Assembly: GCA_009929775.1 (NCBI GenBank)
Contig: RZZS01000012.1
Span: 1 to 47,268, forward strand
Direction of reading: 5' to 3'
From: Alphaproteobacteria bacterium
GTDB taxonomy: Bacteria > Pseudomonadota > Alphaproteobacteria > Micavibrionales > Micavibrionaceae
DNA length: 47,268 nt
Made by a program: the position numbers and the translations under genes. Positions 1 through 47,268 of the stretch are shown one piece after another; position 1 is the first letter of the stretch; every line of letters begins with the position of its first letter. Under the pieces are notes generated by a model. The model had not been told where the DNA came from. It ran no database searches and saw nothing but the letters and a program-made list of their open reading frames with translations.

Positions 1-1227
1 CTATCGACTGATCGAACAGGCTTTACAAATCGGCCCGGTTCCAGCGGATACGTTGAATACTACATCTTGTGGGTAGGCGTTTAACTGCATAGCCCCGATA
101 TCCTTTTCATCCTGAATGCGGATGGGCGTAATTTCGATAATCCGGCGAATGCGCTCTGCGACGGTCTGGGCGTCAGAAAGACGCGTATGCGGCAAAAGAA
201 GACCAAACTCCTCGCCGCCAACCCGCCCGACTTCATCCTCGACCCGCAGGCACTTCTGGACCGTGATCGAAAATTCCCTTAGCACCGTGTCGCCAACACC
301 GTGACCATACTTGTCGTTTATGTCCTTGAAAAAGTCGAGATCGAGTACGCACACGCACAGAGGCTTGGACAATCTGACGCTGCGCCGGATTTCTTTCAAA
401 CCCTTTTGCATGAAGCTGCGATAATTGTCTATTCCGGTAAGAGGGTCGGTCGATGCCAACATTTCCAGCTTCGACGCGTACTCTTCCACCCGACGGACGA
501 GCGGCATGAAAATCAAAAATGCCTCCGCAACGAGCGTCGCGAATATCACAAACAGCGCCATGCGCTGGTAGGACTGAAGATGCGCGATCTTTTCGACGCT
601 GTCGTTTTCGTAGGCCGTCACAGCAGCGTCCAGCGCGGCGGATAGCGGCCCCTGCGAAGCACCGACGATATACTGGTAGTGGGCGTTACTCTCCTTGAGC
701 TGCCCCGGCGGGACTTCGAGGAATGCTCGCGCTTCATCAAGAAACGTCCGGACATGGTAATCGAGTCGGTAAGGCAGATCTTCATATATTTTCTGGATAT
801 CCGCTGGCTTGTCCGGAGGCAGGTTGAGTGAGGAGCTTCCAGATAGAAGTCCTGCATGCGAATAACCCATAAGGTCGATCTCGTCTTCGATCTGCTGGCG
901 GAGGATCGTTGTCGGGTCTGCGATATAATCGGACGCATGCAACGCGATGCGCTGAGAGAGCTTGGCCTGCCGGGCCGCGACCACCGCCGACGAATTATTC
1001 TGCTCGGCTATGACCTGATCGAGAAACACGTGAATGCAAATCGACATCGCCGCGATAATAGTGAGAGCGGCGACATACCCAATTGTCAGGAACCGGATTG
1101 GACTTCGTTTCGGAGGCGTGAAATCGATCATGGCGGTAATAATCAGAAAACCGGGTAATTCGACCTTATTAGACCATGGAAATGGATAAAAATCTTTAAA
1201 AATCTCCGGCAGACGGTTCCCGCGCAC
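1..1227 (-). CDS. Membrane diguanylate cyclase with a short GGDEF domain
   Basis: This protein should make c-di-GMP from two GTP at the inner membrane, if it is active. There is a transmembrane helix near residues 44-65, a periplasmic region of about 155 residues, a second helix near 222-243, then a GGDEF domain with DPLTG, DLDFFKDIND and the active-site GGEEF. Early in the periplasmic part, ARQAKLSQRIA resembles the PilJ-type N-terminal sensor pattern. The domain ends soon after NVSAG, the strand normally written as VSIGVA, so the final 40 or so residues with the usual RADEALYRAK helix are missing. A TAG sits at the very first bases of the window, so a frameshift just outside cannot be judged. 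The start used is GTG at 1227, with an AAGGA sequence about a dozen bases upstream. An ATG at 1131 is an alternative. It diverges from the TerB-like gene. Confidence 0.8.
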   Translation of the reverse strand: MRGNRLPEIFKDFYPFPWSNKVELPGFLIITAMIDFTPPKRSPIRFLTIGYVAALTIIAAMSICIHVFLDQVIAEQNNSSAVVAARQAKLSQRIALHASDYIADPTTILRQQIEDEIDLMGYSHAGLLSGSSSLNLPPDKPADIQKIYEDLPYRLDYHVRTFLDEARAFLEVPPGQLKESNAHYQYIVGASQGPLSAALDAAVTAYENDSVEKIAHLQSYQRMALFVIFATLVAEAFLIFMPLVRRVEEYASKLEMLASTDPLTGIDNYRSFMQKGLKEIRRSVRLSKPLCVCVLDLDFFKDINDKYGHGVGDTVLREFSITVQKCLRVEDEVGRVGGEEFGLLLPHTRLSDAQTVAERIRRIIEITPIRIQDEKDIGAMQLNAYPQDVVFNVSAGTGPICKACSISR

Positions 1228-1323
1228 AGAATTATCGATCCTTAAGTTTTTTGCCGGTATTATAGGTTCCCGCGACGGATTTCCGGGGCGATCAGAAAAA
1301 CCATATCATTGAGGATTTGACGG

Positions 1324-1839
1324 ATGCAGCAATACCGCAAGGGCGACCCCGACCTTTCATCCAACCGGTTTCACATGTGGCGGGCGATTATCGGCATAGC
1401 GCATGCCGATAATCTCGTTCACCCGGACGAACGAAACTATCTTGAGACGATCATTGGCAACATGCACCGGCGCGGCTACCTCGACGACGCCTGGAGAGAG
1501 CAGCTTCTGGCCGACATCGACCACCCACCGGAGATCGTCGACATGCTCCGCCAGATCAACGATCCGGTATATCGAGGCCAAATCGTCACTTTCGCCCGCA
1601 TTCTCGCCTGGAAGGACGGACATCTGCACCCGGACGAGGGCGAACTGCTTGAGCGGCTGCACGCCCACGCGATGGGTGGGCTGGACTTCGAGGCGATTCG
1701 CGAGGACGTGCGCCGAAACATTTCCCAGGAGACACTCGAACATGATATCGCTGTTGAAAGCTTCCGCCCGGATCGGGGGCTCTCCGGCCTGCTGGACCGG
1801 TTTCTTGCGTATTTTGGAAACGACCTGATGGATGGGTAA
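1324..1839 (+). CDS. TerB-like domain protein
   Basis: This is a soluble, mostly helical protein of 171 residues. Residues 20-45 contain AIIGIAHADNLVHPDE, which matches the acidic, metal-binding-like signature of the TerB/DjlA N-terminal family (tellurite-resistance TerB fold). A second, similar acidic repeat, WKDGHLHPDEGE, lies near residues 98-109. No transmembrane segment is visible. TerB-type domains are linked to envelope stress and membrane-associated complexes, but the exact role here is unknown. The start ATG follows a GAGG sequence about ten bases upstream. The stop codon lies inside the start of the next gene (ATGGGTAA), so the two are probably translated together. Confidence 0.75.
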   Translation: MQQYRKGDPDLSSNRFHMWRAIIGIAHADNLVHPDERNYLETIIGNMHRRGYLDDAWREQLLADIDHPPEIVDMLRQINDPVYRGQIVTFARILAWKDGHLHPDEGELLERLHAHAMGGLDFEAIREDVRRNISQETLEHDIAVESFRPDRGLSGLLDRFLAYFGNDLMDG

Positions 1840-2641
1840 ACTTTACGGGCTTTCGGAAACACTTATGTCCGCAGGAAGAAAGGGCGTCATAGCCGGTTTG
1901 TTTGCCATCTCCGCAGCCTTCGTCGCGGCGCCGTTCATTGTCACCTCCACGACCGGCACGGATTATTGCCTCGTCAGCGCGCGTGAACTGGCGAGCGCCT
2001 TTCGGAAAGAGGCTCAGCCGACGACAACGCTTTCACCGGCCCGGCTCATTGCGGCGAGCGTAACGTCCGGAGAGGGTGAATGGAAGATTCGTATGGCTCT
2101 CACGCCTTTTCCTTTCGTACGCGCCGTTCATACCTCTCTGGAACTCGTCCCGGCCTCTGTCCGGGGCTCCAGTCGCAAAGAAGCGGAGTTCTACCAGATA
2201 CACGGCGTGATTCGTGACGCCGCCGACAGCGAACCTGCGAGTATCCGACCTTGCGACGCCGGCTCGCTGTGGCGGCAGTTCACCGGAGGCCACATATTGC
2301 AGGGCACAGTCGTGCGGCATGATTTGAACCGCCCGCTACTCGGTCGCGATCCGGTGAGTTACGTCGATCTGGCCTTCGGCAGCAAGGAGGAGATGCTTGA
2401 GCGCCTCACCGATATCCAGCGCGCCGTCGACGTATTTAACGAACGCCGCCTGACTTACGGCTTCATCCGCGAACCTAACAGCAACACGCTGGTGTTCAAC
2501 CTCCTTGACGAGCTTGGCCTGATGCCCCGGCAGGCGGTCCTGACGCCCGTGAGGGATCGCTCGGCTCCATGGTGGGCGCCCGGATTCCGGCAACTGCCAC
2601 CGTATCCCGCACCCACAACCGGCAATCTGGATTACTTGTAG
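1832..2641 (+). CDS. Membrane-anchored protein of unknown function
   Basis: I do not recognise this family. The 269-residue product has one hydrophobic segment near residues 17-37, which would act as an uncleaved signal anchor or signal peptide, followed by a predicted periplasmic part with three cysteines. The start ATG overlaps the stop of the TerB-like gene by eight bases, and an internal ATG at 1865 would still keep the hydrophobic segment. The coupling suggests a shared job with the TerB-like protein, perhaps at the membrane, but this is inference. The gene runs convergently into asd and overlaps its 3-prime end by ten bases. Confidence 0.7.
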   Translation: MGKLYGLSETLMSAGRKGVIAGLFAISAAFVAAPFIVTSTTGTDYCLVSARELASAFRKEAQPTTTLSPARLIAASVTSGEGEWKIRMALTPFPFVRAVHTSLELVPASVRGSSRKEAEFYQIHGVIRDAADSEPASIRPCDAGSLWRQFTGGHILQGTVVRHDLNRPLLGRDPVSYVDLAFGSKEEMLERLTDIQRAVDVFNERRLTYGFIREPNSNTLVFNLLDELGLMPRQAVLTPVRDRSAPWWAPGFRQLPPYPAPTTGNLDYL

Positions 2642-3645
2642 TCTTTGACAAACGCTTCAGCGATCTGCACCGCGTTGAGGGCCGCGCCCTTGCGCAGATT
2701 GTCCGCGACGCACCAGAAGTTCAGACCGTTTTCGACGGTTGCGTCCTCGCGTACCCGGGAGACGAACACGTCATCTTCGCCTGCGGTTTCGGCCTGGGTG
2801 ATGTATCCAAGGTCGCTGTCGAGATCGATAACCGTGACGCCGGCGAAATCGCGCCAGGCCTTAAGGGCCTGCTTCGCCGTAAGCTCGGCTTCGAATTCGA
2901 CATTGACCATTTCAGCATGACCGATAAACACCGGAACGCGCACGCACGAGGCACAGACCTTGATTTTCGGGTCGAGAATTTTCTTTGTTTCGACAACCAT
3001 CTTCCATTCTTCCTTGGTCATGTGGTCGTCCATGAACTTGTCGATCTGCGGGATACAGTTAAAGGCGATTTGCTTGGTGAATTTCGACGGTTCGGGCGTC
3101 GCGTTCATGTAGATGCCGCGCGTCTGATTGAACAACTCGTCCATCGCCTCCTTGCCCGCCCCGGAAACACTTTGGTACGTCGCGACAACGACACGTCTGA
3201 TTTTCGCAATGTCATGCAGAGGCTTAAGCGCCACGACCATCTGAATGGTCGAGCAGTTAGGATTGGCGATGATGCCTTTCTTCTTGTAATCGGCAATCGC
3301 GCCCGGGTTCACTTCCGGAACGACGAGCGGAATATCAGGATCCATCCGGAAATGGCTGGTGTTGTCGATGACGACCGCTCCGGCCGCAGCCGCCTTCGGG
3401 GAGTATTCCGCCGAAACGCTCGCGCCGGGCGAGGACAGGACGATGTCTGTTCCCTTGAAGTCGAATTTTGCGAGATCCTGAACCTTCAGCACGTCGTCTT
3501 CGCCGAATGAAATTTCCCTCCCCGCCGAGCGGTGCGAGGCAAGCGCCACCACATCGTCGACCGGAAACCCGCGTTCCTTGACGATCTGAAGCATCTCTCG
3601 CCCGACATTTCCGGTCGCGCCCACAACTGCAATACGATGGCCCAT
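2632..3645 (-). CDS. asd: Aspartate-semialdehyde dehydrogenase
   Basis: This enzyme reduces aspartyl phosphate to aspartate semialdehyde with NADPH, the branch point to lysine/diaminopimelate, threonine and methionine. The 337-residue length is normal. The N-terminal Rossmann motif VGATGNVG (residues 8-15) binds NADP. The catalytic cysteine is C131 in ANPNCSTIQM, the catalytic histidine is H243 in FIGHAEM, and the phosphate-binding SHRSAG is near residues 37-42. The ATG start has a clear AGAGGG ribosome binding site. It is a single-gene unit, divergent from the hybrid kinase and convergent with the upstream unknown. The assignment is firm. Confidence 0.97.
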   Translation of the reverse strand: MGHRIAVVGATGNVGREMLQIVKERGFPVDDVVALASHRSAGREISFGEDDVLKVQDLAKFDFKGTDIVLSSPGASVSAEYSPKAAAAGAVVIDNTSHFRMDPDIPLVVPEVNPGAIADYKKKGIIANPNCSTIQMVVALKPLHDIAKIRRVVVATYQSVSGAGKEAMDELFNQTRGIYMNATPEPSKFTKQIAFNCIPQIDKFMDDHMTKEEWKMVVETKKILDPKIKVCASCVRVPVFIGHAEMVNVEFEAELTAKQALKAWRDFAGVTVIDLDSDLGYITQAETAGEDDVFVSRVREDATVENGLNFWCVADNLRKGAALNAVQIAEAFVKDYK

Positions 3646-3754
3646 ATTTCCCTCTGTTCGATTGGTGTCGAAATTCGGCCAAAAACGGCTCAGAAACCCA
3701 GCTATCTGTGATAGGATACTTTCCGCAGTAAAGTCAAAGTCATTTCAGGGTTTC

Positions 3755-6028
3755 ATGGGACTTGGCGCACTCTACAACGACATTCCGATCGGCGTCTGCG
3801 TACTGCGGCTCGACCGGCGGAATACGGATGTGCTTTATGCGAACCCGGCCGGGCGTCTGCTGGCCGACGCGATTGAGGATGGCAAGTGCGAGGACCTTCT
3901 GCGCAAACTCAAATCCCCGAACCCGCCCCGCGAATACACCCTCAAGATCGAGGCGGCGGAACGCTGGAGCAAGCTCACCGTCGGCGAAGGCGAATATGAC
4001 GGAGAGGCTGTTTTCCTTTTATGGGCGACCGACATTTCCGCAAGCAAGGAAACGGAGGCGCGCCTGAAAGCGGCCGTCGAGGAAGCGGACGCCGCCGCCG
4101 AAATGAAAGCCAACTTCCTTGCGACGATGAGCCATGAAATCCGCACGCCCATGCAGTCCGTGTACGGCCTGCTCGAGCTGATCGGCGAGGAAAAACCTCC
4201 CTCCAATATCATGAGCATGGTCAATACGGCCAAGACGTCCGCCAGTTCGCTGCTGGAGATTCTCGACGATATTCTGGACCTTGCGAAGATGGACGCCGAC
4301 AAGATGGAACTGGACGTCTTCGAGGTTCCGGTCCGCACGCTCGTGCGCGGTATTATCGAAGCGCTCGCCGTCAAGGTGCACGGCAAAAAGGTCGTCCTTG
4401 TCGACGATATCGGGGAAGACGTCCCCTTCGTCGTCGTCGGCGACCCGAAGCGGTTGCGCCAGATCCTCATCAACCTCATGGGCAACGCGCTTAAGTTCAC
4501 CCATGAAGGATCGGTCACGGTGCGCGTGTCCACCGGAATCAAGGCGATCGCGAAACCGGGGCACGGCACGGCTCTGCGATTCGAGGTTGTCGATACCGGC
4601 ATCGGAATGAGCGAAGAGACTGCTGCACGGCTGTTCACGCCCTTCACGCAGGCCGACAGCTCGACCTCGCGCAAGTTCGGAGGCACGGGGCTCGGTCTGT
4701 CCATCTGCAAAAAACTCGTCGAACTAATGGGCGGAAAGATCGGCGTCACCAGCAAGGAGGAAAAAGGGTCCACCTTCTGGTTCGAAATTCCGACGGAAGA
4801 GGTCGGGACCGATGCGACCACGCTCGATCTTCCATCCCTTGACGGAATTTCCGTTCTCTCCGTCGAGGATCACCCGCAAGGCGCCAAGGAAATCGTCCGC
4901 TCGCTCGAATCGATGGGCGCCATCGTCGACAGCGTACCGACCTGCAAGGAAGGTCTCGAACTCGTTCGGCACAAGCCCTACGACGTCGGCGTCATCGATC
5001 AGGGACTTCCCGACGGGCTCGGGCTCGACCTCATCAAGGACATTGTGAATGTGCGTCCGTTCATGGGGCTCATCATGTATACCGTGCGCGACGACGTGGG
5101 ACTTGCGCACTCTCTGCAATCGCTCGGCGTTACCTACCTTACGAAGCCCGCAAGCCGCGCGGGACTGGGGGAAGCTGTAAAATCCGCCGCGCAATCGGTT
5201 GTAAGGATGGACATGGACGGCCCCAAAAGACTTCTGATCGCCGAAGACACCGAAAGCGTACGGGACGTCCTCCAGCGGCAGCTCGACAAACTCGGAATTG
5301 AGGCGGATTTCGTTACGGACGGACGGCAGGCCCTGGATGCGCTTGCGACCGGTGCCTACGGCATCCTGTTCACCGACCTGCACATGCCCGAAGTCGACGG
5401 CTACGAGGTCGTCAAGGCCCTTCGCGCGCGGGAAAAGGACGAGGGTCGTCATTTCCCCGTGGTCGTCCTGACCGCCGACGTCCATATGGCGCAACGTCAG
5501 GTCTACATGACGCACGGGTTTGACGAATGCCTCCTTAAGCCAGTGACACTCGGCCAGTTCCGCAGGCTCCTGATACGGTGGGGGATTCTCGGCGACGAGG
5601 ACGAACCGGCCACCGAACCGGATAGGGAAGTCCGCCAATCCTCCGAAAACGTCGGTGACGCCTTGCCGCCCGCCATCGACCAAGCGGCGATGATCCGGCA
5701 GATGGGCGCTTTCGACGGCGAAGCAATCGAGATGCTCGGATTGTTCGTCGAAATGAGCGCGCCACTTGTCGGCAAGCTGATCGAGGCACACAAGGCCGGC
5801 GATTTCCGCGGTCTGAGGGAAACCGCCCACAGCCTGAAAGGCGGCTCGCGCTCGGCCTGCGCCAACATTCTCGGCGATATCGCCGCCGAACTGCAGGACC
5901 GCGCCGAGGCGCAACAACCATGCGAAGACCTGATCGAAAAAACCGTCGCCGAGTTCGAGCGGGTCAGGCTGGAAGTGGACGAAATTCTCTTGTGCCCGAA
6001 GCCTAAGGACACGCCGTATTGCGCTTGA
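3755..6028 (+). CDS. Soluble hybrid histidine kinase with two receivers and an HPt domain
   Basis: This is a complete phosphorelay in one 757-residue chain. A PAS-like sensor covers about residues 1-95. The phospho-accepting histidine is H127 in MSHEIRTPM. The ATP-binding domain has the N box NLMGNALKF (near 244), G1 DTGIGM (near 280) and G2 GGTGLGLS (near 309). Receiver 1 has its acceptor aspartate near 415 in VIDQGLPDG, receiver 2 near 541 in FTDLHMPEVDG, and the C-terminal HPt has its histidine near 692 in AHSLKGGS. There is no transmembrane segment, so the signal is probably cytoplasmic. The ATG at 3755 is preferred to the upstream TTG at 3662 because TCAGGG precedes it and the PAS region begins there. 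The last 26 bases overlap the convergent prepilin-like gene. Confidence 0.9.
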   Translation: MGLGALYNDIPIGVCVLRLDRRNTDVLYANPAGRLLADAIEDGKCEDLLRKLKSPNPPREYTLKIEAAERWSKLTVGEGEYDGEAVFLLWATDISASKETEARLKAAVEEADAAAEMKANFLATMSHEIRTPMQSVYGLLELIGEEKPPSNIMSMVNTAKTSASSLLEILDDILDLAKMDADKMELDVFEVPVRTLVRGIIEALAVKVHGKKVVLVDDIGEDVPFVVVGDPKRLRQILINLMGNALKFTHEGSVTVRVSTGIKAIAKPGHGTALRFEVVDTGIGMSEETAARLFTPFTQADSSTSRKFGGTGLGLSICKKLVELMGGKIGVTSKEEKGSTFWFEIPTEEVGTDATTLDLPSLDGISVLSVEDHPQGAKEIVRSLESMGAIVDSVPTCKEGLELVRHKPYDVGVIDQGLPDGLGLDLIKDIVNVRPFMGLIMYTVRDDVGLAHSLQSLGVTYLTKPASRAGLGEAVKSAAQSVVRMDMDGPKRLLIAEDTESVRDVLQRQLDKLGIEADFVTDGRQALDALATGAYGILFTDLHMPEVDGYEVVKALRAREKDEGRHFPVVVLTADVHMAQRQVYMTHGFDECLLKPVTLGQFRRLLIRWGILGDEDEPATEPDREVRQSSENVGDALPPAIDQAAMIRQMGAFDGEAIEMLGLFVEMSAPLVGKLIEAHKAGDFRGLRETAHSLKGGSRSACANILGDIAAELQDRAEAQQPCEDLIEKTVAEFERVRLEVDEILLCPKPKDTPYCA

Positions 6029-6719
6029 ACCAGATGCGCAGGCAGCGGGAACCGGACGGACAAACCGCGCGATCCGGCGTGTTACTGTCCATATCGACCG
6101 CGGCCGCCGTGGCGTCGATGAGGTCGGCCTCGCACGGAGCATACTGTTCCGCCTCAAGCTTTTGCATCGCCGAGAGGAGATGGGAGTCCGAGTAGGACGT
6201 TTCAATCCATGTGAAAACCCCGTCAGCGCTATTGTACCACTTCCAGTCGCTAAACAGGTCCGGCGCCGGCGGCATGAACTTGCCCGATGATCCGGTGAAA
6301 ATGGAGGCATGGTCCGAATTGTTCCCCGGATTGCCGGGACAGCGCAGATCCTTGACCAAAGGTCCTGCCGTAGCCGAACCGCCAAAATGCGTCGAATCCG
6401 GAGCAAGCGGGAAAGGATGGTTATAACCTTCCTCAACTTCTGTTGGCGCGTCGGGGATCGTGTCATCCCCTCCCGGATAAAAGAGGACGCATTCCTGCAC
6501 AGCTGTCTGGATGAAATCCGCCTGCGATTTAAGGTCTGACGTCATTTTGAACGTGTTCTGGCTCGTCGTCTGCTGGCTTGAGGGCTCCATGAACGTGACC
6601 GTCAGTGCACCGAGCAACGCGATCGCAATCAGGATATAGACCAGCGCGGAACCGGATTCCGGATGCTGCGACAGCTCCTGGAAATTCGACGATACAAATA
6701 TCTCCCGATTTTCTTCCAT
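6003..6719 (-). CDS. Prepilin-like protein, last gene of the pilus operon
   Basis: The 238-residue product starts with a short basic/acidic leader and the motif ESGSALVYILIAIALLGALT, a class IVb-type prepilin pattern: a glycine before a hydrophobic helix of about 20 residues. Cleavage would fall after that glycine and be done by the peptidase encoded at 16430. The usual glutamate at +5 is not present, as in some minor pilins. The C-terminal part has several cysteines able to form disulfides. The start at 6719 is chosen because AGAGGG lies just upstream. The longer reading from 6827 has no good signal. It could be a minor pilin or tip protein. The 3-prime end overlaps the hybrid kinase gene. 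Confidence 0.7.
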   Translation of the reverse strand: MEENREIFVSSNFQELSQHPESGSALVYILIAIALLGALTVTFMEPSSQQTTSQNTFKMTSDLKSQADFIQTAVQECVLFYPGGDDTIPDAPTEVEEGYNHPFPLAPDSTHFGGSATAGPLVKDLRCPGNPGNNSDHASIFTGSSGKFMPPAPDLFSDWKWYNSADGVFTWIETSYSDSHLLSAMQKLEAEQYAPCEADLIDATAAAVDMDSNTPDRAVCPSGSRCLRIWFKRNTACP

Positions 6720-6744
6720 AAGCACCCTCTTTTTCCTAACGAGA

Positions 6745-6770
6745 GGCCCGGCGCACACCTGCCCCGGGCC
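6745..6770 (-). promoter_or_regulatory. GC-rich hairpin between the two prepilin genes
   Basis: The arms GGCCCGG (6745-6751) and CCGGGCC (6764-6770) pair perfectly across a 12-base loop. No U-run follows on either strand, so it is not a classical terminator. In the minus-strand transcript it lies between the two prepilin-like genes, just upstream of the ribosome binding site of the distal one. It could set their relative levels by mRNA protection or partial attenuation. This function is inference. Confidence 0.4.
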
Positions 6771-6813
6771 CAGTAAAAACCAAGAGAAGTCGTCTGGCTT
6801 CGTCCAGCCCCGC

Positions 6814-7566
6814 CTATCTTTCGACAAGCACGTGGTAGTAGACGAGGTCGCCTGCGGTTTGGGTCCCGTCCGTCTGGTCGAAGCACCCGAAAGGCTGACC
6901 TGCGAAAGCGCCTCCTATATGGTGTGTAGCGGCGGCGGCAGCAGCCCCGATCAGGCTGGAAGCCGTCCCGTTATCGACGGGCGCCTGCCGCGTCATAGCG
7001 TGCGTGGCGGACGCGGGAAGCGTGGGCATACCGACCGGAACGCCATCTCCATCCGTGTCTGTTCCACCCGTAATCCCCAACTCGGAATTGATCTTCTGGC
7101 AAACCGAGCGCGCGACACCCGGCAGGAAAGCGATAATGTCGTTCGCCGTCGCGTCCCCGTCACCCGTGGTGCCGATATCCACGATCTGGAAGGAACTGGA
7201 GAAGACCCAGGTTCCCTGTTGACCGTCATGCATCACATCCGGCGGGGCGGTCACGTAGGTTGCACCACCGTCAGCCGGGTGAAACACTCGCCGTCCAGCA
7301 GTCGAATCCGTATAGGGCGGCGGGTCGAACTCAAGCTCCGTGACGTCGACGCCACCGATAATCATACGCACAATCGAGGTTCGCACCGCAGCCGGGTACT
7401 GGGTAATCTGCGCACTGTTGACAAGAGCGGTTTCGCCATCGGCGGTCCCCGCTCCGGAGCGGCTGGACTGGGTCACGGCGTAGGACAACGCTGCGAACAG
7501 GGCTACCGCGATGAGAATCAGGAACAGGACGTTCCCTCCTTCATGCTGTCGGCTGCATTTCTTCAT
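6814..7566 (-). CDS. Prepilin-like protein, probable major or second pilin
   Basis: The 250-residue product begins MKKCSRQHEGG followed by a hydrophobic helix (about residues 12-32), the layout of a type IV prepilin with cleavage after the second glycine. The mature N-terminus would be asparagine and there is no glutamate at +5. The rest is small- and glycine-rich with DTDGDG near residue 168, which looks like a calcium loop. Cysteines near the middle and C-terminus may form a disulfide. A strong AGGAGG precedes the ATG. It is the first of two prepilin-like genes at the end of the operon and is larger than most major pilins, so a minor-pilin role is possible. Confidence 0.7.
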   Translation of the reverse strand: MKKCSRQHEGGNVLFLILIAVALFAALSYAVTQSSRSGAGTADGETALVNSAQITQYPAAVRTSIVRMIIGGVDVTELEFDPPPYTDSTAGRRVFHPADGGATYVTAPPDVMHDGQQGTWVFSSSFQIVDIGTTGDGDATANDIIAFLPGVARSVCQKINSELGITGGTDTDGDGVPVGMPTLPASATHAMTRQAPVDNGTASSLIGAAAAAATHHIGGAFAGQPFGCFDQTDGTQTAGDLVYYHVLVER

Positions 7567-7599
7567 TTCTCAACTCCTCCTGGCTTCTAATTCATTAAT

Positions 7600-8136
7600 T
7601 TACTGGCTGGCCGGGGCCACATCAATCCTGCTGATTTTGAGCGAGGCCCCAAGCTGGTAGTTGCTGCATTCGCGCCCGACGCACAGCTTGTCGACATTCA
7701 CCCGCCAGCCCTGACCACCATTCTGAACATGCCCGATCGCCTCCCGGAATTCCGGAAACGACGCCGTATTCTGGGCCGTGATAGCAATCGTCGGACCGCT
7801 GGCCTTAATATCCACTCCTCTGTATATTTCTCTGGCACCCTGAACGAAAGACTCCACGGCATTTTTATCCACCGGAACGTTGCGGATTTTCGGGACAGGC
7901 GGGTTAACCGCCTTGGCGTTTTGCAGTTCGGACCGTAACTCGATCAGGCTCTGGAGTTGGACGGCGGTAAAAAGGCCAAGAGCGCCGGCTGACGCCCAGG
8001 CGATACCGGCGGCGATGAGCGCGGTCTGCCCCGCATGATGGGGCAACTTTTCAAGAAAGGCGTTCAGGTCGTTGGCCGCGTTCGGGTCGACAATCTTCCT
8101 CAGCGTACGCCAATCAAAATTCTTCAGGTCTATCAA
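7600..8136 (-). CDS. Bitopic inner-membrane protein, GspM/PilO-like
   Basis: The protein has about 36 cytoplasmic residues, one transmembrane helix (37-59), a short heptad-like stretch and a C-terminal domain of about 100 residues that reads as a ferredoxin-like fold (segments near 105-125 and 140-170). Two cysteines in LCVGREC could form a disulfide in the periplasm. Size and topology match the GspM/PilO subunits of pilus and type II secretion platforms, but there is no clear sequence signature, so this is an inference from layout. The TTG start is the only reasonable start and has AGAAGGA some 14 bases upstream. It lies between the GspL-like gene and the prepilins. Confidence 0.6.
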   Translation of the reverse strand: MIDLKNFDWRTLRKIVDPNAANDLNAFLEKLPHHAGQTALIAAGIAWASAGALGLFTAVQLQSLIELRSELQNAKAVNPPVPKIRNVPVDKNAVESFVQGAREIYRGVDIKASGPTIAITAQNTASFPEFREAIGHVQNGGQGWRVNVDKLCVGRECSNYQLGASLKISRIDVAPASQ

Positions 8137-8279
8137 TTCTGTACCCGATCTTCCTTCTCTGACTTCATTCTTCCAGTTTAAGTATATGAGTCGTTCTTTA
8201 AAAGTGTTTTAAGCCCCCCGCCGTCCTGGCATTACCTGACCCGATGAGCCGTAAAACCTATTCTTTAGTTCACAGTCGC
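8137..8279 (-). other. Non-coding gap in the pilus operon
   Basis: This 143-base gap is the longest inside the operon and holds no convincing gene. It contains an AT-rich inverted repeat, CTTTAAAA-GTG-TTTTAAG, near 8201-8218. A weak internal promoter or transcript-processing site for the last three genes would fit, but no consensus promoter is obvious. Confidence 0.3.
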
Positions 8280-9290
8280 TCAGCGACTGCCGACAATTCG
8301 TACCCGACCATCCTTCTCGATTACCCCGGTCGCCCGCCCGCGAATCGCAGAGATGTCGTTTCCCTCCAAAGCTCTCGGGACCAGCGCTTCCCATTGGACG
8401 GAATTTCCGTTGACCTCATAACGCACCAGAGTACCGTCGATGCGGCGCAAACTGTCGAGTAGCTCCTGAATGCGCACCATATGCCTGATCATATCGCTTT
8501 GCATTGACTGGGCGGCCTGCATCATCAGGTCCGCCGCCTTCGCCTCGGTCTCGGCCCTCACCTGCGTAAGATCACGCTGCATTACACCAGTCGCAAGGAA
8601 ATTCACCGTCAGAAGGAGAATGCAGAATACGTTGACCGCAAGACCTGTCAGGAGCAGCACCCGAGTTGTCGCCCGCGCCAGCTTCTCCGTGTATAGCGCC
8701 TTGTTCCTCCAGGGGAGCGTTTTGGCCACCTCAGGGTTCACAGTAACGAAATTAGCGTCCATGCTTTGAATTCGCGGCAAAATCGTCCGCGCTGCACCGA
8801 GAAAAACCTGCATCCGACCGGTTTCCGGATCCCACCGAAGGGCGCTGGCAATCCCTTCCTGTTCGTAAAGATAGACGGTTTCCTTGTCCCAAAATTCGCT
8901 TTGGCCCGGCAATGCCGCAGCCAGCGGGCACCAACTGTCCGGATTGGAAGCCAGCGAGGAAGACGGGCAGGCAAGATACCATATCCGCTTTTCATCGATG
9001 GAGTACACATAATGGACCTTTTCGGTCGCGCAGGCCTGGGCCGCGGCGTTCCAGACAGCCTCATCCTCGGAACCTGGAATGTGAGGGATCGATCCACCGA
9101 TCAGATCCATTGGCAGATAGGGATTGAGCTCAGCCTTGAACTCGCGGACCTCGCCCGCAAGGCGATCGGCAACGCCGGGCCGCAGCGGAAGTCGTTTGAC
9201 CGCACCGGCGCCTTCCGGTCCCTTCGGCACGGGCCGGCCCCCCTTGCGCCCCCCAACCTGGGCATCGTCGCCGCGTACGGGTGTTTCCAA
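8280..9290 (-). CDS. Bitopic platform protein, GspL-like topology
   Basis: The 336-residue protein has an N-terminal domain of about 205 residues with no signal peptide, one transmembrane helix at 209-234, a coiled-coil stretch at about 238-278 and a small C-terminal domain near 280-336. This is the topology of GspL/BfpC-type proteins, whose cytoplasmic domain holds the assembly ATPase while the periplasmic part pairs with a GspM-like partner. The next gene has that partner layout. I see no family motif, so the assignment rests on order and topology. The start is TTG at 9290, with AGGGGG about ten bases upstream lying inside the last codons of the preceding reading frame, which suggests coupled translation. 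Confidence 0.6.
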   Translation of the reverse strand: METPVRGDDAQVGGRKGGRPVPKGPEGAGAVKRLPLRPGVADRLAGEVREFKAELNPYLPMDLIGGSIPHIPGSEDEAVWNAAAQACATEKVHYVYSIDEKRIWYLACPSSSLASNPDSWCPLAAALPGQSEFWDKETVYLYEQEGIASALRWDPETGRMQVFLGAARTILPRIQSMDANFVTVNPEVAKTLPWRNKALYTEKLARATTRVLLLTGLAVNVFCILLLTVNFLATGVMQRDLTQVRAETEAKAADLMMQAAQSMQSDMIRHMVRIQELLDSLRRIDGTLVRYEVNGNSVQWEALVPRALEGNDISAIRGRATGVIEKDGRVRIVGSR

Positions 9291-9292
9291 GG

Positions 9293-9532
9293 CTAGATAG
9301 CCCCCTGCAGAAGACCGCCCATCATGCTATCCATACTCATATTCATAACCGTCAGGGCATAAATGGCGCTACCAAAGGCGATAGCCAGATACACGCCTGT
9401 CAAGCCAAAGGCTATCCAGACGATAAGAGAGTGCTTTGTCTTGGCCGATGCGCTGCGCATTTCGGCGATGGACTCCATAACTGTAGCAACTTGTGTCAAA
9501 TCAGACAAGCTCGCCAGTTCAAGCCGCTCTGC
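9293..9532 (-). pseudogene. C-terminal remainder of the GspF/PilC-type platform gene after an in-frame TGA
   Basis: This stretch continues in exactly the same frame as the platform gene that stops at 9535-9533. Read on from the TGA, it gives AERLELASLSDLTQ, then a helix-rich segment and the final transmembrane helix (LIVWIAFGLTGVYLAIAFGS), ending at TAG. That is the expected C-terminal part of a GspF-fold protein, and together the two parts reach about 406 residues, the family norm. A separate short gene starting at TTG 9508 (71 residues) is formally possible but has a weak ribosome binding site. I read it as a split single gene, through mutation, sequencing error or recoding. Confidence 0.75.
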
Positions 9533-10513
9533 TCAGGTCAGGGGCGGTCGATCGAGAGTACTGCCAAGGTTGACGCCGCGGGAGAGTTCTACGCCAGCCG
9601 AAGTCCAGTAATCCGCGACCTCCGGAACCGTTGTCGCCTCCGACGCCTGTTTCAAGGCCTCATCGATCGGCACAAGACCGCGCAGCATCCGGGCCGAAGC
9701 CATCATCGAGTCGGCGAAGCCAAGATCGCGCAGGTAGGCTCCGACAAGTGGAATCTTCCGCACCACGCGCGCTGTGGGCCAGTCGGTCTTTCCCCTGTTC
9801 ATCCAGAATGAGATGATACACCAGACAAGAAAGCTTCCCGCTGCAAAGCAGCTGTAGATAAGGACATCCCACGTCAATTCAAGATTGCTGACAACGCGCT
9901 TGTACTTTTCGAGTTCCTCAGGATCGGTCGGCGCGTTGCCCCGGAACCACTCAAGAACCATGTCTTTCCCCCAGAACAGCGACTGGGTGATCATCAGCAC
10001 ATCGATGCCGAGCCAGGACATCGTCGCGGCAATGGCGCGGGAATTTTTTCGCTTCTGGGCGATGGAATGAATAGCGTGGGGAATCCCGTCCTGCAGACGG
10101 TTCGCGCGCTCGCTTGCGGCCAGAATGGCGATCGTGCCATGGTCGAAAATTTTCAGCGCCCTGAGCGCGTCGATGACACCAAGACCGCGGGCGAGCGCTT
10201 CCCGGGCCGGGGCCAGAATGTTCTGGCGTCTTGGATTCGTCTCGGCCTGAATAATTTTCCAGAGTGCCACACCCGGCGAGGTCGCGGTCGAACGGAACTG
10301 GATGCCCCGCAGCAACTGGACCTGCCACCACGTGGAGCGCGCCAGCAGACGCTCGATGGCGGATCGTTCATGCGGACGAATACGCAAAACGTAACCGCCG
10401 GCCTTGGCAATGGCATGGCGCACATCCTCTTCCGAGGGCATGTAATATGATTCTGTGACCTTCCGGGGACCGGAGGTCGTCTCATAAGCGACGTCGGCAA
10501 CCCACTGTTTCAT
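9533..10513 (-). CDS. GspF/PilC-type inner-membrane platform protein, stops early
   Basis: The 326-residue reading frame covers the first cytoplasmic GspF domain, transmembrane helices near 162-182 and 211-238, and most of the second cytoplasmic domain. The order after the ATPase gene is that of GspE-GspF, PilB-PilC and PilQ-PilR pairs. The protein stops at TGA after STLDRPPLT, before the last membrane helix, which family members need to complete the platform. The missing part lies directly downstream in the same frame. The ATG start lies 21 bases after the ATPase stop codon. A functional product would require readthrough, or assembly from two chains if the second part is translated from its own TTG. 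Confidence 0.85.
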   Translation of the reverse strand: MKQWVADVAYETTSGPRKVTESYYMPSEEDVRHAIAKAGGYVLRIRPHERSAIERLLARSTWWQVQLLRGIQFRSTATSPGVALWKIIQAETNPRRQNILAPAREALARGLGVIDALRALKIFDHGTIAILAASERANRLQDGIPHAIHSIAQKRKNSRAIAATMSWLGIDVLMITQSLFWGKDMVLEWFRGNAPTDPEELEKYKRVVSNLELTWDVLIYSCFAAGSFLVWCIISFWMNRGKTDWPTARVVRKIPLVGAYLRDLGFADSMMASARMLRGLVPIDEALKQASEATTVPEVADYWTSAGVELSRGVNLGSTLDRPPLT

Positions 10514-10534
10514 AACCTGAGAACCGCTAACTTA

Positions 10535-12361
10535 CTATTCTTCGAGATACATGATCGCCGATTTTGGATCAACAAGGCCGTTTTCGACAAGATCAACAAG
10601 ACCATCGCGCCGCGTATGCACGATCACGCCATCCTCTTTCATGACATCGTTAACGTTGTGCAACAGGGCTTCATATATCCCGTTCCTCTGCTGAGGCCCC
10701 TTCGTGATAATCAAAGCGTCAAGAAGCAGGGTCCGGCCCGCGATGCCCGTCCGGTTGCAGAGGTCGCAGCCACTTGTGTTGTGCGTGCGCACCGAAATGT
10801 CCGGGTCGAGACCGAGCCGTTCCATTTCGTCAGAACGCAGGCATTCGCTGACTTTGCTCCTGTGGGCGCAACCCTGGCAGAGCGTGCGAACAAGGCGCTG
10901 GTTCAAAACCGCCTTCACCTGCTGGGCCAGCGTATAGGTCGAGGATCGCTCGCGCTGGTGCGGCATGAGAGAACGCAAACGCTCGAAAGTCTGAAGCGCT
11001 GTATCGGCATGGACGGTCGAAATAACGGTGTGACCCGACTCGGCCGCGCGCAAGGACGTTTCTACCGTGTCCCCGTCCCGCATCTCCCCGATGATGATAT
11101 AGTCAGGATCGTGACGCATGGCGGCGCGAATCAGGTCGGCGAATTCGCCGCCCGGCATGCCGGGACGTACCTGCCATTGGGTTGCGTAGCGCATTTCGTA
11201 TTCGATCGGATCTTCAATTGTAAGAACATGGCGGCGACGGCGGTCGATCTGCTGCACGCACGCGTAAAGGGTCGTCGTCTTACCAGAACCCGTCGGGCCG
11301 GAAAGAAGGATCAAACCGCCGCCGCCCTTGATTTCCGGAGAAAGAAGTTTTGCGAGGTAGTCGCCAACATCCTCATGACGACGGAACAACTCGTCAAACC
11401 CCTTCAGTGCAGCCCGGTCAAGCAGACGAAGCGTAAGCTTTTCGCCGTCCTGTCCCTGCGGCCCCGCGGCCACACGAACGTCAATACTTCGGCCCTGCCA
11501 GATGAAACCGAATCGCCCGTCCTTCGGCGTCACGCGGTCACCGAAGTTAAGACCGGCATCCCGCTTCAGGAGCGTGGTCAGACGGGCCATTGCCTCTGCC
11601 GGCAAAAGGTGCATCGGGATCAGATCACCGTCGATCCGGTACTTGATCCAGTTCGGCGCGTCGGGATTGTTGTCCTGCACGAGGTGAATATCCGAAGCCC
11701 TCATTTGCAGGGCCTCAGCCATCATGTCACGCTGGAACTGGTTAAGAAGCAGGCCGTTATCCGTATCATCGAGCCAGAGAGCAAGCGTCTTTTCGCAGCG
11801 GTCTGCCGAAAGATCGTGCACGGACCGGAGCGTATCCGCCAGCTCCTTGCGGTCCCAGACCTCGATTTCAACCTTTTCGACGTGGAAGCCGCTTCGGTTC
11901 GCGGTTGAAATCAAAGTCTCGATCTGGCGATCATTGAGTTCGTGTAACGGAGCAATTTTCAGAACGCCTTCCACGAGGCCAATCAGGTGAATCGAGAGGG
12001 GCAGCCACGACTGCACAGGCAGTACGCTTCGTAACTGGTCTCCCGTCGCACGATCCCGGATTCCCTCTTCCTCGGCTTCCGACGGGAGTGCAGCACCCGC
12101 CATGTCGAGGAGTTGTTCCGTCGACCGAGCGACCCCTTGCTCAAGCAACATCGCGCGCTCGCGCTGCACCATGTCGAGGTAGCGCTCCCGCCCCTCCGCC
12201 GAGCGCCGCCTTCTGCGGTCCTGCCAGCTCCGGCGTTCCAGCCCCTCCGGACTGTCACCAGTACGCGCGCGCCGCTCCCGACGCCCCCGGCGATCAGCAG
12301 ACAGCGCCCCTTGGTTTTCCGGGTTATTCAAGCCTTCCGATGGAAGTTCCTGATCGGTCAT
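10535..12361 (-). CDS. Pilus assembly / secretion ATPase, GspE/PilB family
   Basis: This hexameric ATPase drives pilin polymerisation from the cytoplasmic face. In 608 residues, an arginine-rich, low-complexity N-terminus (about 24-60) precedes the N1/N2 region. The Asp box RASDIHL is at 221-227, Walker A GPTGSGKT at 355-362, Walker B IIIGEMRD near 422-429, and the His box GHTVISTVHAD at 443-453. A zinc-binding tetracysteine is at C495, C498, C532 and C535, as in extension ATPases rather than the retraction ATPase PilT. The charged N-terminal tail is unusual. The start ATG lies four bases from the stop of the ASH-PilP gene. No retraction ATPase is visible in the window. Confidence 0.93.
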   Translation of the reverse strand: MTDQELPSEGLNNPENQGALSADRRGRRERRARTGDSPEGLERRSWQDRRRRRSAEGRERYLDMVQRERAMLLEQGVARSTEQLLDMAGAALPSEAEEEGIRDRATGDQLRSVLPVQSWLPLSIHLIGLVEGVLKIAPLHELNDRQIETLISTANRSGFHVEKVEIEVWDRKELADTLRSVHDLSADRCEKTLALWLDDTDNGLLLNQFQRDMMAEALQMRASDIHLVQDNNPDAPNWIKYRIDGDLIPMHLLPAEAMARLTTLLKRDAGLNFGDRVTPKDGRFGFIWQGRSIDVRVAAGPQGQDGEKLTLRLLDRAALKGFDELFRRHEDVGDYLAKLLSPEIKGGGGLILLSGPTGSGKTTTLYACVQQIDRRRRHVLTIEDPIEYEMRYATQWQVRPGMPGGEFADLIRAAMRHDPDYIIIGEMRDGDTVETSLRAAESGHTVISTVHADTALQTFERLRSLMPHQRERSSTYTLAQQVKAVLNQRLVRTLCQGCAHRSKVSECLRSDEMERLGLDPDISVRTHNTSGCDLCNRTGIAGRTLLLDALIITKGPQQRNGIYEALLHNVNDVMKEDGVIVHTRRDGLVDLVENGLVDPKSAIMYLEE

Positions 12362-12364
12362 ATT

Positions 12365-13957
12365 TTAAAAATCTGTTGTGGTCGAAGTCGTCGATACCGC
12401 GGTCGTGGGTGCAGCGCCCGAAGCCCCGGCCCCACTCCCGCTATCACCCGATTGTCCTGTAGCGCGGTTAATAGAAGATAAAGATCTGTCAAACAAAAGC
12501 AGAACCTTATCTTTTCCGCTCCGGAACTCCACTCCGCTCTTGCGCATGACGACTTCCCACAGAACGCCGCCGATGACGACTTCCTCGCCACCGAACACGA
12601 CACGGCTGCCACCTGGCCCGGCAATGATCGCCCGCGTGGGCGCAAAGGACGTGATCACGAACCCGTCGAGTGCCTTCGCCTTGTTGACACCAGCAACTTC
12701 CGGGATTTCCGGCTCGTCGTCATCGTCGAGCCCGAGTTCCGACGCGTCCAGTTGCAAACCCGGCGATCCGCTCAGATAGATCGCCTGAGAATCCTGACTG
12801 ACGGCCGATTCGGCCGTGCCGCGCGCCGGGATAACGAGAATGCCGCGCGCACCGTTATGCATAATCTGCACATCGTCCAGCAGTGTGCCGGCCCTCACCG
12901 GCGCCCAGGACAGCGTTAAGGGACACGCCTGTATCGGCTCAAGAATCATGCCCGGCGTGCAGCCCTGATCCTCGATCGCGAGCCCGTTGTCCCTGCCGGA
13001 CAGACGAAGGTCCTCAAGCACGAGCGGCGCGTCCCCCACATTGACAAGGGAAACGGTGATCGAGCTTTTCGAACTGATGTCCGCGCCAAAATCCACATCT
13101 TCCTGCGAGGCCACAAGAAGCCCCCGACCGGGCACGGCCTTCGGAAAGATCGTCGCGGCATCCATGTCTTCCGGCGTATACTCGCCCTCGAGATTCACGC
13201 TGACAACCCCGGTTGGTCCATTATGGTCAACCACGATGACGCCGGTTGCAGGTCCTTCCTGAAGGGGGGCCCAGGTGACAGTGGCAATGCAGGCCTGGCC
13301 TGCCTCAAGCCGCGTGCAATCCGTGCGAAGCGAATACCCGGCGCTCGGATTGGCCTCAATCGTTATAGAATCGATATCGATTGGCGTCGATGTTATGTTT
13401 CGCAGGATCAACGATTTGACAAGCGTGCGGCTTGCGGACAGAGAGCCGAAATCAAGCTCGTCGGGAATGGCTTCAACGTCACTGATAAGTTTGTCGGAAC
13501 CGTCCCCGGTCCCGTCAACCGTTCCGGCGAGAGTCGCCGTCACGAGACGAGTCCGACCGTCATGACGCATCAGCATTTCGGTTCGCCACGGGCCTGGCTG
13601 CAGTCCCTTTACCGAAAGCGCAATCGCGCACTCCGCGCCAGGGGGCAAAGGTTCCCGACTGCACTGATTAAGGGCGACACTGGCGGAAACGGTCGAGGAT
13701 GGGTAGAGGTTGATCTCTCCGGTCTGAACAGGCCGTCCGCCCTCGTTACGGAACAGAACGACGATCTGCGCCGAGGCGCCGATCGGAATCGCTCCGCCGT
13801 CGACGGACGGGTTCACGGGAATAAGGCCGCCCGCTCCACCGGCAACCTTTGCCGACGGGTCGTCAAACGCAGACTGGGCCCGGACTTCATTGCTCGAAGA
13901 CAGGAGAACGCAGGCGACAATTGCAAAGACGAAAAGTGAACGAATCGGACGTGCCAT
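12365..13957 (-). CDS. Secreted PilP-like pilus protein with Ig-like ASH domains
   Basis: The product (530 residues from ATG 13957) starts with a signal peptide ending near VRAQS, so the chain is periplasmic. Three successive beta-rich units of about 100 residues carry cysteine pairs and ASH/choice-of-anchor-D signatures such as LDFGSLSASRT and VDFGADISSKSS. After an acidic linker, the C-terminal region reads VVFGGEEVVIGGVLWEV with a hydrophobic final strand, which fits the PilP fold that contacts the secretin. The end is a Ser/Thr/Ala/Gly-rich tail. A GTG at 13993 is an alternative start; neither start has a strong ribosome binding site. It sits between the secretin and the ATPase, where PilP/PilO would be found. 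Confidence 0.7.
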   Translation of the reverse strand: MARPIRSLFVFAIVACVLLSSSNEVRAQSAFDDPSAKVAGGAGGLIPVNPSVDGGAIPIGASAQIVVLFRNEGGRPVQTGEINLYPSSTVSASVALNQCSREPLPPGAECAIALSVKGLQPGPWRTEMLMRHDGRTRLVTATLAGTVDGTGDGSDKLISDVEAIPDELDFGSLSASRTLVKSLILRNITSTPIDIDSITIEANPSAGYSLRTDCTRLEAGQACIATVTWAPLQEGPATGVIVVDHNGPTGVVSVNLEGEYTPEDMDAATIFPKAVPGRGLLVASQEDVDFGADISSKSSITVSLVNVGDAPLVLEDLRLSGRDNGLAIEDQGCTPGMILEPIQACPLTLSWAPVRAGTLLDDVQIMHNGARGILVIPARGTAESAVSQDSQAIYLSGSPGLQLDASELGLDDDDEPEIPEVAGVNKAKALDGFVITSFAPTRAIIAGPGGSRVVFGGEEVVIGGVLWEVVMRKSGVEFRSGKDKVLLLFDRSLSSINRATGQSGDSGSGAGASGAAPTTAVSTTSTTTDF

Positions 13958-13978
13958 AACAAAGAGTAGCGTTTTAGC

Positions 13979-14020
13979 GTGGCGGATTGCCACCTATTTG
14001 TGGCGGATTTCCACCTATTT
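13979..14020 (-). repeat. Tandem 21-base repeat forming two mini-hairpins
   Basis: Two consecutive copies, 13979-13999 and 14000-14020, differ at one base. On the minus strand each reads AAATAGGTGG(A/C)AATCCGCCAC. Within each copy GGTGG can pair with CCGCC (one G-U pair) around a four-base loop. They lie in the short gap between the secretin gene and the ASH-PilP gene, upstream of both candidate starts of the latter. They could be a regulatory or RNA-processing element, or simple slippage. Confidence 0.6.
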
Positions 14021-14115
14021 AGAGTATTGCGTTCAGCGCTCTATTTAAAGAGATAAATGGTTAAAGATCATTCATGCGACCAGTCCTCTGGGGCGAAATG
14101 GATAATCTGGCGGAC

Positions 14116-15792
14116 TTACTGCCCTCCGGGATTGAGTATATCCAGCGGGACCGAAGTCATCGGACTGCCCCCCTCACCCATTCCTTCGAAGTCGTCCGCC
14201 TCGTCCCGCTCCCACCCCGACTGCGACACAGGCAACCGTTGCGGCTGGCGGCGCTCCGGAATAACCGGACCGTCTTCCATAATCCGGTAATCGGGTTTGA
14301 CAACCCCGTAGGTGAGGTCGGGGTTCATGTCGACGGGCGGCGAATAGTCGAATTGATCCGGCTCCAGCAGCGAACCGCCCCCCTGCACCGCGTCCGTATA
14401 GGCGATCACCCGGGGACGCAGAAGGAAAACAAGTTCCGAATTCGAAACAGTTGCCGAGCGCGATGTCGGAAAAATGACGTTCATAAAGCCCGGCCCGCTT
14501 TCATTGAGTTCGTCGTTCTCGCGAATCAGACCGGCAATAAGAAGCGAGTCTCCGGGCCGGATCCGCACCTGCGTTACCAGCTCCCGCTCGGTCGTTCGTG
14601 GTAACTTCAGTTCTGTATCCCCGGCCTCGAACGGCTGGAAACCCTGAAATTCCTGAAGCTCGATTTCGATATTGCCGTAAACGGTCGCATTGTCCCACGC
14701 GCTTTCGATCGTAAGCGTAAAACCGGTGTCGACCGTATCGGTCTGGGTCGAGACCGTCTCCTCTCCATCGTCGACCGTACGCTCGAGCGAGGAAACGTAA
14801 TTCTCTGTATCGGCGACGCGAAGGCTGGCTTCGCTGCCGGAAAGCATCGTGATCTGGGGCTGAGAAATCGTTTTTACGGCACCGTAGGTCGAGATGAAAT
14901 CGAGAACATTGTTCGCAAAGTCGACCGTCTGTGTCGTCGGCAGGCCAATGCTTATCGGCGTAATTTCCGACCCCGTGACGCCTCCGGCAAGATTGAGTCC
15001 GAGATTGAACTTCCCGAATGTATCGATCTGACTCCAGTCGATGCCCGTCAGGTTGCCCGAGTTGAGCGCGACTTCCCAGATATAGATTTCGAACACAATC
15101 AAAGCAGTGCTCTTGCGCATCCTTTGGAAGTAACGCTCGGCAAGCTCGGCTGTCCGATGGGTCGCCGTATATACGATCGTGCGAGTGCCCTCGTCCACGA
15201 TCGGGGACTCGCCCGTAATGGCCTGAAGCCCTTGTCCAAGCGCGGAGATGAACCCGCTTTCGCCGCCAACCGGGGGAATGCTGACCGTAAATGTCTGCGT
15301 TTCCTTGATGACGAGGAGCCCGTCCTCAAAAGCGCAATAAAGATCGGCGAGACCGCAGATCCGCCGGACCACCCGATTGAGCGGCCCCTTCAGATTGGCC
15401 ACTGTAATCCGCCGGGTCAGTCCCTCTTCCGTTTCGAACGCCAGCGGAATGTCATAGTCCGCAAGAATAAGCTGCAGCGCCCCCGCCAACGTCTCCGAAC
15501 GGAGTTCGAACGGGCCGATAACATCGGAAGGCAGAGGATCGTCAGACATCGTGATCGGAACGAGAACGTCCTGACCGAGTGGCAGATACATAACACTGTC
15601 GGGCCTCTCGTTCACTGCCGACGGCCGCCTCTCCGCTGTGGCTGGCGGCGGAATATCAACAGCGCGAACTTTCGGCGCACCCGCATCCGCGCAGCTTACC
15701 AAAGCCGCAAGCACCGGCCCCATCGCCAGAAGCATGGCAAGCCTTCGGGAGAAGGATGCAATCTCCTCCGCCCGGCGGGTCCTCGCGGACAA
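14116..15792 (-). CDS. Secretin lipoprotein of the type IVb pilus, PilN/BfpB-like
   Basis: This protein forms the outer-membrane pore for the pilus. It is 558 residues with a lipoprotein signal ending in the lipobox LVSC at C34, a feature of PilN/BfpB/TcpC-type secretins. An N-terminal domain lies near residues 90-165, followed by a ring-forming domain. The C-terminal secretin core includes ISQPQITMLSGSEASL near 315 and VRIRPGDSLLIAGLI near 448. A proline- and acid-rich tail of about 90 residues follows. The start is TTG at 15792. An ATG at 15735 would leave a short signal. It is the second gene of the operon, 20 bases after the receiver protein gene. Confidence 0.9.
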   Translation of the reverse strand: MSARTRRAEEIASFSRRLAMLLAMGPVLAALVSCADAGAPKVRAVDIPPPATAERRPSAVNERPDSVMYLPLGQDVLVPITMSDDPLPSDVIGPFELRSETLAGALQLILADYDIPLAFETEEGLTRRITVANLKGPLNRVVRRICGLADLYCAFEDGLLVIKETQTFTVSIPPVGGESGFISALGQGLQAITGESPIVDEGTRTIVYTATHRTAELAERYFQRMRKSTALIVFEIYIWEVALNSGNLTGIDWSQIDTFGKFNLGLNLAGGVTGSEITPISIGLPTTQTVDFANNVLDFISTYGAVKTISQPQITMLSGSEASLRVADTENYVSSLERTVDDGEETVSTQTDTVDTGFTLTIESAWDNATVYGNIEIELQEFQGFQPFEAGDTELKLPRTTERELVTQVRIRPGDSLLIAGLIRENDELNESGPGFMNVIFPTSRSATVSNSELVFLLRPRVIAYTDAVQGGGSLLEPDQFDYSPPVDMNPDLTYGVVKPDYRIMEDGPVIPERRQPQRLPVSQSGWERDEADDFEGMGEGGSPMTSVPLDILNPGGQ

Positions 15793-15812
15793 TATGCTCG
15801 CAATTGCAGTTA

Positions 15813-16199
15813 TCAGGTTACGTGCCTTTTGTCGTGCCGGAGAATTCTCTCCACAGTTTTAACAAGCCTATCTTTCTGGACCGGCTTCAGCAAGACCGCT
15901 CCCACCCCCCATTTGCCAGCCTCTCTCAGGAGATCCGGATTCTGGTCTCCGGTCGCAAGAACGACCGGGATTGCCAGATCCAGCCCCCGGAGCGAACGAA
16001 TGAATTCGAAACCATCAATCGGCTCCATCCGGACATCAACAATAGCCAGCGAGACCGAGCGATCCAGGAGATCAAGCGCATCGTCGCCGCGTGACGCCTG
16101 GACAACCTCGACCCCTTCGATCGAGGACAGGTAGCGAACGATCTGCATGCGGACAAAGTCATTGTCCTCCACGACCAGAATTTTCTCTGTTTCACTCAT
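15813..16199 (-). CDS. Single-domain response regulator at the head of the pilus operon
   Basis: The 128-residue protein is a receiver domain only. Acidic residues ED are near residues 11-12, the phospho-acceptor aspartate is in LAIVDVRMEPIDG near residue 54, and the conserved lysine is in LLKPVQ near 105. There is no output domain, so it should act by protein contact, like DivK or CheY. The start ATG at 16199 is preferred over an upstream in-frame start at 16259 because the receiver fold begins at once. Its position as first gene suggests that pilus assembly is tied to a phosphorelay, possibly the hybrid kinase at 3755. Confidence 0.85.
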   Translation of the reverse strand: MSETEKILVVEDNDFVRMQIVRYLSSIEGVEVVQASRGDDALDLLDRSVSLAIVDVRMEPIDGFEFIRSLRGLDLAIPVVLATGDQNPDLLREAGKWGVGAVLLKPVQKDRLVKTVERILRHDKRHVT

Positions 16200-16429
16200 C
16201 CTGCAAAGAAACTTTTCAGATGCGCTCCAGTATCTGAACGATCTGGGATGAAAATGCATAATTCAACTTGACGCTACAGAATTTCAAAGGGCCCGGCAAT
16301 GACGGCAGGGACTTATCCACCGCCTTTCCACCGATTTTTCAGTCACCCTGCCGACTTGATCTGATTCCGCAGAAGGCCTAGAATACCCTCGTTTTCGTTT
16401 GCGCAGCCCTGATTTGAGCCCATAACACA

Positions 16430-16975
16430 TTGCTGACTTCTATCTCGCTCATTTTTATCATTGTCGCCTTCGGTCTCCTCGTCACCCTCTCGCTTGTAGA
16501 CCTGAAAGTACGGTTGTTGCCAAATGAGATGGTGCTGGGATTTCTTACCTGCGGTGCCGTTTTTCACGTGGCGACGTGGTTTACATACGTCTCCGCGATT
16601 GACGCAGCCATGGGAGCTGTCGCAGGCTTCTGCAGCCTCTACCTTGTCCGCACGCTGGCCAATGCGATTTACAAGGACGACGCGATGGGACTGGGCGACG
16701 TAAAACTCGTCGGCGCGGGAGGATTGTGGGTCGGCATAGACGGCATTTTCCTCGTTATTGCCATTGGCGCCTTCGCCGGTGTCCTGCACGGGCTCGTCGA
16801 GGCATTCGTTCTGACACGCCGAGAGCGGAGACGTGTCCATCTTAGCGAGTTGTCCGTTCCCGCAGGCCCGGGCTTCGCACTTGGCATCGCGCTCGTAACC
16901 GGATGGACTATCACTGATTTCTTCATGTCCTTCTTCGATGGCAGCTTGACAGGCCCCGCCGCCGCCGTGCTATGA
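16430..16975 (+). CDS. Prepilin peptidase (A24 family), short form
   Basis: This inner-membrane aspartic protease trims prepilins. The 181 residues hold about six hydrophobic segments. One catalytic aspartate lies in LVDLKVRLLPNE near residue 24 and the second in the GxGD motif MGLGDVKL near residue 87. The N-terminal methylase domain with its cysteine pairs, present in PilD, is absent, as in TadV/CpaA and several type IVb peptidases. The start is TTG at 16430; the ribosome binding site is weak. It is divergent from the pilus operon whose two prepilin-like products are its probable substrates. The 230-base gap between them probably holds both promoters, but no clear consensus stands out. Confidence 0.88.
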   Translation: MLTSISLIFIIVAFGLLVTLSLVDLKVRLLPNEMVLGFLTCGAVFHVATWFTYVSAIDAAMGAVAGFCSLYLVRTLANAIYKDDAMGLGDVKLVGAGGLWVGIDGIFLVIAIGAFAGVLHGLVEAFVLTRRERRRVHLSELSVPAGPGFALGIALVTGWTITDFFMSFFDGSLTGPAAAVL

Positions 16976-16976
16976 G
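16946..16976 (+). promoter_or_regulatory. Possible sigma-70 promoter for pyrBC
   Basis: A perfect -35 TTGACA at 16946-16951 is followed after 18 or 19 bases by CTATGA or TATGAG. It lies within the last codons of the prepilin peptidase gene and about 35 bases upstream of the pyrB start. The -10 box and spacing are not ideal, so this is a candidate only. Confidence 0.4.
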
Positions 16977-17011
16977 AAAAGTTCCGGGGTTACAATTGAG
17001 ATACGCTTGAA

Positions 17012-18004
17012 ATGCCGCTTGATCCTGAAGAGAAGCTGGGCGAGGTCAGGGCCGGTCGCGATGCCGGTTTTTTCGATCTCCACTCGGCGGACCAGATTTC
17101 ACTCGTCGACCTCTCTCTTATTTTCGACCTTGCCCGGGCGTTCCGCGAGACAAAGACGGAGAAACTATCCCTCTGCAAAGGATGCAGTGTCGTTCACGCG
17201 TTTTTTGAGCCGTCGACCCGTACACTTTCGAGCTTCGATCTCTCGGCCAAAAATCTCTCAATGGACACGAACGCGGTCAGCAGCGGCAGTTCGGTAAAAA
17301 AAGGAGAGAGCTTTCTTGATACAGCGCAAACGCTCGACTCTTACAATCTTGCCGTCATTACGGTCCGCTCCTCGGAAGCTGGCGTGCCGGAGTTCCTCGC
17401 GCGACATACGCGTGCAGCGGTTATAAACGCAGGAGATGGCTGGCATGAGCACCCCAGTCAGGGACTTCTTGATATCCTGACGATGCTGGACCGCTTCGGA
17501 ACCGCCGATTTGTCGGGCCGCACGGTCACGATCGTCGGAGATATCCTGCATTCGCGGGTTTTCGGCTCGTTGATCCGCCTGTTGAGGAAACTTGATGCGA
17601 CCGTACGGGTTGCCGCGCCCTACACGTTCATGCCGGCAGAGGCCGAAAAGTTTGGCCTGACCCATTACACCAACGTCGAGGAAGCGCTGGACGGGGCCGA
17701 TGTCGTTTACGCGCTGCGGGTTCAGGAAGAGCGCGGAGCGGGCGGATTCATCCCCACATTGCGCGAGTATTCGAAAATGTACGGGATCAGCCGCAAGCGG
17801 CTTGATATCGCCGGGCCGGACGCGATCCTGATGCACCCCGGCCCCGTCCGCCGGGACGTAGATGTGCACTCCGCCCTCTCCGCGGTCGATCCCCAATCCT
17901 TCATCCTGCGGCAGGTCGAAAATGGCATGGCCGTGCGCAAAGCCCTTCTTTGGCTTCTCTCGAAACGGATGGACGAACGGGACAAGGAGTATACGCGGCT
18001 ATGA
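17012..18004 (+). CDS. pyrB: Aspartate carbamoyltransferase catalytic subunit
   Basis: This enzyme joins carbamoyl phosphate and aspartate, the committed step of pyrimidine synthesis. The 330-residue length is typical. The carbamoyl-phosphate site FFEPSTRT is near residues 64-71; the arginine that usually follows (STRTR) is leucine here. HEHPSQGLLD near 148-157 corresponds to the HPTQ loop, and HPGPVRRDVDV lies near 276-286. No regulatory pyrI gene is present, as is usual for alphaproteobacteria that pair PyrB with an adjacent dihydroorotase. The stop TGA overlaps the pyrC start as ATGA, so translation is coupled. The ribosome binding site is weak. Confidence 0.96.
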   Translation: MPLDPEEKLGEVRAGRDAGFFDLHSADQISLVDLSLIFDLARAFRETKTEKLSLCKGCSVVHAFFEPSTRTLSSFDLSAKNLSMDTNAVSSGSSVKKGESFLDTAQTLDSYNLAVITVRSSEAGVPEFLARHTRAAVINAGDGWHEHPSQGLLDILTMLDRFGTADLSGRTVTIVGDILHSRVFGSLIRLLRKLDATVRVAAPYTFMPAEAEKFGLTHYTNVEEALDGADVVYALRVQEERGAGGFIPTLREYSKMYGISRKRLDIAGPDAILMHPGPVRRDVDVHSALSAVDPQSFILRQVENGMAVRKALLWLLSKRMDERDKEYTRL

Positions 18005-19299
18005 CGACGATACTCATAAAGGACGGACACGTCATTGATCCGGCGAACGGCATCGACCGGTCGCTTGACGTTCTGGTCGAGAACCGGACCATTGCCGAGG
18101 TCCGCGAGAACATCGGTGCGCGGGCCGACGAAGTGATCGACGCGCGGGGCCTGATCGTTTCGCCCGGCCTCATCGACCTTCAGGTCCATGTGCGCGAGCC
18201 AGGCCGCGAAGACAGGGAAACGATCGAAACTGCTTCCCACGCCGCGCTCGCGGGCGGAATAACGTCCATCGTCGCGATGCCGAACACCAGTCCCGTGGCC
18301 GACAGCCAGTCCGTGATCGAGTTTGTAGTCAACCGGGCGAAGCAACTGGACCTCGTCAACGTCTATCCGGCTGGCGCCATCACGAAGGGCCAGAAAGGCG
18401 AAACGCTGGCCGAGATCAACGAAATGAAGCGCTCGGGCGCAATCGCGATCACCGACGACGGCGTGGACGTCCAGAACGAGGTGCTCTTGCGGCGTGCTAT
18501 GGAATACGCGCGCACCTGCGACATTCTGCTGATGAGCCACTGCGAAACCGACACGCTGACAGATGGCGGCGTGATGCATGAGGGATGGATGTCGACGCAA
18601 CTCGGACTGGCGGGAACGCCTGCTATTTCCGAAGATCTCGCCGTCCGGAAGAACATCATGCTTGCGATCCTGACAGGAGCGCGTCTGCACCTTCTGCACA
18701 ACTCGACAGCGGGCGCGGTCGAAGCTATCCGCGAGGCGAAGCGCGCCGGACATAAAAACATAACAGCAGAGGTCTCGGTCCAGCACTTTTCCCTGACGGA
18801 CGAGGAGTGCGCTGGCTATAACACCAACGCGAAAATGTATCCACCGCTGCGCTCGTCCGATCACCTCGAGGCGATCATCGAAGGGATACGGGCTGACGTG
18901 TTCGACGCCTTCACCACCGACCACGCCCCGCACATCGAACCGGACAAGCTTGAACCTTTCGCCCGAGCTGCGTTCGGCTCGACCGGCCTGGAGACCAGTT
19001 TCGCCGTCATGCATACCTATCTCGTCAAGGCGGGCCATATTTCCCTTGCCAAAGGCCTGTCGAAAATGACTTGCGAGCCCGCACGAATTCTCGGCATCGA
19101 TAAAGGCACGCTGTCTCCTGGAGCGGACGCGGACATCGCCCTTTTCGATGCGGGGCAAACCTGGGTCCCGGACAGCCGAAAACACTCGTTCTCAAAAGGA
19201 AAAAACTGTGTCTTTAACGGAAAACCCCTGACCGGGAAAGCCGTATGCACGATTTCCGGCGGCCGCATAAGGTACAGGGACGGGAAAGTTTCAGGTTGA
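18001..19299 (+). CDS. pyrC: Dihydroorotase-like protein, with altered metal ligands
   Basis: This protein is expected to cyclise carbamoyl aspartate to dihydroorotate. The 432 residues follow the type I amidohydrolase pattern. Numbering runs close to that of Aquifex dihydroorotase: D153 in TDDG, H180 in LLMSHCE, H233 in LLHNST and D307 in TTDHAPH are all present. The first metal histidine of HxH is glutamine, however (Q61 in DLQVHVREPG), with H63 retained. The usual PHH after strand 7 reads VQH. Related alphaproteobacterial PyrC proteins also show changed HxH motifs, so it may be a lineage variant, a structural partner of PyrB, or an enzyme with one metal fewer. It is coupled to pyrB by the ATGA overlap. 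Confidence 0.9.
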   Translation: MTTILIKDGHVIDPANGIDRSLDVLVENRTIAEVRENIGARADEVIDARGLIVSPGLIDLQVHVREPGREDRETIETASHAALAGGITSIVAMPNTSPVADSQSVIEFVVNRAKQLDLVNVYPAGAITKGQKGETLAEINEMKRSGAIAITDDGVDVQNEVLLRRAMEYARTCDILLMSHCETDTLTDGGVMHEGWMSTQLGLAGTPAISEDLAVRKNIMLAILTGARLHLLHNSTAGAVEAIREAKRAGHKNITAEVSVQHFSLTDEECAGYNTNAKMYPPLRSSDHLEAIIEGIRADVFDAFTTDHAPHIEPDKLEPFARAAFGSTGLETSFAVMHTYLVKAGHISLAKGLSKMTCEPARILGIDKGTLSPGADADIALFDAGQTWVPDSRKHSFSKGKNCVFNGKPLTGKAVCTISGGRIRYRDGKVSG

Positions 19300-20045
19300 T
19301 CGACCCTTCCTTTCAGTTCGTCCTTATTTTCCTCGCGGGCGGTCTCGTGGGAATTCTCTCGGTCATCGTCGGCGGCGGAATGTTCTTTTCCATTCCTTTC
19401 CTGCAGTGGCTTTTCCCGGGCGCACCGACCGGTGTCATCGTCGGTAACCTCAAGGCCGGGTCTTTCTTTCGGGGCATCGGCTCAACCTGGTCGACGTTCC
19501 GGGAAATCGACTTCGCGCAGAACCTCAAAATCTCGGCCTCCGCGTTTGTCGGCACGGTTGTCGGCGCTTCCATCATCGCTGATATATCCCCCAATTGGCT
19601 CTTCCCTGCTATCGTTTTCGCCGGGGCGCTCTCGCTGGCCGCTCCGAAGATCGCGCAGTGGATATCCCACCGCCATTTTCATGTCGCGTCGCTCCTGACC
19701 GGCTTTTACGCGGGCATTCTAGGTGCCGGGATCGGGATTCTCCTTATCGCGCTCCTAAGGCTGAAATACCCCGAAGATGCCGACATCGCCCATGTCAAGA
19801 TCCAGGCTCGTTTCGTCGAGTGGGTCCTTGTCATCGTTGCCGTCATCACGCATGCCGTCCACGGAAACCTGGTCGCCGCCATCTGGATTCCATGGTCTCT
19901 TGGCTCTTTGCTTGGAGGATTCGCAGGCGGCTCGGGGCTTAAAAAACTCGTTCACCTGTCGGGGCGAACACAAAAGATTGTTCTCTACATAACCATCGCC
20001 CTCGCCATCGCGATCACGGCGTACAACAGCTTCCTCCGCGACTGA
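19296..20045 (+). CDS. TauE/SafE family membrane transporter
   Basis: The 249-residue protein has about seven hydrophobic helices and the TauE/SafE (DUF81) layout: a glycine-rich first repeat VGILSVIVGGGMFFSIPFL and a related second repeat YAGILGAGIGILLIALL. Members export sulfite, sulfoacetate or similar organic anions, but the substrate here is unknown. The TTG at 19296 overlaps the pyrC stop as TTGA and is preferred. An in-frame ATG at 19245 would add a non-hydrophobic leader inside pyrC. It is probably the last gene of the pyrBC unit. There is no plain functional link to pyrimidine synthesis beyond co-transcription. Confidence 0.85.
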   Translation: MIDPSFQFVLIFLAGGLVGILSVIVGGGMFFSIPFLQWLFPGAPTGVIVGNLKAGSFFRGIGSTWSTFREIDFAQNLKISASAFVGTVVGASIIADISPNWLFPAIVFAGALSLAAPKIAQWISHRHFHVASLLTGFYAGILGAGIGILLIALLRLKYPEDADIAHVKIQARFVEWVLVIVAVITHAVHGNLVAAIWIPWSLGSLLGGFAGGSGLKKLVHLSGRTQKIVLYITIALAIAITAYNSFLRD

Positions 20046-20081
20046 CCCGCGCAAGCGCCGGGTGCGACATTTTGTCGTTTT

Positions 20082-20098
20082 ACAATGAGGAGCATTGT
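20082..20098 (+). terminator. Weak hairpin after the TauE/SafE gene
   Basis: ACAATG and CATTGT pair over a five-base loop AGGAG, followed by GTTATTT rather than a clean U-run. A second small hairpin, CGACA-TTT-TGTCG, with TTTT after it lies at 20065-20080. Either could end the pyrBC transcript, but both are weak. Confidence 0.35.
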
Positions 20099-20166
20099 GT
20101 TATTTATGAAATTTCGTTTGGTGTTCATCTCATTTTATTAGCGCGTATCCGCTACAGGAGGCTGCC

Positions 20167-20640
20167 ATGATTGGCAATCCGAATGTTTTACATCCGACTC
20201 TTGAAATTTGCATGAAAGTCCTTGTTGCCCAGGCGGCATCGGAAGGCCTGACCCAGTCAAGACTTCGCCTCGCCCGAACCGGAAAACTCGGACAGGCAGA
20301 AGCCAGGCGGCTTGTCGAAAAGGGAATTACCGGCAGGCTTGCCGAGTACGCCGATTTGGCGGACAACTATAATCTCGCCCATGAACACCGCTCGCTGTTC
20401 ATGAAGATAAAACATTTCGCCCGTCAGATCGAAGTTTACGCCGCCGCAGACGAAGCCGATTCGCGAGCGGAACATCCGTTGATGGGACTCTCTCACCTGA
20501 ACAACCTCCTTTGCGACTTTCGGACCGTATCTGGCCCGCTCGTTGGTTACGGAGAAATCGATGCCGTAATCCAGCCGATTTTGACGCTGGCGAACGCACC
20601 GCACCTGTTTCGGGACAGCCCTTTGCGCAAAGTCGCATAG
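20167..20640 (+). CDS. Small soluble protein of unknown function
   Basis: I do not recognise this 157-residue protein. It is soluble, mixed helical, and has two cysteines (C15 and C115). No signal peptide or membrane segment is visible. A strong AGGAGG lies eight bases before the ATG, and a good terminator follows, so it is a well-expressed single-gene unit. The upstream AT-rich stretch around 20100-20150 probably carries its promoter. Confidence 0.75.
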   Translation: MIGNPNVLHPTLEICMKVLVAQAASEGLTQSRLRLARTGKLGQAEARRLVEKGITGRLAEYADLADNYNLAHEHRSLFMKIKHFARQIEVYAAADEADSRAEHPLMGLSHLNNLLCDFRTVSGPLVGYGEIDAVIQPILTLANAPHLFRDSPLRKVA

Positions 20641-20663
20641 ATCGGTTCAAGTTTACCCTCGCC

Positions 20664-20694
20664 AGCCCCGCCCGGAACAACGGCGGGGCTTTTT
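20664..20694 (+). terminator. Rho-independent terminator
   Basis: The arms AGCCCCGCC (20664-20672) and GGCGGGGCT (20682-20690) pair perfectly over nine bases and are followed by TTTT. It ends the transcript of the small unknown gene before plsY. Confidence 0.85.
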
Positions 20695-20735
20695 GCTGTT
20701 GACGCGCCGGGCGTTTCAATTTTAAGTCAGCGGTC

Positions 20736-21371
20736 ATGGATACAGACATCGCGCTTTTGCTTTTTTTTCCGCTCGGCTACCTGTTTGGCTCGGTGCCGTT
20801 CGGCCTCGTTCTTTGCAAACTCTTCGGGTATGGCGACATCCGGAAAATCGGTTCCGGGAATATCGGGGCGACGAACGTCCTGCGCACCGGGAACAAACCT
20901 CTGGCGGCACTCGTCCTGGCGCTGGATACAGGCAAGGGAGCCCTCGCCGTCCTTGCCTATGTCGCCTTTATCGCATCCATGGAATCGGCGGGCGAAACGA
21001 CGGCTATCCCCTATTCCCACACGCTGGGCATCGGTCTCGGCGCCGTCCTCGGTCACATCTTCCCCGTCTGGCTGAAATTCAAAGGCGGCAAAGGCGTGGC
21101 GACGACGCTCGGCACATTGCTGGCCGCCGCTCCTTATGCGGGCCTGATCGCCTGCGGGACGTGGCTGTTGACGGCCCTGATTTTCCGGATTTCCTCACTG
21201 TCCGCGCTTGCGGCGATGGCGGCGGCGCCGGTGGCGGCATTTGTTCTCTACGGCCCCCTGCCCGCGTTCGCAACCCTGCTGATCGCGCTTGTCGTCTGGG
21301 TACGCCACAAGGACAACATCAAGCGCCTCCTGAAAGGCGAAGAGCCGAAGATCGGCGGAAACAAAACATAA
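20736..21371 (+). CDS. plsY: Acyl-phosphate:glycerol-3-phosphate acyltransferase
   Basis: PlsY moves an acyl group from acyl phosphate to glycerol-3-phosphate, the first step of phospholipid synthesis in most bacteria. The 211-residue protein has five hydrophobic segments and the three family motifs: GSGNIGATNV near residue 40, FKGGKGVATTLGTLL near 111, and the C-terminal RHKDNIKRL near 190. Its length is normal. The stop overlaps the dprA start as TAATG. The pairing of plsY with dprA and topA is a common alphaproteobacterial order. Confidence 0.96.
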   Translation: MDTDIALLLFFPLGYLFGSVPFGLVLCKLFGYGDIRKIGSGNIGATNVLRTGNKPLAALVLALDTGKGALAVLAYVAFIASMESAGETTAIPYSHTLGIGLGAVLGHIFPVWLKFKGGKGVATTLGTLLAAAPYAGLIACGTWLLTALIFRISSLSALAAMAAAPVAAFVLYGPLPAFATLLIALVVWVRHKDNIKRLLKGEEPKIGGNKT

Positions 21372-22498
21372 TGCGACTGACTCCATTATCCGACAACGAA
21401 CGCCTCGACTGGCTGCGCCTGATACGCACGGAAAGCGTCGGGCCGCTCACCTTCTATCGGTTGGTCGAGCGATTCGGCAGTGCGTCCAGGGCGCTGGAGG
21501 CGCTTCCTGAACTCGCGAAGAAAGGCGGGCGAGCCAAACCGCTCATCCCCTGCCCCGCCGCTCGCGCGGAAAAAGAACTTGAGACGCTAACCCGCTACGG
21601 CGCAAGACTTGTTACGGTCGCCGACGGCGACTATCCGCTCGCGCTCTCGGCGCTCGAGGACGCGCCGCCGGTTCTGACCGTTCTCGGGAATCCAGCCCTT
21701 TTGAACACGCGCTGCATCGGCATGGTCGGGGCGCGCAACGCCTCATATAACGGGAAGAAATTCGCTTCAAAGCTCGCCGGTGAGCTTGGCGTGGCCGGAT
21801 TTACGGTCGTCTCGGGCCTTGCGCGCGGGATCGATACGGCAGCCCATCAGGGCTCGCTAAGCACAGCCACGATCGCCGTGATCGCTGGCGGGATCGACGT
21901 CGTTTATCCGCAGGAAAACAAAGCCCTGTATAATGATATTCGCGAGAAAGGTCTGATCGTCGCCGAGAATCCGTTCGGCTTCGCGCCGCGCCCGCAGGAT
22001 TTCCCGCGCCGCAATCGCATCGTTTCAGGTGTTTCGGAAGGCGTGGTCGTCGTCGAAGCCTCGCTGCGCTCCGGCTCGTTGATTACCGCGCGTCTTGCCG
22101 CCGAACAGGGGCGTGATGTTTTCGCCGTGCCCGGCTTCCCGCTGGACCCGCGCGCCGACGGGCCGAACAAGCTGATCCGCGACGGGGCAACGCTCGTGCG
22201 GAATGCTGCGGATATCGTTGATTCGCTTGATGGATTTTCGGCCAAGTCCCTGCGCGAGGGCGGCTTCTCGCCGTTTATGTACGAGCCGGAGGAGGAACTT
22301 GCCGTTATCGATGGGAACGGGGACGAAGAGGCCGGGGCCCTTGTTTTACAGAACCTGTCCCATTCTCCGGTTGCTGTTGACGAATTGATCCATGCGTGTC
22401 ATGTGAGTATCCCGGCGGTGCAAAAAATCCTGCTGGAACTCGAACTCGCCGGCCGACTGACCCGCCACCCGGGCGGCAAGGTCAGTCTGGCGGAATAA
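21371..22498 (+). CDS. dprA: DNA processing protein DprA
   Basis: DprA binds incoming single-stranded DNA and loads RecA during natural transformation. The 375-residue product has an N-terminal helix-hairpin-helix/SAM-like part, a Rossmann-like core with GMVGARNASYNGKKFA near residue 117 and VSGLARGIDTAAHQGSL near 142, and a C-terminal winged-helix (DprA_WH) domain from about residue 315. The start ATG overlaps the plsY stop. With a type IV-like pilus operon in the same window, uptake competence is conceivable, but dprA is widely kept in non-competent bacteria too. Confidence 0.95.
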   Translation: MRLTPLSDNERLDWLRLIRTESVGPLTFYRLVERFGSASRALEALPELAKKGGRAKPLIPCPAARAEKELETLTRYGARLVTVADGDYPLALSALEDAPPVLTVLGNPALLNTRCIGMVGARNASYNGKKFASKLAGELGVAGFTVVSGLARGIDTAAHQGSLSTATIAVIAGGIDVVYPQENKALYNDIREKGLIVAENPFGFAPRPQDFPRRNRIVSGVSEGVVVVEASLRSGSLITARLAAEQGRDVFAVPGFPLDPRADGPNKLIRDGATLVRNAADIVDSLDGFSAKSLREGGFSPFMYEPEEELAVIDGNGDEEAGALVLQNLSHSPVAVDELIHACHVSIPAVQKILLELELAGRLTRHPGGKVSLAE

Positions 22499-22510
22499 GA
22501 GCTGGAACTT

Positions 22511-22701
22511 TTAACCACGAATGGACACAAAGTAACACGAATTCTGCCCCGAAGGCGCAATTGAGTTTTTTTGTAACACAGAGCACACAAAGGGCACAGA
22601 GAGTGCCGAAAAAACTCCGTGTTCTCTGTGCTCTCTGTGTTGAAATCGTTGCGCGCAAAACGCGCCTGTATTCATGTTACCTTGTGTCCATTCGCGGTTA
22701 A
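22511..22701. repeat. Nested inverted-repeat element (MITE-like) between dprA and topA
   Basis: The outer arms are imperfect inverted copies of about 32 bases, 22511-22543 (starting TTAACCACGAATGGACACAA) and 22670-22701. Inside lies a second inverted pair rich in ACACAGAG and GAGCACAG units, 22573-22605 and 22614-22648. The whole could fold into one long stem. No open reading frame of merit lies inside. It fills the gap between dprA and the topA ribosome binding site, so it may affect read-through. Similar CACAGAG-rich intergenic repeats are, from memory, common in environmental genomes. Confidence 0.7.
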
Positions 22702-22739
22702 AAAAACGCCGAGCGAAGAAACTATAAAGGGGTAAAACG

Positions 22740-25154
22740 TTGACCGCGCAAAACCTTGTTATCGTTGAATCGCCTGCCAAGGCCAAGACGATCAACAAAT
22801 ATCTCGGACCGGACTACGTCGTGATCGCCTCTTACGGTCACGTGCGGGATCTCGTGGGCAAAGACGGGTCGGTGCTGCCTGACGAGGATTTTGCCATGCG
22901 CTGGGAGTTGGGGGAACGCTCCGCCAAGGCCGTCAACGAGATCAAGCGCGAGGCGAAAAAGGCCTCGACCATCTGGCTCGCAACTGACCCCGACCGCGAA
23001 GGGGAGGCGATCAGCTGGCATGTTCAAGAACTTCTCGGCGATGCCAGTATCCTGAACGGCAAGGACGTGCGCCGCGTAACCTTCAACGAAATCACCAAGA
23101 ACGCCGTACAGCAGGCATTCGAAAACGCCCGCGGCCTCGACGAACATCTGGTCGACGCGTATCTCGCCCGCCGTGCACTGGATTATCTCTTCGGCTTCAC
23201 GCTCTCACCGGTTCTCTGGCGCAAGCTGCCCGGCTCCAAGTCGGCGGGCCGTGTGCAATCAGTCGCGCTTCGCCTGATCTGCGAGCGCGAGACCGAGATC
23301 GAAAAGTTCATTACGGAAGAATACTGGAGCATCGAGGCCAAACTCCATACGCCGGAAGGCGCGCCGTTCCTCGCGCGCCTGACGCATCTCTCCGGCAACA
23401 GGCTCGGCAAGCTCGATATCGGCAGCGAGAAAGAGGCCAAGGCCGCCGCCGAGCGCATCCGGAGCAAGGCGCTCTCCGTCCAGAAGGTCGAAAAGAAGCA
23501 GGTCCGGCGCAACCCGGCCCCTCCTTTCATCACCTCGACCCTGCAGATGGACGCCTCGCGCAATTTGCGCCTCTCGGCGGCCCAGACGATGCGCATCGCC
23601 CAGCAGCTTTACGAGGGCGTAGATATCGGCGGCGACACGGTCGGCCTGATCACCTATATGCGGACGGACGGCACGACGCTATCAAACGAGGCCGTCGAGC
23701 AATGCCGGAGCATGATCAAGTCCCGCTGCGGCGACAAATACCTGCCCGCCGCCCCGCGCCTCTATAAATCCAAGGCCAAGAACGCGCAGGAAGCCCACGA
23801 GGCCATCCGCCCGACCGACGCCGCGCGCACGCCCGAGGACATGCGCCGCTATCTCAACGACGAACAGGCAAAACTCTACGAGTTGATCTGGAAGCGCACG
23901 GTCGCCTCGCAGATGGAAAGCGCCGTGCTCGATCAGGTCTCGGCGGATATCTCGGACGGCACGGACGACGTCGTATTGCGCGCGACAGGCTCGGTCATCG
24001 CCTTCGACGGCTTCCTGAAGCTCTACCGCGAGACGCTTGACGAAGAAGACGAAAAGGACGAGGAAAACCGCATCCTGCCGCCGCTCAAGGAAGGCGACAA
24101 GACGAAGACGATCGAGGTGATGAGCGAGCAGCACTTCACGCAGCCCCCGCCGCGCTACAGCGAAGCCTCGCTCGTCAAGAAGCTCGAGGAACTCGGCATC
24201 GGCCGCCCTTCCACCTATGCCTCCATCCTGCAGGTCCTCCGCGACCGCAATTACGTGACGATGGACCGCCGCCGCTTCGTGCCCGAAGATCGCGGACGGC
24301 TCGTGACCGCGTTTCTGGCCAAGTTTTTCCCGCGCTACGTCGATTATTCGTTTACCGCCGATCTCGAGGAAGAGCTCGACGCGATCTCCACCGGGCACGT
24401 CTTCTGGAAGGAAGCACTCAAACTGTTCTGGACGAGCTTCAAGCGAGCCGTCGACGAAACCAAGGACCTCACGATCACCCAGGTCATCGACCATCTCGAC
24501 GCCGAGCTCGGAGCCCACTTCTTCCGCGAGGGCACGGACGGCAAGGACCCGCGCAAATGCCCCTCCTGCGAGGATGGCAAGCTTTCGCTCAAGCTCGGCA
24601 AGTACGGCGCGTTTATCGGCTGCTCGAACTATCCCGAATGCCGCTACACCCGCCCGCTCGTCGTGCAGGAAGGCGAGGAGAGCGACGAGGACAGGGAAGC
24701 GGCGAAACTCGCCAACGAGCCGAAAATCCTGGGAACCGACCCCGGCACGGGCCGAACCGTCTCGCTCCGCCGGGGCCCCTACGGCCCATACGTGCAGCTC
24801 GACCTGCCTGAGGAAACAGCCGACAAGAAAGCCAAACCCAAACGTCAGGGAATCCCGCGCGGCACGGACGTCAACGACGTCACGCTCGAGGTTGCGCTGA
24901 AACTCCTCTCCCTGCCCCGCGAAATCGGCAACCACCCCGAGACCGGCGAGAAGATCGAAGCCGGGATCGGCCGCTTCGGCCCTTACCTCAAATATCAGGG
25001 CAAGTTCCGCTCCCTGCCCAAGGACGAAGACGTTTTGCACGTCGGCATGAACCGCGCCGTCGAAATCCTCGCCCAGCCCGCCCCGGAGCGTAAGGGGAAG
25101 GGCAAAGGCACGCCCGCCGCGAAGGCGAAGAAGACCACGGCGAAGAAGAAGTAA
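22740..25154 (+). CDS. topA: DNA topoisomerase I
   Basis: This enzyme relaxes negative supercoils through a tyrosine-DNA bond. The 804 residues contain the Toprim metal motif DPDREGE (83-89), the active-site tyrosine Y306 in LITYMRTDG, and the RPS/STYASILQVL segment. One four-cysteine zinc ribbon (CPSC...C...C) lies near 604-635 and two Topo_C repeats follow, for example GIGRFGPYLKY. The tail is lysine- and alanine-rich, typical for alphaproteobacterial TopA. The start is TTG at 22740 with AAGGGG upstream. An alternative ATG is not needed because the Toprim fold begins at residue 5. Confidence 0.97.
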   Translation: MTAQNLVIVESPAKAKTINKYLGPDYVVIASYGHVRDLVGKDGSVLPDEDFAMRWELGERSAKAVNEIKREAKKASTIWLATDPDREGEAISWHVQELLGDASILNGKDVRRVTFNEITKNAVQQAFENARGLDEHLVDAYLARRALDYLFGFTLSPVLWRKLPGSKSAGRVQSVALRLICERETEIEKFITEEYWSIEAKLHTPEGAPFLARLTHLSGNRLGKLDIGSEKEAKAAAERIRSKALSVQKVEKKQVRRNPAPPFITSTLQMDASRNLRLSAAQTMRIAQQLYEGVDIGGDTVGLITYMRTDGTTLSNEAVEQCRSMIKSRCGDKYLPAAPRLYKSKAKNAQEAHEAIRPTDAARTPEDMRRYLNDEQAKLYELIWKRTVASQMESAVLDQVSADISDGTDDVVLRATGSVIAFDGFLKLYRETLDEEDEKDEENRILPPLKEGDKTKTIEVMSEQHFTQPPPRYSEASLVKKLEELGIGRPSTYASILQVLRDRNYVTMDRRRFVPEDRGRLVTAFLAKFFPRYVDYSFTADLEEELDAISTGHVFWKEALKLFWTSFKRAVDETKDLTITQVIDHLDAELGAHFFREGTDGKDPRKCPSCEDGKLSLKLGKYGAFIGCSNYPECRYTRPLVVQEGEESDEDREAAKLANEPKILGTDPGTGRTVSLRRGPYGPYVQLDLPEETADKKAKPKRQGIPRGTDVNDVTLEVALKLLSLPREIGNHPETGEKIEAGIGRFGPYLKYQGKFRSLPKDEDVLHVGMNRAVEILAQPAPERKGKGKGTPAAKAKKTTAKKK

Positions 25155-25157
25155 CCC

Positions 25158-25256
25158 GTCATCCCGAGCGAGGCGGCGAAGCCGCCGACGAGGGATCTCC
25201 CGACGATTGAGCGCTGCAACATGAGATCCCTCGTCGCTTCGCTCGCTCGGGATAAC
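25158..25256. repeat. Palindromic repeat copy 1, just after topA
   Basis: GTCATCCCGAGCGAG...CGACGAGGGATCTC (25158-25199) is answered by its reverse complement, GAGATCCCTCGTCG...CTCGCTCGGGAT (25223-25252). A small internal palindrome, GGCGGC-GAA-GCCGCC, lies in the left arm. The long stem begins four bases after the topA stop, so it may also serve as a transcript end. Confidence 0.75.
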
Positions 25257-25270
25257 GTGTTAATCTGGCT

Positions 25271-25300
25271 CCGTCATTCCGAGCGTCAGCGAGGAATCTC
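25271..25300. repeat. Palindromic repeat copy 2, single arm
   Basis: CCGTCATTCCGAGCGTCAGCG followed by AGGAATCTC is one arm of the same repeat family as copy 1, with the ATTCC/GGAAT variant. No matching right arm is present. It lies directly upstream of the GIY-YIG pseudogene. Confidence 0.6.
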
Positions 25301-25319
25301 CAACCAAATACGCACAGCC

Positions 25320-25601
25320 ATGAAAGACACCTACGTCTACATTCTCACAAACGACAACGGCAACGTCATATAAGTCGGCGTCACCAGCGACCTTAATCGG
25401 CGCGTTGCCGAACATAGAAGCGGCCTGATCCCCGGCTTCACGAAAACCTACAACGTCCACAAACTCGTTTACTTCGAGCAGGCGGCAAACCCGGAAGGCG
25501 CCATCGCCCGCGAAAAGCAGATCAAAAGCTGGCGGCGGGAAAAGAAAAATGCGCTCGTAGAAACGATGAATCCGGACTGGCAAGACCTTGCGAAAATTTA
25601 A
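25320..25601 (+). pseudogene. GIY-YIG endonuclease domain gene with a stop at the YIG tyrosine
   Basis: Read through one stop, this 93-codon frame gives MKDTYVYILTNDNGNVI-stop-VGVTSDLNRRVAEHR, then IPGFTKTYNVHKLVYFEQ and a lysine-rich end. This is a complete stand-alone GIY-YIG protein of the UPF0213 type, which is normally 90-100 residues. The stop TAA at 25371-25373 stands exactly where the tyrosine codon (TAT/TAC) of the YIG motif belongs, one base change away. The rest of the frame is intact and conserved, so the lesion is recent or a sequencing error. It is flanked on both sides by copies of the palindromic repeat. Confidence 0.8.
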
Positions 25602-25604
25602 GCA

Positions 25605-25684
25605 CGTCATTCCGACAGAGCCCGGCATTCGCCGGGCGACGAGGAATCTCATGCCGCCTGCGCTCCGAAACCGGGAGATCCCTC
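25605..25684. repeat. Palindromic repeat copy 3
   Basis: CGTCATTCCGACAGAG, an internal hairpin CCCGGC-ATTC-GCCGGG and CGACGAGGAATCTC are followed by TGCGCTCCGAAACC and GAGATCCCTC. The TGCGCTCCGAAACC spacer is shared with copy 5, showing that both come from the same element. It starts right after the GIY-YIG stop codon. Confidence 0.65.
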
Positions 25685-25750
25685 ACATGTTTAACGCGCC
25701 ATAACGCTCAAGAGCGAAGGCGGGCGTTCGGGATGACAGGTTTCTCTTGT

Positions 25751-25794
25751 CGTCATCCCGAGAGAGGGCGAAGCCCGACGAGGGATCCCCATCC
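25751..25794. repeat. Palindromic repeat copy 4, single arm
   Basis: CGTCATCCCGAGAGAGGGCG...CGACGAGGGATCCCC, with an internal GGGC-GAA-GCCC hairpin. It is a single arm of the same family. The bases from 25795 to 25886 carry no gene that I can support. Confidence 0.6.
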
Positions 25795-25886
25795 ATCCAT
25801 GCCTCGCCGAGCTTGCAACGCACCGAAATTCTTAACCACGACGCACTCGAAACAATAGAAAAAAGATAAACTTCCCCTACCGCCCT

Positions 25887-26801
25887 TTAATACGAAGAAC
25901 CAATATTACCCGGCAAAAGCTCAAACCTCCCAAGATACCCGCAAAAGTCTATGTCGCATCCTTCAACCAGACTTTTCAAATCGAAGGAAGGACTTTTATC
26001 AATGCGCTTGATGAAGTAGCTTCCTCCCTCCTTATTATTATCAGGATGCCGCTGAGGATTTGTAACGCGCCTGATAATCTTCTCTTCAAAAACATAATCA
26101 TTCAGATACTCGACAACTTTGTCATAAATCTGATCCAGATAATTTTCGTTATCGGTTTCTTCGTTAAAATATTCCCCATGAACAAGTCTGTTACGCACCG
26201 CACTATCTGTTTTCCATATTTTTTCTTGCAGATCTTCTCCTAGGATCCCTTTAAAAAAATCTTGCTTGCCTTTTTTACCTTTCGGATTGATCGGGCTTTT
26301 AGCAAGCGCCTCCAGAGCAGAGCATATTAGTAACAGTTTGGCGGAATACCCTGTAACGTTTAGCATGTCGTTCCAGTAATAAAAGAACTCCGCATTAATT
26401 TGCTTTTGTTCCAGTTTTTCCAGTGCATTGATAAAATTTTCCTCTATGGCCAGAGGAACGCCGTTGGATTTTCTCGTATACCTGAAATAGGCTATATCGC
26501 TATTTTGCTTATGAATTAAAAAAGGTTCATTGTAAAAATTATTATAGCATTGAGATAATAAAGAAATCTGGGCAATAATCTGTCTTATGCTTTTGTAGAA
26601 ACCGGCATAAGCTGTCCGAAAATCATTTGCCTCGATCTGCTTTTCCGCAAGCCAAAAGCGCGTCTTATGCCCTTCGGTAAAATTATAGAGCCAGTGTGAA
26701 AATCTTATGCCGTCAAGCTCGAATTCCGGATAACTCTCACCTTTGCGCGGGTAAAATAACGCTAACGTATGAATTCTGTGCTGAATGTTATATGTGGTCA
26801 T
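25887..26801 (-). CDS. AT-rich HEPN-like protein of unknown function
   Basis: The 304-residue protein is clearly more AT-rich than its neighbours and rich in Asn, Lys, Tyr and Phe, which suggests transfer. The C-terminal half resembles Apea-like HEPN domains: a helix LLLICSALEALAKSP (about 156-170), then AVRNRLVHGEYF (201-212) with the R-x4-H motif R203/H208 that HEPN RNases use for catalysis. The N-terminal 140 residues are not recognised. HEPN proteins often act as RNases in phage defence or toxin systems. No partner gene such as a nucleotidyltransferase antitoxin is adjacent. The function is inferred from motif and context only. Confidence 0.65.
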   Translation of the reverse strand: MTTYNIQHRIHTLALFYPRKGESYPEFELDGIRFSHWLYNFTEGHKTRFWLAEKQIEANDFRTAYAGFYKSIRQIIAQISLLSQCYNNFYNEPFLIHKQNSDIAYFRYTRKSNGVPLAIEENFINALEKLEQKQINAEFFYYWNDMLNVTGYSAKLLLICSALEALAKSPINPKGKKGKQDFFKGILGEDLQEKIWKTDSAVRNRLVHGEYFNEETDNENYLDQIYDKVVEYLNDYVFEEKIIRRVTNPQRHPDNNKEGGSYFIKRIDKSPSFDLKSLVEGCDIDFCGYLGRFELLPGNIGSSY

Positions 26802-26851
26802 AATAATTTTCTCGACTACTCAAACAAAAAATCACCCATTCTGGTACAGCC

Positions 26852-26952
26852 GTCATCCCGAACGGCCACAAAATGGCCGGAGGGATCTCTATCCATTTGC
26901 GCTCCGAAACCAAGAGATCCCTCGTCGGCCTATCGGCCTCGCTCGGGATGAC
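26852..26952. repeat. Palindromic repeat copy 5, with perfect terminal inverted repeats
   Basis: GTCATCCCGA (26852-26861) and TCGGGATGAC (26943-26952) are perfect terminal inverted repeats. Between them are GGAGGGATCTC, the TGCGCTCCGAAACC spacer also found in copy 3, and GAGATCCCTCGTCGGCC. About 100 bases long, it is the most complete copy and lies between the HEPN-like gene and the end of hemN. Confidence 0.75.
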
Positions 26953-26960
26953 AGCGTGTT

Positions 26961-28295
26961 TTAAACCGCCTTCGCGTGTTTGGTGGCACTTTCCTGCCAG
27001 TAGGCATCAAACGCGGTGCAGATGAGGCGGGTGAAGATTTTGCCTTTTTCGGTGATTTTTAAGCTACAGCCGTTCAGTTCCACGAGCCCGTCCTGCTGGT
27101 AGCTGGCGAGGCGGGAGAGTGCCTGATTACGGATAGGCGCTTCCAGATGACCAAAATCCACTTCCCGGAAACACATGATTTTCTCGATCACGGCGCGGCG
27201 GGCGCGGTCCTCATCATTAATCTTGATGCCGCGGCTGTGCGCGAGCAAACCGGCAGAGGCCTGCTCGCGGTAGGTTTTGATCATCGGCGTGTTCTGGATA
27301 TAGCCTTTCGGGAGCGCGCTGATGGCGGACGCGCCAAAAGCAAGCAGCGTCTGGCAGTTATCGGTCGTGTACCCTTGAAAATTCCGGCGCAGCGTGCCGT
27401 TCCTGAAGGCCTCGGTCATTTTATCGCCGGGCGCGGTGAAGTGGTCGATGCCAATTTCGGTGTAGCCGGCGGCCTCCAGCATCTCGCGCGTCTGGTTATA
27501 CAGCCGGTAGCGCTCCTGCGAGTCCGGAAGATGCCATTTCTCGAGCCGCTCCTGATGCTTCTTGAACCACGGCACATGCGCGTAGCCGAAGACGGCGAAC
27601 CGCTCGGGCGCGAGCTCAAGCGATTGCTCAATCGTGCGGGAGAATTTCGCCTCCGTCTGGAGCGGCAGGCCGTAAATCAGGTCGAAATTGATGGACGAAA
27701 TCCCCACCTCGCGCAGCCAGCGCGCGCAGTCGCGCACCATCTCGAAGGGCTGGACCCGGTTGATCGCTTCCTGCACGTCCGCGTCAAAATCCTGTACGCC
27801 GAAGGAGGCACGGTTCACGCCAAGGTTGCGGATAAAAGGCGCACGGCCCTCTTCGAGCGTGCGCGGGTCGATCTCCATCGCGTGCTCGGCTGTATCCAGA
27901 ATGTCGAAGGAGCGATTCACCGTCTCCATGATCCCGGCCATATCCTCGTCGGAGAGGAAGGTGGGCGTACCACCGCCCCAGGCGACATAGGCGACCTTGA
28001 GGCGCTTGCCGATCAAATGCGTGACCGTCTCGATCTCACGCCGGATCGCGTCGACGTAAGCCGTCGCCGGGTCGTAGTGATCCAGAATTTTCGTGTGACA
28101 GCCGCAATAAGTGCAAAGCTTGCGACAAAAGGGCACATGGAGGTATAGCGAAACAGGTTCGTCCGCGCTCAAATGCGGGAGCCATGCCTGGGCATGCCCC
28201 GCCCCGACCTTGTCCGAGAAATGGTTGGCGGTCGGATAGCTCGTATAGCGGGGAACGTTGCAGTCGTATTTTCTGATCAGAGACTCTATTTGCAT
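26961..28295 (-). CDS. hemN: Oxygen-independent coproporphyrinogen III oxidase
   Basis: This radical-SAM enzyme decarboxylates coproporphyrinogen III to protoporphyrinogen IX without oxygen. The 444-residue length and N-terminus (RYTSYPTA near residues 16-23) are those of true HemN rather than the shorter HemW. The cluster ligands are C57, C61 and C64 in PFCRKLCTYCGC. GGGTPTFL near 109-116 is the SAM-binding GGTP region, and the C-terminal HemN domain is present. Its presence points to heme synthesis under low oxygen. It is divergent from the S1-less RNase R gene; no FNR box is clear in the 80-base gap. Confidence 0.95.
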   Translation of the reverse strand: MQIESLIRKYDCNVPRYTSYPTANHFSDKVGAGHAQAWLPHLSADEPVSLYLHVPFCRKLCTYCGCHTKILDHYDPATAYVDAIRREIETVTHLIGKRLKVAYVAWGGGTPTFLSDEDMAGIMETVNRSFDILDTAEHAMEIDPRTLEEGRAPFIRNLGVNRASFGVQDFDADVQEAINRVQPFEMVRDCARWLREVGISSINFDLIYGLPLQTEAKFSRTIEQSLELAPERFAVFGYAHVPWFKKHQERLEKWHLPDSQERYRLYNQTREMLEAAGYTEIGIDHFTAPGDKMTEAFRNGTLRRNFQGYTTDNCQTLLAFGASAISALPKGYIQNTPMIKTYREQASAGLLAHSRGIKINDEDRARRAVIEKIMCFREVDFGHLEAPIRNQALSRLASYQQDGLVELNGCSLKITEKGKIFTRLICTAFDAYWQESATKHAKAV

Positions 28296-28376
28296 AAAAA
28301 GCGCTTCATTTTCGGTTCAAGAGAGTATATAGCTAGCGCAAACCTGAAAAAATACAAACGAACAGAGAGCCCTCGC

Positions 28377-30170
28377 GTGCAAAGTAAACTAGCCTCGTCC
28401 GAACCTTTTTCGGATGTCCTCCCGTCTCCCCGGCAAATTGTCGAATATCTCGCGGAAACCGGAGCCATGGGTTTACGAGAACTAACAAAAGCGTTCAGCC
28501 AATCACACAACTCGGACTTCCGGAACTTAGTCGGGCAGATGGCCGCTGTCGGTCTTGTGCGTCGTCGCAACGGCCTTTACATAGTTGATACTTCCGACCC
28601 GAAGCGCCTCAAGAGTATTTTCCAAACAGCCTCCCAATTCGAACTGAAACCCTTGCCACGACGGCTAAGGAAAAGAGGCCACGGCGCGACCACCATCACG
28701 GGCGTTGTTCTTCAAACAGAACATGGCCCAGTTCTCGAGCCCATGGACGGCGGCAGGCGTTTTGAGATAGATCCAGAGGACGTGAGGATAAGGCCTGGGG
28801 ATATCGTAAAAGCTACGATTCACAGGTCAGACACCCCGGCCTCTCCGGCCCTCGCCCGCGTAAAAACGATACAGGAGCATATGAACCGACCGGAAGCCGT
28901 CAGCCAGTTCGTTATCGACAATGCCGGTTTCCGGATTGAATTCCCGGCCGAGGTCCTCGCAGAAGCCAATTCTCTTAAGGCCCCGGCAGACGGCGAGCTT
29001 GAAGACTTCACGGAGCTCCCGCTCTACACGATAGATCCTGCCAACGCCCGGGACAGGGACGACGCCATCGGCGCAACCGGGCCGGACGAGGACGGCAACC
29101 GCATGATATACATAGCCATTGCCGATGTTTCCTACTACGTCAAACGAGGAAGCGCTCTGGACCGGGAGGCCAGAGAACGCGGCAATTCGATTTACTTTCC
29201 GGACCGTGTGATCCCCATGCTGCCAGAAAGGCTCTCGAACGATCTTTGCTCTCTCAACCCACGAGAGAATCGCCCGGCCCGCCTGTGGACCATAAAGATC
29301 GGACCGGAGGGGGAAATCCTGGAGTCCGCACTTTCCCGGGGCATGATTCGCTCCCGGGAAGCCTTTAACTACCAGGAAGTTTCAGAAGCAGTTCTTGACG
29401 GCAAACCCAACGAAAAGACAGCGCCGCACAAAGATCATCTCGTCAACATCCTCAAGGCCGGTGAAATCCGTCGGAATACGCGCGAGCGACAGAATGCGCT
29501 CCACCTCAATGCAGGCGAACTGGAAATAGACTTAAGCGGCGACGGTGTCTGGAACATAAGCCTGGAGGTGCGCAACAGCGCACATGAAGCTGTGGAAGAA
29601 TTCATGCTCGCCGCAGGCATTTGCGCAGCAGAAATGATTGAGGAAACGGGCGTCCCGTGCATCTATCGCGTCCACGATCAAATGCCGGCAGAGCGCGTTG
29701 AAGCCGCCTTGCGCGATCTGGAGGAATTGGGGTATCCGCTGAAACAGGATAAATTATCCAACCTTACGCTGAACGGTATACTCGCGAAAGCAAAAGGATC
29801 GCAGCAAGAAACGCAAGTCATTCAAACGATCGTCAGATTGCAGTCTCTTGCCCATTACTCCACCGAAAACATCGGGCACGCAGGCCTCGGTCTCCGCGTG
29901 TACACGCAGTTCACCTCACCTATCAGGCGATACGGCGACCTCGAAGTGCATCGTGCACTGGATGGAGACACGGCACAGCTCAGCCACCTGCAGGCAGTCG
30001 CAGAACACATCTCGTCCACCGAGCAGATGACCGCCCAAGCGGAAAGGCAGGCAAGCAGTTTATACGCAAGGATTTTCGGCAATGGAAGTCCAGTCCGCCC
30101 GTCCAGCCCGGCACCACAACCGGTTGTTCGAGCGGGCGAAAAACTCCCTGAGCCAGCCCCAATTTGCTAG
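28377..30170 (+). CDS. RNase R/II family protein without an S1 domain
   Basis: This 597-residue paralog of the next gene has an N-terminal winged-helix region (SPRQIVEYLAETGA), an OB/cold-shock-like part (GVVLQTEHGPVLEP) and a full RNB catalytic domain. The metal-binding aspartates are in TIDPANARDRDDA (near residue 219), and the signature FTSPIRRYGDLEVHR is near residue 510. The C-terminal S1 RNA-binding domain of RNase R is missing, replaced by a proline-rich tail. The residues needed for 3-prime to 5-prime exonuclease activity appear intact. The start is GTG at 28377, after an AGAGAG sequence. Upstream in-frame starts would run into hemN. Tandem RNB genes are unusual. Confidence 0.85.
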   Translation: MQSKLASSEPFSDVLPSPRQIVEYLAETGAMGLRELTKAFSQSHNSDFRNLVGQMAAVGLVRRRNGLYIVDTSDPKRLKSIFQTASQFELKPLPRRLRKRGHGATTITGVVLQTEHGPVLEPMDGGRRFEIDPEDVRIRPGDIVKATIHRSDTPASPALARVKTIQEHMNRPEAVSQFVIDNAGFRIEFPAEVLAEANSLKAPADGELEDFTELPLYTIDPANARDRDDAIGATGPDEDGNRMIYIAIADVSYYVKRGSALDREARERGNSIYFPDRVIPMLPERLSNDLCSLNPRENRPARLWTIKIGPEGEILESALSRGMIRSREAFNYQEVSEAVLDGKPNEKTAPHKDHLVNILKAGEIRRNTRERQNALHLNAGELEIDLSGDGVWNISLEVRNSAHEAVEEFMLAAGICAAEMIEETGVPCIYRVHDQMPAERVEAALRDLEELGYPLKQDKLSNLTLNGILAKAKGSQQETQVIQTIVRLQSLAHYSTENIGHAGLGLRVYTQFTSPIRRYGDLEVHRALDGDTAQLSHLQAVAEHISSTEQMTAQAERQASSLYARIFGNGSPVRPSSPAPQPVVRAGEKLPEPAPIC

Positions 30171-30252
30171 GAGCCACTGTTACCCATGTTCATTCCTGCA
30201 GTTCTGTGTTTTAAAGAGAGCAGGCTGATCGCAATGGCAAAGTGGACACATC

Positions 30253-32502
30253 TTGGCTACTCATAAAGATACCTTTCCCGAAAAAGAACAGCTCCTGCGC
30301 TTTCTGGCCGAGAGTGACACGCCCCTGACCAAGCGCGAACTTGGCAAGGCGTTCGGCATCAAGGGCGACCACCGTACCGCGTTCAAGGATCTGCTGCGCG
30401 AACTCGAATCGGACGGGCTGATCGTCAAGCTGCCCGGACAGGAATATGCCGTTCCCGAAGGCCTGCCGAGCGTGGGCATTGTCGAGGTGAGCGGCACCGA
30501 TATCGACGGCGACCTGTTCGCAAAGCCGGTCGAGTGGAGCGAAGAATTGCGAGGCCCGCTGCCGCGCATCGAAGTCAAGCCTGAAAAGCGCGGCCACCCG
30601 ACGCTTGCGCCGGGCGACCGCATTCTCGCAAGACTGACCCGCACCGGCAAGCACGACTATGAAGCCCGCATCATCCGCCGCCTCGACACGCCGCGCGGAC
30701 GCATCCTCGGAGTCGTCAAGCTTCAAAAGCGCGGCGCGATTCTCCAGCCCGCCGACAAAAAGGCGAAATACGATTTCGATATCGACCAGCAGGATATGAA
30801 CGGCGCCAGAGACGGCGATATGGCCGTCGGCGAGCTTCAGCCCTCGCGCGGGCAGCGGCGCAAAAAGGTCCGAATTATCGAGATCGTCGGCCATCGCAGC
30901 GACCCGAAGGCGATCAGCCTGATTTCCATGCACGAGGTCGGCATTCGCCCCGACTGGCCGGAGGCCGTCATTAAATCCACAAGCGGCATGAAGGTTCCGG
31001 CCCTCGGCAAGCGGGAGGATCTGCGCGATATTCCGCTGGTGACGATCGACGGGGCCGACGCGCGCGATTTCGACGACGCGGTGTTCGCGGAAGAAACCGA
31101 CGAGGGTTTTCACCTGATCGTGGCGATTGCCGACGTGGCGTATTACGTGCGGCCCGGCGAACCGCTCGACGGGGAAGCTTACCGGCGCGGCAACTCCACC
31201 TACTTCCCGGACCGGGTCGTGCCGATGCTTCCCGAGGCGCTCTCCAACGATCTGTGTTCCCTGCGCCCCAAAGAGCCGCGCGCCTGCATGGCCGTGCACA
31301 TGCATATCGACCGGGAAGGAAACCTTCTGCGGCATAAATTCGTGCGCGCCCTGATGCGTTCCCAGGCGCGGCTGGTGTACGAGCAGGTGCAGGCGATTCA
31401 TGAAGGGGCGGCGTCCGACGGAGACGAACTCGCCCCGGTCATCGCCCCGCTCTACGCCGCGTTCGGCGTCCTGCAAAAGGCGCGGGAGCGGCGCGGGGCG
31501 CTCGATCTCGATTTGCCGGAGCGCAAGATCGACATTGACGAAAACAACAACATGGTGGGCGTCAGCACGCGCGTACGGCTCGACTCGCACCGGCTGATCG
31601 AGGAATTCATGGTGCTGGCCAACGTCGCGGCGGCCACCGAGCTTGAAAAGCGCAGGGCGCCATGTGTGTACCGGGTTCACGATTCGCCGTCCCTCGAAAA
31701 GCTCGATTCGGCGCGGGAATTCATCAAATCCTTCGGGCTTTCCCTGCCCAAAGGGCAGGTCGTGCGCCCCGCGCAACTTAACCAGACCCTAAAGAAAGCC
31801 GAAGACCATCCCTACAAGCATCTCATCAACGAGGTGATCCTGCGTTCGCAGGCGCAGGCGGTCTACGCGCCGGAGAATATCGGCCACTATGGCCTCGCGC
31901 TTAACAAATACGCGCATTTTACCTCGCCGATCCGGCGTTACGCGGACCTGCTCGTCCATCGCTCGCTGATCCGGGCGCTCGGACTTGGCGAGGGCGCTCT
32001 GGACGACGGGGAGGCCGCGCGACTCGACGAGATCTGCGAACATATTTCAGCAACCGAGCGCGTTTCCATGGAAGCCGAGCGCAACGCGGTCGACCGCTTT
32101 ACCTCGGCGTTTCTTTCCGACAAGGTTGGCGCGACCTTCGAAGGGCGGATCAAGGGCGCGACGCGCTTCGGGCTTTTCGTGGAACTGAACGAGACCGGCG
32201 CGGACGGCTTCGTGCCGATGCGCACCTTGCCGAACGACTGGTACGTGCACGACGAGGAGGCGCACGCGCTGATCGGCCGGAACACGGGCCGGGTCTACCG
32301 CATGGGCGCAGCCATTACCGTACGCCTTTCGGAGGCCGACCCGCTCACGGGCAGCACGATCCTCGAAGTCGTCGGCGATCAGGGCGCAGATATTCCCGGC
32401 ATGGAAATCCGCAATCGACCAACCCCGAAGAAATCACTGTCCCGCAAATCAAGGGGTAAAAGGAAAGGCAAAAGAAAAACGGGACCACACAAAAGCGGTT
32501 GA
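30253..32502 (+). CDS. rnr: Ribonuclease R
   Basis: RNase R degrades structured RNA from the 3-prime end. In 749 residues there is an N-terminal winged helix (about 10-65), cold-shock domains, the RNB domain with TIDGADARDFDDA near residue 263 and FTSPIRRYADLLVHR near 557, an S1 domain with FEGRIKGATRFGLFVEL near 630, and a basic lysine/arginine-rich tail (KKSLSRKSRGKRKGKRK). All parts of a normal RNase R are present. The start is TTG at 30253. The nearby ATG at 30234 is out of frame and meets a stop after ten codons. Alphaproteobacteria often place rnr after topA; here hemN, the accessory pocket and the paralog intervene. Confidence 0.95.
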   Translation: MATHKDTFPEKEQLLRFLAESDTPLTKRELGKAFGIKGDHRTAFKDLLRELESDGLIVKLPGQEYAVPEGLPSVGIVEVSGTDIDGDLFAKPVEWSEELRGPLPRIEVKPEKRGHPTLAPGDRILARLTRTGKHDYEARIIRRLDTPRGRILGVVKLQKRGAILQPADKKAKYDFDIDQQDMNGARDGDMAVGELQPSRGQRRKKVRIIEIVGHRSDPKAISLISMHEVGIRPDWPEAVIKSTSGMKVPALGKREDLRDIPLVTIDGADARDFDDAVFAEETDEGFHLIVAIADVAYYVRPGEPLDGEAYRRGNSTYFPDRVVPMLPEALSNDLCSLRPKEPRACMAVHMHIDREGNLLRHKFVRALMRSQARLVYEQVQAIHEGAASDGDELAPVIAPLYAAFGVLQKARERRGALDLDLPERKIDIDENNNMVGVSTRVRLDSHRLIEEFMVLANVAAATELEKRRAPCVYRVHDSPSLEKLDSAREFIKSFGLSLPKGQVVRPAQLNQTLKKAEDHPYKHLINEVILRSQAQAVYAPENIGHYGLALNKYAHFTSPIRRYADLLVHRSLIRALGLGEGALDDGEAARLDEICEHISATERVSMEAERNAVDRFTSAFLSDKVGATFEGRIKGATRFGLFVELNETGADGFVPMRTLPNDWYVHDEEAHALIGRNTGRVYRMGAAITVRLSEADPLTGSTILEVVGDQGADIPGMEIRNRPTPKKSLSRKSRGKRKGKRKTGPHKSG

Positions 32503-32561
32503 TAATTACGAAAATAAACGGTACATAAAGCCCAAAAGAAAAGTGAACAGGGATTGCTGGA

Positions 32562-34325
32562 ATGGCCAATGGAAGAGGGAATAACGGTACGGGTCCTCCC
32601 GCCGTACCATTTCGTAACGCACTCGTTCACTCGTTGCTGTTTAATGGCGACGAATCAATCCGAAGGTGCCAAGACGACATACAAGTTTCCTTTACTGTTA
32701 CCGTTCAGCCTGTAGACAACGCCGGGAACCCGTGCAAATGGAACAAGCCGGACTCAATCGCCAGTTACCGGCTCGAAGGAAACGCGGATGCCGTCAGTTA
32801 TGCCACCGCTTTCCTTCAGGAAGCTCTGGACAACGCTCAAACCTACATAAACGCGCACGAAATTTCATCCACGCAATCTGTACGGGATAACATTGTACCG
32901 TTCCGCGAAGCCACGGGAAATGGTTCCGAAACCTATTCGGCTTTGCTCAGAAGACACGAAAAACACTATAGCGATCATGTTCGCGCGCAGGCTGAAGCCG
33001 CAGAGATGCGAAAAGTGGAAGCATTGCGCGGCTGGCTCAACGACCTGAAACGTGAAAAATTAAGAAAACGATACCCGCGTCACCCGGAAGAAGTCGGTCT
33101 GCTGAACCACAGTCAGGCATTTCAAAAAGCAAGAGCCAAACCAGACAGCATTACGCCGGAAAATATCGACGCGTTTTTCGGTACCCGCCTCAACGGCAGC
33201 AACCTGACCGTTGGCGACGTGTTTGCGACTCTGGGCGTTCTGGAGCAGGGAAAAGTGCAATCAGTAGCAATCCAGTTCAATCCGGCCAGCACGAACAGCA
33301 CCCTGGATAATAGAGAAAGCCCTGTTGCTGCAAGGATCAGGCAGGGCCTGAAAACCTCCGTGCCGCCGTTCGAACCGCGATCAAGAGCCCAGGCCCTGTT
33401 CCATCTGGCCATTGAGGACCACGCCTACACCTTTGGCATCGGCACAAGCGGCGGGGGCAAGACGTTCGAAGCGATTCGCATGGGGCTGGAGATGGTCACG
33501 GCCGGGAAGGTCCCCTACGTTACAATTGTCCGCGCCATGACCGCGACGACAGGTGGAAAGGGAATCGGAGAGGTCCCGGGCGACGAAAACAAAAAAGTCA
33601 GGCGCTGGTTCAAGGCAATTAACGAAACGGTGGAGGCCGCTTCCGGCGGCTATGATCTCGACACACTGGTGAAATCCGGCATTATCCGCACCGAACTTCC
33701 AGACAACGGGCGCGGTGCCACTCTGAACGGCTACATCATTGTTGATGAAGGACAAAACCTGCCAGGCAAAGTTATGGCCGATCTCCTCGGACGACCAGGC
33801 GAGGATACTAAATTCGTCGTAACCGGTAATATCGTGAACCAGATCGATATCGACGTCGGACATGACGCTCCGGGCCTTTTATACGTGCTGGACTACTATG
33901 GCCGACTCAAGCTCAACGAAAATCTGGAGACTGCGCTTAAAGACAATCAAATCGGTCCCGATGACATCCGGTATGTTAAAGACTTTCTAGACAACTGTGC
34001 TTTCGTTAATTTTCCTGCAGAATCGGGAGTAGCCCGGAACCGGTTTGCCCCCGGACTGTCCATACTGGAAAATGCCCCTGCGGCCAGCGCATGGCGCAGT
34101 CAATACGCACGGACCTTTTATTCCGCAAGCCGCATCCAGCAGATCGACCGCCTGGAACCACTAGTTGAGCAAACCCGCAAGGTCCTCGAAGACCTTCATG
34201 GAAGGCTTGAGAGGGCGTACGAGGGTGAAGCGACGCGACGTTGGCCCTTGCTGTTCGAGGACAAAAGAAATATACGTCCCGAGCCGGTTCGGGAACGCTG
34301 CCCTCGGGAACATACCCTTAACTAA
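32562..34325 (+). CDS. Long PhoH-like ATPase with a new N-terminal half
   Basis: The C-terminal half (about 275-530) is a PhoH-type P-loop ATPase: Walker A GIGTSGGGKT at 292-301, the VRAM...GIGEVPGDENKK stretch matching the PhoH (T/V)RP...LGFLPGD region, Walker B YIIVDEGQN at 391-399, and VTGN at 421-424 as sensor 1. The first 270 residues are not recognised and include a charged helical stretch (about 120-170). Usual PhoH/YbeZ proteins are about 350 residues, so this 587-residue form is a distinct subfamily. PhoH proteins act on RNA together with nucleases such as YbeY. The position directly after two RNase R genes supports an RNA-related role, but that is inference. Confidence 0.75.
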   Translation: MANGRGNNGTGPPAVPFRNALVHSLLFNGDESIRRCQDDIQVSFTVTVQPVDNAGNPCKWNKPDSIASYRLEGNADAVSYATAFLQEALDNAQTYINAHEISSTQSVRDNIVPFREATGNGSETYSALLRRHEKHYSDHVRAQAEAAEMRKVEALRGWLNDLKREKLRKRYPRHPEEVGLLNHSQAFQKARAKPDSITPENIDAFFGTRLNGSNLTVGDVFATLGVLEQGKVQSVAIQFNPASTNSTLDNRESPVAARIRQGLKTSVPPFEPRSRAQALFHLAIEDHAYTFGIGTSGGGKTFEAIRMGLEMVTAGKVPYVTIVRAMTATTGGKGIGEVPGDENKKVRRWFKAINETVEAASGGYDLDTLVKSGIIRTELPDNGRGATLNGYIIVDEGQNLPGKVMADLLGRPGEDTKFVVTGNIVNQIDIDVGHDAPGLLYVLDYYGRLKLNENLETALKDNQIGPDDIRYVKDFLDNCAFVNFPAESGVARNRFAPGLSILENAPAASAWRSQYARTFYSASRIQQIDRLEPLVEQTRKVLEDLHGRLERAYEGEATRRWPLLFEDKRNIRPEPVRERCPREHTLN

Positions 34326-34328
34326 CGC

Positions 34329-34356
34329 TTGACTTTCCCGGTGAAACCCTTATGTT
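34329..34356 (+). promoter_or_regulatory. Probable sigma-70 promoter of rpmG
   Basis: A -35 box TTGACT (34329-34334) and a -10-like TATGTT (34351-34356) are separated by 16 bases. They lie immediately after the stop codon of the PhoH-like gene and 45 bases before the rpmG start. Ribosomal protein genes need strong promoters, which fits. Confidence 0.55.
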
Positions 34357-34401
34357 GCGCCTTCAGAATTTCGAAAAACCGCGAAGTGAACGAGTTTCAA
34401 G

Positions 34402-34629
34402 ATGGCGAAAAAAGGCGATGTCGTTAAAGTGCGTCTGGTGAGCACCGGGAAAAATGCCAAGGGCAACCCGACCGGCTATACGTACTATGTGAAGAAGAAT
34501 CCAAAGACGATGACGGAAAAGATGAAGTTCCGCAAATACGACCCCCGCGCCATCAACCCGGAAACCGGCAAGCCTGGCGTACACGTGATGTTCGAAGAGA
34601 AGAAACTGCCGCCCGCCAAGAAAAATTAG
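34402..34629 (+). CDS. rpmG: Ribosomal protein L33, enlarged form
   Basis: This is a small basic protein of the large ribosomal subunit. The 75 residues are longer than the usual 50-56. The family core is plain: MAKKGDVVKVRLVSTG, then YTYYVKKNPKTMTEKMKFRKYDP, and VHVMFEEKKL. Two insertions account for the length, one around AKGNPTG after residue 18 and one around AINPETGKPG after residue 50. It has no cysteines, so it is the zinc-free type. Position next to pleD-divK is typical of alphaproteobacteria. A terminator follows. Confidence 0.93.
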   Translation: MAKKGDVVKVRLVSTGKNAKGNPTGYTYYVKKNPKTMTEKMKFRKYDPRAINPETGKPGVHVMFEEKKLPPAKKN

Positions 34630-34655
34630 GGAAGAAATCCGGCTGTCCGGACAAA

Positions 34656-34677
34656 GGCGCCCTCGCGGCGCCTTTTT
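34656..34677 (+). terminator. Rho-independent terminator of rpmG
   Basis: GGCGCC (34656-34661) pairs with GGCGCC (34667-34672) across a five-base loop, extended by flanking A-T pairs, and is followed by TTTTT. On the minus strand only three T follow, so it may act weakly for pleD, which ends five bases further on. Confidence 0.85.
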
Positions 34678-34681
34678 GCTG

Positions 34682-36112
34682 TCAATCGATTATCATCGGG
34701 CGGCCTTCCTGAACGAACTCCGCCGGGTCGAGCTTTCCGACATCCTCGAAGAACACACAGTTGCGCCCGTTGCGCTTGGCCTCGTATAGCTGTTCGTCCG
34801 CCCGCTTGATAACATCCGCGGGCGAATGCCCCGCTTCACCGATCAGAGCGCCGCCGATCGAAGTCGTGATGTCGAGCTGTCCTTCGGGAACGTTGCACTT
34901 GAAAGGCATTCCTGCGATCTCAGTACGAAGACGCTCGGCGATAAACTTGGCACGCCTTTCCGTCACATCCGGAAGAATAACGACAAATTCCTCACCCCCA
35001 AGGCGGGCGACAAGGTCGAAACTTCGAACACTGTCCACCAGACGGCGCGCGTATTCCCTGAGGACCGAGTCTCCGACATCGTGCCCGTAGGTGTCATTCA
35101 CCTTCTTGAAGTGGTCGATATCGAGCATAAGTATGCCGAGCGACTTGCGGCTGCTCTGGTTTTTGAGCAGCAACTTGGCGAGGTGCACCTCTAGGTAGCG
35201 ACGATTGTACAGACCGGTCAGGGCGTCGGTCAGCGCCATCGACAGGCTGAATTCGTAGTTGGAGCGCAAGCGGTTTTGGAAGCGCCGACGGCGCACTTGC
35301 GTGCGGCAGCGCGCGAGCAACTCGTTGCGATCAACGGGACGAAGGATGTAATCATGGGCGCCGATCTCGAGACCGTGCGCAATTCTCGGCATATCCTCTT
35401 CCTCCGCGACCATAAGGATCGGGATGGAACGCGTCCGGTCGCTCGAACGCAGATGCGAGCACAAACGCAGACCGTCCTCGTCGCGTAAATCGAGCGAAAC
35501 GATCATCAGGTCGAACTCATCCCGCGACGCCACAGCCATGGCGTCAGCACCGTTCGTGACAGCTGTGATCCTGTCATCATCTTTCCTGAGCGTCGTGTCA
35601 ATCTTGTCGATTTCAAATTCCTGGTCTTCCACCACCAGCACACGGGCGCGCTCGACCGGCTCGTCCATAACGTTGCTCCGGCCCGGCGCGACCCCGAGTT
35701 GCGAGGCCGTGTTTTCGCGAACCCGCCATTCGTCGACCGTCATCTTGAGACGCACAAGCGAGCGCACGCGCGCCATCAGCGCGGTATCGTTCACCGGCTT
35801 GCTCAGGAAATCGTCCGCCCCGGACTCCAGTCCGCGCACGCGGTCCTGTGTGTCGGTCAGGGCCGTGACCATGACCACCGGGATATGGGCGACATCCGGA
35901 TTTTTTTTGATCCGCTCGCAAACCTCAAAGCCATCCATGCCCGGCATCATGACGTCGAGAAGCACAATGTCCGGCGCCTCAGCGACGACCTTCGTCAGAG
36001 CCTCCTCACCGCTCGTTGCGGAAATGACATCGTAGTACTCACTGGTGAGCTTGGCCTCAAGAAGCTTTACATTCGGAAGAATGTCATCGACGATCAGGAC
36101 TCGTGCCGACAT
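34682..36112 (-). CDS. pleD: Response regulator diguanylate cyclase PleD
   Basis: PleD makes c-di-GMP when phosphorylated and drives the motile-to-sessile switch in Caulobacter relatives. The 476 residues are two receivers and one GGDEF domain. The acceptor D53 in LLDVMMPGMDG matches the Caulobacter position. The second receiver, from about residue 157, is degenerate: the acceptor region reads MIVSLDLRDEDG. The GGDEF domain has LDIDHFKKVND, the active site GGEEF, and the inhibitory site RSFD at the standard five-residue distance, so product feedback is expected. It follows divK by 18 bases on the same strand. Confidence 0.96.
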   Translation of the reverse strand: MSARVLIVDDILPNVKLLEAKLTSEYYDVISATSGEEALTKVVAEAPDIVLLDVMMPGMDGFEVCERIKKNPDVAHIPVVMVTALTDTQDRVRGLESGADDFLSKPVNDTALMARVRSLVRLKMTVDEWRVRENTASQLGVAPGRSNVMDEPVERARVLVVEDQEFEIDKIDTTLRKDDDRITAVTNGADAMAVASRDEFDLMIVSLDLRDEDGLRLCSHLRSSDRTRSIPILMVAEEEDMPRIAHGLEIGAHDYILRPVDRNELLARCRTQVRRRRFQNRLRSNYEFSLSMALTDALTGLYNRRYLEVHLAKLLLKNQSSRKSLGILMLDIDHFKKVNDTYGHDVGDSVLREYARRLVDSVRSFDLVARLGGEEFVVILPDVTERRAKFIAERLRTEIAGMPFKCNVPEGQLDITTSIGGALIGEAGHSPADVIKRADEQLYEAKRNGRNCVFFEDVGKLDPAEFVQEGRPMIID

Positions 36113-36130
36113 CGGCTTAATTCGCTTTCG

Positions 36131-36502
36131 TTACTGAAGATATTTCTGGATAACCTCGATAAACCGGCTCACGGAAATCGGCTTCGAGATGTAGTCCTCG
36201 CATCCGCCGTTCCGTATTTTTTGCTCGTCGCCCTTCATGGCGAAAGCGGTAACGGCGATGACCGGAATGTCTCTGAGTTCTTCGTCGTCCTTCAGCCACT
36301 TCGTTACTTCGAGGCCGGAAACTTCGGGAAGCTGGATATCCATGAGGATGAGATCCGGCTTACGGTTCCGTGCTATTTCAAGCACTTCGTTACCGGAACG
36401 GCTCTCAATCGTAGCGATTCCATGCGCCTCAAGGAGGTCGTGGAAAAGCTTCATGTTGAGTTCGTTATCTTCTACGATGAGAACCGTCTTCGTCATAGGC
36501 AC
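36131..36502 (-). CDS. divK: Single-domain response regulator DivK
   Basis: DivK is a small receiver that, in Caulobacter and relatives, acts with PleC/DivJ-type kinases and DivL to control CtrA. The 123 residues contain acidic E11-D12, the acceptor D55 in [13 protein letters not shown], the switch threonine in [12 protein letters not shown] and the lysine in YISKPI. There is no output domain. A start at the third codon (MTKTVLIV) would place the acceptor at D53 as in Caulobacter. Gene order divK-pleD is the strongest lineage marker in this window. Confidence 0.96.
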
Positions 36503-36574
36503 TCCGCATTCTAAAACACATTACTATGGCAATTTTCTGCCGTTGTTTCAAATGAGAGTTAACCTTAAAAACCT

Positions 36575-37504
36575 TTATTTTTTTTGAACATCGCACGAGT
36601 CAGGCTGAAGACGCTCCAGGGCGATCAGTTTTTGGGCAATCGTAAAGTCGTCATACTCGATGACCATATCGCTGATGATGCCATTTTCGTGGAAAACCAC
36701 CGACATTTCGTAGTCTGCGGCCGCCTCGTATTCTTTCAGCGGGAAAAACGCCATACGCACGTCATAAGCGGGCGTGTTCAGAAGCGAGGCATCAATATCG
36801 GCAGTGGCGTCCATCCGTGCCATCACGTTCACCCGCTCGCCGATAAAAGCGTTGATGAGCACCGGCCCCTCTTCATCGCTGCCATCAAAGACGGTAGCAG
36901 TGAAAAACTTTTTTTCCGAATGAAGGGCGTCAAGCAGAGCCGCCGTGTGCGCCATCGGAAAAAGCGTTCCGGGCGTCAGATCGTACTCCAGCCCCTCAGG
37001 CACCGTATAAACCGCCTCGCCGCCGTCGTCCCGCAGGACGGCCCTCCCCCGCAATTCCTCGTACAGTTCGCCATCACGCTTGCGGCTCGACGTGAAATCG
37101 AAGCTTTTTCCGTCAAAGGTCTCGAAGGTCGAGAAGTCGCTGGTGATTCGCATCGCCGGACTGTCGGCGTATTCGTAGATCAGCTTGAAACGATGGTCGG
37201 TGATCCATGCATCGCAGGCCGTTTCCCATTTGAAAAACATCTGGCCGCTGATATTCAGGACCTGCGAGCCGCTATGCGCGCCGATAAGGTCGATCTCGTA
37301 CAGGGCCTTGTGAGGAACGAAACCGTCGACCGCTCGACTCCCCGACCGCGAACCGTCTCGGTCAGACGTCTTCTCATCCGCAGATTCCGGAGCTTTACGC
37401 GACGCTGCGCCCGCAATGACGAGATGCGTTCCGGTTATAAGAAGCGTGGCCAGGACGACCCCGGCAATTAGAAACGGATTTTTGAAAAGTGTTTGAAAAT
37501 GCAT
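36575..37504 (-). CDS. EipB-like envelope integrity protein (DUF1849)
   Basis: The 309-residue protein has an N-terminal hydrophobic segment (about 10-32), then a linker rich in charged residues, and a beta-rich domain beginning FVPHKALYEIDL, a hallmark of the EipB/DUF1849 family. Two conserved cysteines, one in ETACDAW and one near the C-terminus in DSCDVQ, correspond to the disulfide of Brucella EipB. EipB is periplasmic and supports envelope integrity; the family is essentially alphaproteobacterial. It is divergent from the second diguanylate cyclase, with 279 bases between their starts. Confidence 0.88.
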   Translation of the reverse strand: MHFQTLFKNPFLIAGVVLATLLITGTHLVIAGAASRKAPESADEKTSDRDGSRSGSRAVDGFVPHKALYEIDLIGAHSGSQVLNISGQMFFKWETACDAWITDHRFKLIYEYADSPAMRITSDFSTFETFDGKSFDFTSSRKRDGELYEELRGRAVLRDDGGEAVYTVPEGLEYDLTPGTLFPMAHTAALLDALHSEKKFFTATVFDGSDEEGPVLINAFIGERVNVMARMDATADIDASLLNTPAYDVRMAFFPLKEYEAAADYEMSVVFHENGIISDMVIEYDDFTIAQKLIALERLQPDSCDVQKK

Positions 37505-37783
37505 GAACTTGAAGCCCGCTGGAGAGTCGTCGCCTATGATAGAGGAAAGGTGGCCTCAGGCAAAGCCATTTCAAGGCCGAACTCGCGCCCCGGAGGGCAA
37601 TCTCTGCCGGGACGACAGTGGAAAAAATGTCCTGCAAAGCAGTCCTGCGACCTCCGGCGTTGTCCATCAACACACTGACATAAAACACAATTTCTCTGAA
37701 CGTTATACTGGCATGGTCTTGGCAACTGAAAGACCGTGACGCATTTCGGACGAACGTATCGGACAACGAGGGTGCGAAAGAAC
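37505..37783. promoter_or_regulatory. Divergent intergenic region eipB / diguanylate cyclase
   Basis: This region probably carries the promoters of both flanking genes. The two overlapping short reading frames inside it have no ribosome binding sites or recognisable products. I see no clear -35/-10 pair or CtrA box. Confidence 0.3.
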
Positions 37784-38425
37784 ATGGAACCGACAGGCCA
37801 TAACATCGAAGCGAACCGCCCGAACGGCACGTTCTCTTTCCTGCGGCAAATCAGCGATCTGTTAGCACTGGCTGCCGTAACCATCGAGAACCAGAAGGAG
37901 CGGATCAGGGAACTCGAGAAACTTGCAACGACAGACGAGTTGACAGGTCTCGTCAATCGTCGCGGCTTCTACGACGTTTTCATCCGCGAACTCGACAAGG
38001 CAAACCGCTACCCATTCCACGGCGGGCTGCTCGTCATGATCGATATCGACAACTTCAAAGGGATCAACGACCGTTACGGTCATTCTGCGGGCGATGCCGC
38101 CCTGCAGGCCATGGCAAGGTCCCTGCGGTCGAAAATCCGGGTCATGGACGTGGCGGCGCGCCTCGGGGGGGACGAGTTCGTACTGCTTCTTTCCGGCGCA
38201 GACAGGATCGAGACGGCCCACCGGGCGCAGATTCTGGCCTGGCAACTGAGCCAGTTGAAGTTCGACTGGCACGGGGACCCGGTCCATGTCCGGGCAAGTC
38301 TGGGGCTCAAGAGCTACGGCCCGGGAGACCGCGCCGACGATATTTTCGACCAGGCCGACAGCGCGATGTATGCCGCCAAGGCCGGACGAAAGGAGTCAGC
38401 CGGGACATTCGTCCAGGCGGTGTAG
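37784..38425 (+). CDS. Small soluble diguanylate cyclase
   Basis: The 213-residue product has a helical, partly coiled N-terminus (about 20-50, ending IRELEKLATTDELTG) and a complete GGDEF domain. The active site is GGDEF, metal residues are in MIDIDNFKGIND, the inhibitory site RVMD is at the standard distance before it, and the C-terminal AMYAAKAGRK is intact. It should be an active c-di-GMP synthase with product inhibition. There is no sensor domain, so regulation is by partner or expression. ATG 37784 is preferred for its GAGGG sequence upstream. A GTG at 37736 would add 16 residues. Confidence 0.9.
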   Translation: MEPTGHNIEANRPNGTFSFLRQISDLLALAAVTIENQKERIRELEKLATTDELTGLVNRRGFYDVFIRELDKANRYPFHGGLLVMIDIDNFKGINDRYGHSAGDAALQAMARSLRSKIRVMDVAARLGGDEFVLLLSGADRIETAHRAQILAWQLSQLKFDWHGDPVHVRASLGLKSYGPGDRADDIFDQADSAMYAAKAGRKESAGTFVQAV

Positions 38426-38470
38426 AGAGTTGTTTTGAAAGAGAGAGAGAAAAAGAAAAAAACACGTTTG

Positions 38471-38524
38471 CCTGCCTTTCCATCTTCCCTGACCGTTACC
38501 CCAAGCCACGGAAAGGCAGGTTTT
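38471..38524 (+). terminator. Long-loop terminator after the diguanylate cyclase
   Basis: CCTGCCTTTCC (38471-38481) pairs perfectly with GGAAAGGCAGG (38510-38520) over 11 bases, followed by TTTT. The loop is 28 bases long. A purine tract (GAGAGAGA then poly-A, about 38437-38464) lies just before it. This fits an intrinsic terminator, though the loop is longer than usual. Confidence 0.6.
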
Positions 38525-38658
38525 CCCCGAAGAGCCCGGATCGCCTCCCTCCAATCGCGATCCGGGCTACTTTTTCAGGGCGACATGTCGAGGATGCCCT
38601 TTTCTCCCGGGCATGTTTCCGACTTGCCTGCCATCAGGGGCGAAACTAGACTGGACAG

Positions 38659-40536
38659 ATGACCGACCGCCCCGCCCCTTCGCCGCATGAAGGCGATTCT
38701 TACAGCCGCCGCTGGTTCCTGCTCATCCCCGGCCTCTGGCTTCTTCTGTTCGTTGCGCCAGCAGTCTGGGGAATGGGCCCCTTCGTCGGCGAACTCAACT
38801 CGACGGACGACTATATGCGCGCCGTGCAAGTTGCCGACTTCCTTGAAAACACCGCCGATTCGAGCTTCGTTCAGGACCGGCTCGGACCTGAAGGCGCCCC
38901 GTCGCGCATGCACTGGACACGCATCGTCGATCTGCCGCTCGCCGGACTGTTCGTGCTTTTCGGACAATTCACGACTCCCGAAAACGCCGTTTACCTGACG
39001 GCGACGGTCGTTCCGGCCATTATGCTCGCGCTGCTTTTCGCTGGAGGCTGGTGGTTCACGAGCCTGTTCACCGGACCTCTCCGGGCCTTCACGGCGCTTG
39101 TCGCCATCGCCCTGATGTGGCCGACCCTGCGGCAGTTTCTTGTCGGGGGGATCGACCATCACGCCTGGCAGATCCTGCTCACGCTTGCCGCCTGGGGAGG
39201 AATCGTGCAGGCGGCGCGCTCCCCCGAGCGGCTGGACTATGCCGTTGCCGCCGGGCTGCTTTTTGGCCTTGGTCTGTCGATCGGCGCGGAAATTCTCCCA
39301 TGGATCGCGATGGCGGGACTTTTTCAGGCGTGGCTCTGGCTGGTTTACGGGAACGCGCAGCAGCGCAGCGGGCTGGTCTTCGGCATATCCATGCTCGCGA
39401 CCGTCGCCCTGATGTTCGTGCTGTTCCGCTACCCATGGGAGGGTTTCCGGCCCGCGTGCGACAGCCTGTCGCCCGTCTTCCTTATCTTCGCCGCCGCTCT
39501 TCCTGCTTTCTGGATTCCGACCGCCGCCCTGTCCCGATTTGCCGGCACGGTCCGGAATCGCCTGATTGCAGGAAGCATTATTGGAATTGCCGTACTGGCC
39601 GCAATCGTCCTGCTGCTACCCGACTGCCTGCGAGATCCTTACGCGATCACCGATCCGCGGGTTCGCGACATCTGGCTTTCGCAGGTGACGGAAGCACGGC
39701 CGTGGCTTGCCCATATTCGTACAAATATCCTGTTCGGCGTCCTGTCCTTTTCACTGCTTTCTCTCGGTCTGGCCGGTTGCGTGTGGGCCGCTCTTCGGGA
39801 AAGAGAACGCTGGCCGCTCTGGGCGGGCTATGCTGGTGTCGTCGCGCTGTCCGCTGTCCTGACCCTTGTCCAGACGCGTTTTGGCGACTTTGCCGCCGTT
39901 CTCGCAATTCCACCGTTCACATGGTTTCTCACAAGCGCCTTCGCTCTGGTGCGCGCCCGCTTTGGTGCCCGCTACGCACGCCTTGGCCGGGGAGTACGGA
40001 TCGGCATCGCCTTTCTATTCTTCCTGAGCTGCCTGGGGTTGTTCCTGACGCGCTTTACGGGCGAGTCCGGGCAACCACCACAAAGCGCGGCCAAAGCTTC
40101 GGACGAATGCTCCATGAAACGCGCGGCAATCATTCTGAACGAATGGCCGCCGGGCACGATCGCCGCCTTTATAGATTTCGGACCGGAACTCCTCTTCCGC
40201 ACGCACCACCGGGTCCTGTCGGCACCCTATCACAACAATCTTGCCGGAATTACAGCGGCCTTTGACATCCTCTCGGCAGGAAGCGACGAGGAAGCCGAAG
40301 CGACCATCCGCGCTTCCGGAACCGACTATGTTCTCGTTTGCCCGCGCTGGTCGGGCTACTGGAAATCGTTCGGACCGGAAGGCAGGTCGCCGTTCGCCCT
40401 GCGCCTTCTCGAAGGCGACGCACCGTTCTGGCTTTCGCCCGTCGACATTCCCGGCGACCCGGCGCGGCTCTACCGGGTACTTCAGTTTCCGCAACGGCGA
40501 GCCAACGCTTTACCTTCGGGCGATCTTGGTGGATAA
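38659..40536 (+). CDS. GT-C fold membrane glycosyltransferase-like protein
   Basis: The 625-residue protein has about eleven transmembrane helices between residues 21 and 475, then a C-terminal periplasmic domain of about 150 residues. The first periplasmic loop holds STDDYMR (residues 48-54), the paired acidic site typical of GT-C enzymes, followed by HWTRIVD and later GGIDHHAWQ. The layout resembles STT3/PglB-like or polyprenol-dependent glycosyltransferases, but no WWDYG-like oligosaccharyltransferase motif is seen. It probably transfers a sugar from a lipid carrier to an unknown acceptor outside the inner membrane. It may form a unit with the lipoprotein downstream. Confidence 0.7.
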   Translation: MTDRPAPSPHEGDSYSRRWFLLIPGLWLLLFVAPAVWGMGPFVGELNSTDDYMRAVQVADFLENTADSSFVQDRLGPEGAPSRMHWTRIVDLPLAGLFVLFGQFTTPENAVYLTATVVPAIMLALLFAGGWWFTSLFTGPLRAFTALVAIALMWPTLRQFLVGGIDHHAWQILLTLAAWGGIVQAARSPERLDYAVAAGLLFGLGLSIGAEILPWIAMAGLFQAWLWLVYGNAQQRSGLVFGISMLATVALMFVLFRYPWEGFRPACDSLSPVFLIFAAALPAFWIPTAALSRFAGTVRNRLIAGSIIGIAVLAAIVLLLPDCLRDPYAITDPRVRDIWLSQVTEARPWLAHIRTNILFGVLSFSLLSLGLAGCVWAALRERERWPLWAGYAGVVALSAVLTLVQTRFGDFAAVLAIPPFTWFLTSAFALVRARFGARYARLGRGVRIGIAFLFFLSCLGLFLTRFTGESGQPPQSAAKASDECSMKRAAIILNEWPPGTIAAFIDFGPELLFRTHHRVLSAPYHNNLAGITAAFDILSAGSDEEAEATIRASGTDYVLVCPRWSGYWKSFGPEGRSPFALRLLEGDAPFWLSPVDIPGDPARLYRVLQFPQRRANALPSGDLGG

Positions 40537-40586
40537 TTGGTCGGTCTTTAATTCGACATTGCTGAACAGCCTGGACGAACATAATC

Positions 40587-41078
40587 ATGCAGCTAAGCCT
40601 TTTCCCGCTCTTCGCGCTCTGTACAGCCCTTTCCCTCGGCGCATGCTCGGACTCCTACCGGCGAGTCGACATGAAGAAACAGCCCCCGGGTCCGCAATAC
40701 TGGCAGCGCATCGACGCCGGATCCGCCCGTTTCGTGCAGGGACCGAAAGCTCAGCAGCTTCTCGATCAGTCCCTTGAGGCCTGCGCCGTCGAACTGAGTG
40801 AACTTGAAAAGCTCTATGCCATTCCGGACGGAGACAAGCACAGAACAACGAAAGTCGACTACAGAGACACGCATCACCGGGCCGTGCCCCCCGGCGCCTC
40901 GGAAGGAGCAACGGGCGAACTGCCGTTCGATGATTTTCTGTCCTGCATGGAGTATCGCGGATGGGAACCGGTCGAAACCGTGCCATATGCCCTGACGGAA
41001 GAAGACGTCGAGGAATATGTCGACGGGATCCTTGCGCGGCGCTACCAGACGCGCATTCACCGCAACGATCTAAAGTAA
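40587..41078 (+). CDS. Small lipoprotein of unknown function
   Basis: The 163-residue product starts with a signal peptide and lipobox LGAC (C20), so it should be lipid-anchored. The mature part is soluble and charged, with two further cysteines (near residues 66 and 112) that may pair. No domain is recognised. It starts 50 bases after the GT-C gene and ends four bases before the convergent fhs stop. There is no strong ribosome binding site. Confidence 0.75.
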   Translation: MQLSLFPLFALCTALSLGACSDSYRRVDMKKQPPGPQYWQRIDAGSARFVQGPKAQQLLDQSLEACAVELSELEKLYAIPDGDKHRTTKVDYRDTHHRAVPPGASEGATGELPFDDFLSCMEYRGWEPVETVPYALTEEDVEEYVDGILARRYQTRIHRNDLK

Positions 41079-41082
41079 GTAG

Positions 41083-42753
41083 TCAGCTCAGTCCCGTTAC
41101 CTGGCCGTCCTCGTCCAGCCCGATCCCCCACGCTGCCGGCTCGCGCGGCAATCCGGGCATGGTCATGATGTCACCGCACAGCGCCACGATGAACCCGGCG
41201 CCCGCGCTCAAATGCACGTCGCGCACGTGAAGTCGGTGGCCTTCGGGCGCGCCGAGCTTCCTCGGGTCGGTCGAAAAGCTGACCGGCGTCTTGGCCATGC
41301 AAACCGGAAGCCCGCCATGACCCTGCCTTTCCCAACGACCGAGCTGCGTATAGACCTTGCCGTCCGCGGTAATCTCGCCCGCGCCATACAGTGTCCGGGC
41401 GATGGTCCCGATCTTTTCGAAGAGCGGCAAGCCACAGTCGTACAGCGGCTTGAAATTTCCCGGAGACCCGAGCGCGCACAACACCGCTTGCGCAAGTTCT
41501 TCTGCCCCTGCTCCGCCATGCGCCCAGTGCGTGGCGACCGCCACCGCCGCGCCGCGCTGTTCGCAGGCCTCGCGCACAATGGAAATCTCCTCGTCCGTGT
41601 CGCCGGGGAACCGGTTTAGCGCGACAACGACCGGGACGCAAAAGCGCCGGAGGTTGTCGACATGACGGCTCAGGTTGGCAAGTCCCTCGCGGACAGCCCC
41701 CGGGTTCGGCGCGTCAAGGTCGCTCTTCCCGATTCCCGCATGCATTTTGACGGAACGAACAGTCGCGACCAGAACGGCGGCGTCCGGCGCAAATCCGCCC
41801 GCCCGCGCGGTGATATCGCAAAATTTCTCCGCACCGAGGTCTGCCCCGAAACCGGCCTCGGTCACCGCGATATCTCCTGTATTCAGCGCGGCCCTCGTAG
41901 CGAGGATCGAATTGCATCCATGAGCGATATTGGCGAATGGCCCGCCATGGACAAATGCGGGTGTACCTTCGAGCGTCTGGACGAGATTCGGCATCAGGGC
42001 ATCCTGGAGGAGAACGCTCATCGCGCCGTGGGACTTAAGGTCGCGCGCCGTCACCGGTTCCCGCGAAGTGTTCTCGGCCACGATAATGTTCCCCAGACGC
42101 TCCTGCAGGTCGGCGAGACCGCTCGCGAGACAGAAAACGGCCATCGTTTCCGAGGCGACAGTGATATCGAACCCGTCCTCGCGCGTCACGCCGCCGCCCG
42201 ACGGAGCTTCCAGTCCCTGAACGATACGGCGCAGGCTGCGGTCGTTGAGATCGATGGCCCGCCGCCAATAGATCCGGCGCGGATCGATCCGAAGGTTGTT
42301 GCCCCAGTAGATGTGATTGTCAATCAGCGAAGCCAGCAGGTTCGTCGCCGTACCGATCGCATGGATATCGCCCGTAAAATGAAGATTGATCCTCTCCATC
42401 GGCGCGATTTGTGCGTAGCCGCCCCCTGTCGCGCCGCCTTTCATGCCAAAGCACGGCCCGAGGCTCGGCTCGCGCAAGGCAAGCACAGCCTTCCTGCCGA
42501 GGCGGCGCAAACCGTCGGCGAGGCCGATAGAGGTGGTAGTCTTGCCTTCCCCGGCGGGCGTCGGCGAAACAGCCGTCACGAGGACGAGCTTCCCGGAAGG
42601 CCTGTCCTTGAGGCTTTCGAGGTGCTCAAGCCCGATCTTTGCGACATAGCGCCCGTACGGATGGACATGCGGCGCGGGAACGCCGAGCGTTTCGGCGATT
42701 TCCTCTATCGGGCGCAACTGGACCGATCGGGCTATTTCGATGTCCGGCAACAT
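41083..42753 (-). CDS. fhs: Formate-tetrahydrofolate ligase
   Basis: This enzyme joins formate and tetrahydrofolate with ATP to give 10-formyl-THF for purine and fMet synthesis. The 556-residue length is standard. The P-loop TPAGEGKTTT begins at residue 65, and EPSLGPCFGMKGGATGGGYAQ, the classic family signature, is near 94-114. The C-terminal region with GDIMTMPGLP near 535 is intact. It is a single-gene unit. Confidence 0.97.
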   Translation of the reverse strand: MLPDIEIARSVQLRPIEEIAETLGVPAPHVHPYGRYVAKIGLEHLESLKDRPSGKLVLVTAVSPTPAGEGKTTTSIGLADGLRRLGRKAVLALREPSLGPCFGMKGGATGGGYAQIAPMERINLHFTGDIHAIGTATNLLASLIDNHIYWGNNLRIDPRRIYWRRAIDLNDRSLRRIVQGLEAPSGGGVTREDGFDITVASETMAVFCLASGLADLQERLGNIIVAENTSREPVTARDLKSHGAMSVLLQDALMPNLVQTLEGTPAFVHGGPFANIAHGCNSILATRAALNTGDIAVTEAGFGADLGAEKFCDITARAGGFAPDAAVLVATVRSVKMHAGIGKSDLDAPNPGAVREGLANLSRHVDNLRRFCVPVVVALNRFPGDTDEEISIVREACEQRGAAVAVATHWAHGGAGAEELAQAVLCALGSPGNFKPLYDCGLPLFEKIGTIARTLYGAGEITADGKVYTQLGRWERQGHGGLPVCMAKTPVSFSTDPRKLGAPEGHRLHVRDVHLSAGAGFIVALCGDIMTMPGLPREPAAWGIGLDEDGQVTGLS

Positions 42754-42842
42754 GGCTCACGCGTTAAGGTTCCTGAACTCAAGGCTTGTTTATAAACGGT
42801 TCGCACGGAAAAAATCAATGCGCAGAGCGAAGCTCGTTCTGC

Positions 42843-43493
42843 CTATCGCCCCCACGCCGAGCCGCTGTAGAAATAGGCGCCGAGCCCGATCGTGAAGACA
42901 AGGCATCCGTATAGCGCATGCTCGATGCATACCAGCGCAAGCGAACGGTAAAGCCGGTAGGTCCGCGCGATCAGGAAACCACCGAGAACGGTCAGAACGA
43001 CGGCGATCCAGTTTCCGAACATGACGTGCATGAATCCGAAGGACAGCGCCGAAAGACCTACGGCATAGCGTGCGTCCGGAAAGGCGGGCTCGTAGCGATG
43101 AAAGACGAAGCTGCGATAGATAATCTCCTGCGGCCAGACCGAGAGCAGCGGATAGAAAAGCATCACCGCCGCCCACATCTGCGGTCGCTCGATCGGAAAC
43201 GTGAAAAAATATTCAGGTCGGTGCCACCATGAAAACAGGACAAGAAACGGCATCAGCAGTACGAACCGACCGAGCACCGCCTTCAGGCCCGCCATGGCCC
43301 CGCGCCAGTTCCATTCGGCGAGATAGGTGAATCCCTGCTTCGTTCGGAAGATGTAATAAAACAAGCCGATAGCGCCCATCCAAAGCACAAGAAACATCAG
43401 CTCCCTCTGCCTGAAGTAAAGAATCGCCAGCGGCGCACCGACAAACAGGGCCAGAAATTCGACCAGAAGACAGGTTCTTTTTCTCAAATTCAT
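42843..43493 (-). CDS. CPBP-type intramembrane protease-like protein
   Basis: The 216-residue protein has six or seven hydrophobic helices and the three CPBP (CAAX protease/bacteriocin-processing, Abi) motifs. Motif 1 is PQEIIYR (121-127) where EExxxR is expected, so the first glutamate is glutamine. Motif 2 is FGFMHVMFGN (H156) and motif 3 is EHALYG. The altered first motif may reduce or remove peptidase activity. The substrate is unknown. Confidence 0.8.
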   Translation of the reverse strand: MNLRKRTCLLVEFLALFVGAPLAILYFRQRELMFLVLWMGAIGLFYYIFRTKQGFTYLAEWNWRGAMAGLKAVLGRFVLLMPFLVLFSWWHRPEYFFTFPIERPQMWAAVMLFYPLLSVWPQEIIYRSFVFHRYEPAFPDARYAVGLSALSFGFMHVMFGNWIAVVLTVLGGFLIARTYRLYRSLALVCIEHALYGCLVFTIGLGAYFYSGSAWGR

Positions 43494-43605
43494 ATATTTT
43501 CAACGGCTGCGGTCGCAAAAGTTTCATCCGTGCCCAAAATTCCCGCGCTCAGGAACCACGCCGCGTCCCGCATCATTGGAATCAGCAACCACAGGAGGGA
43601 AAACT

Positions 43606-44271
43606 ATGTCGCCTAAAAAGGTTGCAAACAAGAAGTTACTTAAAGTCTGCAAGGAAATCATGAACCGCTACCCCCAGACTTTTGCGCAGGAGTGCGGCAT
43701 AAACCTGCGGAAAGGCGATCCCGATTCTTTGTTCCAGTGGCTTTGCGCCAGCCTGCTGATGAGCACCCGGATCAGCGCCGGAATATCCGTCAAGGCGATG
43801 CGCGCCTTGCTCGATCAGGGCTGGACCAGCCCTGAAAAAATGCGCGACAGCACGTGGAACGAGCGCCAGCGTGTCCTGGATCAGGCTGGTTATACGCGTT
43901 ACAAGGAAACAACGGCGACGCGTCTTGGTGATGCCGCCCATCTCGTTCTGAGAAAATACAACGGGGATCTTGGCAATCTGTGCTCGGCATGCGAGGGCGA
44001 TCTGCACTGCATCCATGACGCCTTGCAGGAATTCAACGGCGTAGGCGATGTCGGAGCCGACATTTTCTGCCGCGAGGCGCAAGACGTCTGGGATGGTCTC
44101 TACCCGTTTCTTGACGACACAGCCCGTGACAGCGCCCAGAAGTTTGGTCTGCCACCGGATGCCGAAGAACTGACCATGTACGCGAAAAAGGGCGACTACC
44201 CTCTGCTGATGACCGGCCTCGTGCGGGCGACCCTTCAGAACGACATCGAGGACATCAAGAACGCGGCGTAG
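43606..44271 (+). CDS. Endonuclease III-like HhH protein lacking the catalytic lysine
   Basis: The 221-residue protein follows the HhH-GPD helical layout: LFQWLCASLLMSTRIS corresponds to the LLSAQTTD helix, and LQEFNGVGDVGADIFCREAQ to the hairpin LPGVGRKTANVVL. The lysine expected after GVGR is missing (GVGDVGAD). The downstream aspartate may be that in LDDTARD. The C-terminal iron-sulfur cysteine set is absent, but C-x2-C-x5-C occurs before the hairpin. It may be a monofunctional glycosylase or a DNA-binding derivative. AGGAGG precedes the chosen ATG; the TTG at 43576 is less likely. Confidence 0.75.
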   Translation: MSPKKVANKKLLKVCKEIMNRYPQTFAQECGINLRKGDPDSLFQWLCASLLMSTRISAGISVKAMRALLDQGWTSPEKMRDSTWNERQRVLDQAGYTRYKETTATRLGDAAHLVLRKYNGDLGNLCSACEGDLHCIHDALQEFNGVGDVGADIFCREAQDVWDGLYPFLDDTARDSAQKFGLPPDAEELTMYAKKGDYPLLMTGLVRATLQNDIEDIKNAA

Positions 44272-44276
44272 CCCTT

Positions 44277-44313
44277 AAAAAAAACCGGTCGACATATCGA
44301 TCTGTCGACCGGT
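44277..44313 (-). terminator. Terminator of the EF-hand/YetF unit
   Basis: ACCGGTCGAC (44284-44293) and GTCGACCGGT (44304-44313) are perfect ten-base arms with a ten-base loop. On the minus strand the hairpin is followed by a run of eight U. On the plus strand it is followed by GGGG, so it serves the minus-strand genes. Confidence 0.9.
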
Positions 44314-44372
44314 GGGGTCAGGGCCCTGCTCTGTTCCCGCTGCCTGTCCTACGCGCGGAAACAGCTCATTGT

Positions 44373-44909
44373 CTAGTCATAGCTCTCGTTGCCGGGCGTA
44401 AGGTACGCGTCCCGCCATTCATCAATCGCGACCGCCTTGTCGTCGTTATCGTCGACTTCAAGGAACGAGGCGCTGACGAACTCCTCCGGGGACAGACCAT
44501 CGCCGCCGTCGTCATAGGGTGTAAGAGCTGTGGCAAGACTGTATTGCGAGACGCGATAGTCGCCGACCTCAAACTCACCGTCACGGTCGGTATCAACGTA
44601 GGTAAACGTTTCGGTTTCCACGGGGATTTTCGTGTGCACAAGATCAACGTTCCACTCGATGTTGTCGATCACCTCGTTGCCGTCCGTGTCGAAGATGTAA
44701 AACAGCTCGTCTCCGACCTCGGCGACCGTTACGATACCGTCACCGTTGGAGTCCAGTTCTCGATCTTGCGCCCCGGTGGTGTTCTCCGTCGGTGAAAGCG
44801 TGTCGATCCGCTCGCTTTCCGCCCCGGCCCCGAATGCGTTAGCGGCATAAAAAGCGATCGCAACAGCGGCAACGGACGTGTACACAAGCCTTCTCTTGTC
44901 GGGGGTCAT
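44373..44909 (-). CDS. Secreted EF-hand calcium-binding protein
   Basis: The 178-residue product has an N-terminal signal peptide or anchor (about 8-28) and four to five EF-hand type loops: DSNGDGIVTVAE (53-64), DTDGNEVIDNIE (74-85), DTDRDGEFEVGD (106-117), a shorter DDGGDGLSPEEF (133-144) and DDNDDKAVAIDE (153-164). It should bind calcium in the periplasm or outside. AAGGAGG precedes the ATG. It is 13 bases after the YetF-like gene and shares its terminator. Confidence 0.85.
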   Translation of the reverse strand: MTPDKRRLVYTSVAAVAIAFYAANAFGAGAESERIDTLSPTENTTGAQDRELDSNGDGIVTVAEVGDELFYIFDTDGNEVIDNIEWNVDLVHTKIPVETETFTYVDTDRDGEFEVGDYRVSQYSLATALTPYDDGGDGLSPEEFVSASFLEVDDNDDKAVAIDEWRDAYLTPGNESYD

Positions 44910-44922
44910 GGCAGGCCTCCTT

Positions 44923-45462
44923 CTAATCTGGTTTCACTCTCTGCCAACTGGCATCCGGAGGTGATTGTTCCTTCAGAACTCTGCCGGCTTCCCGCCTGCC
45001 GCCCGGAATAATGCTGAGCTTTCCGTCCGTCTCGAGGATGACGGCGGCGACACAGGAAAAGTCTTCCAGCCCCTCGCTTCGCACCGCCGCCTGCATTTCG
45101 TCGAGGCTGACACGTTCCTTGCGCATGGCGAATTCGAGGGGCTGGCCATGAAAGAGCAGCAGCGTCGGCTCGTCCTTGACGATCCGCTCCACGAATTTCG
45201 AGCGAACCGAAAGCCACGTCACCGCATATTGCAGGATAACCAGCAGAGCAAGCGCCGTAACTCCTTCCGATAGAGAAATCGAGCGGTTCAGCATGATCGC
45301 TGCGAGCGTCGAGCCAAACGCGATGGTCACGACGAAGTCGAAACTGTTCATTTTCGAGAGCGTACGCTTTCCCGAAACGCGCAACAGGACGACCAGTGCC
45401 GCATACGACAACACGCCGACCAACACAATGCGCCCAATATCATTCCACCCGTCGAAAAACAT
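44923..45462 (-). CDS. YetF/DUF421 family membrane protein
   Basis: The 179-residue protein has three transmembrane helices in the first 90 residues and a soluble C-terminal domain with the family pattern (RVLVRLSGKRTLSKM...FDFVVTIAFGS at the start, ERVSLDEMQAAVR near 117). YetF-type proteins are membrane-associated and of unclear function; some are linked to spore or envelope stress in Bacillus. The C-terminal domain is shorter than in Bacillus YetF. Gene order suggests co-expression with the EF-hand protein. Confidence 0.88.
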   Translation of the reverse strand: MFFDGWNDIGRIVLVGVLSYAALVVLLRVSGKRTLSKMNSFDFVVTIAFGSTLAAIMLNRSISLSEGVTALALLVILQYAVTWLSVRSKFVERIVKDEPTLLLFHGQPLEFAMRKERVSLDEMQAAVRSEGLEDFSCVAAVILETDGKLSIIPGGRREAGRVLKEQSPPDASWQRVKPD

Positions 45463-45516
45463 AGCGGCCTGCCAACGCGCCCTGGATCGAAAGGTTCAGC
45501 CCGGCGTTAGGAGAGC

Positions 45517-46176
45517 ATGCTTCCGATCAATGACGAGGACATGGAAAACCGCATTCCCCAGGCGACCGGTATCCTGATGCTGGCCGCCATGATCGTCTTC
45601 GCCGCAGAGCTCTTTGCCTCCGACGCGCAGCGCGCGTCGATGGTGGCCGATTTCGCCCTGATACCCGCCCAGCTCTTTTTCGCCGACGCGGGAGGCGTAC
45701 CAGAGCCGATCACACTCGTCAGCTATATGTTTTTGCATGCAAGCGCGTTGCACCTGTTCGGCAATATCCTGTTTCTCTTTGTCTTCGCGCAGCGTGTCGA
45801 GGCAGCGCTCGGGAGCGAGCGCTTCGCCGCGTTTGCCATTGTCGCCGGGGCCGTCGCAGGCCTGTCGCAAGCGCTCTTCACGCTTGGCTCGGGCGCGCCA
45901 ATCATCGGACTGAGCGGCATGACCTCCGCCATCATGGGCGCATGCCTTGCCATCAGCCCCACTGGACGAATCAGGGTCTGGCTGCTCGCGACGTTCACAG
46001 TTCCTGCCATCATCCTCATTCCACTCTGGATGTTGCCCGACATCATCGATATGGCGCTAAACGGCGTCGACGATCAGGGCGCGGCAGTCGGCAGCCATCT
46101 TGCGGGCTTCACATTCGGGTTTCTATGCGGCCCTCTCCTTCAAAGGCCCGGCGCGGAAAGGAGGTTTCTGGCATAA
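45517..46176 (+). CDS. Rhomboid family intramembrane serine protease
   Basis: The 219-residue protein has six hydrophobic helices. HLFGN near residue 79 is the H-x3-N motif of helix 2, the catalytic serine is S133 in GLSGMTSA, and the catalytic histidine is H194 in GSHLAGFTFG. Both dyad residues are in the usual positions, so it should cleave membrane proteins. The substrate is unknown. An ATG at 45541 is an alternative start. Confidence 0.92.
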   Translation: MLPINDEDMENRIPQATGILMLAAMIVFAAELFASDAQRASMVADFALIPAQLFFADAGGVPEPITLVSYMFLHASALHLFGNILFLFVFAQRVEAALGSERFAAFAIVAGAVAGLSQALFTLGSGAPIIGLSGMTSAIMGACLAISPTGRIRVWLLATFTVPAIILIPLWMLPDIIDMALNGVDDQGAAVGSHLAGFTFGFLCGPLLQRPGAERRFLA

Positions 46177-46275
46177 CGTTGCGGCCCGGCCTCCGAAGCC
46201 CTTTTTGCGTAGAAGGGCCGGATGGATTACACTGGGTTTTTGTCTGTTCCATTTCCCAACCGAAAGGCCTTTCCG

Positions 46276-46734
46276 ATGATCGCTCAAAAGCTTCTCACCC
46301 CGCTCTGCGCCATGGCGGCTATGATCGCTGTGCCCGCCTTCGCCCAGGGCCCTGCCAAAGAATTTATCGGCCCGATTGCGCAGCAATGCATCGGCAACTG
46401 GGAAAGTCAGGCATGCATCAGCATTCTTGCGCAGTCCAATCTCGTGCTGGCCGCGAATTACGCGGAAAAACTCGAGAAACGCGGCCAGAAAAAAGCGACC
46501 GAGGCCGTGAAGGAACACTGCGCCGCCGCGACCGCCGCCACACAGCAGGACGTCCCTGCCTATGCCATGCGCAGCGCCATGACCGAATGCGCCAACGCGA
46601 TCTACGACATCAGTCGCGCGACAAAGGTCGAGCCGGATCAGAGCCACTATCAGCTTCTGGTCTACCCGACCATGTGCCTCTCCGAAGACCAGCAATGTCC
46701 GGCCATCGAAGCAGGGCTGGAGGATTACCGGTAA
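46276..46734 (+). CDS. Secreted protein of unknown function
   Basis: The 152-residue product has a signal peptide ending PAFAQG near residue 24 and a helical mature part with six cysteines, spaced so that disulfides are likely. No family is recognised. ATG 46276 is preferred over 46222 because the signal peptide starts there and AAAGG lies upstream. It stands alone between the rhomboid gene and the convergent last gene. Confidence 0.7.
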   Translation: MIAQKLLTPLCAMAAMIAVPAFAQGPAKEFIGPIAQQCIGNWESQACISILAQSNLVLAANYAEKLEKRGQKKATEAVKEHCAAATAATQQDVPAYAMRSAMTECANAIYDISRATKVEPDQSHYQLLVYPTMCLSEDQQCPAIEAGLEDYR

Positions 46735-46743
46735 ACGAAGCGC

Positions 46744-47256
46744 TTATTGCATCCCTCTTGGGGCGGGCATAACAAAAACTGGAGCTCGAGAGCCCGGCGA
46801 TTCCGGACTCCGCCTCGTTGTGCAGGTAGAAGTAATACTCCTATCCCCGCCGGACGGATCAGGTTCCAACCCCAGTTCCTGCATTCTACGGCTCCAGTCG
46901 ACTGCCTGCTGAACATCGATCCGGCCCGAGAAAACGTTTAGCGTATCCACAACTCGCGGCGCACTCTTCGCCAGATTATTGTACATTTCCCGCATCGCGG
47001 CGATCGGATGCCGGTCTGAAGCATTTCCGAAAGCTGCTCGCGCCATACCTACATAATAATCTCTCTTCACGGGACGTCGCTCCAGCCAGCCCGGATAGAG
47101 ACCTGCGATTAACAAGCTCTTGTCGCCAGTAACAGCAATTGTGTCCACGGGCGCATCGGCGTGCTTCATGAAATGAACGACCCTCGAATAATATTCGAGG
47201 GTTTCGTAAAGCGGGCTGAAGCCACGCATGTTCCGGCTAAAGCCGGTTTTCCTCAT
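46744..47256 (-). CDS. Protein of unknown function at the window edge
   Basis: The 170-residue frame begins at ATG 47256, and an in-frame TGA stands at the last three bases of the window, so the frame is complete. The text MRGFSPLYETLEYYSRVVHFM looks like the start of a conserved helical domain and an ATG at 47229 may be the real start. Residues 40-60 read like a strand with GDKSLL. The C-terminal third is arginine-, serine- and proline-rich. No signal peptide or family is recognised. Confidence 0.55.
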   Translation of the reverse strand: MRKTGFSRNMRGFSPLYETLEYYSRVVHFMKHADAPVDTIAVTGDKSLLIAGLYPGWLERRPVKRDYYVGMARAAFGNASDRHPIAAMREMYNNLAKSAPRVVDTLNVFSGRIDVQQAVDWSRRMQELGLEPDPSGGDRSITSTCTTRRSPESPGSRAPVFVMPAPRGMQ

Positions 47257-47268
47257 CCCAGATTTTCA

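Follow-up and report, generated by a model that had tools for sequence, protein, structure and literature searches.

GspF/PilC platform proteins of type II secretion systems and type IV pili share two helical cytoplasmic domains, arranged with the membrane helices in a common order. In Klebsiella PulF, the central channel of the trimer is built from six helices, contributed by TMS1 and TMS3, and assembly is abolished when this channel is blocked; a Tyr-Pro pair in TMS1 and a Glu-Pro pair in TMS3 are conserved in the T2SS and T4aP members (PMC10790770). For Micavibrio, a role of type IV pili in attachment to prey has been proposed (PMC3189940).

We analyzed a 47,268-nucleotide stretch of DNA (contig RZZS01000012.1, hereafter the window) from a Micavibrio-related alphaproteobacterium. 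The gene at 9293-10513, which belongs to a type IV pilus operon, codes for a platform protein of the GspF/PilC type whose two helical domains and membrane helices follow the order given above; an in-frame TGA interrupts the gene. Its features are as follows.

9293-10513, minus strand: GspF/PilC-type pilus platform gene, interrupted, 406 codons (translation, profile, model and relatives)
9536-10513, minus strand: translated part, 326 aa, running from the N-terminal domain through Cyto1 and the first two membrane helices into Cyto2
9533-9535, minus strand: in-frame TGA, codon 327 (Arg 42, Lys 7, His 1 and Tyr 1 in 51 relatives)
9296-9532, minus strand: post-stop part, 79 codons, on which purifying constraint is still strong (comparison with relatives)
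9332-9436, minus strand: last membrane helix (TMS3), absent from the truncated product (hydrophobic segment and model)

Translation of 10513-9293 on the minus strand yields 326 residues, the TGA at 9535-9533, 79 residues in the same frame and a TAG at 9295-9293, with no frameshift, just as the original prediction had described the gene. The frame comprises 406 codons, stop codon included, and most relatives are unbroken proteins of ~404-409 aa, so the joined frame does have the usual family length that had been claimed for it. The last hydrophobic segment lies at about codons 360-394, downstream of the TGA, and reading past the stop therefore restores the last membrane helix, as also foreseen. 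At 93.7% identity to the nearest relative, the post-stop frame is, on sequence comparison, not a product of chance. In its own genome (2.99 Mb, 190 contigs) the platform gene is single-copy with one internal TGA. Other T2SSF matches occur at two places: that on C35 has two domains in one frame, as in a type II secretion F protein, while those on C45 fall in two neighboring frames with one domain each, as in TadB/TadC. Since these are the only other matches, there is no spare platform copy for this pilus.

The assignment to the GspF/PilC family rests on profiles, a structural model and gene context. Against the T2SSF profile (PF00482), the truncated part scores 22.9 bits, below the cut-off of 25.2, whereas the read-through frame scores 27.5 bits, above it; 26 of 28 aligned family members match this profile at an E-value of 0.01 or better. 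A structural model built on 28 family sequences (mean pLDDT 76.8, pTM 0.52) shows an N-terminal beta domain, the helical Cyto1, two long membrane helices, the helical Cyto2 and the last membrane helix, in this order. Cyto2 (residues ~261-365) matches the cytoplasmic domains of OutF, PilC and EpsF with Z scores of about 12-13 and rmsd values of 2.2-3.6 over 105-111 residues (VIA; OutF, Z 12.9, rmsd 2.2, 105 aligned; PilC and EpsF, Z 12.3 each), and Cyto1 matches TcpE (VIA, Z 10.9). For helical domains, Z scores near 12-13 are only moderately specific, but the top rows belong nearly all to the GspF/PilC family. Sequence profile comparison with solved chains gave PilC as the best, albeit weak, match. 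The gene adjoins an assembly ATPase, and a secretin and a prepilin peptidase are encoded nearby, in the following context.

6003-6827, minus strand: pilin-like protein, intact (relatives)
6814-7566, minus strand: pilin-like protein with an N-terminal hydrophobic segment, intact (relatives)
7600-8136, minus strand: small operon protein, intact (relatives)
8280-9290, minus strand: 336-aa operon protein with a hydrophobic segment and no named family, intact (relatives)
10535-12361, minus strand: pilus assembly ATPase (T2SSE), intact (profile and relatives)
12365-13993, minus strand: operon protein with ASH/HYDIN-like Ig domains, intact (profile and relatives)
14116-15792, minus strand: secretin, nearest to the MshL/PilN type, intact (profile and relatives)
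16430-16975, plus strand: prepilin peptidase (Peptidase_A24) (profile)

The other genes of the operon align to those of relatives without internal stops, and the claim that the rest of the operon is undecayed thus holds. The 542-aa ASH/HYDIN-like protein, encoded between the ATPase and the secretin, has 51-56% identity in relatives, and its C-terminal part may be PilP/GspC-like. A 21-bp unit containing an inverted repeat occurs twice at the start of its gene (13979-14020). The 336-aa protein, which has no match in Pfam or NCBIfam, is found in 85 of the 104 family genomes and co-occurs with the platform gene. A hybrid histidine kinase with an Hpt domain (3662-6028, plus strand) and a lone response regulator (15813-16259, minus strand) flank the operon and may regulate it. 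Within the operon, terminator and promoter patterns do not exceed chance expectation.

The stop is private to this assembly. The platform gene is present in 84 of the 104 family genomes, this one counted, and in 12 more genomes of the order. None of the other 95 genomes has an internal stop in the matched part, with a few of the matches ending at contig ends. This comparison set spans the family and the order at levels above the genus of the present genome. The same codon was also compared in relatives, as had been suggested: across 51 distinct aligned relatives, codon 327 encodes Arg in 42, Lys in seven, His in one and Tyr in one, and in none of them is it TGA; in the pairwise alignment with one relative (L006), a gap falls on this codon. 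The usual residue at this position is thus a basic one, and Arg codons are one substitution away from a stop. Homologs naturally ending at LDRPPLT, which the original prediction had named as a finding that would count against it, were looked for among the relatives and none occurred.

We then asked how the codons beyond the stop have evolved. The nearest relative (L031, the same as L002) shares 79.4% identity with the gene up to the stop, rising to 93.7% beyond it. The post-stop codons differ from those of this relative by 38 synonymous and five non-synonymous changes, and none of the 40 near-invariant columns after the stop has changed. The dN/dS ratio is ~0.025 after the stop and ~0.075 before it, both rough values because dS is near 2 and saturated. 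With zero changes in 40 columns and a branch dS of 0.3 to 1.0, any period of neutral drift is bounded to ~3-11% of the branch. By these comparisons the 79 post-stop codons look fully selected, so the stop is either very young or not real. The original prediction of a recent lesion is thus supported by the constraint and by the private occurrence of the stop, while a consensus error stands beside it as an alternative.

From the assembly sequence alone, a very recent lesion is inseparable from a consensus error. The TGA could be a wrong consensus base, or a minor strain variant chosen by the assembler, with the gene intact in the organism; such an error or strain mixture at one base explains the same data equally well as a real mutation. 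The assembly is a 190-contig draft with 3.72% contamination, the stop is found in this assembly only, the remaining operon is intact, and the zero decay downstream is what an error would give. A single lesion per ~145 genes also fits a low error rate. On the other hand, nothing in the sequence flags the base as doubtful, and the surveyed sample showed no further internal stop, so the assembly as a whole is not a poor one. We consider an error of this kind quite conceivable, if somewhat improbable. The explanation to which we incline, by a little, is a private and very recent single-base nonsense mutation that truncates the platform protein after residue 326 of 406, and we infer that the TGA is a real base.

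A further possibility is that the TGA is decoded as an amino acid and that full-length platform protein is made by functional readthrough or recoding, as had been proposed. The full conservation of the post-stop frame would fit this idea, but the use of TGA elsewhere in the genome would not. In a sample of about half a megabase of the same genome plus the window, TGA is the commonest stop, ending 432 of 854 ORFs of at least 200 aa (spurious ORFs included), and clear window genes ending in TGA include pyrB and pyrC. The RF2 gene (prfB) is present in the genome, so TGA termination has not been lost. A tRNA-Sec was not found in the genome: both matches above the cut-off prove to be tRNA-Ser (UGA and CGA) according to ARAGORN. 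The platform gene alone has a true internal stop among ~145 non-overlapping genes for which a related complete genome has homologs; this survey included the window itself, and the count outside the window is zero. Nor is a stop at codon 327 conserved in any relative, unlike what would be expected of a programmed site. We therefore regard decoding of this TGA as very unlikely. More doubtful still, on a reading of part of the genome's tRNAs, is that a lineage-specific suppressor tRNA or leaky termination yields some full-length protein, such that a reversible stop would tune pilus production in a predatory-type bacterium.

Non-overlapping hits were used in this survey because the raw ORF-by-ORF version was flooded by antisense ORFs, and the remaining stops were rejected as true internal stops, since they sit at gene ends or in apparently spurious antisense ORFs. 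Two frameshift-like cases were also set aside: that in the 28-32 kb part of the window is actually two adjacent RNB paralogs, and that at L106 looks like two adjacent genes overlapping by ATGA, which form one ORF in the relative. The RNB-domain genes (RNase II/R type) lie next to each other at 28173-30170 and 30253-32502 on the plus strand.

The two parts of the gene might alternatively be made as separate chains that cooperate, in the manner of TadB and TadC. Tad systems do use two shorter platform paralogs (PMC10790770), and in-frame start codons are present downstream of the TGA, among them the TTG at 9508 (codon 336) from which the second chain had been suggested to start. However, TadB and TadC each hold a whole domain and the pieces here do not: the TGA cuts within the helical bundle of Cyto2, ahead of its last helices, rather than between domains. 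No relative is split. No convincing ribosome-binding site was found upstream of this TTG or the next starts; the TTG has a duplex energy of -3.5, against a background mean of -4.5, and no Shine-Dalgarno-like sequence, a lack that several other starts in the window share and that is weak evidence alone. The best post-stop start, the ATG at codon 352 (duplex energy -7.4), would leave only 55 residues. Taken together, these features make a working two-chain protein extremely improbable.

In the model that we propose, a nonsense mutation of one base, confined to this strain, stops the platform protein at residue 326. The truncated product would extend from the N-terminal domain through Cyto1 and the first two membrane helices into Cyto2, but would be cut off before the last helices of Cyto2 and before TMS3, the third membrane helix. 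In the GspF/PilC proteins studied so far, TMS3 borders the central channel of the platform trimer. Since TMS3 and the end of Cyto2 are missing, a loss of function is expected, and the product should be inactive. Such a protein would not support pilus assembly, and the strain would lack this pilus despite the other operon genes being intact.

To place this in context, we considered the distribution of the system in the family. The platform gene is missing from 20 of the 104 family genomes, and in about 16 of these 20 the cognate secretin is missing as well, with weak GspD-like matches only; these ~16 genomes include near-complete ones with few contigs. Three gene-lacking genomes of one genus carry a divergent secretin and a divergent 336-aa gene, and one incomplete genome retains part of the secretin. 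The whole pilus system thus appears to be absent from about 16 of the 104 family genomes, which suggests that its loss is tolerated in some lineages. Judging from this distribution, whole-system loss probably happened repeatedly in the family, which makes a real first lesion plausible, though unproven. If the stop is real, one pilus system of a Micavibrio-related bacterium would here be knocked out naturally through a single gene, at a stage preceding any decay, in a lineage starting to lose a system that other family lineages have lost entirely. If instead it is an error, all that it offers is a caution about a draft assembly. Either way, nothing new on decoding follows, and the break is of the ordinary single-letter kind.

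Compared with known systems, the platform protein reported here is distant in sequence from named equivalogs such as GspF, ComGB and PilC, and differs from them in being interrupted by a stop. Its closest counterparts are the platform proteins of the orthologous pilus operons of Micavibrionaceae, which have 60-82% identity, equal length and shared neighbors, and are all without the stop. With recent nonsense pseudogenes of the ordinary kind it shares a single stop, no other decay and a sense codon in relatives, and it is unusual among them in its recency alone.
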